A stretch of 64,000 bases of DNA from Lunularia cruciata (lineage: Eukaryota > Streptophyta > Marchantiopsida > Lunulariales > Lunulariaceae): assembly GCA_948567375.1 (NCBI GenBank), contig OX419755.1:48006291-48070290 (forward strand). Direction: 5' to 3'. Below, piece by piece: positions 1 to 64,000 of this stretch (the stretch's first letter is position 1; each line of letters starts with the position of its first letter). A program made the position numbers and the translations under genes. The notes beneath the pieces were generated by a model. That model was not told the origin of the DNA. It made no database searches and saw nothing but the letters and a program-made list of their open reading frames with translations.

Positions 1-975
1 TACATGGCCCAAGGATTGGCCATGATCATAGCTCCTTTTATTGTATAGTTCTATGTAAGAGTAAATTTCTTGATAGAACAGGTGGAGAAATTTCCAAACC
101 ACTTCCACCATCTAGCCTAATTTAGTGTACATTCAGATCTTGCAAAGGAAATCACCAAATATCATGAGGCAAACAAGGAGTAGCAAGAAGTTGGTGCTGC
201 TTGTACCAAGAATTTTGTCTTCATTGAGGAATCATACTACATGATTCCTCAATGAAGGAATCATGTTAGTAAGAAGGTGCCTATTTCAAAAACCAAAACT
301 CTAGTTTCCAAGAACTAGAAACAAACTAAGATTATTGATGTATTGTCAAAAGGAAGTGGAAGTAGTGGAGCTATAATAAGGGTAGACATGAAGCCTCCAT
401 GATTGAAAAAGGTCATTTTGGTTCCATTAAGAGGAAAAAAACCTCCCAAAATGAGGACAAATGAAGTAGCGATGACTCATTTTCACATGTTTTGTCACAG
501 ATGTTACTAACAAAGTCAATAGGGAAACAACAAAAAACAAAATGTAGTTATCAACACCACTTAGAGAAGTGCCTAAAGTAAGTGGAAGGCAACAATGAAG
601 GAAGCCAAAGATGCTCCCATTTCAAGTCTAAAGAAAGTACCCATGCACTCACTAGTCTTCTCCAATGAACCTCCCCGGCCTAAGAGTCCTTGATTAAACA
701 TCATCAACCTCATTTTGGGTGCATGGGCCAACAAAGCAAGATTTTCCAAACAAATTCCAATAACAACCAAGGGAATTCCTCAATAGATGTTTGAAGTAGA
801 AGCCCAAAAATTAAAAGAAGAAGATTTCATAATTGACCACTACAAGAAGGGGATGAACCCACATGAGTAGCAAACAAAATGATGTCAAAACACATTGATA
901 TGTATAGTACTCTTGACAACACATTGCAAACTTAATCTCCTATACATGTAGATTAGATTAAGAGGAAAACACAAG
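1..975. other. unrecognised AT-rich DNA
   Basis: No open frame here resembles a known protein, and stops are frequent in all frames. The stretch is low in GC like the transposon debris around it, so it is probably old transposon sequence, but no family could be assigned. It contains one perfect hairpin at 219-257, listed separately. Confidence 0.4.
219..257. repeat. perfect 17-bp inverted repeat, 5-nt loop
   Basis: Positions 219-235 and 241-257 are exact reverse complements around the loop ACTAC. The arms contain TTCATTGAGGAATCAT. There is no gene or terminator context. It may be a small palindromic duplication or the end of a degraded element. Confidence 0.8.
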
Positions 976-1148
976 AGAGGATATTGATCATTGTCTAAAG
1001 TACAACAATAATTTGATGGCATAGTTTTTGTCAATTTATTTTGTACACGCAATTAATTTGGTGATTGAAATATTGAAGAATATCTTGCCATATTGTTGTA
1101 ATGTTACAAGAGCACCAGATGGAAGCAACAAACACAAGGGAGGATATT
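976..1148. repeat. left copy of a ~170-bp tandem duplication
   Basis: The sequence from GAGGATATTGATCATTG to about 1143 is repeated with roughly 85-90 percent identity (by eye) at 6005-6115. Family A element 1149-6004 lies exactly between the two copies and is flanked by the 5-bp duplication ATATT (1144-1148 and 6005-6009). Without the element, the two copies would be adjacent direct repeats. So the element landed in an existing tandem duplication and did not create it. Confidence 0.7.
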
Positions 1149-1859
1149 TGTAATACCAAGAGCTAGCCATATAATCTAGATGTGAAATTTGATTTGGTAT
1201 CTAGAATGATGTTATACATGATGGTTAAAATAGATTAGATAGAAGCATCACCAAAAGAGTACTTCTACTAATAGGGTAGAAACTAAAATAGACTTGAAAA
1301 CCTTAGAACCAATAGCTAGACATATGATTTAAAGGTGAGAATCTGGAAGGGATATTACACATGATGGACTAAACAGATCAGAAAGAGGTATCACCAAAAT
1401 GGGACTTCTACTAATAGAGTAGGAACCAAAATATGCTTGAAATCTTTGAAGGCAATTTTGGAGGCCTAAACGGATGAATTAAGCCTTGAAAATGTGCAAT
1501 CCCCCCCCCTCCCCCCTATACAAATAGAGGAAAGGCTGGTCTTCACTCCCCTTGGTTTGTCTTGTCAAGAGCTTTCCAATGGTACCTTATGTGATTTTGA
1601 GATTCTTATAGGAAGATTCCCTCTAGTCAAAGCTTGTTTGACCAACCAGATCTAGACTAACATGTCACAAATCCAATTAAGTAATCCAAGGGTGGAGCTT
1701 GCTGACATGTCACCTATCGTGTGCCTAATCCTATGGTGGAGCTTCCATGGAGTAGACCCTCTTTGTCTATATAATAAAGAGAAAGTGCTCCTTTGGGGGA
1801 TCGGATGATTGAGTGTGAAACTTGTGTTTTCTCTCTTCTCTTGTCCTCAGAGTATTACA
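1149..1859 (+). repeat. 5' LTR of family A element
   Basis: Starts TGTAATACCAAGAGC and ends GAGTATTACA, so its termini form a short inverted repeat. It matches 5251-6004 along its length and, in reverse, the solo LTRs at 6121-6727, 32443-33180 and 37941-38500. It contains a C-rich homopolymer tract near 1501-1517 and a TATATAATAAAGAG stretch near 1768 that could be the LTR promoter. Confidence 0.92.
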
Positions 1860-1860
1860 A

Positions 1861-1872
1861 TGGTATCAGAGC
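1861..1872 (+). promoter_or_regulatory. tRNA-Met primer binding site
   Basis: TGGTATCAGAGC begins two bases after the end of the 5' LTR. It is the standard plant retrotransposon primer site, complementary to the 3' end of initiator tRNA-Met. Confidence 0.92.
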
Positions 1873-2459
1873 AAGTATTTTAGTCCAAGAAAGTGGATCA
1901 CCCCTCTTGGAAGAGCACAAACTACTAAAATTGAGTAATTTGAGGTGGAGAACATAGAGTAAATGCTACACTTAGGAAGGACTTTAGAGAGCAGATGGGA
2001 TGGATGCACCAAGAGAAAAATTTCCCACACCTAGCTTTCCATTCTTGAATCCATTCCACATCAAGGTTATGTACATCCAACATGAACAAATGAGGGTATC
2101 CCGAGTCAATCACTTTGGTGCAGAATTCATGGACAGGGTGATGAACTCACCAAACCCGGTGATTCTACCTGTGGTGATATATGACAGAGTGGGATTTGAC
2201 AATCTATATTCTATTATGATGATATGGATGTGAATGTCCCAGATCCTCTCTTTTTCAACACTCAAGTAGAAATCCATTATGTAGTGAGACCAAAAGTGAT
2301 GTTTAGGAATTTTGTGGTTAGGAATTTTGGTGAGGAGTATTATCAACAAGTGAAAGCTTCTGAGGTCTTAATGGTAGTTCCGATAGTTTGTGAGCCTTCC
2401 AAAGTAATCATATTGACTGTGTATTGAAGTAAACATTAGCAATTGAGTGTTGCAGGAAA

Positions 2460-3530
2460 CATGGATCCACAATTGCAATAGATGGTGCAAGGAATGCAAG
2501 GGATGTTGAATGAATTTTGAGAGATTAAGATGACCATGGAGACATTACAAAGTCAAGTGCAGATCCTTAGAAACAATCAAGCAATGCAAGAAGAAGAGCC
2601 ATCTCAAAACCTAGTACTTGCGACTGAAATACTTGGAGAGGCACCTGTGCATACAAACCCTATCAATGATGAATCCCCATTTCTATTCTAGATGAAGAAG
2701 ACCTACAATATTGAGCCTTACAAGGGGCATCTTACGATGGGAGTAGTGGAAAATTGGATCTCGAGAATGAATTGATATTTTTGATTGTTCTCAATAGAGA
2801 TCATGGAGCATGTTGCAGGCGTGTTTGCATGTGGGTACTTGACCAATAAAGCCCTCACATGGTATGATGCTTGGGAACAATCCATGTTTGCAGAGAGAAG
2901 GGAGGTTATGTGGACAGCAATGCAAGAAGGATTGCTGAAGAATTTCCAATTGGTGGATTTTGTGCAGATGGCCCAAACCCGACTATGGGGATTGAGACAG
3001 AAGAAACAACATACAAGAGTATGTGGAGGCATTTCTGGATCTACAAGTCACAATAACCAACATGAGTCCAACAAAGGCTCTCGACAATTTCAAACAAGGA
3101 TTGAGGGAGCGGATTTGCCAAGAAGTCATGGTGCAAAATCCTTGCACAGTGTTTGAAGCCATTGCTTGTCCACAGAGGAAAACAAGAGCATTGGGTGGAG
3201 GTGAAGGAGTGGTTCTACCTCAACATTATTGGGCAGAAATGCCACACATGGGTGGACCAATACCGATGGAATTGGGTAACCTTTGATTTCAAGATAGAGG
3301 AGCACAACCGCTTCAAGGGGAGTGTGGACGGGTAGAAGAACAAAGAGATGGAGTCCCATGAGGAGAAGGAACTCAAGGAGAACAACACCGTTGTTACAAT
3401 TGTGGTCATATTGGGCACATATCTACCAACTGTCGCACTCATTTCCCTAGAGGCCCTCGGCCTTTGTACATAGAGAGGCATATTGAAGAGAAGGAGGTGG
3501 AAATCACTTTAGAAAATGAAGATTGCTAAT
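2460..3530 (+). pseudogene. gag remnant with zinc knuckle, family A
   Basis: The stretch encoding ALTWYDAWEQSM (about 2850) resembles the retrotransposon gag (nucleocapsid-like) domain of plant gypsy elements. A CCHC knuckle of the form CYNCGHIGHISTNC lies near 3390-3435. Gag would form the virus-like particle, and the knuckle binds element RNA. The fossil is broken in several places. The open stretch upstream at 2000-2440 is not recognisable as gag. Confidence 0.75.
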
Positions 3531-3619
3531 AAATGTACCTTGTGGCTTTATTGGCTCAATAAGGAAGCAAAGAAGCAAGGGAAGGAAGAAGACTAACACG
3601 CAAAGATTCCAAAAGGCAA

Positions 3620-4560
3620 CCTCACAATTGATTGTCATGAATGGAGTCCTAGAAGGCAATCAAGTGAAAGTATTAATAGATTTGGGAGCAACATAAAATT
3701 TCTTGTCTTGTTGTGTTGCAATAAGATTGGGAATGGATAGAGAGAGAGATGGGAGTGAAGAAGTATAGTTACCTAACGGGCAAACATAGAGGATTGAATC
3801 ATTACCTAGACGGATAATAATCTTTGTAGGAGAATATCAGGAAGCAATTGAGTGGCGAGTGATACAATTAGCTCGATATGATGCAATCTTAGGCATGCCA
3901 TGGATGGAGCAATCCAACTCTATGGTAGATTGGAGGAAGAAAGTAGTGAGAACACATCAATGGTCAATCATTGAGGTTAAAGAAAAATCACATATGCAAA
4001 AATTGCCTCTATATGTCATAGGGACAACAAATGTCTATAAGACCAATAGATGTTTCATGGGTTTAATAAGAGAAGTCCAAAGTGCACAACTTGATGAACA
4101 AATTCCTAAGAAATTGAAGGATATGGTGGATGAGTTTCAAGATGTCTTTCTTGATGATTTGCCCTTAGGATTACCACCAAAAAGGAGAGTAGATCATAAA
4201 ATTGAGACACTTCCGAGGAAGACACCTCCTTTTAAGGCCCCATATTGCCTATCACCTCATGAGTTGGAGGAGTGTAAGACTCAAATTGAGGAGATGCTCC
4301 AAAAAGGGTTCATCTAACCTAACACGTCACCATATGAGGCTCATGTCTTGTTTGTGAAGAAGAAGGATGGTGTAATGCGCATGTGCATTGACTATCGGGG
4401 TCTCAATCACCAAAAAATGAAGAACAAATACCTCTAACCTTGCATGGATGACCTGCTTGATCAACTCCATCGAGCAAGATACTTCACCAAATTGGACTTG
4501 TGGAGCGGTTACAATCAAATCTGAATTGCACAGGAGGATGTGTACAAAACTACCTTTCAA
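3620..4560 (+). pseudogene. protease and reverse transcriptase N-terminal region, family A
   Basis: The retropepsin end is marked by YDAILGMPWMEQ (about 3878-3913). The linker EFQDVFLDDLPLGLPP (from about 4132) is the hallmark leading into gypsy reverse transcriptase. The early RT motifs [18 protein letters not shown] (about 4353-4407) and YFTKLDLWSGYNQI (about 4474-4515) follow. These parts process the polyprotein and copy the RNA. The region is broken. Confidence 0.85.
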
Positions 4561-4639
4561 ACCAAGTATGCATCCACCCATGTCACTTTGTTCTTCCTCA
4601 TGTATGGTGAGCATCCCTTCACACCTTCTTGCTTGATGA

Positions 4640-5240
4640 AGATCCATCTAGTGGCTACCAAGGTCGATGCAATCAACACATTTGTTTCTAGAATCCAACA
4701 AAGTGTGGAGAGCGCCAAACACACATTACAGATTGTGCAAAATTGACAAAGGCAATATGCTGATGCACACCGTAGGCACATGTAGTTCAATGTTGGGGAT
4801 CAAGTGTGGCTATTGATAACCAACCTCACATTAGTTAGACGTCTTAAGCTTAGACCTCATTTTATTGGGCCTTTCTTGATTCTTCATTGAGTCGGCGTTG
4901 TGGCCTATCACCTTGAGCTACCACCACAAATGAGGATTCATCCAGTGTTCCATGTTTCCCTACTATGCTGAGATGCTCCTTGATTAGGCCAATGTCATTC
5001 CACACAAGACATTTGATCTTGTCCGACACTCATTGATTGCATAGAGGAATATGAATTGGAGCATATTCTCCAAAAACGCATACATAGTACTTGCCATCCG
5101 CAGGTTGACTATCTAGTACAATGGAAAGGTTACCTCCTATATGAAGCAACCTAGGACCCATAGCCAATTTGACACATGCATGGGTGTTGGTGCAAGCGTT
5201 TGAGCAACAACTACACAACAAGGACGTTGCATCTTAAAAG
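4640..5240 (+). pseudogene. integrase tail and chromodomain, family A
   Basis: RQYADAHRRHMQFNVGDQVWL (two pieces shown in the sequence near 4750-4810) and PPQMRIHPVFHVSLL are the integrase C-terminal GPY/F-type region. EYELEHILQKR and DYLVQWKGYLLYEAT (5049-5150) are a chromodomain, which in this family is thought to direct integration to marked chromatin. The purine-rich tract AAAAGGAGGGAGG precedes the 3' LTR. The region is broken. Confidence 0.85.
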
Positions 5241-5250
5241 GAGGGAGGTT

Positions 5251-6004
5251 TGTAATACCAAGAGCTAGCCATATAATCTAGATGTGCAATTTGGTTTGGT
5301 AACATCTAGAATGATGTTATACATGATGGTCAAAATAGGTCAGATAGAAGCATCATCAAAAGAGTACTTCTACTAATAGGGTAGAAACCAAAATACACTT
5401 GAAAACCTTAGAACCAATAGCTAGACATATGATTTGAAGGTGAGAATTGGTTTGGTAACATCTGGAAGGATGTTACACATGATGTACTAAACAGATCAGA
5501 AAGAGGTATCACCAAAAGGGGACTTCTACTAATAGAGTAGGAACCAAAATATGCTTGAAATCTTTGAAGGCAATTTTGGAGGCCTAAACGGATGAATTAG
5601 ACCTTGATAATGTGCAGTTTCCCCCCCCCCCCCACCCTCCCAAACCCAAACAAAGGAAAGGTTGGCCTTCCCTCTCCCTTGGTTTGTCTCGTTGAGAGCT
5701 TCCCAACGGTACCTTACGTGATTTTGAGATTCCTATAGGAAGATTCCCTAAAAGATTCCCTCTTGTCAAAGCTTGTTTGACCAACCAGATATGATCTAGA
5801 CCAACATGTCACCCATCCAAGTAAGTAATCCAAGGGTGGAGCTTGCTGACATGTCACCTATCTATGTGCCTAATCCTATGGTGGAGTTTCCTTGGAAGAG
5901 ATCCTCTTTGTCTATATAATAAAGAGAAAGTGCTCCTTTGGGGGATTGGATGATTGAGTGTAAAACCTATGTTTTCTCTCTTCTCTTGTCCTTGGAGTAT
6001 TACA
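5251..6004 (+). repeat. 3' LTR of family A element
   Basis: Pair of the 1149-1859 LTR, with the same TGTAATACC start and GTATTACA end. It follows the polypurine tract and is followed by the target duplication ATATT (6005-6009). Confidence 0.92.
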
Positions 6005-6115
6005 ATATTGATCATTGGCTAAAGTACAACAATAATTTGATAGCATAGTTTTTATCAATGTATTTTGTACATGCTATTACTTTGATGATGGAGATGTTGG
6101 AGAATATCTTGCTGT
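6005..6115. repeat. right copy of the ~170-bp tandem duplication
   Basis: Begins ATATTGATCATTGGC and matches 980-1100. It is cut off by the solo LTR that starts at 6121. Confidence 0.7.
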
Positions 6116-6120
6116 ATTGC

Positions 6121-6727
6121 TATAAAGTTCCAAGGACATGAGAACTCTCAAGGAAATAAAAGAGAAGAAACACAAGAGAAACATGATACTTAATCACTCA
6201 ATACTTTGATGCTCCAAAGGAGCACGTTGTCTTTATTATATAGCAAAGAAGATACACTCAAAGGGAGCTCCACCCTTGGTTCATATATATATGGATTGGT
6301 GATATTTTAGCAAGCTCTACCTTTAGATTTTTTGCATTGATTGGTGATATGTCTATCCTTATCCTATATGGTTGATCAAACAAGGTTGATAGGAAGGAAT
6401 CTTTGTGGAATCTTTCTATAGGAAGCTCAAAATAGCATAGTGAGGTACTGTTGGAAAGCTCTCAACAAGACAAACAAGGAAGAGAAAGCAACTCTTTCTC
6501 TCTTGGAAGGGGAGGCAATCTTTCATGTTTCAAGTCCTTATTCATTCATTTAGGCCTCCAAAATTAAATTTAAAGATTTTTGGGTGTTTTTGGCCTTTTC
6601 TCTATTAGTGCAAGTACTCCTTTGGTGATAGATCTATTTGATCTACTTAGACCATCATATATAATATTCTTCTAGATATTGCCAAGCTTCTTTCCACCTT
6701 CAAATATATCTAGCTAATGATATTGCA
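6121..6727 (-). mobile_element. solo LTR of family A, reverse orientation
   Basis: Aligns in reverse with the family A LTR, including the block with GCTCC...AAGGAGCAC and the end motif read as TTGCAAT. Perfect 5-bp duplications ATTGC occur at 6116-6120 and 6728-6732. The termini have diverged more than in the other copies, so it is older. Solo LTRs arise by recombination between the two LTRs of a full element. Confidence 0.85.
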
Positions 6728-6732
6728 ATTGC

Positions 6733-6854
6733 AAAGAGTTGGATTCCAAAATTGACAAGCCAATAATGCTCATAAATCACTTCCATGGCAAGTCAAGTAC
6801 AAGTACAAAGGATAAAACCGTACTTTGTGCCAAATTGAAGGAGGTCAAAGGATG
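6733..6854. other. short unrecognised stretch between transposons
   Basis: Holds a 40-odd codon open stretch on the plus strand containing KDKTVLCAKLKEVKG that runs into the family C end. It matches nothing I recognise and is probably a target-site fragment. Confidence 0.35.
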
Positions 6855-6960
6855 TGTTGTGCGTATATACATTGCTACACAACATACATCGATGTCAACA
6901 TCATACACTATAGAAGCACAACTCACACATAAGTCATACATAGACTCTAAAGTGCCACAA
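6855..6960 (-). repeat. outer copy of the 106-bp repeat R, family C copy 1
   Basis: On the minus strand it runs from TTGTGGCACTTTAGAG to GCACAACA. It is the near-identical partner of 7412-7517. The 3' LTR lies between the two. The same arrangement recurs in copy 2. Confidence 0.85.
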
Positions 6961-7409
6961 TAATCAGATTGCTTACCACTCTCAACTCAACTCAACTCAG
7001 ATCAGTACTTGATCTGTCACTCTATAAACTGCCAACAACTGGGCACTGATTACAGTTAAGCCACACCCACTCAAGCATAGAGAATCCAAGTGACGCTCAC
7101 CGGCCTCTGTCCACCATAGCCAAAAACTCGAAGGCTCAACATCAAAGAAGTGAGCTCTCTAGAGCTCACTTCAAAACTATACCCCCTGGACTTGAGCTAG
7201 CTCTGAAACCCTAACGGTCCCATTGACGGTACACTTGACGGTGAAAACGGTGCAAAGTGATGGTGGGCCCTACCGTGAAGTCAATACCCCAAACACAAAA
7301 TCTGATTGTCAAAAAGTAGTCTCTAAGAAACTACTGAAATAACTCTAACTACTATCACTAGAACTCCAGTGTCCGAGCATCTAGATGCGGCACTACAAAT
7401 GGCATGACA
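6961..7409 (-). repeat. 3' LTR of family C copy 1
   Basis: On the minus strand it begins TGTCATGCCATTTG and ends near GATTA. It matches 16361-16819 over its full length apart from the last few bases at the inner end. Confidence 0.88.
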
Positions 7410-7411
7410 GT

Positions 7412-7517
7412 TGTCGTGCATATATACTTTGCTAAACAACATACATTGCTATCATCATCATACACTATAAAAGCACAACTCACACATAAGTCATACATAG
7501 ACTCTAAAGTGCCACAA
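7412..7517 (-). repeat. inner copy of repeat R, family C copy 1
   Basis: Same 106-bp sequence as 6855-6960, placed just before the 3' LTR where a polypurine tract would be expected. Confidence 0.85.
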
Positions 7518-7685
7518 TCACCTCCCTAGCTGGCGGTTAGGCCCCTCTAACTCCAGATAGCCATCTACTCTAAGTATATGGTATACCCTCTAATGGGCAA
7601 AGATCAAGATGCCGGGTACTATGGAGCCCCATCATTAGTCACATGTTTGCAATCTATACCATATAAAGAATGAACTAGCTATAGG

Positions 7686-7910
7686 TCAAGTACATCTAGA
7701 ACATAACCATTGTCCTTGAGGAACCACCGTGAAGGGAGGAGTCATGCATGCCATATGCCATCCTCTCAAACAACTATCACACACTAACATAGTAGCAGCT
7801 CCACCAGAAGAGCCACATAACATACACCTCAAGCCTGCACGTACAAGTGCCAAGATTGGGTCCATAGTACCATCAATGTTTGGAAGGTGGCATGGTGCAC
7901 AACTTTGCAC
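7686..7910 (-). pseudogene. PHD finger at the end of pol, family C copy 1
   Basis: A 74-codon open stretch contains a full C4HC3 pattern: CMLC, 11 residues, CDSC, four residues, H, two residues, C, fourteen residues, CSRC. The lead-up PPFTVVPQGQW to the last pair matches the PHD consensus PPL..VP.G.W.C. PHD fingers read histone H3 tails. In plant chromoviruses the same position usually holds a chromodomain, so a targeting role is a reasonable inference. The same module is kept in copy 2 at 28060-28208. Confidence 0.9.
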
Positions 7911-7959
7911 ATGATCCTTCTAAAAAACACCATCACGTCCTTCTAACACAAGGACTCCA

Positions 7960-8990
7960 GATGGCAAAACCTTGCGCACTCTCAAGATAGTGTGGCCTGT
8001 AGAAATATCAAGTGTCGTTGGTGCTGTCTGCTATAGATATACATAGTCGCTTGGATGAAATCGACAAATTGAGGGTCTATAACCTCCTCCTCAAATGGTA
8101 GCATAGCGTAAAGTATCCCTATGTTGAGCAATCACCAAGTTCTCAAAGGCCATCGGCATCACTCTCTGAAAGATCTTTGCCCGCTGAGAACATGCGCTCA
8201 TCCATACATTGGGGTCATCCAAGTCCAAAACTACAGTAGCATCTTGACAAATGGCTGCAGGTAAATCTGGATCTCATCCATAGAGTAGAAAGTATGGAGA
8301 GAAGGATGCTAAGGAGGCTTGCCGGCTGAACCGATAGCCCATGGCCAACCAAGGTAATTGGAGATCCCAATCTCCCAAGTGGACTCTCTGCAAACCATAC
8401 TTTTGCAATCTTCTCTTCATTGTCTAAACCACTCTCTCTGCTAAGCCATCTGCCTTAGGGTGATCTCAGGATGTAGTACAATGATCAATCAAGGCCTTGT
8501 CACACAAGACCTGAAACTCCCCCAAGAACTCTGTACCCTGATCAGTCAAAACCTTAGTTGGTGTACCAAAATGACTAAGAACTTGATCCAAGAACGAGTA
8601 AGTTGTCCCTTCACTAGACTTGTCGGGAAGTGCCACCAACTCAATCTACTTGGAGAAGTGCTCCACCATCACCAAAACATACCAATGATGTCTCATAGTC
8701 AATGGTAAAGGTCCGGTGAAGTCCAAACTCCAACGGTAACCCAATCCCATGATAGGTAATGGGTGTAACTGTGGCGTAGGAGCATTGAATGATGCTCTAA
8801 CTTGGTCACAAACCACACATCTGGCAACAAACTGCTGTACCTCGGTCTGCATACCGTGCCACCAATAATGACTCTAGAGTAAGCTATATGTACGCTTTAC
8901 TCCAAAATGTCCTAGCTCCTCATGAGCATGACGGACCAACTGTGGTCTCTAGGATAGAAGTGGTACTACTCGCACTCTACCATCCTCCCA
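7960..8990 (-). pseudogene. integrase, family C copy 1
   Basis: The zinc-binding part shows HEELGHFGVKRTY and CVVCDQVRASFNAP (about 8780-8930). The core follows with WSLDFTGPLPL, VLVMVEHFSKWIEL and LTDQGTEFLGEF. The downstream DPNVWMSACSQRA region is the usual tail. It inserts the DNA copy into the genome. The region is broken. Confidence 0.85.
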
Positions 8991-9239
8991 TACACGCAAA
9001 AGGTGTCTACCCTCCAATCTGAACCGTCTGGCTTGCTGAAGAACATGGTCTCTCTCCTTGGCCCCAATTGTGCCACCCACAACACCAGTGCAAAGATAGT
9101 CCATCACTAAGACATCATCATGAATGTCTCGCTAAACTGTACCAATATCTTCACTCTCTGGATTTGTGACCTCAATAACTCATCCTGTATGCGCTAAGAG
9201 AGATACCACCAAAGCATCTGCAAATATACACAGAAGGCT

Positions 9240-9770
9240 GATGCATGCCAACTTGGCACCATCTCCTCATCTGTCTCACCATGCCAACGTGCTCCGGTCT
9301 GATCCTGCTGGCTGGGACATGGGTTTCTACTCAACCCATCTGCATCACAGTTCACCACTCCAGGTCTATGAACAACCATGAAATCATACTCTTGTAAAAT
9401 TAGAGCCCATCGTGCAAGCTTCCCGGAAAGCTTGTCGGACTCCATCAACCAATTCAGTGGCTGATGATCAATGATGAGAGTGAAGGGGTTACCAAATAGG
9501 TAACATCAAAAATGTGGTATTGCCCAAACTGCTGCCAAGCACTTTCTCTCATATGAACTATACTTCACCTCCGCTGAATTGTTGGAGTGACTAGCATAGG
9601 CCACCACAAACTCCTTCTCCTCATCATCATGTTGGGTGAGCACCGCTCCAAGCCCCAACATACTCCAATCAATATGAACCTGAAATAGTCATCCCCTGAT
9701 TGGTCTCCTCAAAATAGGAGCAGATGTCAACCTCTCCTTGAGCTCTACAAAAGCTCTCTCCTGCTCATCT
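9240..9770 (-). pseudogene. RNase H region, family C copy 1
   Basis: [33 protein letters not shown] and MVVHRPGVVNCDADGLSRN are typical gypsy RNase H signatures, ending in the conserved H.PG..N..AD.LSR motif. Confidence 0.85.
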
Positions 9771-9829
9771 CCCCAATACCACTCCTATGTAAGCTTGGTC
9801 AGCTTCGTCAAGGCCTTGGAAATGGCACT

Positions 9830-10570
9830 AAATCCTCTAACATAGCGGCGATAGAAGTTCACCAACCCAAGGAATGCTCACACTCTGCTCACATCCGTAG
9901 GCCAAGGAATACGTGCAATAGCCTCCACCTTGGTCTGCTGAACACCAAGTCCTCTGGGATAGATAGTGTGACCCAAATACTCAACCTGCTCACAGAAGAA
10001 CCTACACTTCCCAAGATGTAATTTGAGTCCATGAGATCTTAACCTCTCAAACTCCTCCAACAACTATCTTTCATGCTCCTCCATAGTAGTGCTATAGACC
10101 AAAATGTCATCAATATAACACCGAGCAAAATCCAATCCAGCTAGGATCCTATCCATGACCCTTTGGAACTCAGCAGGAGCATTCTTTAACCCACATGGTA
10201 AGAATCTCCACTAATATAACACATCTTTGCCGTGAGGATCAATAGCCCAAAATGTTGTCTTGGACTTATCCTCCTCCTCCTTGATCGGCAACTGATGATA
10301 TCCCACTCAAAGATCCAAAGTACTAAAGATCTTTGCATGCCCAATCGCATCAAAAATCTTCTCCGGTGTAGGCATGGCATACCGATCAGCCCTGGTCTAT
10401 CGGTTGATAGGACGGTAACCTCCACACATCCGCCTATTTGTATAGTTGCCATGCATATCCTTCTTGGCTGGCATCACTGTCACTAATTAATACTCTCCAT
10501 GTGAAATCTCCACCAAACCAGCCTCAAAAAGGTCCTACTCCGGCTCTGAATCAATGTTTTCTCCATATCA
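9830..10570 (-). pseudogene. reverse transcriptase, family C copy 1
   Basis: The catalytic box reads YIDDILVYS near 10085-10112. It is followed by HLGKCRFFCEQVEYLGHTI (about 9965-10020), the standard thumb-side motif. Upstream are DLRVGYHQLPIKEEDK-like and NRRMCGGYR-like stretches around 10270-10430. It copies the element RNA. The region is broken. Confidence 0.85.
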
Positions 10571-10799
10571 CTGTATTGATAAGGACGTCAAAAAACTGGT
10601 GTGTTGCTAGTCAGCTCAATCCGTATACCAGGTCCCTTAGAGCACCCAAATCCTTCATACTAAAGGCAAAACAACTCATGTGACTCCTCAAGAACCTCCA
10701 AACCCTCCGTCTTTCCTCTCTTGTAAGCTTGGGTCGAAGATCTAGCTCCCAAGTATCCTCTATAACTAGAGTAGGAGTGGAAGACGTAATGACTGGCTA

Positions 10800-11100
10800 C
10801 TACACTGGGCCCTTAGGAGCAATAATGTCATGCTCCCGACCACTAGACATCCCAACCTCTATGTGGAAAACTCCCTCCACTATGGCTGCAAGCTCTACAC
10901 GTCTTCTAGCTGCATCCCATGTGGACCAAGGATGTAATCCAAGTAGCCCACGCTCACCTAGATGGACTTCAAGTAGACCACTCTCCCTTGTAGCTACTGG
11001 ATGTGTCCCCGGAATACCATGTCCACTCGGTCCATCACCCCCAATATGTGCCTGAATTGTCTTCATAGGCACAGGGCTCACAAGTGTCAGAGTGGTGATG
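10800..11100 (-). pseudogene. unrecognised linker between methyltransferase and reverse transcriptase, copy 1
   Basis: An open stretch reading GPSGHGIPGTHPVATRESG, then two short similar blocks (ESGLLEVHLG and ERGLLGLHPW), then FHIEVGMSSGREHD. I recognise no domain. The same stretch is conserved at 24830-25083 in copy 2, so it was part of the family's coding region. It may be a tether between domains. Confidence 0.6.
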
Positions 11101-12070
11101 CCTATCAAGCGCATCCTACGCTGCTCTGCCAAGCCAAGGCTCACAATCCAAGTCAAACAGTTCAAGTCCATAGCCTGACCTAACACTTGATGCTTGGATG
11201 CCTCTAACACTGCTGGAACAACGGTAATACTGGTGTGAAAACCCATTGCCCGCCCTCTCTTATCAACGTTGGGCTCCACCAACTGCTGTAATTGTGAGTC
11301 CCAAACAAGTCCAGGTCCTCCCTCTCGAAAAGCATGAGAGCCTAGGAAACTCATGAGTGTGGGAAATGCAGCTCTAGGCTATCCAACTAGATTCACCATT
11401 GCCATAGGTGACCTCTCAGCCACTACCACTGTCTAAGACTGACGCCCAACATCCAAGATATCATCAACAAGGATGTGGTCAAGTCGCTGAATCCCATCAT
11501 AAGTGCACTATAGAACCTCTCTGGGTAAGAGGTTTGTCCACCAAAGACGAAGATGATGAGCCCATGATCTCACTCTGGCTGCATCTAACAATATAGTAGA
11601 TCACATCCAAGAATAGACCTGATGTGTACTCACCACCACTCTAGTGCAAGAATCACCCATCAAAGGAACATTCTCCAAAAGGTAAGCTGGAGAAACAGAT
11701 TGATGAACCTACAGATGTGGTAGTATCCGTAACATCTCCCAAAACACACTAGAACAAGGATCCTAAAGACCCAATCCTCTACCACCACGTGTATGTCCTT
11801 GACATGGCCATCCAAAAATCACCAAGTGAATAGGCCCATATCTCTTTAGGTCATGTGCCCCCAGTAAGGAAATGTCTCTTGGTAGGACTTTTTGGTAACC
11901 TCTGACTGTTGATATTGATAATAACTCCAGATACCAATAGGCCAAGTATGCCACATGATGTAGAGAGACTCGCCTAGCAGTCTCATCTCTCTCTATATAC
12001 AAGTACCTCTATACTTGTATACCCGCCTATAACACCGCAGCTAGTCCGGTGTTGATCCCACCAAAAAACT
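11100..12070 (-). pseudogene. C5-cytosine DNA methyltransferase-like region, family C copy 1
   Basis: Motifs appear in canonical order on the minus strand. FFGGINTGLAAVL (about 12030-12070) resembles motif I. IFGWPCQGHTRGGRGLGL (about 11763-11815) carries the PCQ catalytic motif IV. LLENVPLMGDS (about 11655-11690) is motif VI with ENV. A DNMT3-like block, AHHLRLWWTNLLP, follows. MGFHTSIT (about 11232-11256) and LGQAMDLNCLTWIVS (about 11145-11190) fit motifs IX and X. The span of about 313 codons equals a usual catalytic domain. The order is I to X, not permuted as in plant DRM enzymes. In a working ancestor it would transfer methyl groups to cytosine, perhaps on the element's own DNA. This copy is broken. 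Copy 2 keeps the same block at 23830-24800. Confidence 0.85.
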
Positions 12071-12439
12071 TCAATAGGCATATCCCCTCTACTAGATACT
12101 ACCAAGCAATGAGTGTGGTATCCAGAGGTGTCAAAGAAATTGCCTCTGGAGGCTCATCCTTACACTCATCTCTTGATGGTACAAAGGCTCCACTCCAAGC
12201 CTGTTGCACCAATTGATCTGCATGCTGCTGCAATGCCTCCTCTGAACTCCACAATGGAACATCCAAGGTAGATGGAATGATCCTACTTGTACTCCAAAGC
12301 CAAGTGATCTCCTCTGGTACTGGAGTATCTTCTGCATGGGCGTTCCTCTCCAACAAGTCACCAGGCCAAGTAACTGCACCACTAAAAGCTAAAACTGATG
12401 CTGCCATGGTCCCGGACTATAGTGAGCTTGCCACTACAG

Positions 12440-12870
12440 TCCGGAGAACTGCCACTACTAAAGCGTACTGGTAGGCGACATACCCGTCCCTCACCAGACT
12501 GCCAACCAGGTCTATAAGAGGCTATCTCCTCCCAATAGTCAATGCTAAAACCCATGGGGTATAACACTACTCCCCCAACTAGCACATTATATGACTCAGC
12601 TATTGTCGCAATAGCCTGAGCTCTCACTACCAAGCTATCAGTTGGATGACCAGGCTGAACCTGGACAACAAGCTCTCCACATGTGATGTACTATGTCAAA
12701 CCACCACCTAGAGATGTTTGGATCTGAAATGGACACCTCTCCACATCCGTCTTTCGTAACTCCAGACCAACAACTGTAGCCTTTCCCAACATAAGGGGCT
12801 ATGCACCAGAGTCTAACAAGACTCTCTATGGTGTATAGACCTTCCTTGAAGGTCCTACCAAACAAAAAAT
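12440..12870 (-). pseudogene. retropepsin-like protease, family C copy 1
   Basis: The minus strand reads VLLDSGAQPLMLGKA-like sequence near 12780-12840 (the DSGA catalytic motif). It then continues to a conserved SYNVLVGGVVLYPMGFSID block (12540-12600) that corresponds to the ILG end of the fold. It would cut the polyprotein. A 340-bp coding stretch (12099-12440) with no recognised domain lies between it and the methyltransferase region. Confidence 0.8.
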
Positions 12871-13299
12871 CCCCCTTTGGTTATCCAATAGGACAACAAC
12901 ATGTGTGAACCGTGCTCTCTCAAAGGCCGGTCTAGTTGGCAACTCCTCCAGTCTAGCCACTATTGCCTGCCATAAACCATTGGTTGTTGAATGGATCCCA
13001 TGCTCCTCAACCAAGTCAGGTCCACTACCAACCACCTCTGCTCTAGTAGTAGGAACTGCACCATCCCTACTCTCACACAACGTGGCAGCCAACCGGAATA
13101 TTGGGGCTGGATCAACTCCCAATGTAAACATATCACTGGCCAAAAACAAAGGACCCCGCATAATCAGCTGAGCCACCCCCAACATCATGCTAGACTCAGT
13201 CTGTGTAGTAGTAGGTGGCTAACTAGTAGGTAGTCCATCATGTACTCCATCACCACCTACCACACCTACACTAGGACATCTAAGAACCATGGATGTTGT

Positions 13300-15060
13300 C
13301 TACAATGCCTCAGATAGCATGAAAGACTGGGGAAGTTTGACCTGTCTCCCAACCTCTCCTCTTTTGTGGGTCCAACTCCACTGATACTCCTCTAGGCTCT
13401 GGAGCACGTATTGCACTCCTAGTCACTACTGCAAATGCATCCACCTGTGCTATTCCGCACATGAAGTCCAAAGCATCTCTATCACCAGCATATGAGGTGG
13501 AAGCCTTAGCACCCAAATCTGATCTCCTTTGAGCAATAGCCATACTAGCCAATCTCCGCTCCAACTACTCAATCCAAGTAGCCATAATTGTGTCAAAAGT
13601 AAGGGCAGGTACCACACCCGTACTAGGTGTAGATCCTCTACCACCACCTCTACCACCTCGTCCTCCATGAACTAGAGCTCCTCTACTACCAGCCATAGCA
13701 GCCCTATCATTCCGTAACTCCGGGTGTAGGTCAAAACACCGGTCATTAGTGTGACCAAATCTGTGGCAGTGCTCACATTGCCTCTATGCTGGCTATGATG
13801 CACCAGAGGTATCAGGTCCGCTTCCTTGAGTACACTCTCTCCTATGGTGAGGTCCACCACAAGTCCAACAAGCAACACCACCACTCATTGGCTGCTGCTG
13901 ACTCAAAAATGAAGGTAAGGGTCTAACTTCACTAGGCCCTCTACTCGCTCCATAGGATCTGGTCTGTCCATCTTGTCCTTGAAAACCAATTGGGCGTGGT
14001 CCCCTCTGTTGCACTCTAGAAGAAATCATAGCCGTGGGGGAGGTCTTCCTACCAAATCCAGATGTCACCACTCTCTCCTCCACCATGTTGAGCTCAATAC
14101 GCTCAGCCAAACCAAAGACCACTGCCAAAGTAGGCAAAGTAGCCTGTAACAATGTAGCATCATGAACTCTACGTTGTTACTCCTTGTCCAGTATCCCATA
14201 CCAAAATTGGATTGCCTGAGCCTCAGTAACTCCTTGAGTGAAACTGATCAGCCGCCTCATGCGAGTGTATGCCTCACGTAGGCTCTCTCTAGCCTTCCGC
14301 TAGAACTCTTGCAAGCTCCTCAGCTTGTCAGCCCGCACTCCTTGGTAGTTCTGCCTCAAACATAGGAAGAACTCCACCATGGGGTTAAACCCCGGTACCA
14401 CACCACCTCCTACAGCGGTACTTCCACTCGTAGTAGCACTATCTCCAACTAGTGCACCTCCACTAGCTCCACCCACATTACTTGAGCTAGAACTCATAGG
14501 TATATCCAATCTACTCCTGGCCACCAAACCTGAAGTGATAAAGACATAGTTTGGAGACCAATACTATCTCCATAACTTGATCTCTTCCAAATGAGCTCTC
14601 CTGAATTCATGGTAGTCATCCATTGGTGGACCCTCTAGATGCTGAAACAACCCCTTCCATGCCATGAAAAGTGTGAACAAAGTCGGGTTCCGCATCTGCT
14701 GCAGATCACACCAACTATCAAACTCTTGGATGAAGTCATCTAGCTCAATGGTACCCACTATACCAGAGTAACGCCTAGGGCCTTTGGAGGCCCCATAAAT
14801 CTTGTCCATGTCCCACAACAACGATACAGACACACCAAGTACACTCTCAACTGAATCAACTCCTGTGTCGAACTCCAACTCAGAGTCAATCTCCTCCCTC
14901 ATTGGGACCTGAGATACAAGCTGATACCGAGCACCACTCCGAGTAAACCCATTGCATACTATAGGGCTAACTCCTCTAGAATCTCCAAAGAACTCCGTCG
15001 TGACAAAGTAACCACAACAACAAACCCAAACCCAAACTACCAACTGCAACCGCAAGTCGC
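13300..15060 (-). pseudogene. gag with two zinc knuckles, family C copy 1
   Basis: The N-terminal open stretch (14564-15055) contains LDDFIQEFDSWCDLQQMRNP, a gag capsid-type region. Two knuckles follow: CWTCGGPHHRREC near 13835-13875 and CEHCHRFGHTNDRCF near 13735-13780. Paired knuckles of different spacing bind RNA. A Gly/Ser/Ala-rich linker sits around 14400-14500. The region is broken. Confidence 0.8.
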
Positions 15061-16360
15061 AACCGCAAGTACCCCATCAAGTGCCAACACCACCACGTGC
15101 CAATACCAACTAAGCACCACCCACTAATGTAACTCTAACCGAGATAACTACACTAAGGGAAAGGGTAACCTGTAACCTGCCATCATAACACGCACTCTCA
15201 CGATTTGCAGGTCATCACTTCCTACCTCACCGGAGAGAAACAAAGGTAGTCTGACTGGTCATCACTCCAGCCTCACCACCAAGAGCACACCAGAGCACCA
15301 ACGCTCAAAAGTCAAGGCACCTCACACAAACGTGGTACACAAATAGGAAGCAAAGAATGGAAGGGATCCAATCACAAGAAATCTAAACAAAAACCCTCCA
15401 TCTCATAACACAACATGGGACTGACTCTGCCACCATTTGGCATTTGACATAAGAGAAGTTTGTATCTAAGTCCTAAGCTACTAGGATCACCAAGAATGGG
15501 ATCAGATTGCCTCTCCTAGCCAAAGTTACATGTGTATAGATAATAGTGGCACAATCACTAGGACAACAAGTGAGGGTGGACCAATTGGCTAGGGCACCAG
15601 TTTAGGAACAAGAGATCTTGGGGTCAAACCCTATTGCGCACAATCTAGCAGGAAAGGAAAATTTTGCCAACCAATGACCAAGATCTACTCTAAACTAGCT
15701 AGTCTCACGCCAACAAGGTGGCTTATTGGCCCTTCTGGCCCTTCTGGCCCTTCTAGGCCTTCGTAGCCTCTCATAGCCCTATGTCTCAAAATGCCAAAAT
15801 TCAGCCAAATGAGGCCTTTCTTGTTGCCACTTCAAGCCTCCTTTCTTGTTGCCACTTCGAACCTCCTCCAAAATTGGCAAAAATTCTCCCAATCTGCAAA
15901 AGTCCTCCAAACTAGCAAAACTCCTCCAAATCTGGCAAAAATCTGTCTTAAAATTTGATGTAAACCCTAAAGTTGGTTGTCCGCCAAATCCCCCGCTAAC
16001 TTTCCACTCAAGCCAAATTGACAACATAGGATTTCTCCAAATCGAAAATTCATGAGAATAGCTTCACAACTCCACCTTCAATTTGACTTTCTAAGCCCAA
16101 CTCGCAACAAATTGGTCATGTCTTCACCTCCTGAGCTCAAAATCACAACCACTGCTCAAAATTTGCTACTTCTTTGCTCAAAATTTGGCTAGCGCTTCTG
16201 CACACCGTCTGCCTTACTGCCAAATCTGCATCAATAGATTGAGCTTCTGCACACTAGAGAAACACTGAACTTGAATCGACCTACCAACAATCCACCGAGC
16301 TTGGAGATACCACCAACACTCAAAGTTCCTGCACCCGATTTCCCCCTTACTTCACTTTTC
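15060..16360 (-). other. 5' leader of family C copy 1
   Basis: Lies between gag and the 5' LTR with no long open frame. It contains a small run of repeated CCCTTCTGG-type units near 15731-15765. The first 60 bases next to the LTR match the leader of copy 2, including GGGTGCAGGAACT-like sequence. No initiator tRNA-Met primer site is visible, so the primer tRNA is unidentified. Confidence 0.6.
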
Positions 16361-16819
16361 TGATGTAATCAGATTGCTTACCACTCTCAACTCAACTCAA
16401 CTCAACTCATATCAATAATTGATCTATCACTCTATAAATTGCCAACAATTGGACATTGATTACAGTCAAGCCACACCCACTCAAGCATAGAGAATCCAGG
16501 TGACGCTCGCCGGCCTCTATCCACCATAGCCAGGAACTCGAAGGCTCAACATTAGAGAAGTGAGCTCTCTGGAGCTCACTTTGAAACTATACTTCCTAGA
16601 CTTGAGCTAGCTCTGAAACCCTAACGGTCCCGCTGACGGCACACTCGATGGTGCGAACGGTGCAAAGTGATGGTGGGCTCCACCGTGAAGTCAATACCTT
16701 GAACACAAAATCTGACCGTCGGAAAGTAGTCTCTGAGAAACTACTTAAATAACTCTGACTACTATCACTAGAACTCCAATGTCCAAGCATCTAGATGCGG
16801 CACTACAAATGGCATGACA
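16361..16819 (-). repeat. 5' LTR of family C copy 1
   Basis: 459 bp. On the minus strand it runs from TGTCATGCCATTTG to GATTACATCA. Pair of 6961-7409. It carries a short CAACT pentamer run near its inner end (about 16387-16409). Confidence 0.9.
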
Positions 16820-19518
16820 AATGACTTACAAAAGAGATTGCATCATCACAAGAGAAGGATCAATTGCTTAGATGTTGCAAAAGGAAATTCTAGCAAATGG
16901 CAGAATTGGCATTATGACAATGACACATGGTCATCTTGTGACACCTACAAACAAAGGTCAATGCAAGAAAAGACAAGGTTGTGGAGCAACAAGCCCAACA
17001 CAAAGAATAGATCAAGGCAAGAGACAAAGAGGTGATGACCATTAAGATAGAATGGGAGGCTACCAACATTAAGGAAACTATGACAAAGGTTGTAAAAGAA
17101 CTTGAAGGAACTTACCAACCTTCATATTTAGGAACTCACAAAAGCATGAAATGATCATGGGACAGGAGAAGGAAATCAAAACAAAGGTACAAGAAGACTG
17201 CAGTCAAACTCCAACAAGAATAAGAAAACTTTACAAACAAGCCTACATGGCTTCTCACAACCATAAGGCACATGGCAACCAACTTCTAGGCCAACTAGAA
17301 TGATTGGTCAATGAAACACAAACCAAAAAAGATCAAAGCCTTCAAGATATAGATCAAGGATCTTATGAGGAAGGTATAGACCTTCCTTTATGACAAATGA
17401 CCAATTAATGGCCCTATCTTTGAAGTTGTAGAGTCATACAAACTCCAAGTTTAAGGAGGCACAAACAAGCATTGCAAACAAGGTTTCCGGTTACAAGAAG
17501 GACCTTATGTAGCTCATTCAAATTTATAAAGGTAGAGGTAACTAGTCATCATCACCACCAAATTGTCTTGCAATTGAGTAACAATCCCAACAATATCTAA
17601 CAAATAGAGTTGCAACAAACTTAGTAATAAGCAATTCATCTCATAATTTTTCATCTTCTAGTCATTCACACCTCATAGTTTGTTTACATCTTGTCGTCAT
17701 AGCTTCATACTTATAAATAGTTCATAGTCAGAGTATATATGAAATCCAAGTGGAACCCTATGACAAATGAAGATATAAAAAATTTGTTGAGGTGGGAGCT
17801 CCATGTTAAAAATGCCTACTTAGAGATTAAATAAGGATAAGATTAAGATAAAATTAGTGAGGCCTAGGTGGAATTAGAAGATCTCCAACACTTTGTAGCC
17901 ACTAGATCTCTTTGGTAGTTAAGTTGGAAATGTATATAGAGTTTGGACTTAATGTTTACTATGTTCATTTGGTGCATCTTTCCATTGTAATAAATGAGGA
18001 TTATACCATGAAACCTATCATGTTAGTGTTTTTGTATGTGTATGTGTCTATAAGAATGTCTACATAATTAATCAATTAGGCATGAGGAATCTTGGCATAG
18101 AGGCATAAGTACTAGAGTGAATGAATCATTCACAAGGAACTAGAGGGTGAACCTCTAAGTGCTATACACATGTCAAGAATTATATCATAATGGACATTTC
18201 CATATCTAAGTATTGTTAAGTACCATGCACTCTGAGACTGAGCAATGTACCAATCTAATCATTTTTAAAGTAGTGCTTTTTGGGAAGGGTAGGTGCCACT
18301 ATGTTATAGTTGTAGATAATAGGGAGATATGATCCTTGAGTGATCTAAATCCAGTCTAGTTTTTGCATTCCATCCTACTACTTGTAGACACCATGAGAAC
18401 TATTTATCTTGTGCAACCAAAATTTTGTAATTAGTGGTACGGAGTTCAGATTGATGTTCATTATCTTGATGATAGTAAGCACAAACTTGGCCACAATAAT
18501 TGGAGGATAAAGAAATTCTAAAGCAACAAGTGACCTTTGTTACAAAGGATCAATCATCTTCAAGAATCCTCAAGACTATATTTATAGTGAAAGTGATTTG
18601 AAATCATTTATATTTCCATAGTATGCCAATAAGGGTGACATTCCTTTTTTTAAGGAATGACTTTTCCCAAGAGATTAAATAAAAAATAATAGATTGTATT
18701 CTTTGTGACAATTTTACCTTCTTTCTAGTCATATCTACCTTCTCCTTGTAGGATTGACCAATTCTTACCATAATATTACAAATTTGAAAGACACTATGTT
18801 GTTATAATGAGTTCAAACTCAATTTCTTCCTCCATGAGAAGTCAAAGTAGAGTGTCTTTATAAGGCCACTAGCTTGTTTGTGTTGACTTGTATTATGAAA
18901 CATTGAAGATACAAAGCCATGATTTTACAAAGTTGTGAGAAGATGACTAGGTTGGTAGTTACAAGCTCTGCTTACTCATATAACAAGACTAGTGACCCCA
19001 TTCATGAACACATGGATCTTTACCTCTGTTAATTCTTTATCTTGTCCATTTTATGGAGGTGTATAATGATAAACAAACATCCCTTCATTTTTGTCATGTA
19101 TCTTGTACACTACTTCACTTTATCTTTTAAACTAAACCCTAAAATTTTATTCCTCTCTAGTAGGATAAAGATGGGTTACCACCATTGATTTCTGCCCAAG
19201 AGATAAAATAAGTGACAATACAAATTTGAAGAGTGATTTTTTTATTTTTTTATTTATTCTTGAATTATATCTCATGGGGTCAACTTGTTTCTTATTAAAT
19301 TACTATAATTTGGTCATTATCATATTGTAACACTTGGTCAACCCAATAGTATTTTAACACCACTTATTTACCAAGTCAATTTGACTATGAAAAATCCAAG
19401 ATATAGGTCACTTTCCATTATAATTCAATATAACACCCCCTACAAAGTCCACACTCATTGTAGAATTCTCCTAGGACTTCCCATTCTAAGTAATCTAATT
19501 AAAAGTCACTAAGGATGT
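16820..19518. other. spacer between the two family C copies, nothing recognised
   Basis: 2.7 kb of AT-rich DNA with no credible gene. The first 220 bases hold a 73-codon open frame, rich in Lys, Asn and Gln, that matches nothing I know. The part around 17720-18060 has an LTR-like look but no second copy in the window. Confidence 0.4.
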
Positions 19519-19957
19519 TGTCATACCATTTGTAGTGCTGTAGCTAGATTGCTCAGACAGTGGAGTTCTAGTGTTAGTAGTTAGATGCATTTTGGCAATT
19601 ACTCATAGATTACTTTCCAATGGTCGGATTTTGTGTTTAGTGTACTGACTTCATGGTGGGGCCCATTGTCTGCACCATCAAAAGTGTCGTCAATGGGACT
19701 ATTGGGATGAGACCTAGGTCAAAATCAGGAGTATACCTTGGAAGTGCAGCTCTAGAGAGCTCACCGCTCTGATGTTGAGCCTTCGAGTTCCTGGCTAGAG
19801 TGGACAAAAAGCCGGCGTGCGTCACTTGGAGTCTCTTAGCTAGAGTGGGTATGGCTTGACTATAATCAGTGCCTAGTTATTGGCAAGTTGTTGAGGATCA
19901 GATCAAGTATTGATCTGAATTTGATTGATTTGAGTTGTAAACAATTTGGTTACATCA
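19519..19957 (+). repeat. 5' LTR of family C copy 2
   Basis: Starts TGTCATACCATTTGTAG and ends GGTTACATCA. Aligns with 28488-28932 and with both LTRs of copy 1. Confidence 0.88.
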
Positions 19958-20689
19958 GAGAAGTCAATCAAGGAGAAATTGGGTGTAGGAACTACAAGTG
20001 TTGGTATTTCCAAGCTCAGTGGATTGTGGTGTCTCAATCAAGTAGTTCAGATTTCCCTGAGAAAGTGTGTGTGTGGAAGCATTGGCAAAATTTGGAGCCA
20101 AGGAAGAAGCAATTTTCAAGCTGTAGTTGTGATTTGGAGCTCAGGACCAATTTGTTACGAGTTGAGCTGAGAAACTGAAATTGAAGGTGGAGTTAAGAGT
20201 AGATCCTCACAAATTGAAGATTGGACAAAACCCATTTTCCCAATTTGGCTCGAGTGAAGAGTTAGTTGAGGATTTCATTGTCAACTATTTTTAGGGAGTT
20301 ACGTTAGATTTTTGGTGAGAAGAACTTGAATCTGATCCTCGGTGAACCTCGTAGCTTAGGAAGTAGATATGTACTCCAATTATGTCAAATGCCAAATGGT
20401 TGCAAAGTCAGTCTTGTATTGATTTATGAAATGGAGGGTTGTTGTTTAGCATTATTGTGATTGGACCCCCTCCATTCTTTACTTCATGTTTGTGCACAAT
20501 GTTTGTGTGAGGTGCCTTGAATTTTGAGTGTCAGTGCTCTTGTGTGCTCTCGATAGTGAGACTAGAGTGATGACCGGTCAGACTATCTTTGTTTCTCTCC
20601 GGTGAGGTAGGAAGTGATGACCTGCAGACTGTGAGAATATGTGTTGTGATAGCAAGTTATAGGTCGCCCTTGCCCCTAGTGTATTTGTC

Positions 20690-20865
20690 TCGGTTAGAGT
20701 TATATTAGTGGACAATGTTCCGGCAAGTTTTGGCACTTGGTGGTGCTTGGTTGGTATAGGCACTTGGTGGTGCTTGGTTAGTGTTGGCACTTGGTGGTGC
20801 TTGGTTGGTATTGGCACTTGGTGGTGCTTGGTTAGTGTTGGCACTTGGTGGTGTTTGCACTTGGT
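20690..20865 (+). repeat. 27-bp tandem repeat in family C leader
   Basis: About five units built on GGCACTTGGTGGTGCTTGGT plus a 7-base variable end (TGGTATA or TAGTGTT, alternating). The matching place in copy 1 (15060-15115) has only one or two units, so the array expanded in copy 2 or shrank in copy 1. Units alternate in type, which suggests the duplicated block was a pair of units. Confidence 0.85.
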
Positions 20866-20872
20866 CTAGTAC

Positions 20873-22610
20873 TTGTTGTTGCAGTTTGCGGCTGCGGTTG
20901 TAGTTGCGGTTACTTTGTCACGACGGAGTTCTTTAGGGATTCCAGGAGATAGCTTTGCAGTACGCAGTAAGTTTACTTGGAGTAACGCTCAATATCAGCC
21001 TATATCTCTGGTCCCCGTGAGAGAAGAGATTGACTCTAAGTTGGAGTTTGATATAGGAGTTGATCCAGTGGAGAGTGCACTTGTTGTACCTGCATCATTT
21101 TTGTGGGACATGGATAAGATTTATGGGGCCTTGAAGGGCCTTAGGCATTACTCTAGTATAGTGGGTACCATTGAGTTGGATGATTTCATCTAGGAGTTTG
21201 ATAGTTGGTGTGATCTGTAGCAGATGCGGAACCCAACTTTGTTCACCCCTTTCATGGCATGGAGGGGGTTTCAACATTTGGAGGGTTGCCAATGTATGAC
21301 TACCATGAATTCAGGAGAGCTCATTAGGAGGAGATTGAGTTATGAAGACAATATTGGTCTCCAAACTATATCTCTATCACTTTAGGCTTGGTTTCTAGAA
21401 GTAGATTGGCTGAACCTACAAGTTCTAGCTTGAGTAGTGTTGGTAGAGCTAGTGGAGTTGCACTAGCTGGAGATACTGCTACTACAAGTGGAGGTACCGC
21501 TATAAGAGGTGGTGTGGTACCGGGGTTTAACCCCATGGTGGAGTTCTTTTGTGTTTGAGGCAAAACTACTAGGGAGTGCGGACTGACAAGCCAAGGAGCT
21601 TGCAAGAGTTCCAACAGAAGGCTGGAGAGAGCCTACGCAAGGCATACACTTGCATGAGGCAACTGATCAGTTTCACTCAAGGAGTTACGGAGGCCCAAGC
21701 AATCCAATTTTGGTATGGGATATTGGACAGGGAGTTGTAGTGTAGAGTTTGTGATGCTACGTTGTTACAAGCTCCTTTGCCTACTTTGGCAGTGGTCTTT
21801 GGTTTGGCTGAGCGTATTGAGCTTAACATGGTCTGAGAGAGTGGAGAGAGTCGTGACATCTAGATTTGGTAGGGAGACCTCATCCATGGTTGTGACTTCT
21901 TCTAGAGTGCAATAGAGTGCACCACGCCCAGTTAGTTTTCAAGGACAAGGTGGACAGTCCAAATCCTATGGAGCAAGTAGAGGGCCTAGTGGAATTAGAC
22001 CCTTACCTTCATTTTTGGGTCAACAGCAGCCAATGAGTAGTGGTGTTGCTTGTTGGACTTGTGGTAGACCTCACCATCGGAGAGAGTGTACTCAGGGCAG
22101 CGGACCTAATACCTCTAGTGCATCGCAACCAGCACAGACGTAGTGTGAGCATTGCCATAGATTTGGTCACACTAGTGACCGATGCTTTGACCTATACCCG
22201 GAGTTATAGAGTGGTAGGGCTGTTATGGTAGGTAGTAGAGGAGCTCCAGTCATGGAGGACAATGTGGTAGAGGATCTACATCTAGTAGGGGTGCAATACC
22301 TGCCCTTACTTCTGATATAGCTATGGCTACTTGGATTGAGCAGTTGGAGCAGAGATTGGCTAGTATGGCTATTGCTTAGAGGAGATCAGATTTGGGTGTT
22401 GAGGCTTCCACCTCATATGTTAGTGATAGAGATGCTTTGGACTTCATGTGCGGAGCAACACAGGTGGATGCATCTGTAGCAGTGATTAGGAGTGCAGTAT
22501 GTGCTCCAAAGCCTAGAGGAGCATTAGTGGAGTTGGACCCACAAAGAGGAGAGGTTGGGAGATAGGTCAGACTCCCCTACTCTTTCATGCTATCTAAGGC
22601 ATTGCAGACA
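20873..22610 (+). pseudogene. gag with two zinc knuckles, family C copy 2
   Basis: Matches gag of copy 1: the LWDMDKIYGALKGLRHYS block (about 21105-21155), CWTCGRPHHRREC (about 22053-22091) and CEHCHRFGHTSDRCF (about 22143-22187). The region is broken. Confidence 0.8.
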
Positions 22611-23029
22611 ACATCCTTGGTTCCTAGACGTCCCAATGTAGGTGTGGTAGGTGGTGAAGGAATACATGATAGACTACCTGCTAGTCGGCCACCTGCTACT
22701 ACACAAACTAAGTCTAGCATGATGTTGGGAGCGGCTCAGCTGATTATGCGGTGCTCTTTGTTTTCAGCCAGTGATGTGTTTACATTGGAAGTTGACCTAG
22801 CCCCAATGTTTTGATTGGCTTCCATGCTTTGTGAGAGTAGGGATGATGAAATTCCTACTACTAGAGCAAAGGTGGTTGATAGTGGAGCTGACTTGGTTGA
22901 GGAGCATGGGATCTGTTCAGCAACCAGTGGTTTATAGTAGGCAGTAGCGGCTAGACTAGAGGAGTTTCCAGCTAGACCGGCCTTTGAGAGAGCACTATTC
23001 ACATCTAGTGTTGTCCTATTGGATAACCA

Positions 23030-23460
23030 GAGGAGGAATTTTTGTTTTATGGGACCTTTAAGGAAGGTCTATATACCACACAAAGTCTTGTTAGACTCTG
23101 GTGCGCAACCCTTTATGTTGGGGAAGGCTACAATAGTCGGTCTGGAGTTATAGAAGACTGATGTAGAGAGGTGTCCATTTCATATCCAGACATCTCTAGG
23201 TGGTGGTTTGACATAGTACATCACACGTGGGGAGCTTGTTGTCCAGGTTCAGCCTGGTTATCCAACTGATAGCTTGGTGGTGAGAGCTCAGGCTATTGCC
23301 ACAATAGTTAAGTCATATGATGTGCTAGTTGGGGATGTAGTGTTATACCCCATGGGTTTCAATATTGACTATTGGGAGGAGATAGCCTCCTATAGACCAG
23401 GTTGGCAGTCTGGTGAGGGATGGGTATGTTGCCTACCAATACGCTTCAATAGTGGTAGTC
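23030..23460 (+). pseudogene. retropepsin-like protease, family C copy 2
   Basis: LLDSGAQPFMLGKATIVGL-type sequence at about 23090-23150 carries the DSGA motif. The block DVLVGDVVLYPMGFNIDYW (about 23320-23375) matches copy 1. The unassigned 340-bp coding stretch follows (23484-23830). Confidence 0.8.
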
Positions 23461-23829
23461 TTGGCTCACTATAGTCTGGGACCATGGCAACATCAATTTT
23501 AGCTTTCAATGGTGTAGTTACTTGGCTTGGTGACTTGTTGGAGTGGAATGCCCATATAGAGGATACTCCAGTACCAGAAGAGATCACTCAGATTCAAAGT
23601 ACAAGTGAGATTGTTTTATCCACCTTGGATGTTCCATTGTGGAGTTTAGAGGAGGCATTACAGCAGCATGGAGATCAATTGGTGCAACAAGCTTGGAGTG
23701 GAGCCTTTGTACCATCGGTAGATGAGTGTGAGGATGAGCTTCCCGAGTCGATTACTTTGACACCTCTGGATACCACACTCATTGCTTGGCAGTATCCAGT
23801 AGAGGGGATATATTGGAGTTGTTTGGTAG

Positions 23830-24800
23830 GATTAGCACCGGACTAGCTACGGTATTATAGGTCGGTATTTGAGTATAGAGGTACTTGTATGTAGAGAGAT
23901 GAGATTGCTAGGCAAGTCTCTCTACATCATGTGGCACACTTGGCCTATCAATATCCGGAGTTATTACCAATGTCAATTGTCACAAGTTACCAAAAGGCCC
24001 TACCAGTAGACATTTCTTTACTAGGGGCGCATGATCTGGAGAGACATAGGCTTATTCACTTGGTGATTTTTGGATGGCCATGTCAAGGATATATACGTGC
24101 GGGCCGATATTTTTGTCTTTAGGATCTTTATTTTGGTGTGTTTTGGGAGATGTTACGGATACTACTACATCTCCAGGTTCATTAGTCTATTTCTCAAGCT
24201 TACCTTTTGGAGAATGTTCCTTTGATAGGTGATTCTCACACCAGAGTGGTGGCAAGTACACATCAGGTCCATTCTTGGATGGGACTTGCTGTATTGTTAG
24301 ATGCAGCCAAAGTGGGATCACGGGCTCATCGTCTTCATCTTTGGTGGACTAACTTCTTACCCAAAGAGGTTTTACAACATGATTATGATGGGATTCAGCG
24401 ACTTGACCACATCCTTGTTGATGATATCTTGGATGTTGGGCGTCAGTCTTAAACAATGGTAGTGGCTGATAGGTCACTTATGGTAGTGGTGAACCTAGTT
24501 GGACAGTCGAGCCGCATTTCCCACACTCATGAGTTTCCCAGGCTCTCACGCTTTTCAAGAGAGAGGACTTGGACTTGTTTGGAACTCACAATTACAATAG
24601 TTGGTGGAGCCCAACGCTGATGAGAGAGAGCGGGTGATGGGTTTTTGCACCGGTATTACCACTATTCCATCAATGTTAGAGGCATCCAGGCATCAGGTGT
24701 TAGGTCAAGCTATGGACCTAAATTGTTTGACTTGGATTATGAGCCTTGGCTTGGCAGAGCAACGTAGGATGCACTTGATAGGCATCACCACTCAGACATT
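23830..24800 (+). pseudogene. C5-cytosine DNA methyltransferase-like region, family C copy 2
   Basis: Motif IV reads LVIFGWPCQGYIRAGRY (about 24060-24110). Motif VI reads LLENVPLIGDSHTRVV (about 24205-24250). The DNMT3-like block is SRAHRLHLWWTNFLP (24314-24360). Late motifs are MGFCTGITTIP (24637-24669) and LGQAMDLNCLTWIMS (24697-24741). The motif I area (about 23835) is less clear than in copy 1. Two independent copies keeping the same ordered motifs at the same place between protease and reverse transcriptase argues that the module belongs to the family. This copy is broken. Confidence 0.83.
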
Positions 24801-24829
24801 TGTGAGCCTTGTGCCTATCAAGACAATTC

Positions 24830-25083
24830 AGGCACATGTTGGGGGCAATGGACCAAGTGGACATGGTATTCTTGGGACACAACTAGTAGCTATTAGGGAG
24901 AGTGGTCTACTTGGAGTCCATCCATGTGAGTGTGGGCTACTTGGATTACATCCTTGCTCCACTTGGGATGCAGCTAGAGGACGTGTGGAGCTTGCAGCCA
25001 AAGTGGAGGGACTTTTTCACATAGAGGTTGGGACCTATAGTGGTCGGGAGTATGACACTATTGCTCCCAAGGGCCTAGTGTAG
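24830..25083 (+). pseudogene. unrecognised linker, family C copy 2
   Basis: Counterpart of 10800-11100 in copy 1, with the same GPSGHGI, RESGLLGVHP and FHIEVG blocks and no recognised domain. Confidence 0.55.
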
Positions 25084-25300
25084 CAGCCAATCAGTCCATC
25101 TTCCACTCTTATGATAGTTATACAGGATACTTGGAAGCCAGATCTTGGACCCAAGCTTACTGGAGAGGAAAGACGGGGGGTTTGGAGGTTCTTGAGGAGC
25201 CACACAAGTTGTTTTGCCTTCAATATGAAGGATTTGGGTGCTCTGAAGGAACCTGGTATACAAATTGAGTAGACTAGCAATACACCAGTTTTCTGACATC

Positions 25301-25337
25301 CTATATCACTATATCACTTATTGATATAGTGATATAG
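25301..25337. repeat. perfect 16-bp hairpin inside family C copy 2
   Basis: CTATATCACTATATCA (25301-25316) and its exact reverse complement (25322-25337) surround a 5-nt loop. It lies just before the reverse transcriptase region. Copy 1 has no such palindrome at the matching place, so it arose in this copy. Confidence 0.8.
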
Positions 25338-25339
25338 AG

Positions 25340-26060
25340 AGGACATTGATTCTGAGCCAGAGTAGTGACCTTTTTGAGGCTGGTTTGGTAGAGATCTCAC
25401 ATGGAGAGTATGCATCAACAACAATGATGCCAGCCAAGAAGGATATGCATGGTAACTACACAAATAGGCAGATATGTAGAGATTACCGTCCTATTAATCG
25501 GTAGACCAGGGCTGATTGGTATGCCATGCCTACATTAGAGGAGATTTTTCATGCAATTGGGTATGCAAAGCTCTTTAGTACTTTGGATCTTCAAGTGGGA
25601 TATCATCAGTTGCCAATCAAGGAGGAGGATAAGTCCAAGACAACATTCTAGGCTATTGATCCTCACGGCAAGGATGTGTTATCTCAGTGGAGGTTCTTAT
25701 TGTTTGGGTTAAAGAACGCTCTTGTTGATTTCTAGAGGGTCATGGGTAGGATGTTAGTTGGATTGGATTTTGCTCAGTGCTATATTGATGACATTTTGGT
25801 CTATAGAAGTACTATGGAGGAGCATGAGAGATAGTTGTTGGAGGTGTTTGAGAGGTTGAGATCTCATGGACTCAAATTACATCTTGGGAAGTGTAGGTTC
25901 TTCCACAAGCAGGTTGAGTATTTGGGTCACACTATCTACCCCGGAGGACTTGGTGTTCAACAGACCAAGGTGGAGGCTATTGCATGTATTCCATGGCCTA
26001 CGGATGTGAGCAAAGTGTGAGCATTTCTTAGGTTGGCAAACTTTTATCGCAGCTATGTTA
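25340..26060 (+). pseudogene. reverse transcriptase, family C copy 2
   Basis: Shows ADWYAMPTLEEIFHAIG and YAKLFSTLDLQVGYHQLPI-type early motifs (25513-25620), the catalytic YIDDILVY (about 25782-25805), and LHLGKCRFFHKQVEYLGHTI-type sequence (25877-25935). The region is broken. Confidence 0.85.
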
Positions 26061-26099
26061 GGGGATTTAGTGTTATTGCCAAGGCCTTGACAAGCTGAC

Positions 26100-26610
26100 C
26101 AAGCTTACATAGGAGTGGTGTTGGGGAGATGAGCAGGAGAGAGCTTTTGTAGAGCTCAAGGAAAGGTTGACATTTGCTCTTATTTTGAGGAGACCGATCA
26201 AAGAACAACCATTTCAGGTTCATACTGATTAGAGTATGTTGAGACTTGGAGCGGTGCTCATCCAACATGATGATGAAGAGAAGGAGTTTGTGGTGGCCTA
26301 TGCTAGTCGCTCCAACAATTCAGCGGAGGAAAAGTATAGTTCAAATGAGGGAGAGTGCTTGGCAGTAGTTTGGGAATAACACGTTTCCAATGTTACCTAT
26401 TTGGTAATCCTTTCACTCTCATCACTGATCATTAACCACTGAAGTGGTTGATGGATTCCAACAAGCTTTCAAGGAAGCTTGCACGATGGGCTCTAAGTTT
26501 ACAAGAGTATGATTTCATGGTTGTTCATAGATGTGGAGTGGTGAATTTTGATGCATATGGGTTGAGTAGAAACTCATGTCCCAACCAATAGGATCAGACC
26601 AAAGCACATT
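26100..26610 (+). pseudogene. RNase H region, family C copy 2
   Basis: [20 protein letters not shown]-type sequence (26280-26340) and the LARWALSLQEYDFMVVHR block (26473-26530) match copy 1. The region is broken. Confidence 0.82.
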
Positions 26611-26929
26611 GGCATGGTGAGATAGATGAGGAGATGGTGCTAGGTTGACATGCATTTACCTTTCTATGTATATTTTTTGAGGCTTTGGTGGTATCTCTCT
26701 CAGCGCATATAGGAGGAGTTATTGAGGTCATAGACCCCAAGAGTGAAGATATTGGCACAATTCAACGAGACATTCATGATGATGTCTTAGTGATAGACTA
26801 TCTTTGCATTGGTGTTGTGGGTGGCATAGTTGGCGCCAAGGAGAGAGACCGTGTTCTTCAATGAGCCAAACGGTTTAGATTGGAGGGCAAACACCTTTTG
26901 CATGTATAGGAGGATAGTAGAGTGTGAGT

Positions 26930-27860
26930 AGTACTATTTCCATCTTAGAGACCATACTTGGTCCGTCATGCTCATGAGGAGCTAGGACATTTTGGAGTAA
27001 AGCATACATACAACTTACTCCAGAGTCATTATTGGTAGTGTGGTATGCAAACCAAGGTACAACAATTTGTTGCCAGATGTGTGGTTTGTGACCAAGCTAG
27101 AGCATCATTCAATGCTCCTACACCACAATTACACCCATTACCTATCATAGGATTGGGTTATTGTTGGAGTTTGGACTTTGTTGGACCTTTACTTTTGACT
27201 GTGAGACATCATTGGTATGTCTTGGTGATGGTGGAGCACTTCTCCAAGTGGATTGAGTTGGTGGCACTTCCTGACAAGTCTAGTGAAGGGACAACTTACT
27301 TGTTCTTGGATTGAGTTCTTAGTCATTTTGGTGCACCAGTTGAGGTTTTGACTGATCAAGGTACAAAGTTCTTGGGTGAATTTCAGGTCTTATGTGACAA
27401 GGCTTTGATTGATCACCATACTACCTCCCAAGATCACCCTGCGGCAAATGGTTTAGCAGAGAGAGTGGTTCAGATAGTGAAGAGAGGATTGCAAAAGTAT
27501 GGTTTGCAGAGAGGCCACTTGGGAGATTGGGATCTCTAGTTACCTTGGTTGGCCATGGGCTATCGGTTCAGCCGGCAAGCCTCCTTAGCATCCTTCTCTC
27601 CATACTTTCTACTCTATGGACAAGATCCAGATTTACTTGCAGCCATTTGTCAAGATGCTACTGTAGTCTTGGACTTGGATGACCCAAATGTATAGATGAG
27701 CGCATGTTCTCAACGTGCAGAGATCTTTTGGAGATTGATGTCGATGGCCTTTGAGAACTTGGTGATTGCTCAACATAGAGATACTTTATGCTATGCTACC
27801 ATTCAAGGAGGAGGTTATAGACCCTTGATCCATCAATTTCATCCATGAGACTATATATAT
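26930..27860 (+). pseudogene. integrase, family C copy 2
   Basis: The zinc-binding HAHEELGHFGVKHTY and CVVCDQARASFNAP parts (26965-27120) lead into core motifs LDFVGPLLL, VLVMVEHFSKWIEL, LTDQGTKFLGEF and HPAANGLAERVVQ (27170-27480). The region is broken. Confidence 0.85.
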
Positions 27861-28059
27861 CTACAGCAGACAACACGGACGACACTTGATGTTTTGATAG
27901 GCCACTCTATCTTGAGAGTGAATGAGGTTTTGCTATTTAGAGTCCTTGTGTTAGAAGGACGTGATGGTGTTGTTTGGAAAGATCATGTGCACAATTGTGT
28001 GCCATGCCACCTCCCAAACATTGATGGTACTATGGACCCAAGCTTGGCACTTGTACGTG

Positions 28060-28208
28060 CAGGCTTGAGGTGTATGTTATGTGGCTCTTCTAGTGGAGCT
28101 ACTACTATGTTGGTGTGTGATAGTTGTTTAAGAAGATGGTATATGGTATGTATGACTCCTCCCTTCATGGTGGTTCCTCAAGGATAGTGGTTATGTCCTA
28201 GATGTACT
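28060..28208 (+). pseudogene. PHD finger at the end of pol, family C copy 2
   Basis: CMLC, CDSC, the YMVC block and the final CPRC-type pair repeat the C4HC3 layout of copy 1 with the PPFMVVPQG lead-in. It shares the preceding CVPCHLPNIDGTMDPSLALV stretch with copy 1. The region is broken. Confidence 0.85.
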
Positions 28209-28378
28209 TGACCTATAGCTAGTTCATTCTTTATATGGTATAGATTGCGGATAAGGGACTAACAATGGGGCTCCATAGCACCCGGCCTCTTGATCTTTGC
28301 CCATCATAGGGTATACCATATACTTAGAGTTGATGGTTATCTAGAGTTAGAGGGACCTAACCGCCAGCTAGGGGAGCA

Positions 28379-28485
28379 ATTGTGGCACTTTAGAGTTTAT
28401 GTATGACTTATATGTGAGTTGTGCTTATATTGTGTATGATGTTGACAACAATGTATGTTGTGTAGCAATGTATATATGCACAACA
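28379..28485 (+). repeat. inner copy of repeat R, family C copy 2
   Basis: Runs from ATTGTGGCACTTTAGAG to GCACAACA and ends two bases before the 3' LTR. Confidence 0.85.
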
Positions 28486-28487
28486 GT

Positions 28488-28932
28488 TGTCATGCCATTT
28501 ATAGTGCCACATCTAGATTGCTCGGACACTGGAGTTCTAGTGTTAGTAGTTAGATGCATTTTGGCAATTACTCATAGACTACTTTCTGACGGTCAGATTC
28601 TTTGTTTAGGGTATTGACTTCATGGTGGGGCCCACCATCACTTGCACCGTCCGTGCCGTATGGTGTGCCGTTAGCGGGACGATTGGGATGAGACCTAGGT
28701 CAAGATCAAGAGTATACCCTAGAAGTGCAGCTCAAGAGAGCTCACTTCTTTGATGTTGAGCCTTCGAGTTCATGGCTAGAGTGGACAGATTGCCGGCAAG
28801 CGTCACGTAGAGTCTCTTAGCTAGAGTGGGTGTGGCTTGATTGTAATCAGTGCCCAATTGTTGGCAAGTTGTTGAAGATCAGATCAAGTATTGATCTGAG
28901 TTTGATTGATTCGAGTTGTAAATGATCTGATT
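28488..28932 (+). repeat. 3' LTR of family C copy 2
   Basis: Starts TGTCATGCCATTTATAG and matches 19519-19957. The inner end differs over the last few bases, where repeat R begins. Confidence 0.88.
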
Positions 28933-28934
28933 GA

Positions 28935-29040
28935 TTGTGGCACTTTAGAGTTTATGTATGACTTATGTGTGAGTTGTGCTTCTATTGTGTATGATGTTGA
29001 TAGTGATGTATGTTGTGTAGCGATGTATATATGCACAACA
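28935..29040 (+). repeat. outer copy of repeat R, family C copy 2
   Basis: Near-identical to 28379-28485 and to both R copies of family C copy 1. It ends GCACAACA, after which similarity stops. Confidence 0.85.
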
Positions 29041-30814
29041 ATGCCTTTGAGTATCCAACAATTAAATATTTGATCTCCTTTTCCTAGTTTAATCTCTTGT
29101 CCTAACCAAACCATTTTGGTAATTGATAACTCTAACTTACTTATATTAAACTTACCTAGTTGTAACTATCACGTAACCAACAAAAAGACCTAATGTACCT
29201 AATATACATCCTAAGAATGATATAGATCCATAACCAATAAATTTGAAGTCCATATTGATCAAATGAAGTATTTTCCATCCTAACTCAATTTGATATAATC
29301 ATTACAAATATTTTTCCAATTTTCCATCCTAACTTAAATTGATCTGATAATTAAAGAGATTTTTCCAATGGAAACACAAATTTATAAATCAAAAAATTCT
29401 ATAAATCTTTCCAATTTCCATTCCACTTTAAAGAAATTTGGAGGAATATAATTATATTATATACAATAAAAGAAAAAAGAGATTGAATTTCTCAATGTTT
29501 TTTCTCTTGAATTTAAATCTTTATATTTATTTGTAATCATTTATTCAATAAGTTATTAACAAACAAGTGTTTCTTCTACATTTGTCATTTTCAATTTAAC
29601 GTCATATCATAAGTAGATCAACTTCAATTTCTTGTTTTTTCTAAGATTCTTGGTTTTTTGCTTTAGAAATGTAAGATCCAAAGCAAAAAGTTCAAGATAT
29701 TGCCTTATGTATGCATTGATGAGATATAATCAATTGAGATAAAAATGCATTGTTCTTGTTGATTTGGAGGAAATGCAAGGCATGTATGCTAGGTTGTGAA
29801 ATAGATTTTGAGGATTTATTCATTTGGAAGTTTTATTTAAAGATTTAAAAAATGAAATATATGTTTAATTGGGAAGATATATTTTATATTATAAAAGGCA
29901 TAATAGAGGGGTTGAAATTAGAAAACTTCATATACCTATATCATTTCATATAAAAAATGTATACTTGTACTATATAAAGTGGAGATGAAGCTTCACAAAT
30001 CCAAATTCCTTTTCATGTTCAATGGGATATGGAAATATTTATATGTAAAAGAATGTGCATAAAATATACATATCCCTCCTTAGTAGGCTAATTCTCATTT
30101 TCATTGAAAACCTGATACAATGTGGCACAAAATGCCACTTAGCATTACATACTCAAAGCACAAAAAGCACATACAAAAAAGGTGCAAACTATAATGTTAT
30201 GTTTGTTTACTTTTCTTTATCATTGTATATTATATTTTAACTTATATACAGTTTTGACTTTCTTGAATGTTTCCCTTAATGTATGCTTAGATCTTTTTTA
30301 CACTAAGATAGATTAGGAAGGTAAAATTATGTAAAAAGATCATAATTAACAAGAAAATTTCCATATATAGCATTTACTAAGAAACAAGCCTATAGTTGAG
30401 TCAAGACTTAAAATACAACATTTTGTTATCTTCAAAATTTAAAGTGCATTCCTTTTGATTTTGGTTTGTCTCTTCTCTTATATCTTCCCCTTTCCTCCTC
30501 TTAGATTTTAGGTTCTAGATTATAGTCCAAGCATTATAACAACAAATTCAACATTGCATTTGAACTTTGGAGATCCATATCCAACTAAAACAAGTAGCAC
30601 AAGGCAAGTTTTAAGAAGAAGAAGATTGTGCATTTCCTTTAAGCCAAATCATTTGATGAGAAGACAATTGCAAGCAATGTGTAGAAGTTTTGCTTACATA
30701 TGGGTAATATATCCACATTACTATATATAAGATGATGATCACCAACAAATTATTGTACAAACTAGATAAAATATATTGTAAAATCTTGATTGAGTATTCA
30801 TAAAGCAATTATCT
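29041..30814. other. AT-rich intergenic DNA, nothing recognised
   Basis: Very AT-rich with no credible open frame and no match to the transposon families in the window. It separates family C copy 2 from family B. Confidence 0.5.
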
Positions 30815-31260
30815 TGTAATAATATGGAGTTAGCAGATGAGTTTGGAAAGTCTAATGAGTATTAAAAGAAGCCAATCATAGCTAAGAATTCTAAGAATAT
30901 TCTAGAAGCATCTTGGAAGCTTATTGGTAGAATGTCTTAGAAGCACATAGGAAGTTTCTTGGTGAGAAGCTTCTAAGCACCTTTCAAGGATTGGGTAACT
31001 TTCACACCAAGTTAATGGCTAGCTTTGCTTGTTTGCAAAGTAGGCAACTTCAAGAAGGAAGCTTCCTTGAAAGCGTTACTTGTAGCTTAGCTTGCACTCC
31101 AAGAAAACAACTTGACATAAAAACTTTTCAAGAGCCTTGTATTGCTTCCTATAAATACCAAAGCCCAAGCTCATGCTAGGCATTTGGAATTTCCTTCACT
31201 TGAGTGTTTCCAATGTGCTTTCTATTTTTATCTTCCATTCTACTATTTCTCTCTTTTACA
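30815..31260 (+). repeat. 5' LTR of family B
   Basis: Begins TGTAATAATATGGAG and ends CTCTTTTACA. Pairs with 39696-40151. The next bases, TGGTATTAAAG from 31262, resemble the tRNA-Met primer site (9 of 12 positions). A TATAAATACC box near 31151 could be the LTR promoter. Confidence 0.88.
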
Positions 31261-31269
31261 TTGGTATTA

Positions 31270-32440
31270 AAGTATGAATGAGATGGATGGAATCAATGAA
31301 CCACCAAATCTATTTCCTCTAAACCATTGGGATTCCCGTATCCATATACTACCAAAGTATCATTTCATGCTTTGGGCAGAATTTTTTAACTATGATCTCC
31401 TCATTTGATGAACCATTGATCCTTCCAATTGTAATTTATAAGGAATGTTGTGTGTGTGTGTGTGTTGTATCTATGTGTTAACTTAGATAATTGTAAGTAT
31501 ATAGTTGGTAGAATAACATTCATGGTAACAATGCCCAAAATTATCATTACTGTGTAGTAATAGACCAAACACCTTACTTGATTTTTGGAAGAGATAGGTA
31601 ATGAAAGTCAATGACAAGAGTATGTAAAGAGAAAAGCATTTTGAGAAAAAGAAGAGCAAGTCTGATTTTTTAAGTTAAAGGTATTTGATATCAAGAATCT
31701 ATTGGGTGCAATGGATAATTTTTTATTTGATTACAAATGTTTTTAAAGTCACAAATCTTTTGGATGAATGGAGATAGATTCCTTTGGCTTTGCGCCAATC
31801 AAATGAGTGGCCAAGCTATGGTGGTGATTTTGGGTGGAGCAAGATCAATGACAATTTCTTGCTCCAATCTTGACATGGGAAAAATTTAGAGAGCAATAAT
31901 CAAGAGATTCCAAGTGGTGAATGTTGTACAAGCTACAAAAGACAAATTGGTAAAATTGAAGCAAATTGGTTTTTTGAGGATCTACATCTCATAGTTCCCA
32001 AACACCATAATGTCAATTCTATAAATGCTAGAAGGTGAAGCTCTATATAGATCTATGAGGGGCTTAAAATCACACTTCAAATTGGAAATAACAATGTACA
32101 AGCCCAAACACTTGAAAGAAGACATGCAATTGGTTGAGCATTTTGATTCTTTGGTTGCCATAACTTGATCTTGACCTAGACCTTCATATAACTTGCAAAC
32201 ACACCACAAACAAGTGGAAGAGCTAGCAACAATGGAGATTGATGCCATCTAATAGAGATCATTTGGCACTATAGATAAAGAAAGCCAAAATGGTGGTTGT
32301 CTCTATTGTTGCCAAATTGGACATTGCATTGCAAAATATCCAACTAGGAATGGAAAATCCCGACCAATTGCCCAAATGGAAATTGTGGAATGTAATGATT
32401 AAGGAAATGAAGAATCACAATAGAAGATATTGAGCCACTT
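31270..32440 (+). pseudogene. gag remnant of family B
   Basis: Starts near a MNEMDGINEPP-like frame (31275) and ends with a zinc-knuckle-like block reading CLYCCQIGHCIAKYP (about 32299-32345). A (TG)n run lies at 31449-31465. The region is broken. Confidence 0.6.
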
Positions 32441-32442
32441 AT

Positions 32443-33180
32443 TGTAATACTCCAAGGACAAGAGAAGAGAGAAAACACAGATTGCACACTCAAACATTCG
32501 TTGCCCCAAGGGAGCACCTTCTCTTTATTATATAGACAAAGAGGATCTCCTCCAAGGAAGCTCCACCATAGGATTAGGGACACAAATAGTTGACATGTCA
32601 GCAAGCTCCACCCTTGGATTACCTACTTGGATGGGTGACTTGCCTGGTCTAGGTCCTATCTGGTTGGTCAAACGAGCTTTGACCAGAGGGAATCTTTTAG
32701 GGAATCTTCCTGTAGGAATCTCAAAATCACATGAGTAAGGTACCGTTGGAAAGCTCTCGACAAGACAAACCAAGGGGGAGGGAAGGCCAACCTCTCCTCT
32801 GTTGGGGGGGGGGAATCTGCACATTTTCGAGGCCTAATTCATTTGTTTAGGCCTCCAAAATTGCCTTCAAAGATTTCAGGCATATTTCGGTTCCTACTCT
32901 ATTAGTAGAAGTCCTCTTTTGGTGATACCTATTTCTGATCTATTTAGTCCATCATGTGTAACATCCTTGATGTTACCAAACCAATTCTCACCTTTAAATC
33001 ATATGTCTAGCTATTGGTTCTAAGGTTCTCAAGTCTATTTCGGTTTCTGCCCTATTAGTAGAAGTACTCTTTTGGTGATACTTCTATCTGATCTATTTTG
33101 ACCATCATGTATAACATCATTCTAGATGTTAACAAACCAAATTTCACATCTAGATCATATGGCTAACCCTTGGTATTACA
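32443..33180 (-). mobile_element. solo LTR of family A with perfect target duplication
   Basis: 738 bp. Reads TGTAATACTCC at the left end and TGGTATTACA at the right end, the reverse complement of the family A LTR. CTTAT precedes (32438-32442) and follows (33181-33185) it. It inserted into family B after gag. Confidence 0.93.
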
Positions 33181-33185
33181 CTTAT

Positions 33186-34636
33186 TGGGAACCTTATTAT
33201 TTCCAAGGGGATTGAAGGTGTGACTTATTCAAGTTTAATTCACTTTCAAGGTATAATATCTCATAGTGGTTGTAGGATTTGGTTGATTTTGGAAATTTGG
33301 AGAATTGTATGTCTATGCAATGAGAAAAGGAATTACATACTCTTATCAAGCAGACATTGGGTAGCACATGATGATGGCAGATGGTAAAAAGAGTTTTGCA
33401 TTCTATACTACATATCTTATTGTATTCAAGATTGGGAGTGAGTATTAGAAATGTATGAGATTTTATAATAGCTCATCTACACTATGGTATCATTTTAGGT
33501 CTTCCTTGGTTTGAACTTCATAAAGTTTAATTTGATTGTGCTAGAAAATAATACAAGTACAACACCCAAGTAAGAATTATTGATTAGGTTTTTCACCCTT
33601 AAGTAAGATACTTAAAAATAGTTAGTTCCAAGATAAGAAATTGTCAAGATAACAACTAAAGAATAAAATTTGGAGGAAGATCTTCATATTTTTTAAGTAT
33701 GGATAAACAAATCACACAAGAAGAATCTGATGAAGACAAGAAGTCTCACCAAGCAATGGCTGATCAAATAGTTCAAGAGTTTGTATATGTGCTTTTGGAT
33801 GATCTTCCAAAGGTGTAACTCTTTGATTGCAATATGTCCTTCAAGATGAAGTTGTTACAAAGTAGCACACCAATGAGTAGACCAATATATTGGCTCTCGC
33901 CAAAGGATTTAGAAGAGCTTCCAACAACAATAATTGAGTTTTTGGAGAAAGATTTCATACAAAGTAATATATCCTTGTGTGGAACAACTATTCTATTTGT
34001 ACCAAAGAAGGATGGAAGACTTTGCTTCTATATTTACTAATTTGGTCTCAATAAATAACTACAAAAATATGTACCACTTGCCTCAAATTGATGACTTATT
34101 AGATCAATTTAGTGGATCTTGATACTTCTCAAAGTTGGATCTTCAAAGCAATCTTATTGTTAGATTCCAATTATTGAAAAAGATGTAAAGAAGGTTGCCT
34201 TTTGTACAAGGTATGGGCATTTCAAATAGAAAGTTTTACCTTTTGGGCACACTAATGCTCTTGTAGTTTTCATGGATAAAATGCATTGGATGTTAGTTAT
34301 TCTATTGGATTGATATGTGGTAGTGTTCTTAGATGACATTTGATTTATAATAAGATAGAGGCATAACACAACAACCACATCCAAGAAAACTTGAGAAGAC
34401 TATGCAAATGGAATATCTACTACAAGAAGTCCAAGTGTACCTTTTTGCAAAAGGAAGTTACCTTCTTGGTCCATAAGGTTTTAGCATAAAAGATCAAGAT
34501 GGAAGAGGATAAAATCAAGGCCATTACCAATAGGCCTACTCCTCAGGATATTATGAAAGTTTGGAGATGCAATGGATTAGTAAGTTTTTACAAATAGTTG
34601 ATCCATTATTTTGCTCATGTAGCTACACCATTGAAG
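33186..34636 (+). pseudogene. protease and reverse transcriptase of family B
   Basis: YGIILGLPWFELHKV (about 33484-33528) is the end of a gypsy protease. Then come PTTIIEFLEKDFIQSN (33919-33966), FVPKKDGRL (33997-34023), YHLPQIDDLLDQFSGS (34073-34120) and a catalytic-box-like FLDDI (about 34328). The frame is cut by the pogo-like insertion. The region is broken. Confidence 0.75.
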
Positions 34637-34638
34637 TA

Positions 34639-37090
34639 CATTCTTACTTAAGTCTACACTCATTTAAGTACACATCCTACTTAAGTCCATACTTACAAAA
34701 AATTCTTGGATCAATATCTTGCAAAATTTATTTTTATTAAAAGTCAAGTAGCATCATTTGGCAATTGTTCTTGATTCTCTCATGGATGATTGCAGACTGA
34801 CTACTTTGTAGAATATGATGGAGGTAAAGAGAGCTCCCTTAGCCTGATTGAGCTATTCTAATGATAGATAGTTGGAAGATTTCAACTCACCCATATTAAC
34901 ATCAAGGTTGATAACACTTTCTAGCAATTTAAAAATTACATTGTGCTGATCAACTTCATCCTAGGTTGGAGTAGTTTTGACCTCATCCTCTTTGGATTCA
35001 ATGGTAGGCTCTTGTAAGAGCATGACACTTGTTGCTTGATCAATTTCTTCAAGAAGAGTATTTTTGAATAGAGTTGAATTGTTACTATTATCATTCAAAC
35101 ACTGCTCAACCTCACCTTGAATATGAAGGCAATTGGCATCATTCATGATGTTGTAGTTGCTCAATATAAGAGAGATTTCTTCAAGTATTTCATCATTGTT
35201 GCTACCAACATCAACACCATCTTGAAAGCTGGAAATGATATCTAATTTTTTGAAGTTGTTTTTTAGACTCTATGTTGTGATTTTTTTCCATGCAACATTT
35301 GTGAAATTTGCAGCATCCAACAAATGTGGAGATGTCCATAAAAACCCTTGCAATACCTTGTTTCAATTTTGAAGCTAAAAATGTTAGTTGATCCTTAAAT
35401 CTCTAAGGATTATCATGGTAGGTAATGAGATTCTTGAGAAACAAATATTTGTACCGCTTTTTAAGTGCTACAATGATGCTTATATCCATTGGCTGCTTGC
35501 ATGAAGTAACATTTTGTGGGAAGAACACAATGCAGATGCCATTCTTTTTGAATGCTATTGAGTGGTCATGAGTGTTGTCAAGGATCAAAAGAACTCTATA
35601 GCAAGTCTGTTTGCAAACTTAGGGCTCAAACACCCCATTGAATCACTTGTTGAATGTTGGAACATCAATCCAAGCATTCTTTTGCTAAAGATTTGGGATT
35701 AGTCAAGTATTTCCTAAGATACATACATGCTTCTTTGCTTTTCCAATCATCAAGATAGATACACACTCAATTCTAGTGGCATTGAACAAATGACAAGTGT
35801 CACTTTTTCATTTACTTGTTTCTCTCCCTTGATAGTAGACAAATCCTCATTTGGTATCAAAATAGTATAATGTGGAACAAGTCAAAAGAACAACCCAATT
35901 TTGTCCATGTTGTAGATGCATGCCGGGTCATATTGATCAATCACGACATATAATTCTTCCAATACTCTTAGGGTTTTAGGATTACTCTTGTCAACTTACC
36001 ACCTTTTCCAAAAAATTGGTATCTATTAAACCACACCAATGATAGAATCTTGTAAACCATCCCCACAAAGCCTTGAACTTATCTTTGGCAATCTCTATTA
36101 TTAGCAATCTATTTTGCTTTGTGGTAGATGATACTTGGCGGCAAAGCTAGCAATGTTTGACGTGCCGCATCAATGCATTTGAAAATTTTTTTTGCAAGGT
36201 CAAGAAACATTTCTTGGGATATGTGTAATGTTGACTCTTGAGTGGCTTGATTGAATTTCTAGGTTTGTTCATGAATCTCGTCTTTGTTTGAGTTCAACTT
36301 CCAAATGACTTTCTCATCAACACCATACTACCAAGCAATGTCATATTGATTGTGGTTCAATTGCTCCAATAAAGCAATAATCTCCTTTCTTTGATAATTA
36401 TTCAAGCATTGACCCTCACCTTTGCATTTTTGCTACACATTGGGCACTTGTATTTCCCAATGAGCTTGCATGTCCTTGTAATGGAAAATGATGCAATTTT
36501 TGACAACAAATAGATTGTAAAATTGTGCAACTATACTTTTCTTGAATTTGACATGTTTTATTTGGTTACCACGGCCTCATTGGCTATAGAGAAAGTGACA
36601 TGACCCTATGCTTAACCAACACCATGACCAAACATTACTACATCATTTCTAAACTAATGTACATTATAATTCTATCATAGATAGAGAAAGATTGGGCCCT
36701 CAATAGGGAGTATACCACAAATGAACCCAAGGAAGTGCAATTTTTCAACACAACACATGCAAGCTATTGACAAGTTTTATGCCAAATATATCCACAAGTT
36801 GTCCAAGACATATGGACTTTATCCATTTATTGCCTACTAGGCCTTGGGTTATTATGACATTGAACATGCCCTGGTAAACTATGTGTTCCTCTTTCACCAA
36901 TAGGTAGAGGCACTCTACTATAGGCACCATGGCAAGTTTATATTGATGTTTCCCATTGGTAAATTTACAAATTGATTTTTCCACATATATGCAATTTTGT
37001 TATGAAAGGCCCCTAATATTCTTTAAGTCTGCATCTTTGTTAAGTCTACATTGAACTTTCAAGATCATAATGCAGACTTAAGCAAGCGTA
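34639..37090 (-). mobile_element. pogo/Tigger-like DNA transposon inserted in family B
   Basis: A Tc1/mariner-superfamily transposon of the pogo branch. The target TA is present on both sides (34637-34638 and 37091-37092). The imperfect terminal inverted repeats share CTTAAGTCT(A/G)CA at the same offset of 8 bases from each end. Further copies of TTAAGTCTRCA-like motifs sit just inside both ends (34671-34685 and 37020-37055). The interior encodes a broken transposase on the minus strand. Taking the element out at TA restores a continuous match to gypsy pol on either side, which supports the boundaries. Confidence 0.82.
34860..36430 (-). pseudogene. pogo/Tigger-type transposase (DDE_1), degenerate
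   Basis: On the minus strand an N-terminal helix-turn-helix stretch (RKEIIALLEQLNHNQYDIA, about 36340-36400) is followed by weak CENP-B-type DNA-binding sequence. The catalytic part includes the block ILDNTHDHSIAFKKNG (about 35535-35585), carrying the second Asp. Then come VFFPQNVTSCKQPMDISII (about 35473-35530) and KKRYKYLFLKN. The QPMD Asp fits the pogo DDD triad. The C-terminal tail is acidic (34961-35164). Several in-frame stops (for example just before ILDN and after LITYHDNP) and frameshifts break it, so it is a dead transposase. The separate open frame at 36745-36984 lies between the transposase and the right end and is not recognised. Confidence 0.8.
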
Positions 37091-37092
37091 TA

Positions 37093-37940
37093 CTATAACC
37101 AAATTCTTGGGGAAGATAACACATTTTGAATAGAATACCAAGCAAGAAGAGGGATTCAAGATGCTTAAGGATATGGTGTCTTCATGACACATTATTCAAC
37201 CATATGACACTCAACTACCTTGTGTGGCTGATTTTCATGCTTCTAACTTTGCAATTGGACTTATGTTTAAATAAGTATTCCAAAATGGATTGCATCTTAT
37301 AGCCTTTGTATCTTGATGAATAAATGCAATAAAAAGAAACTATGTTGCTTGAGATCAAGAACAATTTGCAATGGTGTATCCAAAAAAATGTGGTGCCATT
37401 ATCTTCTAGAGAAATAAGTGATTATGTGGTCTAATCACAAACCCTTGTTGCCAATCATACATTTGGATCACATAAAGAGTTGGCATCATTGATGGAAGAA
37501 GCAACTACAATTTTTTGACATCAAGCTTGAATATAAACTAGGAACATTCCCTATCATTCCTAATACCTTGTCACAACAAACTTGACTTAAAAAATCTTCT
37601 TACATCTCTCATAACAACAACTATGATATTTTCAATTGACTCAAAAGCCCAAATCAAGTTTAATATTGCTTTATGACAAGACTCCTTCTTTCAATTAGGA
37701 CACAATCATCTTGTAACACACAACAAGGAATACAACACCTTTTCCTTAAAGGAGTGCCTTCTATTTTGTGAGAACCAAATCTATGTTCCAACCAAAGGTT
37801 ATCTATGACTTGTATGGCTTCAAGAAGCTCATGACTTACCAATTGCTAGTCACATTGGTGCGGACAAGACCTTGAGTACCCTAGAACGTCAATGGTGATG
37901 ACCCAACATGGTTCATGAGATTCAAGTGTTTGTTTGATCT
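37093..37940 (+). pseudogene. RNase H and start of integrase of family B
   Basis: LPCVADFHASNFAIGLMFK-type sequence (about 37218-37275) is the RNase H core opening. DIKLEYKLGTFPIIPNTLS-type sequence (about 37520-37575) is its end. The HIGADKTLSTLERQW-like stretch (37855-37895) is the integrase zinc-binding part. The region is broken. Confidence 0.7.
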
Positions 37941-38500
37941 TGTAATGTTTTGAGAATAGGAGAACTCCCAAGAGAAACACAAGGATTCAACTCTCACTAC
38001 TTCAATGCCCCTAAAAGAGCACCTTGTCTTTATTATATACCAAGGAGGATCCCCCCAAAGGGAGCTGTACCTTTGGATCATACATGGATGGGTGATGTGT
38101 TACCCTTAGATTAGTTGCATGGATGATAACATGATGGTCCTTGTCCTATATGGTTGGTCAAAAAAGTTTGATCAAAGGGAATATTTAGGGAATATTCATA
38201 TAGGAAGCTCAAAATAGTATGGTTGAGGTACTATTGGAAAGCTCTTGATGAGAAGAAAGCAACGGGATTTCCCAAAAGGGTAAAAAATTCTTTCTATTTT
38301 CAAGGCCTAATTCATCAGTTTAGGCCTCCAAAATTGGCTCTAAAGCTTTTAGGGTATTTTTGACCTCTATCCTATTAGTAGAAGCATTATTTCAATGACA
38401 CATCTATCTGATCTACTAAGAGCATCATGTGTAACATCCTTCCAAATATTACCAAGCCAATTTTTGCCTCTAGATAATATGCCTAACTAATGGTATTACA
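37941..38500 (-). mobile_element. solo LTR of family A, degraded
   Basis: Aligns in reverse with the family A LTR over its full span and ends ATGGTATTACA. The flanking 5-mers GATCT and AATCT agree at four of five positions. It interrupts the integrase zinc-binding region of family B. It is more diverged than 32443-33180 and so probably inserted earlier. Confidence 0.82.
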
Positions 38501-39690
38501 AATCTACGAATGCAACAAAGCCAATAACCAAAATCCACATGGACTTCTTCAACCATTACCAATTTTGTCTACCCATTGGGAACATATAAGCTTAGACCTC
38601 ATTGCATCCTTGCTAAAGATGGACCATGGCCATACAACAATTATAATGTTTGTTGATAAGCTCAACAAGCAGGTTCCTTTGGCTTCTACCATGGATACAA
38701 TTGATGCTCCAATGTTGGCCAAGATCTACTTCAACATAATTTTCAAGTACCATGGGATGCCAAGGAGTTCTTATCTCTGATTGTGATCCTTACTCTGTTG
38801 GTAAATTTTAGCAACATTCTCTAAACTCCTTAGCACCAAGCTTATGTTGTGTATAGCTTATCATCCTCAAATTGATGGACAAAAAAAGCAAGCAAATTGC
38901 ACTTTGGAGGATATTGAATATGCTCTTGTTAATGTACACCACACTGATTGGGATACTTGTCTTGCAACTGTCGAGTTTGCCTAAAATAATTGCAAGCATG
39001 CAAGTATTGGCTTTTATTTCTTCTTCTTTAGTTATGGGCAAGTTCCACTTGTTCTGGATTCTCTTCTTGCTCCTCTGCCATCTCAAGTCTCACATGCTTC
39101 CACTTGTGTGTCCATGTTATCTAAATACTTATAAAAAGCCAAGTCTCATCTTCTTTTACTCAAAATTGGCAAAAAATAATATGTTGATAAGCATCAACAC
39201 TATCTCTCCTTTCAACTAGGTGATAAGGTCATACTTTCTTCTAGTAACCTTCCTCTCTTGCTTGCTACACAATTTTGTAAACTTGCTCCTAATTGGATAG
39301 GTCCATTAGAGATTACTCAAATTATTTCTCATGTTGCTTACCGACTTGCTTTTCTTAGTCATATGCAGATCCATCTTGTCCTCCATGTTTCAAAGTTAAA
39401 ACCCTTTGTTTCTAACTCATCTTCTTTTTCCATCTGTGTCCAAACCCCTCCTCTTCCCATCCTTGTCAATGATCATGAGGAATACAAAGTTGATTATTTA
39501 CTTGCACGTTGTGACATCCATTGTGACCGCAAATGACACATTGAATATAAGATCCTCTACAAAGTGTATCTTCTTCACGATACCACATGGAAGATGTGGC
39601 AACTTCTTTCTCATCTCCAAAATGTACAAATGGCCATCTAAGAGTTCAATGATTCCATGGCAACAAAGATGTTGCAAACTAGTGATAGGA
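38501..39690 (+). pseudogene. integrase core and chromodomain-like end of family B
   Basis: NPHGLLQPLPILSTHWEHIS (38530-38590), TIIMFVDKLNKQVPL and FKYHGMPR are the integrase core. VHLVLHVSKLKPFVSN (about 39375-39420) is the tail. EYKVDYLLARCDIHCDRK (39481-39534) with the following WKMWQLLSHLQN-type stretch resembles a chromodomain. The region is broken. Confidence 0.78.
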
Positions 39691-39695
39691 GAATA

Positions 39696-40151
39696 TGTAA
39701 TAATATGGAGTTAATATATGATAATGAGTTAATAAAATAAGCCAAATATAGCTAGGAATTCTAAGAATATTCTAAAAGCATTTAAAAAGCTTATTGGTAG
39801 AAGGTCCTAGAAGTACTTAGGAAGTTTCTTGGTGAGAAGCTTCTAGATACCTTCCAATGATAGTGCAACTTGCACACCAAGTTAATGGCTAACTTAGCTT
39901 GTACACCGGGTAGGAAACTTCAAGAAGGAATCTTCCTTGAAGGATTCTTGGGTAGCTTAGTTTGCATTCCAAGAAGGTGCTTTTGAGAGTTAAACTTCTT
40001 TGAAACCTTCTCAAGAGCCTTGTATTACTTCTATATAAATACCAAAGCACATGCTCATGCTAAGTATTTGGAGTTTCACTCACTTGAACATTTACAAAGT
40101 GATTTCCATTTTGATCTTCTATTCTCCTATTTCTCTCCTTGGTCTTTTACA
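39696..40151 (+). repeat. 3' LTR of family B
   Basis: Starts TGTAATAATATGGAG and ends GGTCTTTTACA. Pairs with 30815-31260. The preceding GATAGGAGAA is a plausible polypurine tract. Confidence 0.87.
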
Positions 40152-41940
40152 TACCCTATAACTCTCTTGGTATTTGGAAAGAGTTCAAGAGAACCTTCAT
40201 ATCTCAATTTCAAGTCATCAATGTAAGTAGAGCAACAAAAGAGTGTCTTGTAGAGCTAAAATGATCGGTTTGTTTGAAAGAAATATTATCCAATTTTAGC
40301 AATTTTATCCTTGTGTAGATTATAGTGATTCAAGAAGGAAAAAAATAATATTTTCTTGTATGAGGATTTAAATCTTTAACAAAAACAGAGACAATCATAT
40401 AAAAGATTTTCATGAGGTAACCTAAGTAGTTAGAAGAAGCAATGTAAATGGCGTAAGGGACTCCCTTCCTCTTGTCTATTCAAGACTTGTATGTCCGTAA
40501 CATAATATAGATTGCTGAAGGTTTAATGACCCACATTATATCCAACCTTACATGATTAAATAAATCTTGCTGCTGAAATGAACAATAGAAATTCAAAAAG
40601 AACTCATATTATACATGTTTTAATGATTTCTTTAATGAATTCTAAATATATATTTTCAGCTAATAAGATAATCTGTAGATGTGGAATAAAGATATATTTC
40701 CAGCATGATACAACGTTGATATAGAAAAAGAAGCAAGTTTTTTTTTATTAGCATAAATGAATAAAGTAAGATCCTCAGTAATACTACAGAACCCTTTCCT
40801 GTTGAAAACTGGACGCACTTACTAATTAAGCATCATATAATTGGATATGATCATGAACGTATTTGCCTACGGACATTATTTGATAGCCACTTATCCATCA
40901 TTCCTTATATCATTTACTATTATATGCAAAAAATAGTGGTCATGAGACATCGTATTTTACGGCTTTACTTTTCTTCAGAATTCATCGTCTAACACGCAAT
41001 CAATCACAACCTAAGATTCATCCCAATTTCGGTATCAAGACTATGTCAGTTCATAATAGTCAATATACTTTATAGTATATTTAAGGATTTATTGGAAAAG
41101 CTTGAAAACGATGTTTATCTTTGATGTACGTTTAGGCTTTAGAAATAGCTTAACAGAGTTCCTCATTGTAAACTTGGTATTTAAAACTGGATGATGGCTA
41201 TACGAATGACTGTGAATCAAATTCTTTTTTTCATAAAGAGAAACTAAATAATATATTAACTTTAAGTAAGTAAAAAATCATCCTTTACATGGCTACTCGG
41301 CTATCGCAATGAGGGAAAACAATCCAATGCTCCGGGGATGAGGGTCCTTTGACCTCATGCTTGTTTTGATAAGAAAGTCAAATGTAAAAATAAATACGAT
41401 GTTCACTTGAAAAATACAAGTCTTTAGTATACACAGAAAATGCCTGCATTCAAGGTTGTGCTCAAGAAAAACTTCTTGTCATAGACTTCTGAAGGCGAGG
41501 TAAGGTTAGTAGATGCTTTGTGCTCCCGAATTCACCCACGATTTAAGTTGAAATGATGCTATGTACAAGACAACCGGTATGAATCAGTGAAGTGCAGTCT
41601 CGTCTTCCCATCTCGAGCGCACAACCTCGACTAGGAAAGGATGGCAAGACCTAGCATGTTTTCTGTCCGACAGTCAAAGGGAGGAGCAACGCAGGTGGTA
41701 TCTGGACAGGGTCAACCCGTGGACTCATCCGTGTATTTGACGATGACGTCAAAACTGCGGCACCGATCTCGTCAAGCATGGCAACGTTTTCAACTCCGTC
41801 GTCACTCCACACCCACCGGGTTGGTGACAGTTCACTTGTAGCACTGGTATGGAAGCCAGTAGCTCGAGCTATGGAAATCTCCGAGCTCTTGAAGCTCCAT
41901 CATATTTCCGTCGTTGTTCAGGTTTCTGTATATAGTTTTT
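40152..41940. other. intergenic region upstream of the ATL-type gene
   Basis: The first 1.3 kb is AT-rich and holds nothing recognisable. From about 41580 the base composition changes to higher GC with CpG dinucleotides, which fits the promoter or 5' untranslated region of the downstream gene. A 66-codon open frame starts at 41641 but resembles no known protein. Confidence 0.45.
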
Positions 41941-41944
41941 GTTC

Positions 41945-42400
41945 TTCGAAGACCAGGTTTCTGTGCACATTTTTTCTCCATCATTCAGTCACCTTAGATC
42001 TCCGGATTCTGGAGCGAGGTAGAATCGAATGTGACCGCGAAAGGGAGGAGAAAAGAAAAGAAAGTGCATGAAGTGCACAGTGGATGGGTTACTGGACCAG
42101 AGCTTGTACGATTTTTCTTCAGTGCGTCCTGTTGGGTCAAGGATTTCTGGAGTCTGGAGAGAAACGGGATATATTGAATGTGATAGTGACAACGAGAATA
42201 TATACTGAACAAAATAAAGTGCTTGAAGTTTGTGTACAGTAGATGAGGTTTCTGTGCAGAGCTTTTCCAGATTCTGCCCTCTTTCATCGAGGAGTTGTGG
42301 AGTTAGTACAGAAGCGCGATAGGATCGAACGGACAGTGATAACGAGGAATATTTTAGAGAAAAAAGTGTTAAAGTACAGTGGAACCGGATATGGTGGAGA
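41945..42400. repeat. 150-bp degenerate tandem repeat, three units
   Basis: Comparable blocks recur at a 150-151 bp step: the (C/T)GAA(T/C)GTGA-type core at 42025, 42175 and 42326. Each is preceded by a TTTCTG(T/G)(G/A)...GAGCTTTT-like segment and a TTCTGGAG-like segment. It lies 650-1100 bp upstream of the first recognised exon of the ATL-type gene, in its promoter or 5' untranslated region. Confidence 0.7.
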
Positions 42401-43063
42401 GAAACTTGGTGCGGGGATGAAGGGAAGGAGAACGAGTTATGACTGAGCGGGAGCAATGAGATTGAGGAGAGAACTGCGGAGGATTATTGGTGCAGCTACT
42501 GTGATTGTTCGGAGGGTCTGAATTTGTGGTCTATTGGTGTGAGTCTGCTCAACAGGGCATTGCTGGTTATGATTTCGACCTTTCCTGGCACATTTTTGGT
42601 GCAGCCACGCCGTCGAGGTCGGCACAGCTTTCGTTACCTCTCGCAGCAGTGCTGGACGACGTACACTCTCTATTTACTTATTTGTACAGGTCAATATCTG
42701 CACTCTGAGGATGTGAGCAAGACATGGTTGCTATATTGAGCTAAATTGAGGTCAGGGGAAAGTTTTCAACGCTATCTTCTGAGTATCTAGCTTACGAGAA
42801 GCTTTGCTGCCAAACGTGCACTACAACTGCTTTGCATGCAGCAGGTTTTTCTCGGAATTAAGTCTAGCTGTAGCTGCTGGACGATAGAAATAGCTGTGGC
42901 TCACTGAGTCATAGTCGTCCGAACTGATTTCGCAGTAGGACAATTGATTTTACCACTGCTTCGAAAGTTTTTTCATGAAGTGAGTAGCTTGAGTACTCGT
43001 GGAGGAAACTTCAATTACCAAAACTCGGCGATAACCCAATTGACTACTCTTTGTATCAAACAG

Positions 43064-46000
43064 GCATCGCAGGATGTAGTGCTGAAGAACTAGAGGAATC
43101 CTCGACGAAATTGACCTTGACAGCCGACAATGTCTGTCTGCTCGACACGGTGCCCGGTGGTTTTTATAAACTATATCCTGTGGACTTTCAAAGCTGTTTA
43201 GACGATGACGCAGACGGGTACTTGAATGTAGAGCTACTTGTTACCAACCAAACAGCTCGGAACACAACCTCCTTCATCACGGATCCCCTCTTCTGGCTTA
43301 TTGTTGACACCAAAGCACAGCTGCCGATTCTTAACGTCAGTAGGAACGGGACGTGGCCGGGGACCACATTCATCATCAGAGGTACATAACCTTTGGCGAT
43401 TTCAGATAAAAGTTCAGCTTCTTTCCGGTCGTTCTGGCGACGATTTTAAGTTGTGAATCTGACACATCTACATATCTAAGTTCTGTTTCATCTTGTATGA
43501 TGGATATTTATTTGTTTGTGTATTGCCTCCAAGTATTACGCCTTAGGGTTTCAACTTAGATTCTGTCACTATTCCCAATCTACGTGCGTACAAAGAACGA
43601 ACTCTAGCTTCCTGCACTTCTGATACGAAGGCCGTCTTGTATCGTGAATCCACTGGGTGGTCGCTCTTGGACGGTCAATAAGATCTTCAAAGCCTCAATC
43701 TTTTCTCTTACCTTCTGTAGTACGGATAAGCTTCTATTAACAATCTCTCTCTTTTCATTTACATGTCAAATAACCCATCACATCCTTCAGTGTAGTTGCT
43801 CACACATTCATGTGCTGATCAACTATCTCCTCACACTATAGAACGTGTTCTGTTCTGTTGTCTTGGCACTCATGAGCCTTTTGAACAGAAACTCGGTACG
43901 AGGGGTATTGGCATTCGCCTAGATACTTCGGCACTGCGTTGGGCACTGATGAAGTTGTTAGTGCTTTCGTGCAGGCTTATGTGACAGTCTGTCTGCTTCT
44001 TCTATTGGTCAGGGTTATAGGACTCATGCGCTCACAGATCATGCTGGGATATGTACTATATCCAGTCCTGTCTCTAAGCACACGAGGCACTCCTTCCCTC
44101 GTAAACCCTCTCCATTCCCCTCTCCCCTGCTTTGCTTGCTTGGGTCATTGTTCGTTCCTCCCTTGGTCGTTCCACCTTTGGTGCCTGTTGTTCTGCCTTA
44201 CTCTCTGCTCTTACGCTGTCCTTTTGACACTCAACCAACTTTGCTCATTCCTGGGATTTCCGACTCACTCCTTAGGGGTTCTTCGTTGATCGCTCTCTGG
44301 TGTAGTCTCACTACCTTAATCTTGATTTTGCATCATAAGTAAAATTTGCTAGGTTTACTTGCTGGCAATACTAATCGATGTTGTCCTTTCAGGCATTTTC
44401 ATGGTATGTCTCTAATCCTTCACTCTCCTGCTTTCAATTTGTTTTCTTCCTCTGCTTGCTGACTATTTCGTTTTTCGCAACATTCTGCTTATTCCTATTT
44501 CTGCTCTTTTGGTGGAACTTAAGCTCCACTGGTTCCAATCTGTTGCCTTACGCTGGATGTTTAATATTTTTGAGTGGCACTGTTGGAAGCAACCGAGTTT
44601 GCCTTGGCACTCACGAGTTTTCAAGCAGAAACCTGGTACAAGGGGTACTGACACTTGCTCAGCTACTTCGGCACTGCGCGAGGCACTGATGAAGTCGCAT
44701 GTGTTTTCCTGGAGGCTTACTATGACCGCCTACTGCTTCCCTCAGTTGTTTAGTTTCTCAGGACTCAGGTGTCTATATATCGCTCGCTGTGATAAACTAT
44801 ATCCATTCCTCCTACGCTTTGCTCATCTTCCCTCGTTCTCTGAGCGATTTCATACTTCGGGTGCTCTAACTCATACGTCTTCCATGAATTTCGTTCCTGA
44901 CTCTCAGATCTTCCTTGACTTGCGATTTCCAGAGTTCTACTTGTGTCTCGACTCCTGTTTATCTCAACCTTTTTAATTTGGCTTGTTAAGTCGCCGTTTC
45001 TTCCTGTTGATATTATTTCTCTACTTATGTGGGTATTCTGTCTCCGCTTCTTCGATGCATGCATCTCAGATATAGGTGTTGCTATTAAATTGTGATAAGA
45101 ACCATGCTTCCTACTCTTTGAAGTGGAAGGTCTATCACTCCCTCTTATCTCTGATGTATCAGACATCACTACTGCAATACTAGACCCCTCTCTTGGTATC
45201 ACAGCTCACAAGCATCAAGTAGGTTCTCTCACGCAGCACTAGTAGCCTCTAATACGGAGATATCAAAAGACAATCCTGAGATGATGTTAGGCAACTCAGG
45301 ACTTCACGAAATGCAAGGAAGAGGTGTTGGGAATCACCCTTGTTGAAGAACTAATTGAAACAGGAGCAGAAAGCACTCTTATATACACTTCAGCAAACCC
45401 TAGGGGGTTGCTTTGCTTAACCCTAATTAGGGCTGCGCCACTCTTTACCCTAAGTAGAAGATATTTAGGAGGGCTTCTAGAGGATTCTAACAAAACCTTA
45501 AAAACAAGAGAAGTCTCTAAACTAAAGATTAACTAAATTAACAAATTGTTTCCAAGTGACATTTTACATAGGCTTTCATTCGATGATGTTTTTTCTCGAT
45601 ATATGCAGGTGTCCTGTTTCTGTTTATTCGATGCATGCAACTAGGATATAGGTGTTGCTACTGCATTGCTTCCAGGTTACATTTACTTATGCTTTAATTC
45701 GACCAGATGTTCATTATCTTGTTTACATTACATATCGTGCACGGCATTTGCATTCAATGAGTTCTGGATCTCCTGTTTGATGAACGGCTTCTGTCCTCAT
45801 TTCTCTATATCCAGTCCTGTTCTGGATCCCTGTTCTTCGAACGGCTTCTGCTCTCATGTGCTCATATCCAGTCCTGTCACGCTTCGCTCCAACCCAGCCA
45901 AGAAAGCATCCACTCCTCTCCCACCTCGCTCTACCCCGCCCTTCCTCCACTAAAGCTATGCTTTTCCTACTTGCTCTATGTTTTCCCCTTGTTTCCTAAT

Positions 46001-49000
46001 CTGGATCTTCCTACTCGCTCGACATTCTCATCTGCTTTCAATTTCAGGTGCTTCCTCTGTTTCTGTTTCAAAAGGTTGTCTATTTTCTCTCACGTGAGGT
46101 ATGTACTAGGTCACTGCCGGTACTAATGAAATGTGTCAATTTTCGTTCCTGCTTTTTATCACTCCACTTATCTTTCGTCGTATATTTCCTTGCTTGGATT
46201 AAATTAAATTAAATTAAATTTGCATACGTTCATGCTTGCATCTCCTATTTGCACGTTGGCGGTTCCCTACTAAGTGGTTTTTTGATCCCCCGCTCTTCGA
46301 ACGGCTTCAGCACCCATTGCTTAAATATAGAAAATGTTCTGAAATTTGGACGTGTTACAGATGATGAAGACCCAGATTATTTCAACCACACTATTCTATC
46401 TCTTTCATTGAGGGATTACCAGGAGGAATTGCCGTGGTATGCGAGTGTCTCTGCCTGGAAAGAAAATGTGACTTTCATCTTGAAAGCATGGTGTACAGGT
46501 ACGCTTTTAGTGACTTCAACTTAAGTCACAAGATGCTTGTCTGAAAGGAAGATGACTTTCTCAGTGATTTCAAGTTTTTCTCTAGCGACATGAAGAGACT
46601 TATTATCAAAACCCCTGGCTCAGAATCGTTTTAAACGGTTTTCTTGTCTTCGAGTTTCTCTCTTGCACTGTCTGAGCGTCCAAGTATTGTATGCCCACAG
46701 GAAGCAAGAACTGTGGTGAAAACTGCGAGGAAGACTCTAAGCGCTGTGTAGGCGGAGGTGCATGCAAGTGCATTATCAGTCAGAACAATTCTATTTGTCA
46801 TACAGGTTAGCAGGGGAACCCCTTGGAGAGTATGAAATTCCACGATTATATTAAATTAAATATACGATTTGTGCATCTTGATTGAATGTTATAATTCTGC
46901 TTTCTTAGGAGATGTGTTCCAACTTCTGCCTCGACTACTGGTAGACTTTAAAGTCTGTAGTTACCATCCAGTCGTCAAAACTGTCAACATCCAACGCTCT
47001 GCGGCTCGTCCACATGCAACTGATGTTGGATTATAGTCCTCAAAAGTCTTTGCCAACTGTACTACCCATTGCTGGTGATGGCGATCATCTGCTGAGATCC
47101 GTACCTGGGCAAACCGTCCATGTTGCGTTCAGAATGCTGCGTGTCCATCGGGTCAACTCTGCATTACGGATAGCGTTTTTACTATTTCTTGTGCTCGTTA
47201 TCAGCAGAGCTAGCTCTGCCCTTCACCTTTCGGGATGATGATTTTTCTTCAGCTCGACGACCTTTGTCTGGATAGCGGTGATGCCTTGATACTCCTCACT
47301 ATGGATTGATAGCACCTGAACGACTGACTGCATCGACAGTCTGGCCCACACTCCACACATCTTTTCTCAATAAGGCTTTTCCAGGAACCTTAGTGCAGGA
47401 ACCCATCCGTGTTGTTATAGACACGATGTTTTTCTCGTTGATGTTTTCATGTACATTTCGTTTTTGCTAGTTACTTATTTCAACAAAATGTCTCATCGAA
47501 CTACACTGCATCGCTCTCGTATCGCATTTGTCCGCATGCAGGTCAAATCACTTTTAGTGTAGCATTGGCCTGCATTCATGTTTGTTTAAAGAGACTTCTC
47601 AAGCACTTGCACTGCATTACTCTAACGCTGTCTTGGAAGCAAACGTTAAGTTTGAATAAGATTCACGTTCGGATTACCACACCGCTCGTAGTTGATACCT
47701 GCAATGAATGACCGTTGGTGGTTGGTCTAATTCTTGCAAAATATATGAAGTTTAACCTCGATGAGAACGAAGGATAAGTAGTCTTGTGAACTTTCGTTGC
47801 TTAGGAGATCTAGACATGAAGATCAGCTTTTTTGACCTGATGAGTTGTGTTTTAGATGCGTTTTGCTCACCGAGTGTCGCAAATTCTTTGCAGATGTGAT
47901 CCCACTAGAGTCTACCTTTGACGTGGAAGAATTTGAAGATTTTGAACTTACAGCCAGAGTAGAAGATACTCTGGCCCATGGGCAATGGATTTACTATACC
48001 TTCGAGGTACAAGTGTCATTTGGTTATCCTTGTATATCCTTACCGCTTGGTGGAGTAAATGAACGAGTTATTTCCTACTTTTACAACTCATCCTGTGAAC
48101 TTTGCTTGCAGGCCTATGATAGAAATGCTCGAATATTAGTAGAGTTGTCACGTCAACAAGGTGACGTGGCCCTTTTTTTGAAACCTCAAGATTCAAACGG
48201 AAGCCTATCGGTGCCATCAGGAAGTGACTTTGAGAGATATTCAGACAAATCTGGTTTCCAAGACCGGCGGAATACTCAGCACAGATATACGTCTGGAGGA
48301 GGTAGCTTCATTGTTGGCATACTCAATAATGATGCCTGTGTGGAAGAGGAGGCAACTTTCAGTCTAGCGGTAGCAGTTGCTGGATCACATACTGAATGGA
48401 CACTTTGTCCTTTTAACTGCTCCTTCCCTCAAGGGAGGTGTATCAAAGATGCTGTGTGCGCATGTGAAGATGGTTATGCCGGAGTTTACTGTGACGCATG
48501 TGAGTGATTTTCCCTTGCCCAGAATTCGCTGTGTTCGGGATCCTTGTGGAAGCTAGTATGTGAACCGCTAATAACTTTCGCTCCTATTGGCACTGTTATT
48601 ACGCTATGTATCCACCTTTATGCCTCGCATATGCTCCAGATTTAAATTACTGTCCCTCATTCCCTGCTACGCTGCCATTTATGTGTGTCACTTGTCCACT
48701 CTTCGTTCTTCAATGGAGATATAGGTTCGATCACTGATCTTATTTCGTGATTTCCGGATCCTTGTGTTCACCAGCCGTTACTCCGGCAGAACTCTTTGAG
48801 GCTTTCGGAGATAACTTACTCCCAGGAGAAATTGCATACTATGTTATTAGTCTTGATGATGTGGTCGGTACAAATAGTCTTTCTATAGAATTTACTCGCG
48901 GTGGTGGTCACCCCATATTATTGCTGGGCAAGGATGGTAATTATCCTACAATCACCGACAACAGTTTGAAGTCGCTTGGAGGGCCTCCTCGAGGAAACAT

Positions 49001-52000
49001 CACTACAGTATATTGGTTTGTGAAAGTCGATAGTTCAAATGAAAGTCTCGTCCTTGGTGTATACAACGCGGATTACCTTATTCGGGGAGAATCCACTTTC
49101 GAAGTCATTGTTCTTCTCATAGAATCAGGTAGGTTGAAAGCTCTTCCGGAAATATTTGTCGTATGATTCTTCTCGTCCCAATTCACTTGATCACTGGCCA
49201 AGTTCACAGAGGCTGCTAGTTCAGATCTGGTTGCCTAGCGGTTGAGCGGAACAGTAAGTGCCTATGCGGTGTAGAGTTGGGTCCATATTTTGTATTGGAA
49301 GTTCATTGGTCATGCAAATGGTGATTTGAATCATGGAGCTCTAACATTTGTTGTCTGAAACTCAACTGAATCGCAGAGAACGCTAAAAAGGATTTGAAAC
49401 CAACCCTTATTATACTAGTGGGCTTCCTGAGTTCGTTGTTTGCTTGCGTCGCTATGGGCATGGTCAAGTTTATTGTTCATCGTTGGAGTGGCGAAGCAGT
49501 GGAAACTTTTGACCAAGGAGCAATCGAGAATATCGAGGATGTAAGTTGGATTGTTACAACTGAGCAAATTTTTTTGAGGCAATCATGTCACCTACGTCTT
49601 GCTCAGCTGCACTGTTTACATCGTCGGACCATGGAATCAGTCTGTCAACCTCTATACGGAAATGTTTTGTCACATTTTGCTCAATGTATATGCACCACAC
49701 GTCATGGTTCAAAGTGAACTGAGCCTGGCACGCCTTCACTGCCTCACCTCTGTCCAGGTTGCTCTTGCAAGACGGGGTTTGGACAAAATCGTTGTGGAGA
49801 GTTTTCCTCTGATTATCTACCAGGAGGAGACGAAGCTAAATGAGATTGCGTAAGACCTCTTACCTACCATGTCGAGCCAAATGTCTCTCCCCAGGTCCAG
49901 GAAGAACGTATTTCTAAGCCGTTGATACCTTGGCATTCATGAGCAAAAGAACAGAAATTCGGGACGGGAGATAATGGCATTGCATCCAGCTATCTCGACA
50001 CCCCCGCAGGGCACTGCTGAAGTCGTGGGTGTTCTCGTGTAGATTTACTATGAAAAGTCTGCTTCTTCCTCATTGTGTTCTGTAGTGTTGAAAGACTCAT
50101 GCTGACATAGAGCATGAGTCCCAGTCCTCATACACTCGGCAGTCATAACAAATTTTGAGACTCGGACATTTCATGTCCTGTGCGCTAACATTTTCATGCT
50201 TTTACTTAATCATACTTCCTCTCAATGTTCATGCTATTTAAACATGCTTCCATTATGAACATGCATATAAACATCATACTAACCCCCCGATGCAGACTTA
50301 CGCATGCTTACCTCTCTATGTAACTGACAGTTAAGACGATCCTTACTATCATGTTTCAGAGTCAGAGTCAGTTCGGTCAGACGTGGGTATGGAACCGGTT
50401 TGTTTACAAGAATATCTGTATTCCTTTACACAATATGACGTTCATGGCACTCATGAACTTTTGAACAGAAACTCGGTACGAGGGATACTGGTATTCGCCC
50501 AGCTACTTGGCACTGGGTTAGGCAGTGATGAAGTCGTTAGTGCTTTCGTGAAGGCTTACTATGAACGCCTTTCTGCTTCCTTTAGTGTTCAGTGTTTTAG
50601 GGTTCATGTGTTCCTAGAGCATGCTGCGATATACACTATGTCCTCATATCCAGTAGTTTTTTCCAGAGGCCGGTATACCATACTGTTGTTTGGGAGTCCT
50701 ACTTGACTTCTGAATTCATATATATACTGTATACTTCACTCGTATACTCGTATACCTATATATATACTGTATACTTCACCTTCACCTTAATTCACTTCAC
50801 CTCTGCTTTTCCCATTGACTCCGTCCCCTTCCCGTGCAGCGCTGAAGTTTTCTTGCCCCACTCTCATATAACTAACGAACCTCTGCTTGACTCTTTCTCA
50901 ATGTTGTGTCCTGGACTTTTTCTCCACTAATGAATGTTTGTGATTTCAGGGATCCATCAGATATGTCTCCATTTCTTCCCTCATCTTACTCATGTGGATT
51001 CTTTTCTTTCTGGACTGATCCTCACTATGTGGCTAAGACTCCAGCACTGACGTATGTGCCTGCACTTTTGCTAGCCCTTGCTTTCCACACTTCCACTTCT
51101 GTTCTTTTTGACATTCCCACTCCTTTGGAGTGGCACTTTAGGGGAGCAACCGAGTTTGCCTTGGCACTCATGAGTTTTCGAGCAGAAACTCGGTATGAGG
51201 GGTACTGACAATTGCTCAGCTACTTCGGCACTGCGTGAGGCACTGATGAAGTCGCAGGTGTTTTCATGAAGGTTTATTATGGCCATCTTCTGCTTCCCTT
51301 TGCTGTTTAGCGTCTCAGGACTCAAGCATCCATAGCGCTTGTTGCGATATACTTTATATCCTGTCCTTTTTCGCTTTGCTCTCGTTACCCTGTTACACTT
51401 CGACAGGTTTCTGCAGCCACACCATCCTGTAGCTCTCACATTGTTCCACTCCTCCATTCCCAGCTAATTCCCTCCCTATTATTTATCCTTCGCTCTTTGC
51501 CTGATTCATAGGACCTCTGGTGTATACAGTGTTCCTACCAGACTCCAGCCCACCTTTTTTATTTTTATCGTTCACGCACTGCTTACTGGCAGTCTTTTAC
51601 ATAGTGTTTACCTATTTCTCGCATTCGTTTGCATAGAGTTCTTGATTTCACGGTGGTTTACTAGTCTGTTAGCCATATGTTATTGTCAATTTGTTTCAAT
51701 TATGCGTTTGCTTCAAGTTACATTCGATGCATTCTACATTGTGGATTTCTCACTATTCTAGCATTGTGCATCATGTACATCTTGCTTACCGATCATTTAC
51801 ACTTTATGAGTTCTGGATAACCCGTTCCCAGAACGGGTTCTGTTCTGGGAACGGGTTCTGTTCTCGTATACCAATATGTCTTCATATCCAGTTCTAACGA
51901 CCAACTATGATCGCCTTCTGCTTCCTTCTGTTCTTTAGTTGTTTTAGGACTCATGCGTTCATAGTGCATGCTGCAATATACTCTATCAAGTCTTCTGGCA

Positions 52001-55000
52001 CTCATGAGTTTTCAAACAGAAACTCGGTATGAGGGTTTTGACACTCGCTCAACTACTTCGGCACTACGTGAGGTACTGATGAAGTCGTTGTGCTTTCTTG
52101 GAGGCTTACTATGAGTGCCTTCTGCTTCCTCCAGCTGTTTAGTGTTTGAGGACTCATGCGTTCATAGCGCTTGTTGCGATATGCAATATTCAGTCCTCTA
52201 AGGCTTCGCTCCACCTCAGCCAAGATACCTTCTCCCCCTTCGCTCAGCCCCACATTTGTTGATTTGTTCCATGGTTCCTATACATGATTTCTACCCAGTC
52301 TTCTGACGTTAATTCACTTAATCTATCAAGTCTTGCTTGCTGGTCTTCGATTACATGTTGCGCTCTATTTCACTACATGCTTTGCTCAGTGCTTATTGAT
52401 TACATGATGAATAACAGTTCTCTACTGCTATTGATCAGGAAATATTTATATTACTTCTGTGCTACGCCTTGCATTCGATTTGTTAGATTCCCTGCATCTC
52501 CTTTATGGATTTATTACTCATCTCGGTTTGCACATATCACTTTGCACATTTGCTCAGCTACTTAGGCACTGCGTGAGGCACTGATGAAGTCATATGTGCT
52601 TTCGGGGAGGTTTCCTGTTGCCACCTTCTGCTTCCTTCAGTTGTTAAGCGTTTTAGGACTCAAGTGCCCATAACGTTTGCTGCTGTATTCTCTATCCAGT
52701 CCTCCATTTGTTTACATGTTATGCTTATTTCTGCTATCGTTATATCAGAGGATTGACATATTGCTTACTTTACATATCTTTCATCTCATTTGCATTTAAT
52801 GGGGTCTGGATCCCTCGTTCGGGGGAAGGCTTCTGTCCTCATTTCTTTATATCCAGTCCTCTGAGCATGCAACTAGGATATACGTGTTGCTTTTACATTG
52901 CTTCCAGGTTACAATTACTTATGCTTTAATTCGACCGGACGTTCTTTATCTTGCTTACATTACATATCGTGGGCAGGATTTGCATTCAACGAGTTCTGGA
53001 TTCGATAGTTTCACATTCGCTTACTTCACAATTTATTGATATGACTTGAGTCTTCGTTTTCTCAGTACACATTGGTTCACAAATTCTCTACATGTAGTTA
53101 TTGATGTTCGTTGCTTGATAATACATGCTTTTTATGAATTAGATTTCATCTCCCATTCGCCCATTTTATAGTCAGTACTGATTTCATTTCATCCACATTT
53201 AATGAGTTCTGGATCCCCTGTTCATCGAACGGCTTCTGTCCTCATATATCCATTATCATGTTGAGGAGTTGCTCCACCCCACATTTGTTGATCTGTTTTC
53301 ATGGTTTGTATACATGATTTCTCCCCGGTCTTCCGATTTCAGTTCACTCAATCTTTCAATATTTGCTGGTTGGTCTTCAATTAGAGGTGGCCTTCTATTT
53401 TGCTACATGCTTGCTTAGCGCTTTTTGATTACATGATGTATATCAGTTCTACTGGTATTGATCAGGAAATACTTATATTTCGTTTGTGCTTAGCCTTACA
53501 TTTGATCTGTTAGATGCACTTCATCTCCTTTACAGCTTTATTACTCATCTCGGTTTGCTCAATATCATGTTTACATTTCATCCGCACTTCATATACACTT
53601 AATGAGTTCTGGATCCCCCGTTCTTCGAACAGCTTCTGCTCTCATGTCCCAAATAATCATGTTGAGGGGTATTAACATTCGCTCAGCTACTGCGGCACTA
53701 CATTTGGCATTGATGAAGTCGTACGTGCTTTTGAGGAGGCTTACTATGGCCACTTTCTGCTTCCTCTGGCTGTTTCAGCGTTGCAGGACACATGCTTCCA
53801 TAGCGCATGCTCTCATCTACCTATATCCAGTCCCTTAATGCTTTGCTTTACTTCCCCGTTCTTTACGCGATTTCCACTCTACTTTTTCCTACCCGAACCT
53901 GGGATTGTTTCGATCAGTCTTAGCCATAAAACCTTACTTTCCTCGAATTCTTGTTTTATTACTTGATGTTCGATTCATAAACTGCGGATAACTAAATTGT
54001 GGATAACTCAATGTCTGGCTAATTGGTCTTCATTGTCATTTGGTTTTCTACTTCCTTACATGTTTTGCTTTATGTTCACCTTGCAATTTTTACATGATTG
54101 TACGTTCCTGTATTAATCTCGGTTTACAATCTACATACAATTCATTCAGTTTCCAAGTGTTTATACATCCCTGTATTATTCTTGGGTTACAATTTGCTCT
54201 CAATTCAGTTGGTTTCCAATAGTTTCACATTCGCTCACTTTGCGATTTCTTTATATGAGTTTACTCTTCGTTTTCTCAGTCCACATCGGTTTACAGATTC
54301 CCTACATGTAATTATATATGGTCGTTACTTGTTAATCCATGCTTCTTATGAATTATGAATTTTGCAGTCAGTTCTGTTTTCATTATATTGCTATTCATCT
54401 ACATTTAATGAGTTCTGGATGTCTCGTTTCTTGACCGGCATCCTCGTATATCCAACATCATGGCATGAGTTTTCGAGCAGAAACTCGGTACGATGGGTAT
54501 TGACACTTGCTCAGCTACTTTGGCACTGATGAAGCTGCATGTGCATCTGTGGAGGTTTACTATGGCCACCTTCTGCTTCCCTCACTTGTTTAGCGTTCCA
54601 GGACTCAAGCGTCCATAGTGCTGGTTGCGATATACTCTGTCCAGTCCTCTTTCCTTTGCGTTAGCACTCAGAAACTCCGTACGAGGAGTACTGACACTTG
54701 CTCAGCTACTCCAGCACTGCGTGAGGTTCTGTGATAGTTGCATGCGCTTTCGTGGAGCCTTCTGCTTCCCTCAGTTGTTTTTGTATCTCAAGATTCAACC
54801 ACCCATAGTGCTTGCTGTGATATATTTTATCCTGTCATGCGATGCTCCTCTCGTCTCCTTTCGTTCTCTGAACGATTTCATACTCCCTCTCCTCACGCCT
54901 TCATTTTCCATGACTGTTGATTTCTGTGTCTCAGATCGTCCTCGACTTGAGATTTCCAGCCTTCTACCTGACTCTCGACTCCTGTTTTGCTTCTGTCTGC

Positions 55001-58000
55001 CATTCTTCCTGTTGGTTCTATTCCTCTTATGAGGGAGCTCCGTTTTCGCTTCTTCGTAGCATGTATCTTGGATATAGGGGTTGCATTCTGATTGTTTCCA
55101 CGGTAAGTTTTCTTTTTTGTATGCTCGTCCTCTATATATTAGGCCTTGATTTTGCCTTGGCACTCATGAGTTTTCGAGCAGAAACGATGAGGGGTATGAG
55201 GGGTACTGGCAATTGCTCAGCTACTTCGGTACTGCGTGAGGCACTGATGAAGTCGCAGGTGTTTTCGTGAAGGTTTACTATGGCTGCCTTCTGCCTCCCT
55301 TTATTGTTTAGCGTCTCGGGACTCAAGCGTCCATAGTGCTTGTTGCGATATACTTTATATCCTGTCCTTTTTCGCTTCGTTTCCCTGTTACACTTCGACA
55401 GGTTTCTGCAGCCACACCATCCTCTAGCTCTCGCATTGTTCCACTCCTCCATTCCCCAGCTAATTCCCTCCCTATTATTTTTCCTTCGCCCTTTGCCTGA
55501 TTCATGGGACCTCTGGTGTATACAGTGTTCCCACCCGACTCCAGCTCACCTTTTATATTTTTATCGTTCACGCACTGCTTACTGGCAGTCTTTTACATAG
55601 TGTTTACCTATTTCTCGCAGTCGTTTGCATAGAGTTCTCGATTTCACGGGGGTTCACTAGTCTGTTAGCCATATGTTTTTCTCAATTTGTTTCAATTATG
55701 CCTTTGCTTCAAGTTAGATTCGATGCATTCTACATTATGGATTTCTCACTATTCTAGCATTGTGAATCATGTACAGCTTGCTTACCGATCATTTGCAATT
55801 CATGAGTTCTGGATAACCCCTTCTGTTCTCGTATACCTATGTATATTAGGGTGCTCTGTCTCCATTTATTCGAGGCTTGCTACTCGGTTATATGTTATTA
55901 GATGTAAGTGTGGCTATTAGTTCGCTTCCCGGTTATAATTACTTATGCTCTAAATCGACCACATGTTCGTTATCAGGTATATTTTACATATGTTGCATCG
56001 CATATGCACTCAGTGTTTTCTGGATCCTCCGTTCATTGAACGGCTTCTGTCCTTATTTCTCTATATCCAGTCCTCTTTCGGGCCATGAGTACCTAGGCAC
56101 TCATAAGCTTTCGAACAGAACTAATGCCAGTACCCCTCGGTCTGAGGGGTACTGGCATTCGCCCAGCTACTTCGGCACTGCGTTTGACACTGACGAAGTC
56201 GAAAGTGCTTTCATGGAGCCATACTATGATTGCATTTCTGCTTCCCTATGTGTTTTTGGTGTTTTAGGACTCATGTGTTCATAGCACATGCTGCGATTTA
56301 ATCTATATCCAGTCCTCTAATGCTTCACTCTTCCTTCCTCGTTCTCTGAACGATTTCATACTTTCCGGCTTACTCACGGATCTTCCATGACTTTCGATTT
56401 CCTAGCTGCTACATTGAATTTTTTTTTCTTTTCCAGCTCGTCAAGTAGATTTTATTTCTCTACCTGCATTGTTGTTCTGTTTCCTCTTTTCCGATGAATG
56501 TTACTGGTATATAGGTACTTTTGATATGTTTCCAGGCTATGCTTATTTATGCTATCATTCGATCAGATGTTCGCTATCTTGTATACTTTACATATCTTGC
56601 ATCTCATGTGCATTCAATGAGTTCTGGATCTCCCGTTCCTCGGCTTCTGTCCTCATTTCTCTATATCCAGTCCTCTTTCGCCTCGCTCTCGTCTCCTAAT
56701 ATCCTGTTGCGTTACACTGTTACTCTTCGAGACGTCTCAGAATAAACACCATCCACTCCGCTCCCGCATTGCTCCACTCCTCCCATCTTCAACTAATTCT
56801 TTCCCTATTACTTTTCACTCGCTCTTTACCTGCTTCGTGGTTCATTCTTGACTTTTGATCTCCAATGTTCCTGCCCGAGTCCAGTCTATAGCTTATTTTC
56901 CCCGTTCACGCGGTGCTTATAGGTGGTCAATTGCCCAATGTATTATATTTCTCGAATTCTGTTGCATAGCCGTTACCGAATACACATTGTTTGCTAGTTC
57001 TTTATATATAGAGTTATATATGTCGTTCTCGATATGCTGCAAAACTCAGGTTACATTCGATGCATTCTACTTTAGGGGTTTATCACTATTCTTGTATTGA
57101 GCATATCTTGATTACCTTTCATATGCACTTAATGAGTTCTGGATCACCCGTTCCTAGAACAGCTTCTGCTCTCATCTACCAATATCCAATATCATGTTTA
57201 CATTTCATCTGCACTTCATATGCATTTAATGAGTTCTGGATCCCCAGAAGCCGTTCGAAGAATGGCTTCTGCTCTCATGTCCTCATATCCAGTCCTCTAA
57301 CCCTTCCCTCTGCATCCTCCCAGAAGCCGTCCAGAGAACTGCTTCTACTCTCATTTCCTCATACACTGTCCAATTGTAGGTGGTCGATTACCTGATGTAT
57401 AATATTTCTTGATATGTTACCGTTTAAATGATGTTTACTAGTTCTATACATTTGTTGCTCTCGATATGTTGCTTTTGTGCCTTTACTTCACTTCACATTC
57501 GATTTTTAAATTCACTTATTCTCCTTTATGGATTTAATACTCATCTCATTTCTCAACATCATGTCCACATTTCATCTGCATTTTATATGCATTCAATGAG
57601 TTCTGGATTCCCCGGTCCCTCGAACGCTTCTGCTCTCTTCTCCTCATATCCAGTTCTCTCGCGCTTCGCACCACTCCACTTATCCTCAATTAAAGTCCTC
57701 TCACTTTTCGCTCCGACACAGCCATTATAGCATCCACTCCTCTCCCACTTCGCTCCATTCCACCCATCCTCCAACTAAAGCTGTCTTTTCCTCCTTTCTC
57801 GACGTTTCTCTCTTTGATGGTCCTCCTACTTTCAATGTCAAATGCTTAATCGGTTGTGTCTTGGTTCTTATTCCATGATTTATACTAGTTCTGCACGTGC
57901 TACTCACAAACTATATCAATTATGTCCTTACTGATGTTTATCTTCGTATTGTTAGATTCACTTGCATTGCATTTGCTTAGGTTTACTTCATTTCGATTTG

Positions 58001-58409
58001 CATACGGTTCTCGGTTCCATACTTTGTGGGTCCTGGATCCCCCGTCCTTCGAACGTCTTCTGCTCCCATTTCTCAAATATGATGTTGATGTGCTGGGACT
58101 CTGTCAAGTAAATTAAAGTCCAAGTTTACAAACTGTATATTTAATGTGGAGTTAAGAAGCAGCTAGACCTCAATCGACTTCTACGTGAGCTGATACTTTT
58201 GTGATACATGCAGATGCGTTATTTGCTTGAATAATTATCAAGTCTCCGATGAATTACGTGTCATTCCTCCTTGTACACATACCTTTCATGCCGCTTGCGC
58301 TGATCGGTGGCTCCAGGATCATGCAAACTGTCCAGTGTGCCGTGTTGATCTCCAGCCATGTTCCGAGCAGGGGTCTTTACCTGCTCACGGTAGTGAAGTC
58401 GAACCTTAG
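43064..58409 (+). CDS. ATL-type transmembrane RING-H2 E3 ubiquitin ligase with PPC/EGF-like ectodomain (N-terminus not found)
   Basis: Nine exons can be followed: 43064-43381, 46361-46498, 46701-46805, 47894-48006, 48112-48499, 48775-49128, 49377-49540, 49758-49849 and 58214-58409. They give 622 residues plus a missing first exon. All junctions are GT-AG and the phases agree. The ectodomain has several beta-rich PPC-like stretches (GQWIYYTFE, GDVALFLKP, GEIAYYVISL). It also has two Cys-rich EGF-like modules: CGENCEEDSKRC (exon 3) and CIKDAVCACEDGYAGVYC (exon 5). One membrane span, LIILVGFLSSLFACVAMGMV, lies in exon 7. RRGLDKIVVESFP (exon 8) is the plant GLD motif. The RING-H2 finger CVICLNNYQ...CTHTFHAAC...CPVC follows in exon 9, with a short tail. 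The family attaches ubiquitin to substrates at membranes. The ectodomain suggests ligand sensing, which is inference. No signal peptide was seen because the first exon is unresolved. A candidate is the frame ending at 42712, which has the right phase but is unconvincing. Confidence 0.88.
43382..46360 (+). repeat. 3.0-kb intron with P and Q repeats
   Basis: First intron of the recognised model. It holds P units at about 43863-44070 and 44600-44815, and a Q unit with its upstream and downstream extensions at about 45640-45960. An (ATTAA)n-type microsatellite lies at 46198-46221. No open frame inside looks like a gene. Confidence 0.75.
46198..46221. repeat. short ATTAA microsatellite
   Basis: Four to five units of ATTAA (ATTAAATTAAATTAAATTAA) inside the first intron. 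Confidence 0.8.
51155..51873 (+). repeat. 0.7-kb intronic direct duplication, left copy
   Basis: Matches 55151-55842 almost without gaps, about 95 percent by eye. It includes a P unit, a pyrimidine-rich stretch, and a Q-like end. It is much more similar than other P or Q copies are to each other, so it is a recent segmental copy. Confidence 0.8.
55151..55842 (+). repeat. 0.7-kb intronic direct duplication, right copy
   Basis: Partner of 51155-51873. The main length difference is at the right end, where the left copy has an extra GAACGGGTTCTG-type short repeat (51826-51855). Confidence 0.8.
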
Positions 58410-59617
58410 CATTATTTGCCATGTTCAGATCGGAGTTCCAGCAGGCAACTTCGGATAGTTTATGTTCGCATTTATGGGCTCAAACCGTACACAACAAAGC
58501 TAGTCCGGAACCTCTGGAGAGTTTCAAATTAGCAAGGGCAACTGTTGCGATTGAGACATTTTCTTCACATTCTCACCACTTCAAGTCGACGGGGGATATA
58601 ATACTGCTCAACTTAAAGAGATGTAATAGAAGTAGGAAGATTCCTTAGACTTAAAAACAGAGCTTATTCTTGAAGACCTTTAGCAACATGTGTGCGGCTA
58701 TTTTTTTCAGACCGTGCATTGCAAATCCGACATAATCATGCAAGTGGTCCTGTCACATGTATATTGCTGTGGGAACTTGAGTCTGAATATCAGAGTCAAT
58801 TGCGAGATACGACTTGTGGACTATATATGCCAAGCGTGTTGCCTTTGGGTATCTGTAAGGTGTTATCTTCGCAGGATTGGACGGTCATTTTCTTCACAGC
58901 TCCTTAATGCTTCACCCTCCTCTAAATCTTACTTATCTTCTTGATCAGGTTGAAGCCTCGATAATCAAATTCAATTTCCCTTGCAACATTGTGTACTTTC
59001 TTTTCTCACTTGGGTTTGGGAGATGGGATAGGTCAGACCCTTTTTAAGTATGATGTCAAGAGGAAAACTCCAAGCCGGAAGGCAACTTGCACCTGTTTCT
59101 TGCTTGCAGAATTCTAATCGTTTCAGTAAGAAAGAAAAATCATTCAACTATGACCTTGTTATGAATGAACGTCCTCTACAACTACCATACCAGATTCGAA
59201 TCTCAGGGTCTTAGCTCAGATCAGGGTGCTTTCAGGCGTGGTAGGGTATTCGTGATGAGTTCTCAGTGAGTTATCCACTAAATGGAAGAAATATCTGACA
59301 TAAACTTCACGGATTCTACTACGAGCTACACGCCCCTTTGCGGAACCTTCTTTCACTCACTACACAAAGCAAATCTCCAGTTTCGTCCAACCTATTGAAC
59401 TTAGCTGAATCTACTCTTACCAGCAACATCAACAACGATGATTGCGAGTGAGGATCAACCAAAAAGTCCTCAGTATGCTCTAGATCGACCGGTTTCCTGT
59501 TGATTCTGTACTGGCTGAGAAGTAAACCCGTCTATAAATGAACTCATCTTCGATATCAACATTCACCTCCACTCTTAGTATTTCTGGGAATCTGTGCGTA
59601 CTTGATATCAGATATAA
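58410..59617. other. region between convergent genes
   Basis: 1.2 kb between the stop codon of the ATL-type gene (TAG at 58407-58409) and that of the IPK2 gene (59618-59620, read on the minus strand). It must contain both 3' untranslated regions. The open frames at 58690-58944 have no protein-like features I recognise. Confidence 0.5.
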
Positions 59618-62597
59618 CTAAGATGAAGTATGGTATTCTAGGATACTAGAAATGATGTTCATAAGTGACTTTAAACCGGCTAGAAAGTTATCATCCACAC
59701 TATTCTTCTTCACACTATGAGCAAAGTCTACCAGCTTGACAGACACACGCTTCGCCTCAGTCGATACAGCATCTCCATGGCTTGTACAAGACCCTTCATA
59801 AATGATCAGGACGGAGGTCGAGGCGAAATGGTAGAACGCTTGCGTATTGAACCTGGGAAATGCGAAATAATTCATGGGATAATGGACAAAGCAAGCCCAC
59901 TGCCTAAATGGAAGACTTTTGTGATATGTGACCTACAGTCTAACTCGGGCCTATAGCTGTAGAAAGCAATCTTCCATCACAAGAACCTCTCAAACGCATA
60001 GATGTATCTAAAACTGTTTAAAAGCTCCCAGCATCTATCGGGTTCTTAGTTCACACATTGCTAGGACTCACTTTGAAATGATCAATGATGAAAGGTGATG
60101 TATAAGGTGAAGGGTCTGGCATAGCTACAATAAAACTTATTTCGTTCACGTAAGTTTTTCAGATACCGTGCAAACGAATAACAAGAAGGGAAACAAGAAT
60201 CGACTTTGTTTCATTGCACAACGTTATAATTAGTATCGAGTGCAGATATGAAACATCCATGGCCCCCATAAATGTTATTTAGGCAGCTCAACGAAGGAAC
60301 TCGACTTTCGTTTCTTAGAGTACTACATTGTGTTATTTGAACGACATACCATTCTTTGAGTTCTTCGAGTTGCGCCAGGACTCCGTGCGAACCACCGTAG
60401 ACAGATGTGGCAAAAGCACCATCAAAGCTGTCGCTGGAAGGATTGGTTGAAACAAATCGCTCCAAGGTGGGACGAACCGTTTCAGCAGTCATGTATCTGC
60501 ACCACGACCGGTCTGGCTTCCAAATCTCACCAGTAGAAGGTTCGTATACCTGCACAATGCTAAGTTCAAGGCAAGAAGCAAATTGAAAACTTCCAACTAC
60601 AAACGAGTAAGTTTCTCCTGAATCTTTAACACATGACAGGAAGTAGCGTGTCTTCTGGCCCAAGACTTATTTCCCTTTACTTTTGCTCTATCGACGCCCG
60701 GAGGGCGTCAATAGAGTAAATTTGCTGTTTGAACCAGACGTAACCATTTGATCCATCAGTATTTTCAAATTGCAACAACAAAACCTGGTACAACTTAATA
60801 CAAGATGTTGTCCAGCATTATACATCTGAATCAGCACAGTAAATACCAACTGTCTAAAGTAATACTTCCCGGACCTGCATCCCTGATATTCGAAGACCTA
60901 GAGCTCCAGAAGTCGTTAGTTTGTCTTTCAACCTGCCATCATATGGAATGTACGGTGTTAAGCAACTGAAATTTGATGTTGCGCTGTTCTCCAGTTAGGA
61001 CATTGAACACGAGAACGTGCTTTTCCACTTTTGGCTGACAACAACGGGCAAGCTCTGAAACATACATGAATGAAGTAGGGCATCACGTTTGAAAGATTTA
61101 CATCGATTTCTTGATGTACTTTTCACCAGCTTCAGGATACCAAGTTCTATAACCAATCTGCAATGGTGAATTGCATCCAATTATTAACAGTGAACTGAGA
61201 ACAAAACAGAATGATTCCCTGCAGCGAAAATTTCAAGCGCCATCCGGTTAGCATACTTTCGTTCATGATGTCCATCAAAGAAGAAGTCCGCTTGTCCCTA
61301 CCAAGTTCAAATCGCTGAACACTTCAGCCAACCTGAGCACAAAATGCGTTTTGTTTCATTTCAAGAGAACATACCTTGACATCGGCAACAGAAGGACTGT
61401 CAAATCCATGAGTTAGGTTCTCCATGACTCCATATCGTTGAAATTATTGTCAAGGATCACATGTTTGCCTTTCTCATCAATAATAACTCTGACAGTTACC
61501 GTTTCCCATCCTTTTTCACTCAGCAAGAGGCAGATACTTGGCATGACAGCCATGGATGTGCAACTAACTGGTGCCAAAAGCCAACTTGGATCACACACAA
61601 TGCAAATCCTCTCTGTTACTTACATTTTCCCTCAGCTAGGACGAATACTGAAGGGTAACTGAAAAAAATCCTAGAATTACAACGAAGCTACCCTTGAAAC
61701 CACATAAATTTTCTTTCAGGATGTGGGCAATAGAGCCCCTGGGTCAGTAGTTCTTTTCTAGCATAAATTCTAAGCGCCCGTCCAAGGGAAACATATTGAA
61801 GGATCCAGCTGGAAGGATATTGACAGTTTCCAGACCATCCATTGATGGGATATACTTGACTCCGAAGAATTTAGGGAAGAAGTGCAACACATGCGCTGGA
61901 ATTATCCCCTCTGATTTTATCTCGTTGTAGAAAGCTATTTCCCTATCTGCTCGTTCATTACCCTCATGCAGAGGCTTGTAAAATCGCCCAGAGTCATCAA
62001 CTACAGGTCCCATACGCCCATCTGCAGCACATAGTCAGAGGCTAAAACCTTAAGAAAACATACCTGGACGTTCATCCAGATTATCGAGCCGAACCCTCAG
62101 CAGACTACAGCTCCAAATCACGAATCCATGGAAAAAAAGGGTTTCTTCTCTTATTATTTTTACAAGAAAACAAAACATAGAATAGGAGAAAGAGAGGACA
62201 GTTTCTGCCAGTCGATCCATGACCAGCAACTTGGTGCACTGCAGGCTTCAGCTTCTGAAAATGAAAAATGAACAGCAAATTTTCAGAGTCCAGCTGACGA
62301 GAAATTAGGCCTCTAAGAACGTTTTCCGCAATCAAATTACAACAATTATACTGTACAGAGAGTAGTGAATTTGTTTGTCATGTGGCTAAACCTGATCCAT
62401 AACAGTTCAAGTTTGCCAACGCATCAAAGGCTGTCTCCACAGTTATGCATATTCAAGTGGAATTGCAGAAACGACCCAGATTTTGCCCGTACGCTTACCC
62501 CCACATCAACACTGAGATTACCGTCCACAATTCCTGCTTCGGAACTGCTCTGCTCATCATCTCTAGTGCTCATGTCAACGTGTTCCACGTCCTCCAT
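59618..62597 (-). CDS. IPK2: inositol polyphosphate multikinase (IPK2 type)
   Basis: Eight exons on the minus strand: 62597-62499, 62254 to about 62209, 62021 to about 61819, 61427-61375, 61157-61102, 60932-60875, 60549-60350 and 59852-59618, about 318 residues. The start gives an acidic N-terminus (MEDVEHVDMSTRDDEQSSSE) joined in phase to KLKPAVHQVAGH, the family's opening motif. Next come GPVVDDSGRFYKPL and HVLHFFPKFFGVKYI. The IP kinase signature PxxxDxKxG reads PSVADVK then IGYRTWYPEA across an intron. LGLRISGMQ, VYGGSHGVLAQLEELKEW and VKLVDFAHS...DDNFLAGLKSL follow. The enzyme phosphorylates InsP3 and InsP4 toward InsP5, feeding phytate and signalling pools, in nucleus and cytosol. All junctions are GT-AG except two that are unsettled: the end of exon 2 (a GC donor at 62208 fits best) and the exon 3 to exon 4 join, where a few residues or a tiny exon may be missing. 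Confidence 0.9.
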
Positions 62598-62599
62598 CT

Positions 62600-63079
62600 C
62601 TGTTATACACTTTCTAGCTTAAACTTGTTCGAGAAGCCGTGGATCGGCAAAATGCAACTCCAGATCCGCTAGGAACCGATTCGTCAATGTAATCAGCTTG
62701 TAGGATTCAAGACCAATTCACGATCTCTAAGAGAAAATACAGAAACGAGGAAGATATTCGGCCATGATGACGTGGACACTGAAGGGTTGACGTGTCCCGT
62801 CCGTCTGTTTTCCTGGATCGCCACGTTGAATATCAGATCTCGCTAGGTGTCTAACGTTTTTTTTATTATATTTCAGCTGCCCAATATACATTGAGATGAT
62901 GTCCTACTCTCCAAATATATATGATTTAGTCTTGAATACCAGTATGGATCTAAGATTATGGACCCCGTTTAGCTTTTTTTTCTAGATTAATAGCTTTTTA
63001 CCCAAGCATTATGCATTGCCTGATGCAATGTAGCTCTCAAGGGACTTGTTGTGCATATTATATGAGCATCTTAGAGATT
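62600..63079. other. IPK2 upstream region
   Basis: Apart from the ACGT sites, nothing is recognised. Higher GC gives way to AT-rich DNA near 62860, where the LINE-bearing flank begins. Confidence 0.4.
62768..62795 (-). promoter_or_regulatory. pair of ACGT-core bZIP sites upstream of IPK2
   Basis: TGACGTGG (62768-62775) and TGACGTGT (62788-62795) lie 20 bases apart, 171-198 bp upstream of the IPK2 start codon. The second contains ACGTGTC, an exact ABRE consensus, and the first ACGTGG is close. A further CCACGTTG lies near 62821. Closely paired ACGT sites are typical of ABA- or stress-responsive plant promoters. The function is inferred only. Confidence 0.5.
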
Positions 63080-64000
63080 GTTGGAAGGTATATCATTTTT
63101 CTAATAATTTTATCAAGTTGTTTCAAGTGGTTGTAATGGGAACAAAGGAATATTCATGCATAAGTTAGTCAGGTGTTCCCTGATAGTCTACTTCTTAAGA
63201 TGGGAAAGGACACAAGGGGTATATTAAATCAATTGCTATTGGGGAGATTTTTTTTGCATATGGTTAGCGACACCATTGTCCTTCACCATCATTTTCACTT
63301 TTGAAAGCATCTCAGCCCACATCAGTTTGGAGTAGCTCCACTTGGAAGTTATATCTCTATGTATTAGAGCATTCTTAGATATCCAACCGGAGTGGATCAT
63401 TTGAAGTGTGTCGTCCTACAAGTGGATGGTGAGAATGCTTTTAATAATATCTCAAGTGCACCCATATTTAGAGAGTTAAAAGGAACTCAATGGATCCTTG
63501 GTGAGTTTTATTCTTTTTGTGCAGTTTTTCTATGGCTCTCTTGCTTCTCTTTACTATAACCATGGTTTTTCATATGAAAGAGTCACCGTCTTGGTGTCAA
63601 TTGTCAATGCATAATAGGGAGATCATTTAAGGGGACCTTTATTTGCCACTGCTCACTTTAGAGCTCTTTTATATTCTATTTTGGCATGCCAAGTTGTGTA
63701 TTTCCCTTCATGGCAGACAATGCACACATCATAGGCCCCATATTAGATGAGGTGAGCCTTTGACCACTTTACTATCGAGCTTCATCTTATAGGCTTGAGA
63801 ATCAAGGTGTCAAAGTGCAGAGCATGGTCTCCTTTAGGTACCTCCTCACACCTTGAGCTTCAAGAGGGGTGTATCACATCTATAGAAGGACTATGTATTC
63901 TTGGAGTGCCAATAGGATCTACAGACTTTGTCACACGCTTCTTAGATGTTGCTCTTATAGATGATATTCTCCATGTGTATGACCTTCCTCTACTAGGAGA
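63080..64000 (+). mobile_element. LINE reverse transcriptase fragment, continues past the window
   Basis: Reading plus-strand frames gives HPHQFGVAP-like sequence (about 63317-63345), VVLQVDGENAFNNISSAPIF (63412-63470) and GDHLRGPLFATAHFRALLYS (about 63621-63680). A frameshift of one base follows near 63710, then MADNAHIIGPILDEVS (about 63709-63758). After a further frame change comes GLCILGVPIGSTDFVTRFLD (about 63892-63950), open to the window edge. These are the ordered motifs of a non-LTR reverse transcriptase. The catalytic ADD box reads ADN, so the copy is dead. The 5' limit is uncertain; similarity fades before about 63080. From memory this LINE type is common in mosses, ferns and algae. 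Confidence 0.75.

Follow-up and report, generated by a model that had tools for sequence, protein, structure and literature searches.

Retroelements rank among the chief targets of DNA methylation, so those that encode a de novo methyltransferase themselves pose a puzzle; one charophyte gypsy example of such an element was found in print. This is KnitGypsy-Dnmt3 of Klebsormidium nitens, a gypsy element with a DNMT3-type methyltransferase (de Mendoza et al. 2018, PMC5890265). The main text of that paper describes its repeats as DIRS-like, in the layout A-coding-B-A-B, and reports that the isolated domain produced no methylation in yeast, a result that the authors call inconclusive. Also treated there are SymbioDIRS-Dnmt3 and SymbioLINE-Dnmt of Symbiodinium, retroelements that likewise captured a DNMT and of which the DIRS ones have the A-coding-B-A-B layout; these have tyrosine recombinase or LINE machinery, whereas the element reported here has a DDE integrase, TG...CA ends and 4-bp duplications (PMC5890265). 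In the passage concerned, PMC12344493 cites the 2018 paper for streptophyte and dinoflagellate retrotransposons that contain DNMT3, and a 2019 review stated that methylase-bearing transposons are absent from land plants, such as tracheophytes (PMC6338049).

Other systems resemble our element in part. Chromoviruses are Ty3/gypsy elements with a chromatin-reading domain at the integrase end (PMC3350952, PMC2864245), but our element has a PHD finger and no chromodomain there, and an extra methyltransferase. Ginger1 DNA transposons have a gypsy-type integrase, with a C-terminal PHD in one listed family; they differ in being DNA transposons, in having the PHD beside an Ulp1 protease and in that the passages concerned mention no DNMT (PMC2836005). 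Orchid Ty3/gypsy elements with an m6A demethylase domain are another case of plant gypsies that captured a nucleic-acid-modification enzyme, although the enzyme is a different one and the event, by the paper's title, is recent (PMC9289625).

The element shares with KnitGypsy-Dnmt3 the gypsy domains, an unpermuted DNMT3-type methyltransferase and A-coding-B-A-B repeats, and the K. nitens integrase-PHD proteins P0073 and P0094 fall on its side of a 100/99 branch in our integrase tree; a probable kinship between the two rests on layout and integrase. It differs in that its lineage has land-plant members. It may also differ in ORF layout: its methyltransferase closes a first open reading frame (ORF1) at a UAG, and the paper speaks of a Pol polyprotein ORF (PMC5890265). 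The main text of that paper makes no mention of PHD, Marchantia or Volvox. Among the titles and abstract openings listed in a literature search that also covered later work on KnitGypsy (several lists were capped; subscription papers, figures and supplements lay outside its scope), there was no report of gypsy elements with a PHD finger and none of DNMT-bearing bryophyte elements. What is already known is thus the charophyte gypsy precedent with the same repeat layout; new here are the land-plant DNMT gypsy elements, the PHD finger, the UAG joint, the insertion signature of the split repeats and a second arrangement of domains.

An earlier sequence-only reading of the window, by which we mean the whole stretch of 64,000 nucleotides analysed, had named the 2018 precedent correctly (PMC5890265). 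It had also supposed that the element might extend the list beyond dinoflagellates and charophytes, and this is borne out by relatives named Marchantia polymorpha, Calypogeia fissa and Sphagnum. Such proteins contradict the wider form of the statement on land-plant absence (PMC6338049), and with the Marchantia members the system is found in a plant that serves as a genetic model.

Two gypsy copies and their methyltransferase

Two copies of the element lie in the window on opposite strands, copy A at 6855-16820 (minus) and copy B at 19518-29040 (plus), and they were 86.6% alike over 9387 aligned columns. Family profiles gave both the same domain order: Gag, zinc knuckle, protease, methyltransferase, reverse transcriptase (RT), RNase H, integrase and PHD finger. 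RT and RNase H stand before a DDE integrase, the order that marks Ty3/gypsy elements. The methyltransferase and PHD profiles had no further match elsewhere in the window.

In copy A the family profiles placed Gag at 14114-14437 (Pfam Retrotrans_gag gave E 0.014 on a larger piece, below the cut-off), the zinc knuckle at 13712-13777, the protease at 12484-12888 (Pfam RVP_2 gave only E 0.26), the methyltransferase at 11127-12086, RT at 9947-10489, RNase H at 9368-9781 and the integrase at 8250-8924 (also PF00665, E 6.6e-14), all on the minus strand; profile scores of this copy are flattered, as its reads were in the set from which the profiles were built, and copy B was outside that set. The PHD finger of copy A (7692-7826, minus strand) matched PF00628 with E 6.8e-11 and kept its eight zinc ligands. 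In copy B, on the plus strand, the same profiles found Gag at 21546-21800, the zinc knuckle at 22144-22215, the protease at 23019-23420, the methyltransferase at 23810-24756 in three frame pieces, RT at 25409-25951, RNase H at 26116-26528 in two frames, the integrase at 26973-27647 and the PHD finger at 28071-28205 (2.4e-16). Neither copy is functional, because copy A has eight in-frame stops within the methyltransferase domain (residues 158-374) and copy B is frameshifted; both are old and dead. The leader of copy B, upstream of Gag, also contains a 27/54-bp tandem repeat (20726-20857).

The sequence-only reading had described C5-methyltransferase motifs in a set order on the minus strand at 11100-12070, and we found all of them in one frame of copy A, within profile bounds close to that extent. 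The protease that it saw on one side and the RT on the other were found upstream and downstream of the domain at the positions given above. It was also right to place the methyltransferase within a gypsy element and between protease and RT; a position within pol did not stand, as the block forms the C-terminal portion of an ORF1 closed by a UAG. The PHD finger and the split repeats were absent from its description.

The resemblance to a methyltransferase exceeds chance. In the profile check that the reading had proposed, against PF00145, copy A gave E 6.6e-4 and 19.6 bits and copy B 18.5 bits, below the 22-bit cut-off, whereas the relative P0002 passed with 35.2 bits; the weak score of copy A is due to its decay. 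We compared a single-frame read of copy A, with X at the stops, with solved chains. The best match was DNMT3A (E 3.9e-8 over residues 7-192), and the next groups were DNMT3B (4.1e-5) and HaeIII (0.0025), with DRM2 at 0.15. A profile of 38 relatives matched DNMT3A at 5.3e-25, DRM chains at 2.6e-14 to 7.2e-12, HhaI at 4.2e-8 and a DNMT2-type tRNA enzyme at 7.1e-8; the two best DRM-type chains, entitled just 'DNA methyltransferase', we take to be tobacco DRM. The motifs run I, IV, VI, VIII, X. This order is unpermuted, and the domain is therefore DNMT3-like and not DRM, in which the motifs are rearranged; the profile ranks also favour DNMT3A. An origin from DNMT1 was rejected on motif order and profile ranks as well. 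We concluded that the domain is, as judged by sequence, of DNMT3 type.

Young copies, the UAG joint and the split repeats

The window's own genome was searched over 565,766,749 bases in 74 contigs, and 62 of 17360 candidates were scored, so that the counts are lower bounds. The lineage occurred in at least 62 places, at 65-68% identity to residues 139-664 of P0002; 28 of the 62 had no stop over the compared stretch, and open frames reached 1447 residues. Fetched loci sit on contigs of 60-85 Mb. Forty of the 62 places were fetched around the ORF1/ORF2 joint (L103-L142). Among 39 of these (L126 was omitted from distance and selection counts for its length difference) copies differed by a median of 1.5%, and 20 of the 40 were stop-free across 523 codons. 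Beside the dead window copies, the genome thus harbours many young members of the lineage. The 28 stops in the remaining copies comprised 21 TAG, seven TGA and no TAA, the pattern expected from C-to-T decay (CAG, CGA) or from G-to-A changes of TGG.

Eight own-genome loci were read for domains. The sequence-only reading had held that family members lacking the block between protease and RT would count against it; protease, DNMT and RT were present in all eight, which had been fetched with a query containing the methyltransferase block.

The methyltransferase ends ORF1 (Gag-protease-DNMT), and ORF2 continues in the same frame after the UAG. In copy B this stop lies at 25081-25083 (plus strand) in the context UAG-CAG-CCA, and in copy A, at 10800-10802 (minus strand), it is followed by TAG CCA. 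All eight loci read had a stop at the same place past the DNMT with RT then in frame, in L098 after a further gap. In the own-genome copies the joint was TAG in 39 of 40 and TAG-CARYYA in 38 of 40; UAG-CAR-YYA is the readthrough context of tobacco-mosaic-virus type. A distant relative, L054, has an ORF1 of Gag, zinc knuckle, protease and DNMT that is open to the contig start, then TAG CAA TCA, and then RT, RNase H, integrase and PHD as an ORF2 in one frame. CARYYA followed one of 255 TAGs in copy B and one of 101 in L054, in both cases at the joint, and none of 233 in copy A. We rejected a chance origin of the context, since it stands at the joint alone in copy B and L054 and recurs in 38 of the 40 own copies. 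This context suggests that ribosomes may read through the UAG.

The UAG layout is not universal among relatives. The sequences of P0002, P0007, P0042 and P0199 end 79-81 residues past the domain, and in P0050, P0056, P0202 and P0203, as in the gene models P0020 and P0201, the DNMT continues into RT without a stop. RNA folding gave a structured stretch after the stop in L054 (z -4.4), where the stretch before the stop is also structured (z -2.6), and no structure after the stop in the window copies (z +0.9 and +1.7); we do not count this mixed result as support for readthrough.

Both window copies have the layout A1-coding-B1-A2-B2, by which their ends were set; the canonical LTR-coding-LTR layout was not found, and the element is filed as gypsy by its domains, the course taken in the 2018 paper for KnitGypsy-Dnmt3. 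In copy A (minus strand), A1 (16366-16820) and A2 (6961-7409) are 90.4% alike over 449 columns, and the 107-nt repeats B1 (7412-7518) and B2 (6855-6961) are 91.6% alike. In copy B (plus strand), A1 (19518-19941) and A2 (28486-28922) are 87.5% alike over 425 columns, and B1 (28379-28485) and B2 (28934-29040), again of 107 nt, are 93.5% alike. The flanks, CATT/CATC for copy A and ATGT/ATGC for copy B, agree in three of four bases.

Of eight own-genome copies fetched at both ends, six showed the full split layout, and in two the 3' stretch missed it. In these six, A1 and A2 were 97.4-99.1% and B1 and B2 99.0-100% alike, and we therefore regard them as young. All six, with both ends seen, had TG...CA ends and a 4-bp target duplication (ACTT, CACT, CCTC, AAGG, AGTA and CTTT, read by eye with TG as the first and CA as the last bases), which superseded an earlier assignment of 3-bp flanking repeats. 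TG...CA ends and a short duplication, of 4-6 bp, are those of Ty3/gypsy elements. From the ends and the duplication we concluded that the DDE integrase inserts the split-repeat element. Membership in DIRS was rejected: a PF00665 integrase was found, the pieces scanned held no PF00589, and the duplications are of 4 bp. The combination suggests that a DIRS-like layout needs no tyrosine recombinase. At the joint between B1 and A2, five of the six own copies read CA-GC-TG or CA-AC-TG (the alignment cut the sixth differently), copy B CA-GT-TG and copy A CA-AC-TG, as if joined element ends had served as template.

Relatives, the PHD finger and a second arrangement

A protein search with the methyltransferase region returned 61 proteins, with E down to 4.2e-152; by name, 12 were from Marchantia polymorpha, two from Calypogeia fissa, two from Sphagnum and one from a bacterial MAG. 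The full 320-residue domain was present in P0199 (Marchantia, from the third search below) and P0002 (Calypogeia), and the Sphagnum domains were partial (238 of 320 residues in P0016, 122 of 320 in P0042). The best 120 of the 250 proteins from an integrase-PHD search included three from Calypogeia, two each from Klebsormidium nitens, Volvox and Haematococcus, and one each from Marchantia, Riccia, Sphagnum and a MAG. PF00628 was found in 108 of these 120, a proportion inflated because the query itself contained a PHD. The third search, with 35 proteins, contributed ORF1s of about 1250-1450 residues, two proteins from Marchantia and, as a weak match, P0211 from Closterium. No K. nitens DNMT was among the proteins listed in the first and third searches. 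Because the relatives were fetched with DNMT- or PHD-containing queries, members without these domains are under-sampled.

Scans of viral contigs with P0001 and with the integrase alignment found no relative; with the DNMT alignment they gave 53 loci, whose best-segment identities were 25-44% over parts of the query. A scan of genome contigs gave 41 loci, and L054 alone of these is used here. This 9285-base contig is filed under a cyanobacterium MAG and holds a eukaryotic-type retroelement, which we read as contamination. Apparently eukaryotic retroelement sequence was seen in bacterial MAGs (Synechococcales, Obscuribacterales, Spirochaetia) as L054 (1-9285), P0024 and P0169. A separate long-branch methyltransferase group comprises P0043, P0046 and P0050-P0056, several with EHV for ENV and some with DNMT and RT in one ORF.

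The PHD finger follows the integrase in both window copies, and likewise in proteins of Klebsormidium, Volvox and Haematococcus. Six of the eight 3' stretches fetched from the own genome contain it, and the remaining two, as fetched, lack both the repeats and the PHD. Each of the eight zinc-ligand columns was Cys or His in 103 to 105 of 105 PHD rows, the window copy included, in a count that omits stretches of about 41 residues or less. The closest solved PHDs were a mixed group: CHD4, KMT2C/D, PHF12 and DPF3, and further down KDM5, PHF21A, ATXR5, BAZ2 and AIRE. Several of these bind unmodified H3K4. In animal DNMT3 with an ADD domain, too, the catalytic core is paired with a PHD-like histone reader; the element has a DNMT3 core and a PHD-like reader as well, but its reader and writer are on separate retroelement ORFs.

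In a second arrangement, the methyltransferase lies between RNase H and integrase. Among 213 sequences, 115 of which had the domain, it stood directly after the protease or directly before RT in 55, and directly after RNase H or before the integrase in 31. P0095 entered both counts (its position label PRRT was assigned by hand) and looks like a deletion join. The complete order RT, RNase H, DNMT, integrase, PHD was seen in two single ORFs, P0207 and P0209.

One branch of the methyltransferase tree separates the two positions, with support of 99/94 in a tree of 60 rows and 100/99 in one of 84, and in 100% of 200 bootstraps each; both trees omit domains of fewer than 230 residues, and the second also omits P0060 and P0061. 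The integrase tree keeps 67 of 124 rows, omitting stretches below 190 residues and rows that had no position label and no name either. A 100/99 branch of this tree holds K. nitens, Calypogeia, Riccia, L054 and the window element on one side. P0138 and P0151 are integrase-PHD elements of the second group in which no DNMT was detected between RNase H and integrase, and they are possible losses.

Constraint, proposed function and rival explanations

DNMT variants common to at least three own-genome copies numbered 6 nonsynonymous to 10 synonymous, where neutrality predicts about 2.2-2.5 to 1, and singletons numbered 33 to 19 (shared versus single, Fisher p 0.086); the count omits codons with more than two forms. 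Differences among these copies fell 33/22/46% by codon position. Together the figures hint that the DNMT may be under constraint in replicating copies. Between copies A and B, DNMT differences by codon position were 50/40/37, the flat pattern of neutral decay. C/T differences between the two copies were found at 137 of 355 CG, 229 of 665 CHG and 591 of 3579 CHH sites, and the CG and CHG excess is as expected after plant-type methylation.

The most likely explanation, in which we have good though not full confidence, is that the window holds old, dead copies of a gypsy lineage that has many young copies elsewhere and would carry both a chromatin writer and a chromatin reader, with readthrough, self-methylation and a PHD tether. 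Methyltransferase activity, a ligand for the PHD and readthrough are predictions from the anatomy of the element. Translation would yield mainly Gag-protease-DNMT3, and a minority of ribosomes would read through UAG-CAR-YYA and add RT, RNase H, integrase and PHD. The methyltransferase would thus be made in excess and, as part of the Gag precursor, would probably be packaged with the RNA; its most likely substrate would be the cDNA of the element itself, before integration or at that step. By analogy with the chromodomain of chromoviruses, the most likely role of the PHD, placed at the end of the integrase, is to tether integration to nucleosomes via a histone H3 tail. The PHD may also be a reason for the inactivity of the isolated domain in yeast, where the reader had been left out. 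The arrangement of the split repeats points to an intermediate that is circular or has two repeats, which the integrase may open at the B/A joint, where two bases separate CA from TG. The host presumably methylated the window copies at CG and CHG, as plants do, and they then decayed.

This explanation must be weighed against others. Were the module a chance insertion, or an artefact of assembly or nesting foreign to the element, the broken state of both window copies would be easy to understand; the same layout in both of them, in all eight own-genome loci read and in L054 refutes this, as do protease-DNMT proteins named as from liverworts and mosses and the single branch by which the domain tree splits the positions, and we give the idea almost no credence. 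It is less improbable, but still unlikely, that the methyltransferase serves self-protection or counter-silencing without methylating the element's DNA, by masking cDNA or RNA or by methylating RNA. The failure of the isolated KnitGypsy-Dnmt3 domain to methylate DNA in yeast is in keeping with such a role, and so is the main text of the 2018 paper, whose authors raise RNA methylation for the LINE relative (PMC5890265); a position in ORF1 beside Gag and the zinc knuckle would likewise fit an RNA-bound function. Against it, catalytic motifs are intact in 39 or 40 of 40 own-genome copies (GWPCQG and ENVP in 39), and relatives keep PCQ in 76 of the 93 rows that have residues at that site, WTN in 81 of 93 and ENV in 69 of 98 (EHV in nine more).

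Two histories were considered for the pair of arrangements, both of them in doubt. Two separate captures are possible, in which one gypsy line gained a DNMT3 ahead of RT and another, represented by Volvox P0133, gained a related DNMT3 ahead of the integrase. In each of the domain trees the two positions group apart, and the root is weakly placed: DNMT3A attaches by a long branch of low support (36/45) in the 84-row tree, which carries a long-branch warning, and long branches meet there. On the other side, a PHD after the integrase is common to the two groups, as is much sequence outside the catalytic motifs, and the integrase tree mirrors the position split except for P0138 and P0151, its labels needing three changes (none of 200 bootstrap trees needs only one). 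We hold equally tentatively that there was one ancient green-lineage gypsy clade, from Volvox-group algae to liverworts and mosses, with a DNMT3 writer that moved once and an integrase-tethered PHD reader, an analogue of DNMT3-ADD. If this single-clade history were true, the reader-writer pair would be an independent counterpart of DNMT3-ADD, through which an element picks unmarked chromatin and methylates itself on arrival.

The window contains further sequences of note. Other retroelement pieces matched by the family profiles were RT at 4375-4575 and 34060-34489, RNase H at 37131-37528 and integrase at 38511-39056. The stretch 34060-39536 (plus strand) holds relics of another gypsy element, with RT, RNase H and integrase pieces, no methyltransferase or PHD matches, and a Tf2-1-like SH3 domain (PF24626, E 1.2e-13). 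A tRNA scan found none. A dense family of diverged direct repeats of 80-300 nt occupies 43877-57773, and a further repeat family, whose copies run in either direction, lies at 981-6143 and 32440-33180. At 42988-49717 (plus strand) lies what appears to be a host gene split into parts, including an EGF-like stretch (ORF 47836-48507, weak Pfam matches), and at 60211-62034 (minus strand) there are exons, one of which resembles inositol polyphosphate kinase (PF03770, E 3.8e-4, below the cut-off).
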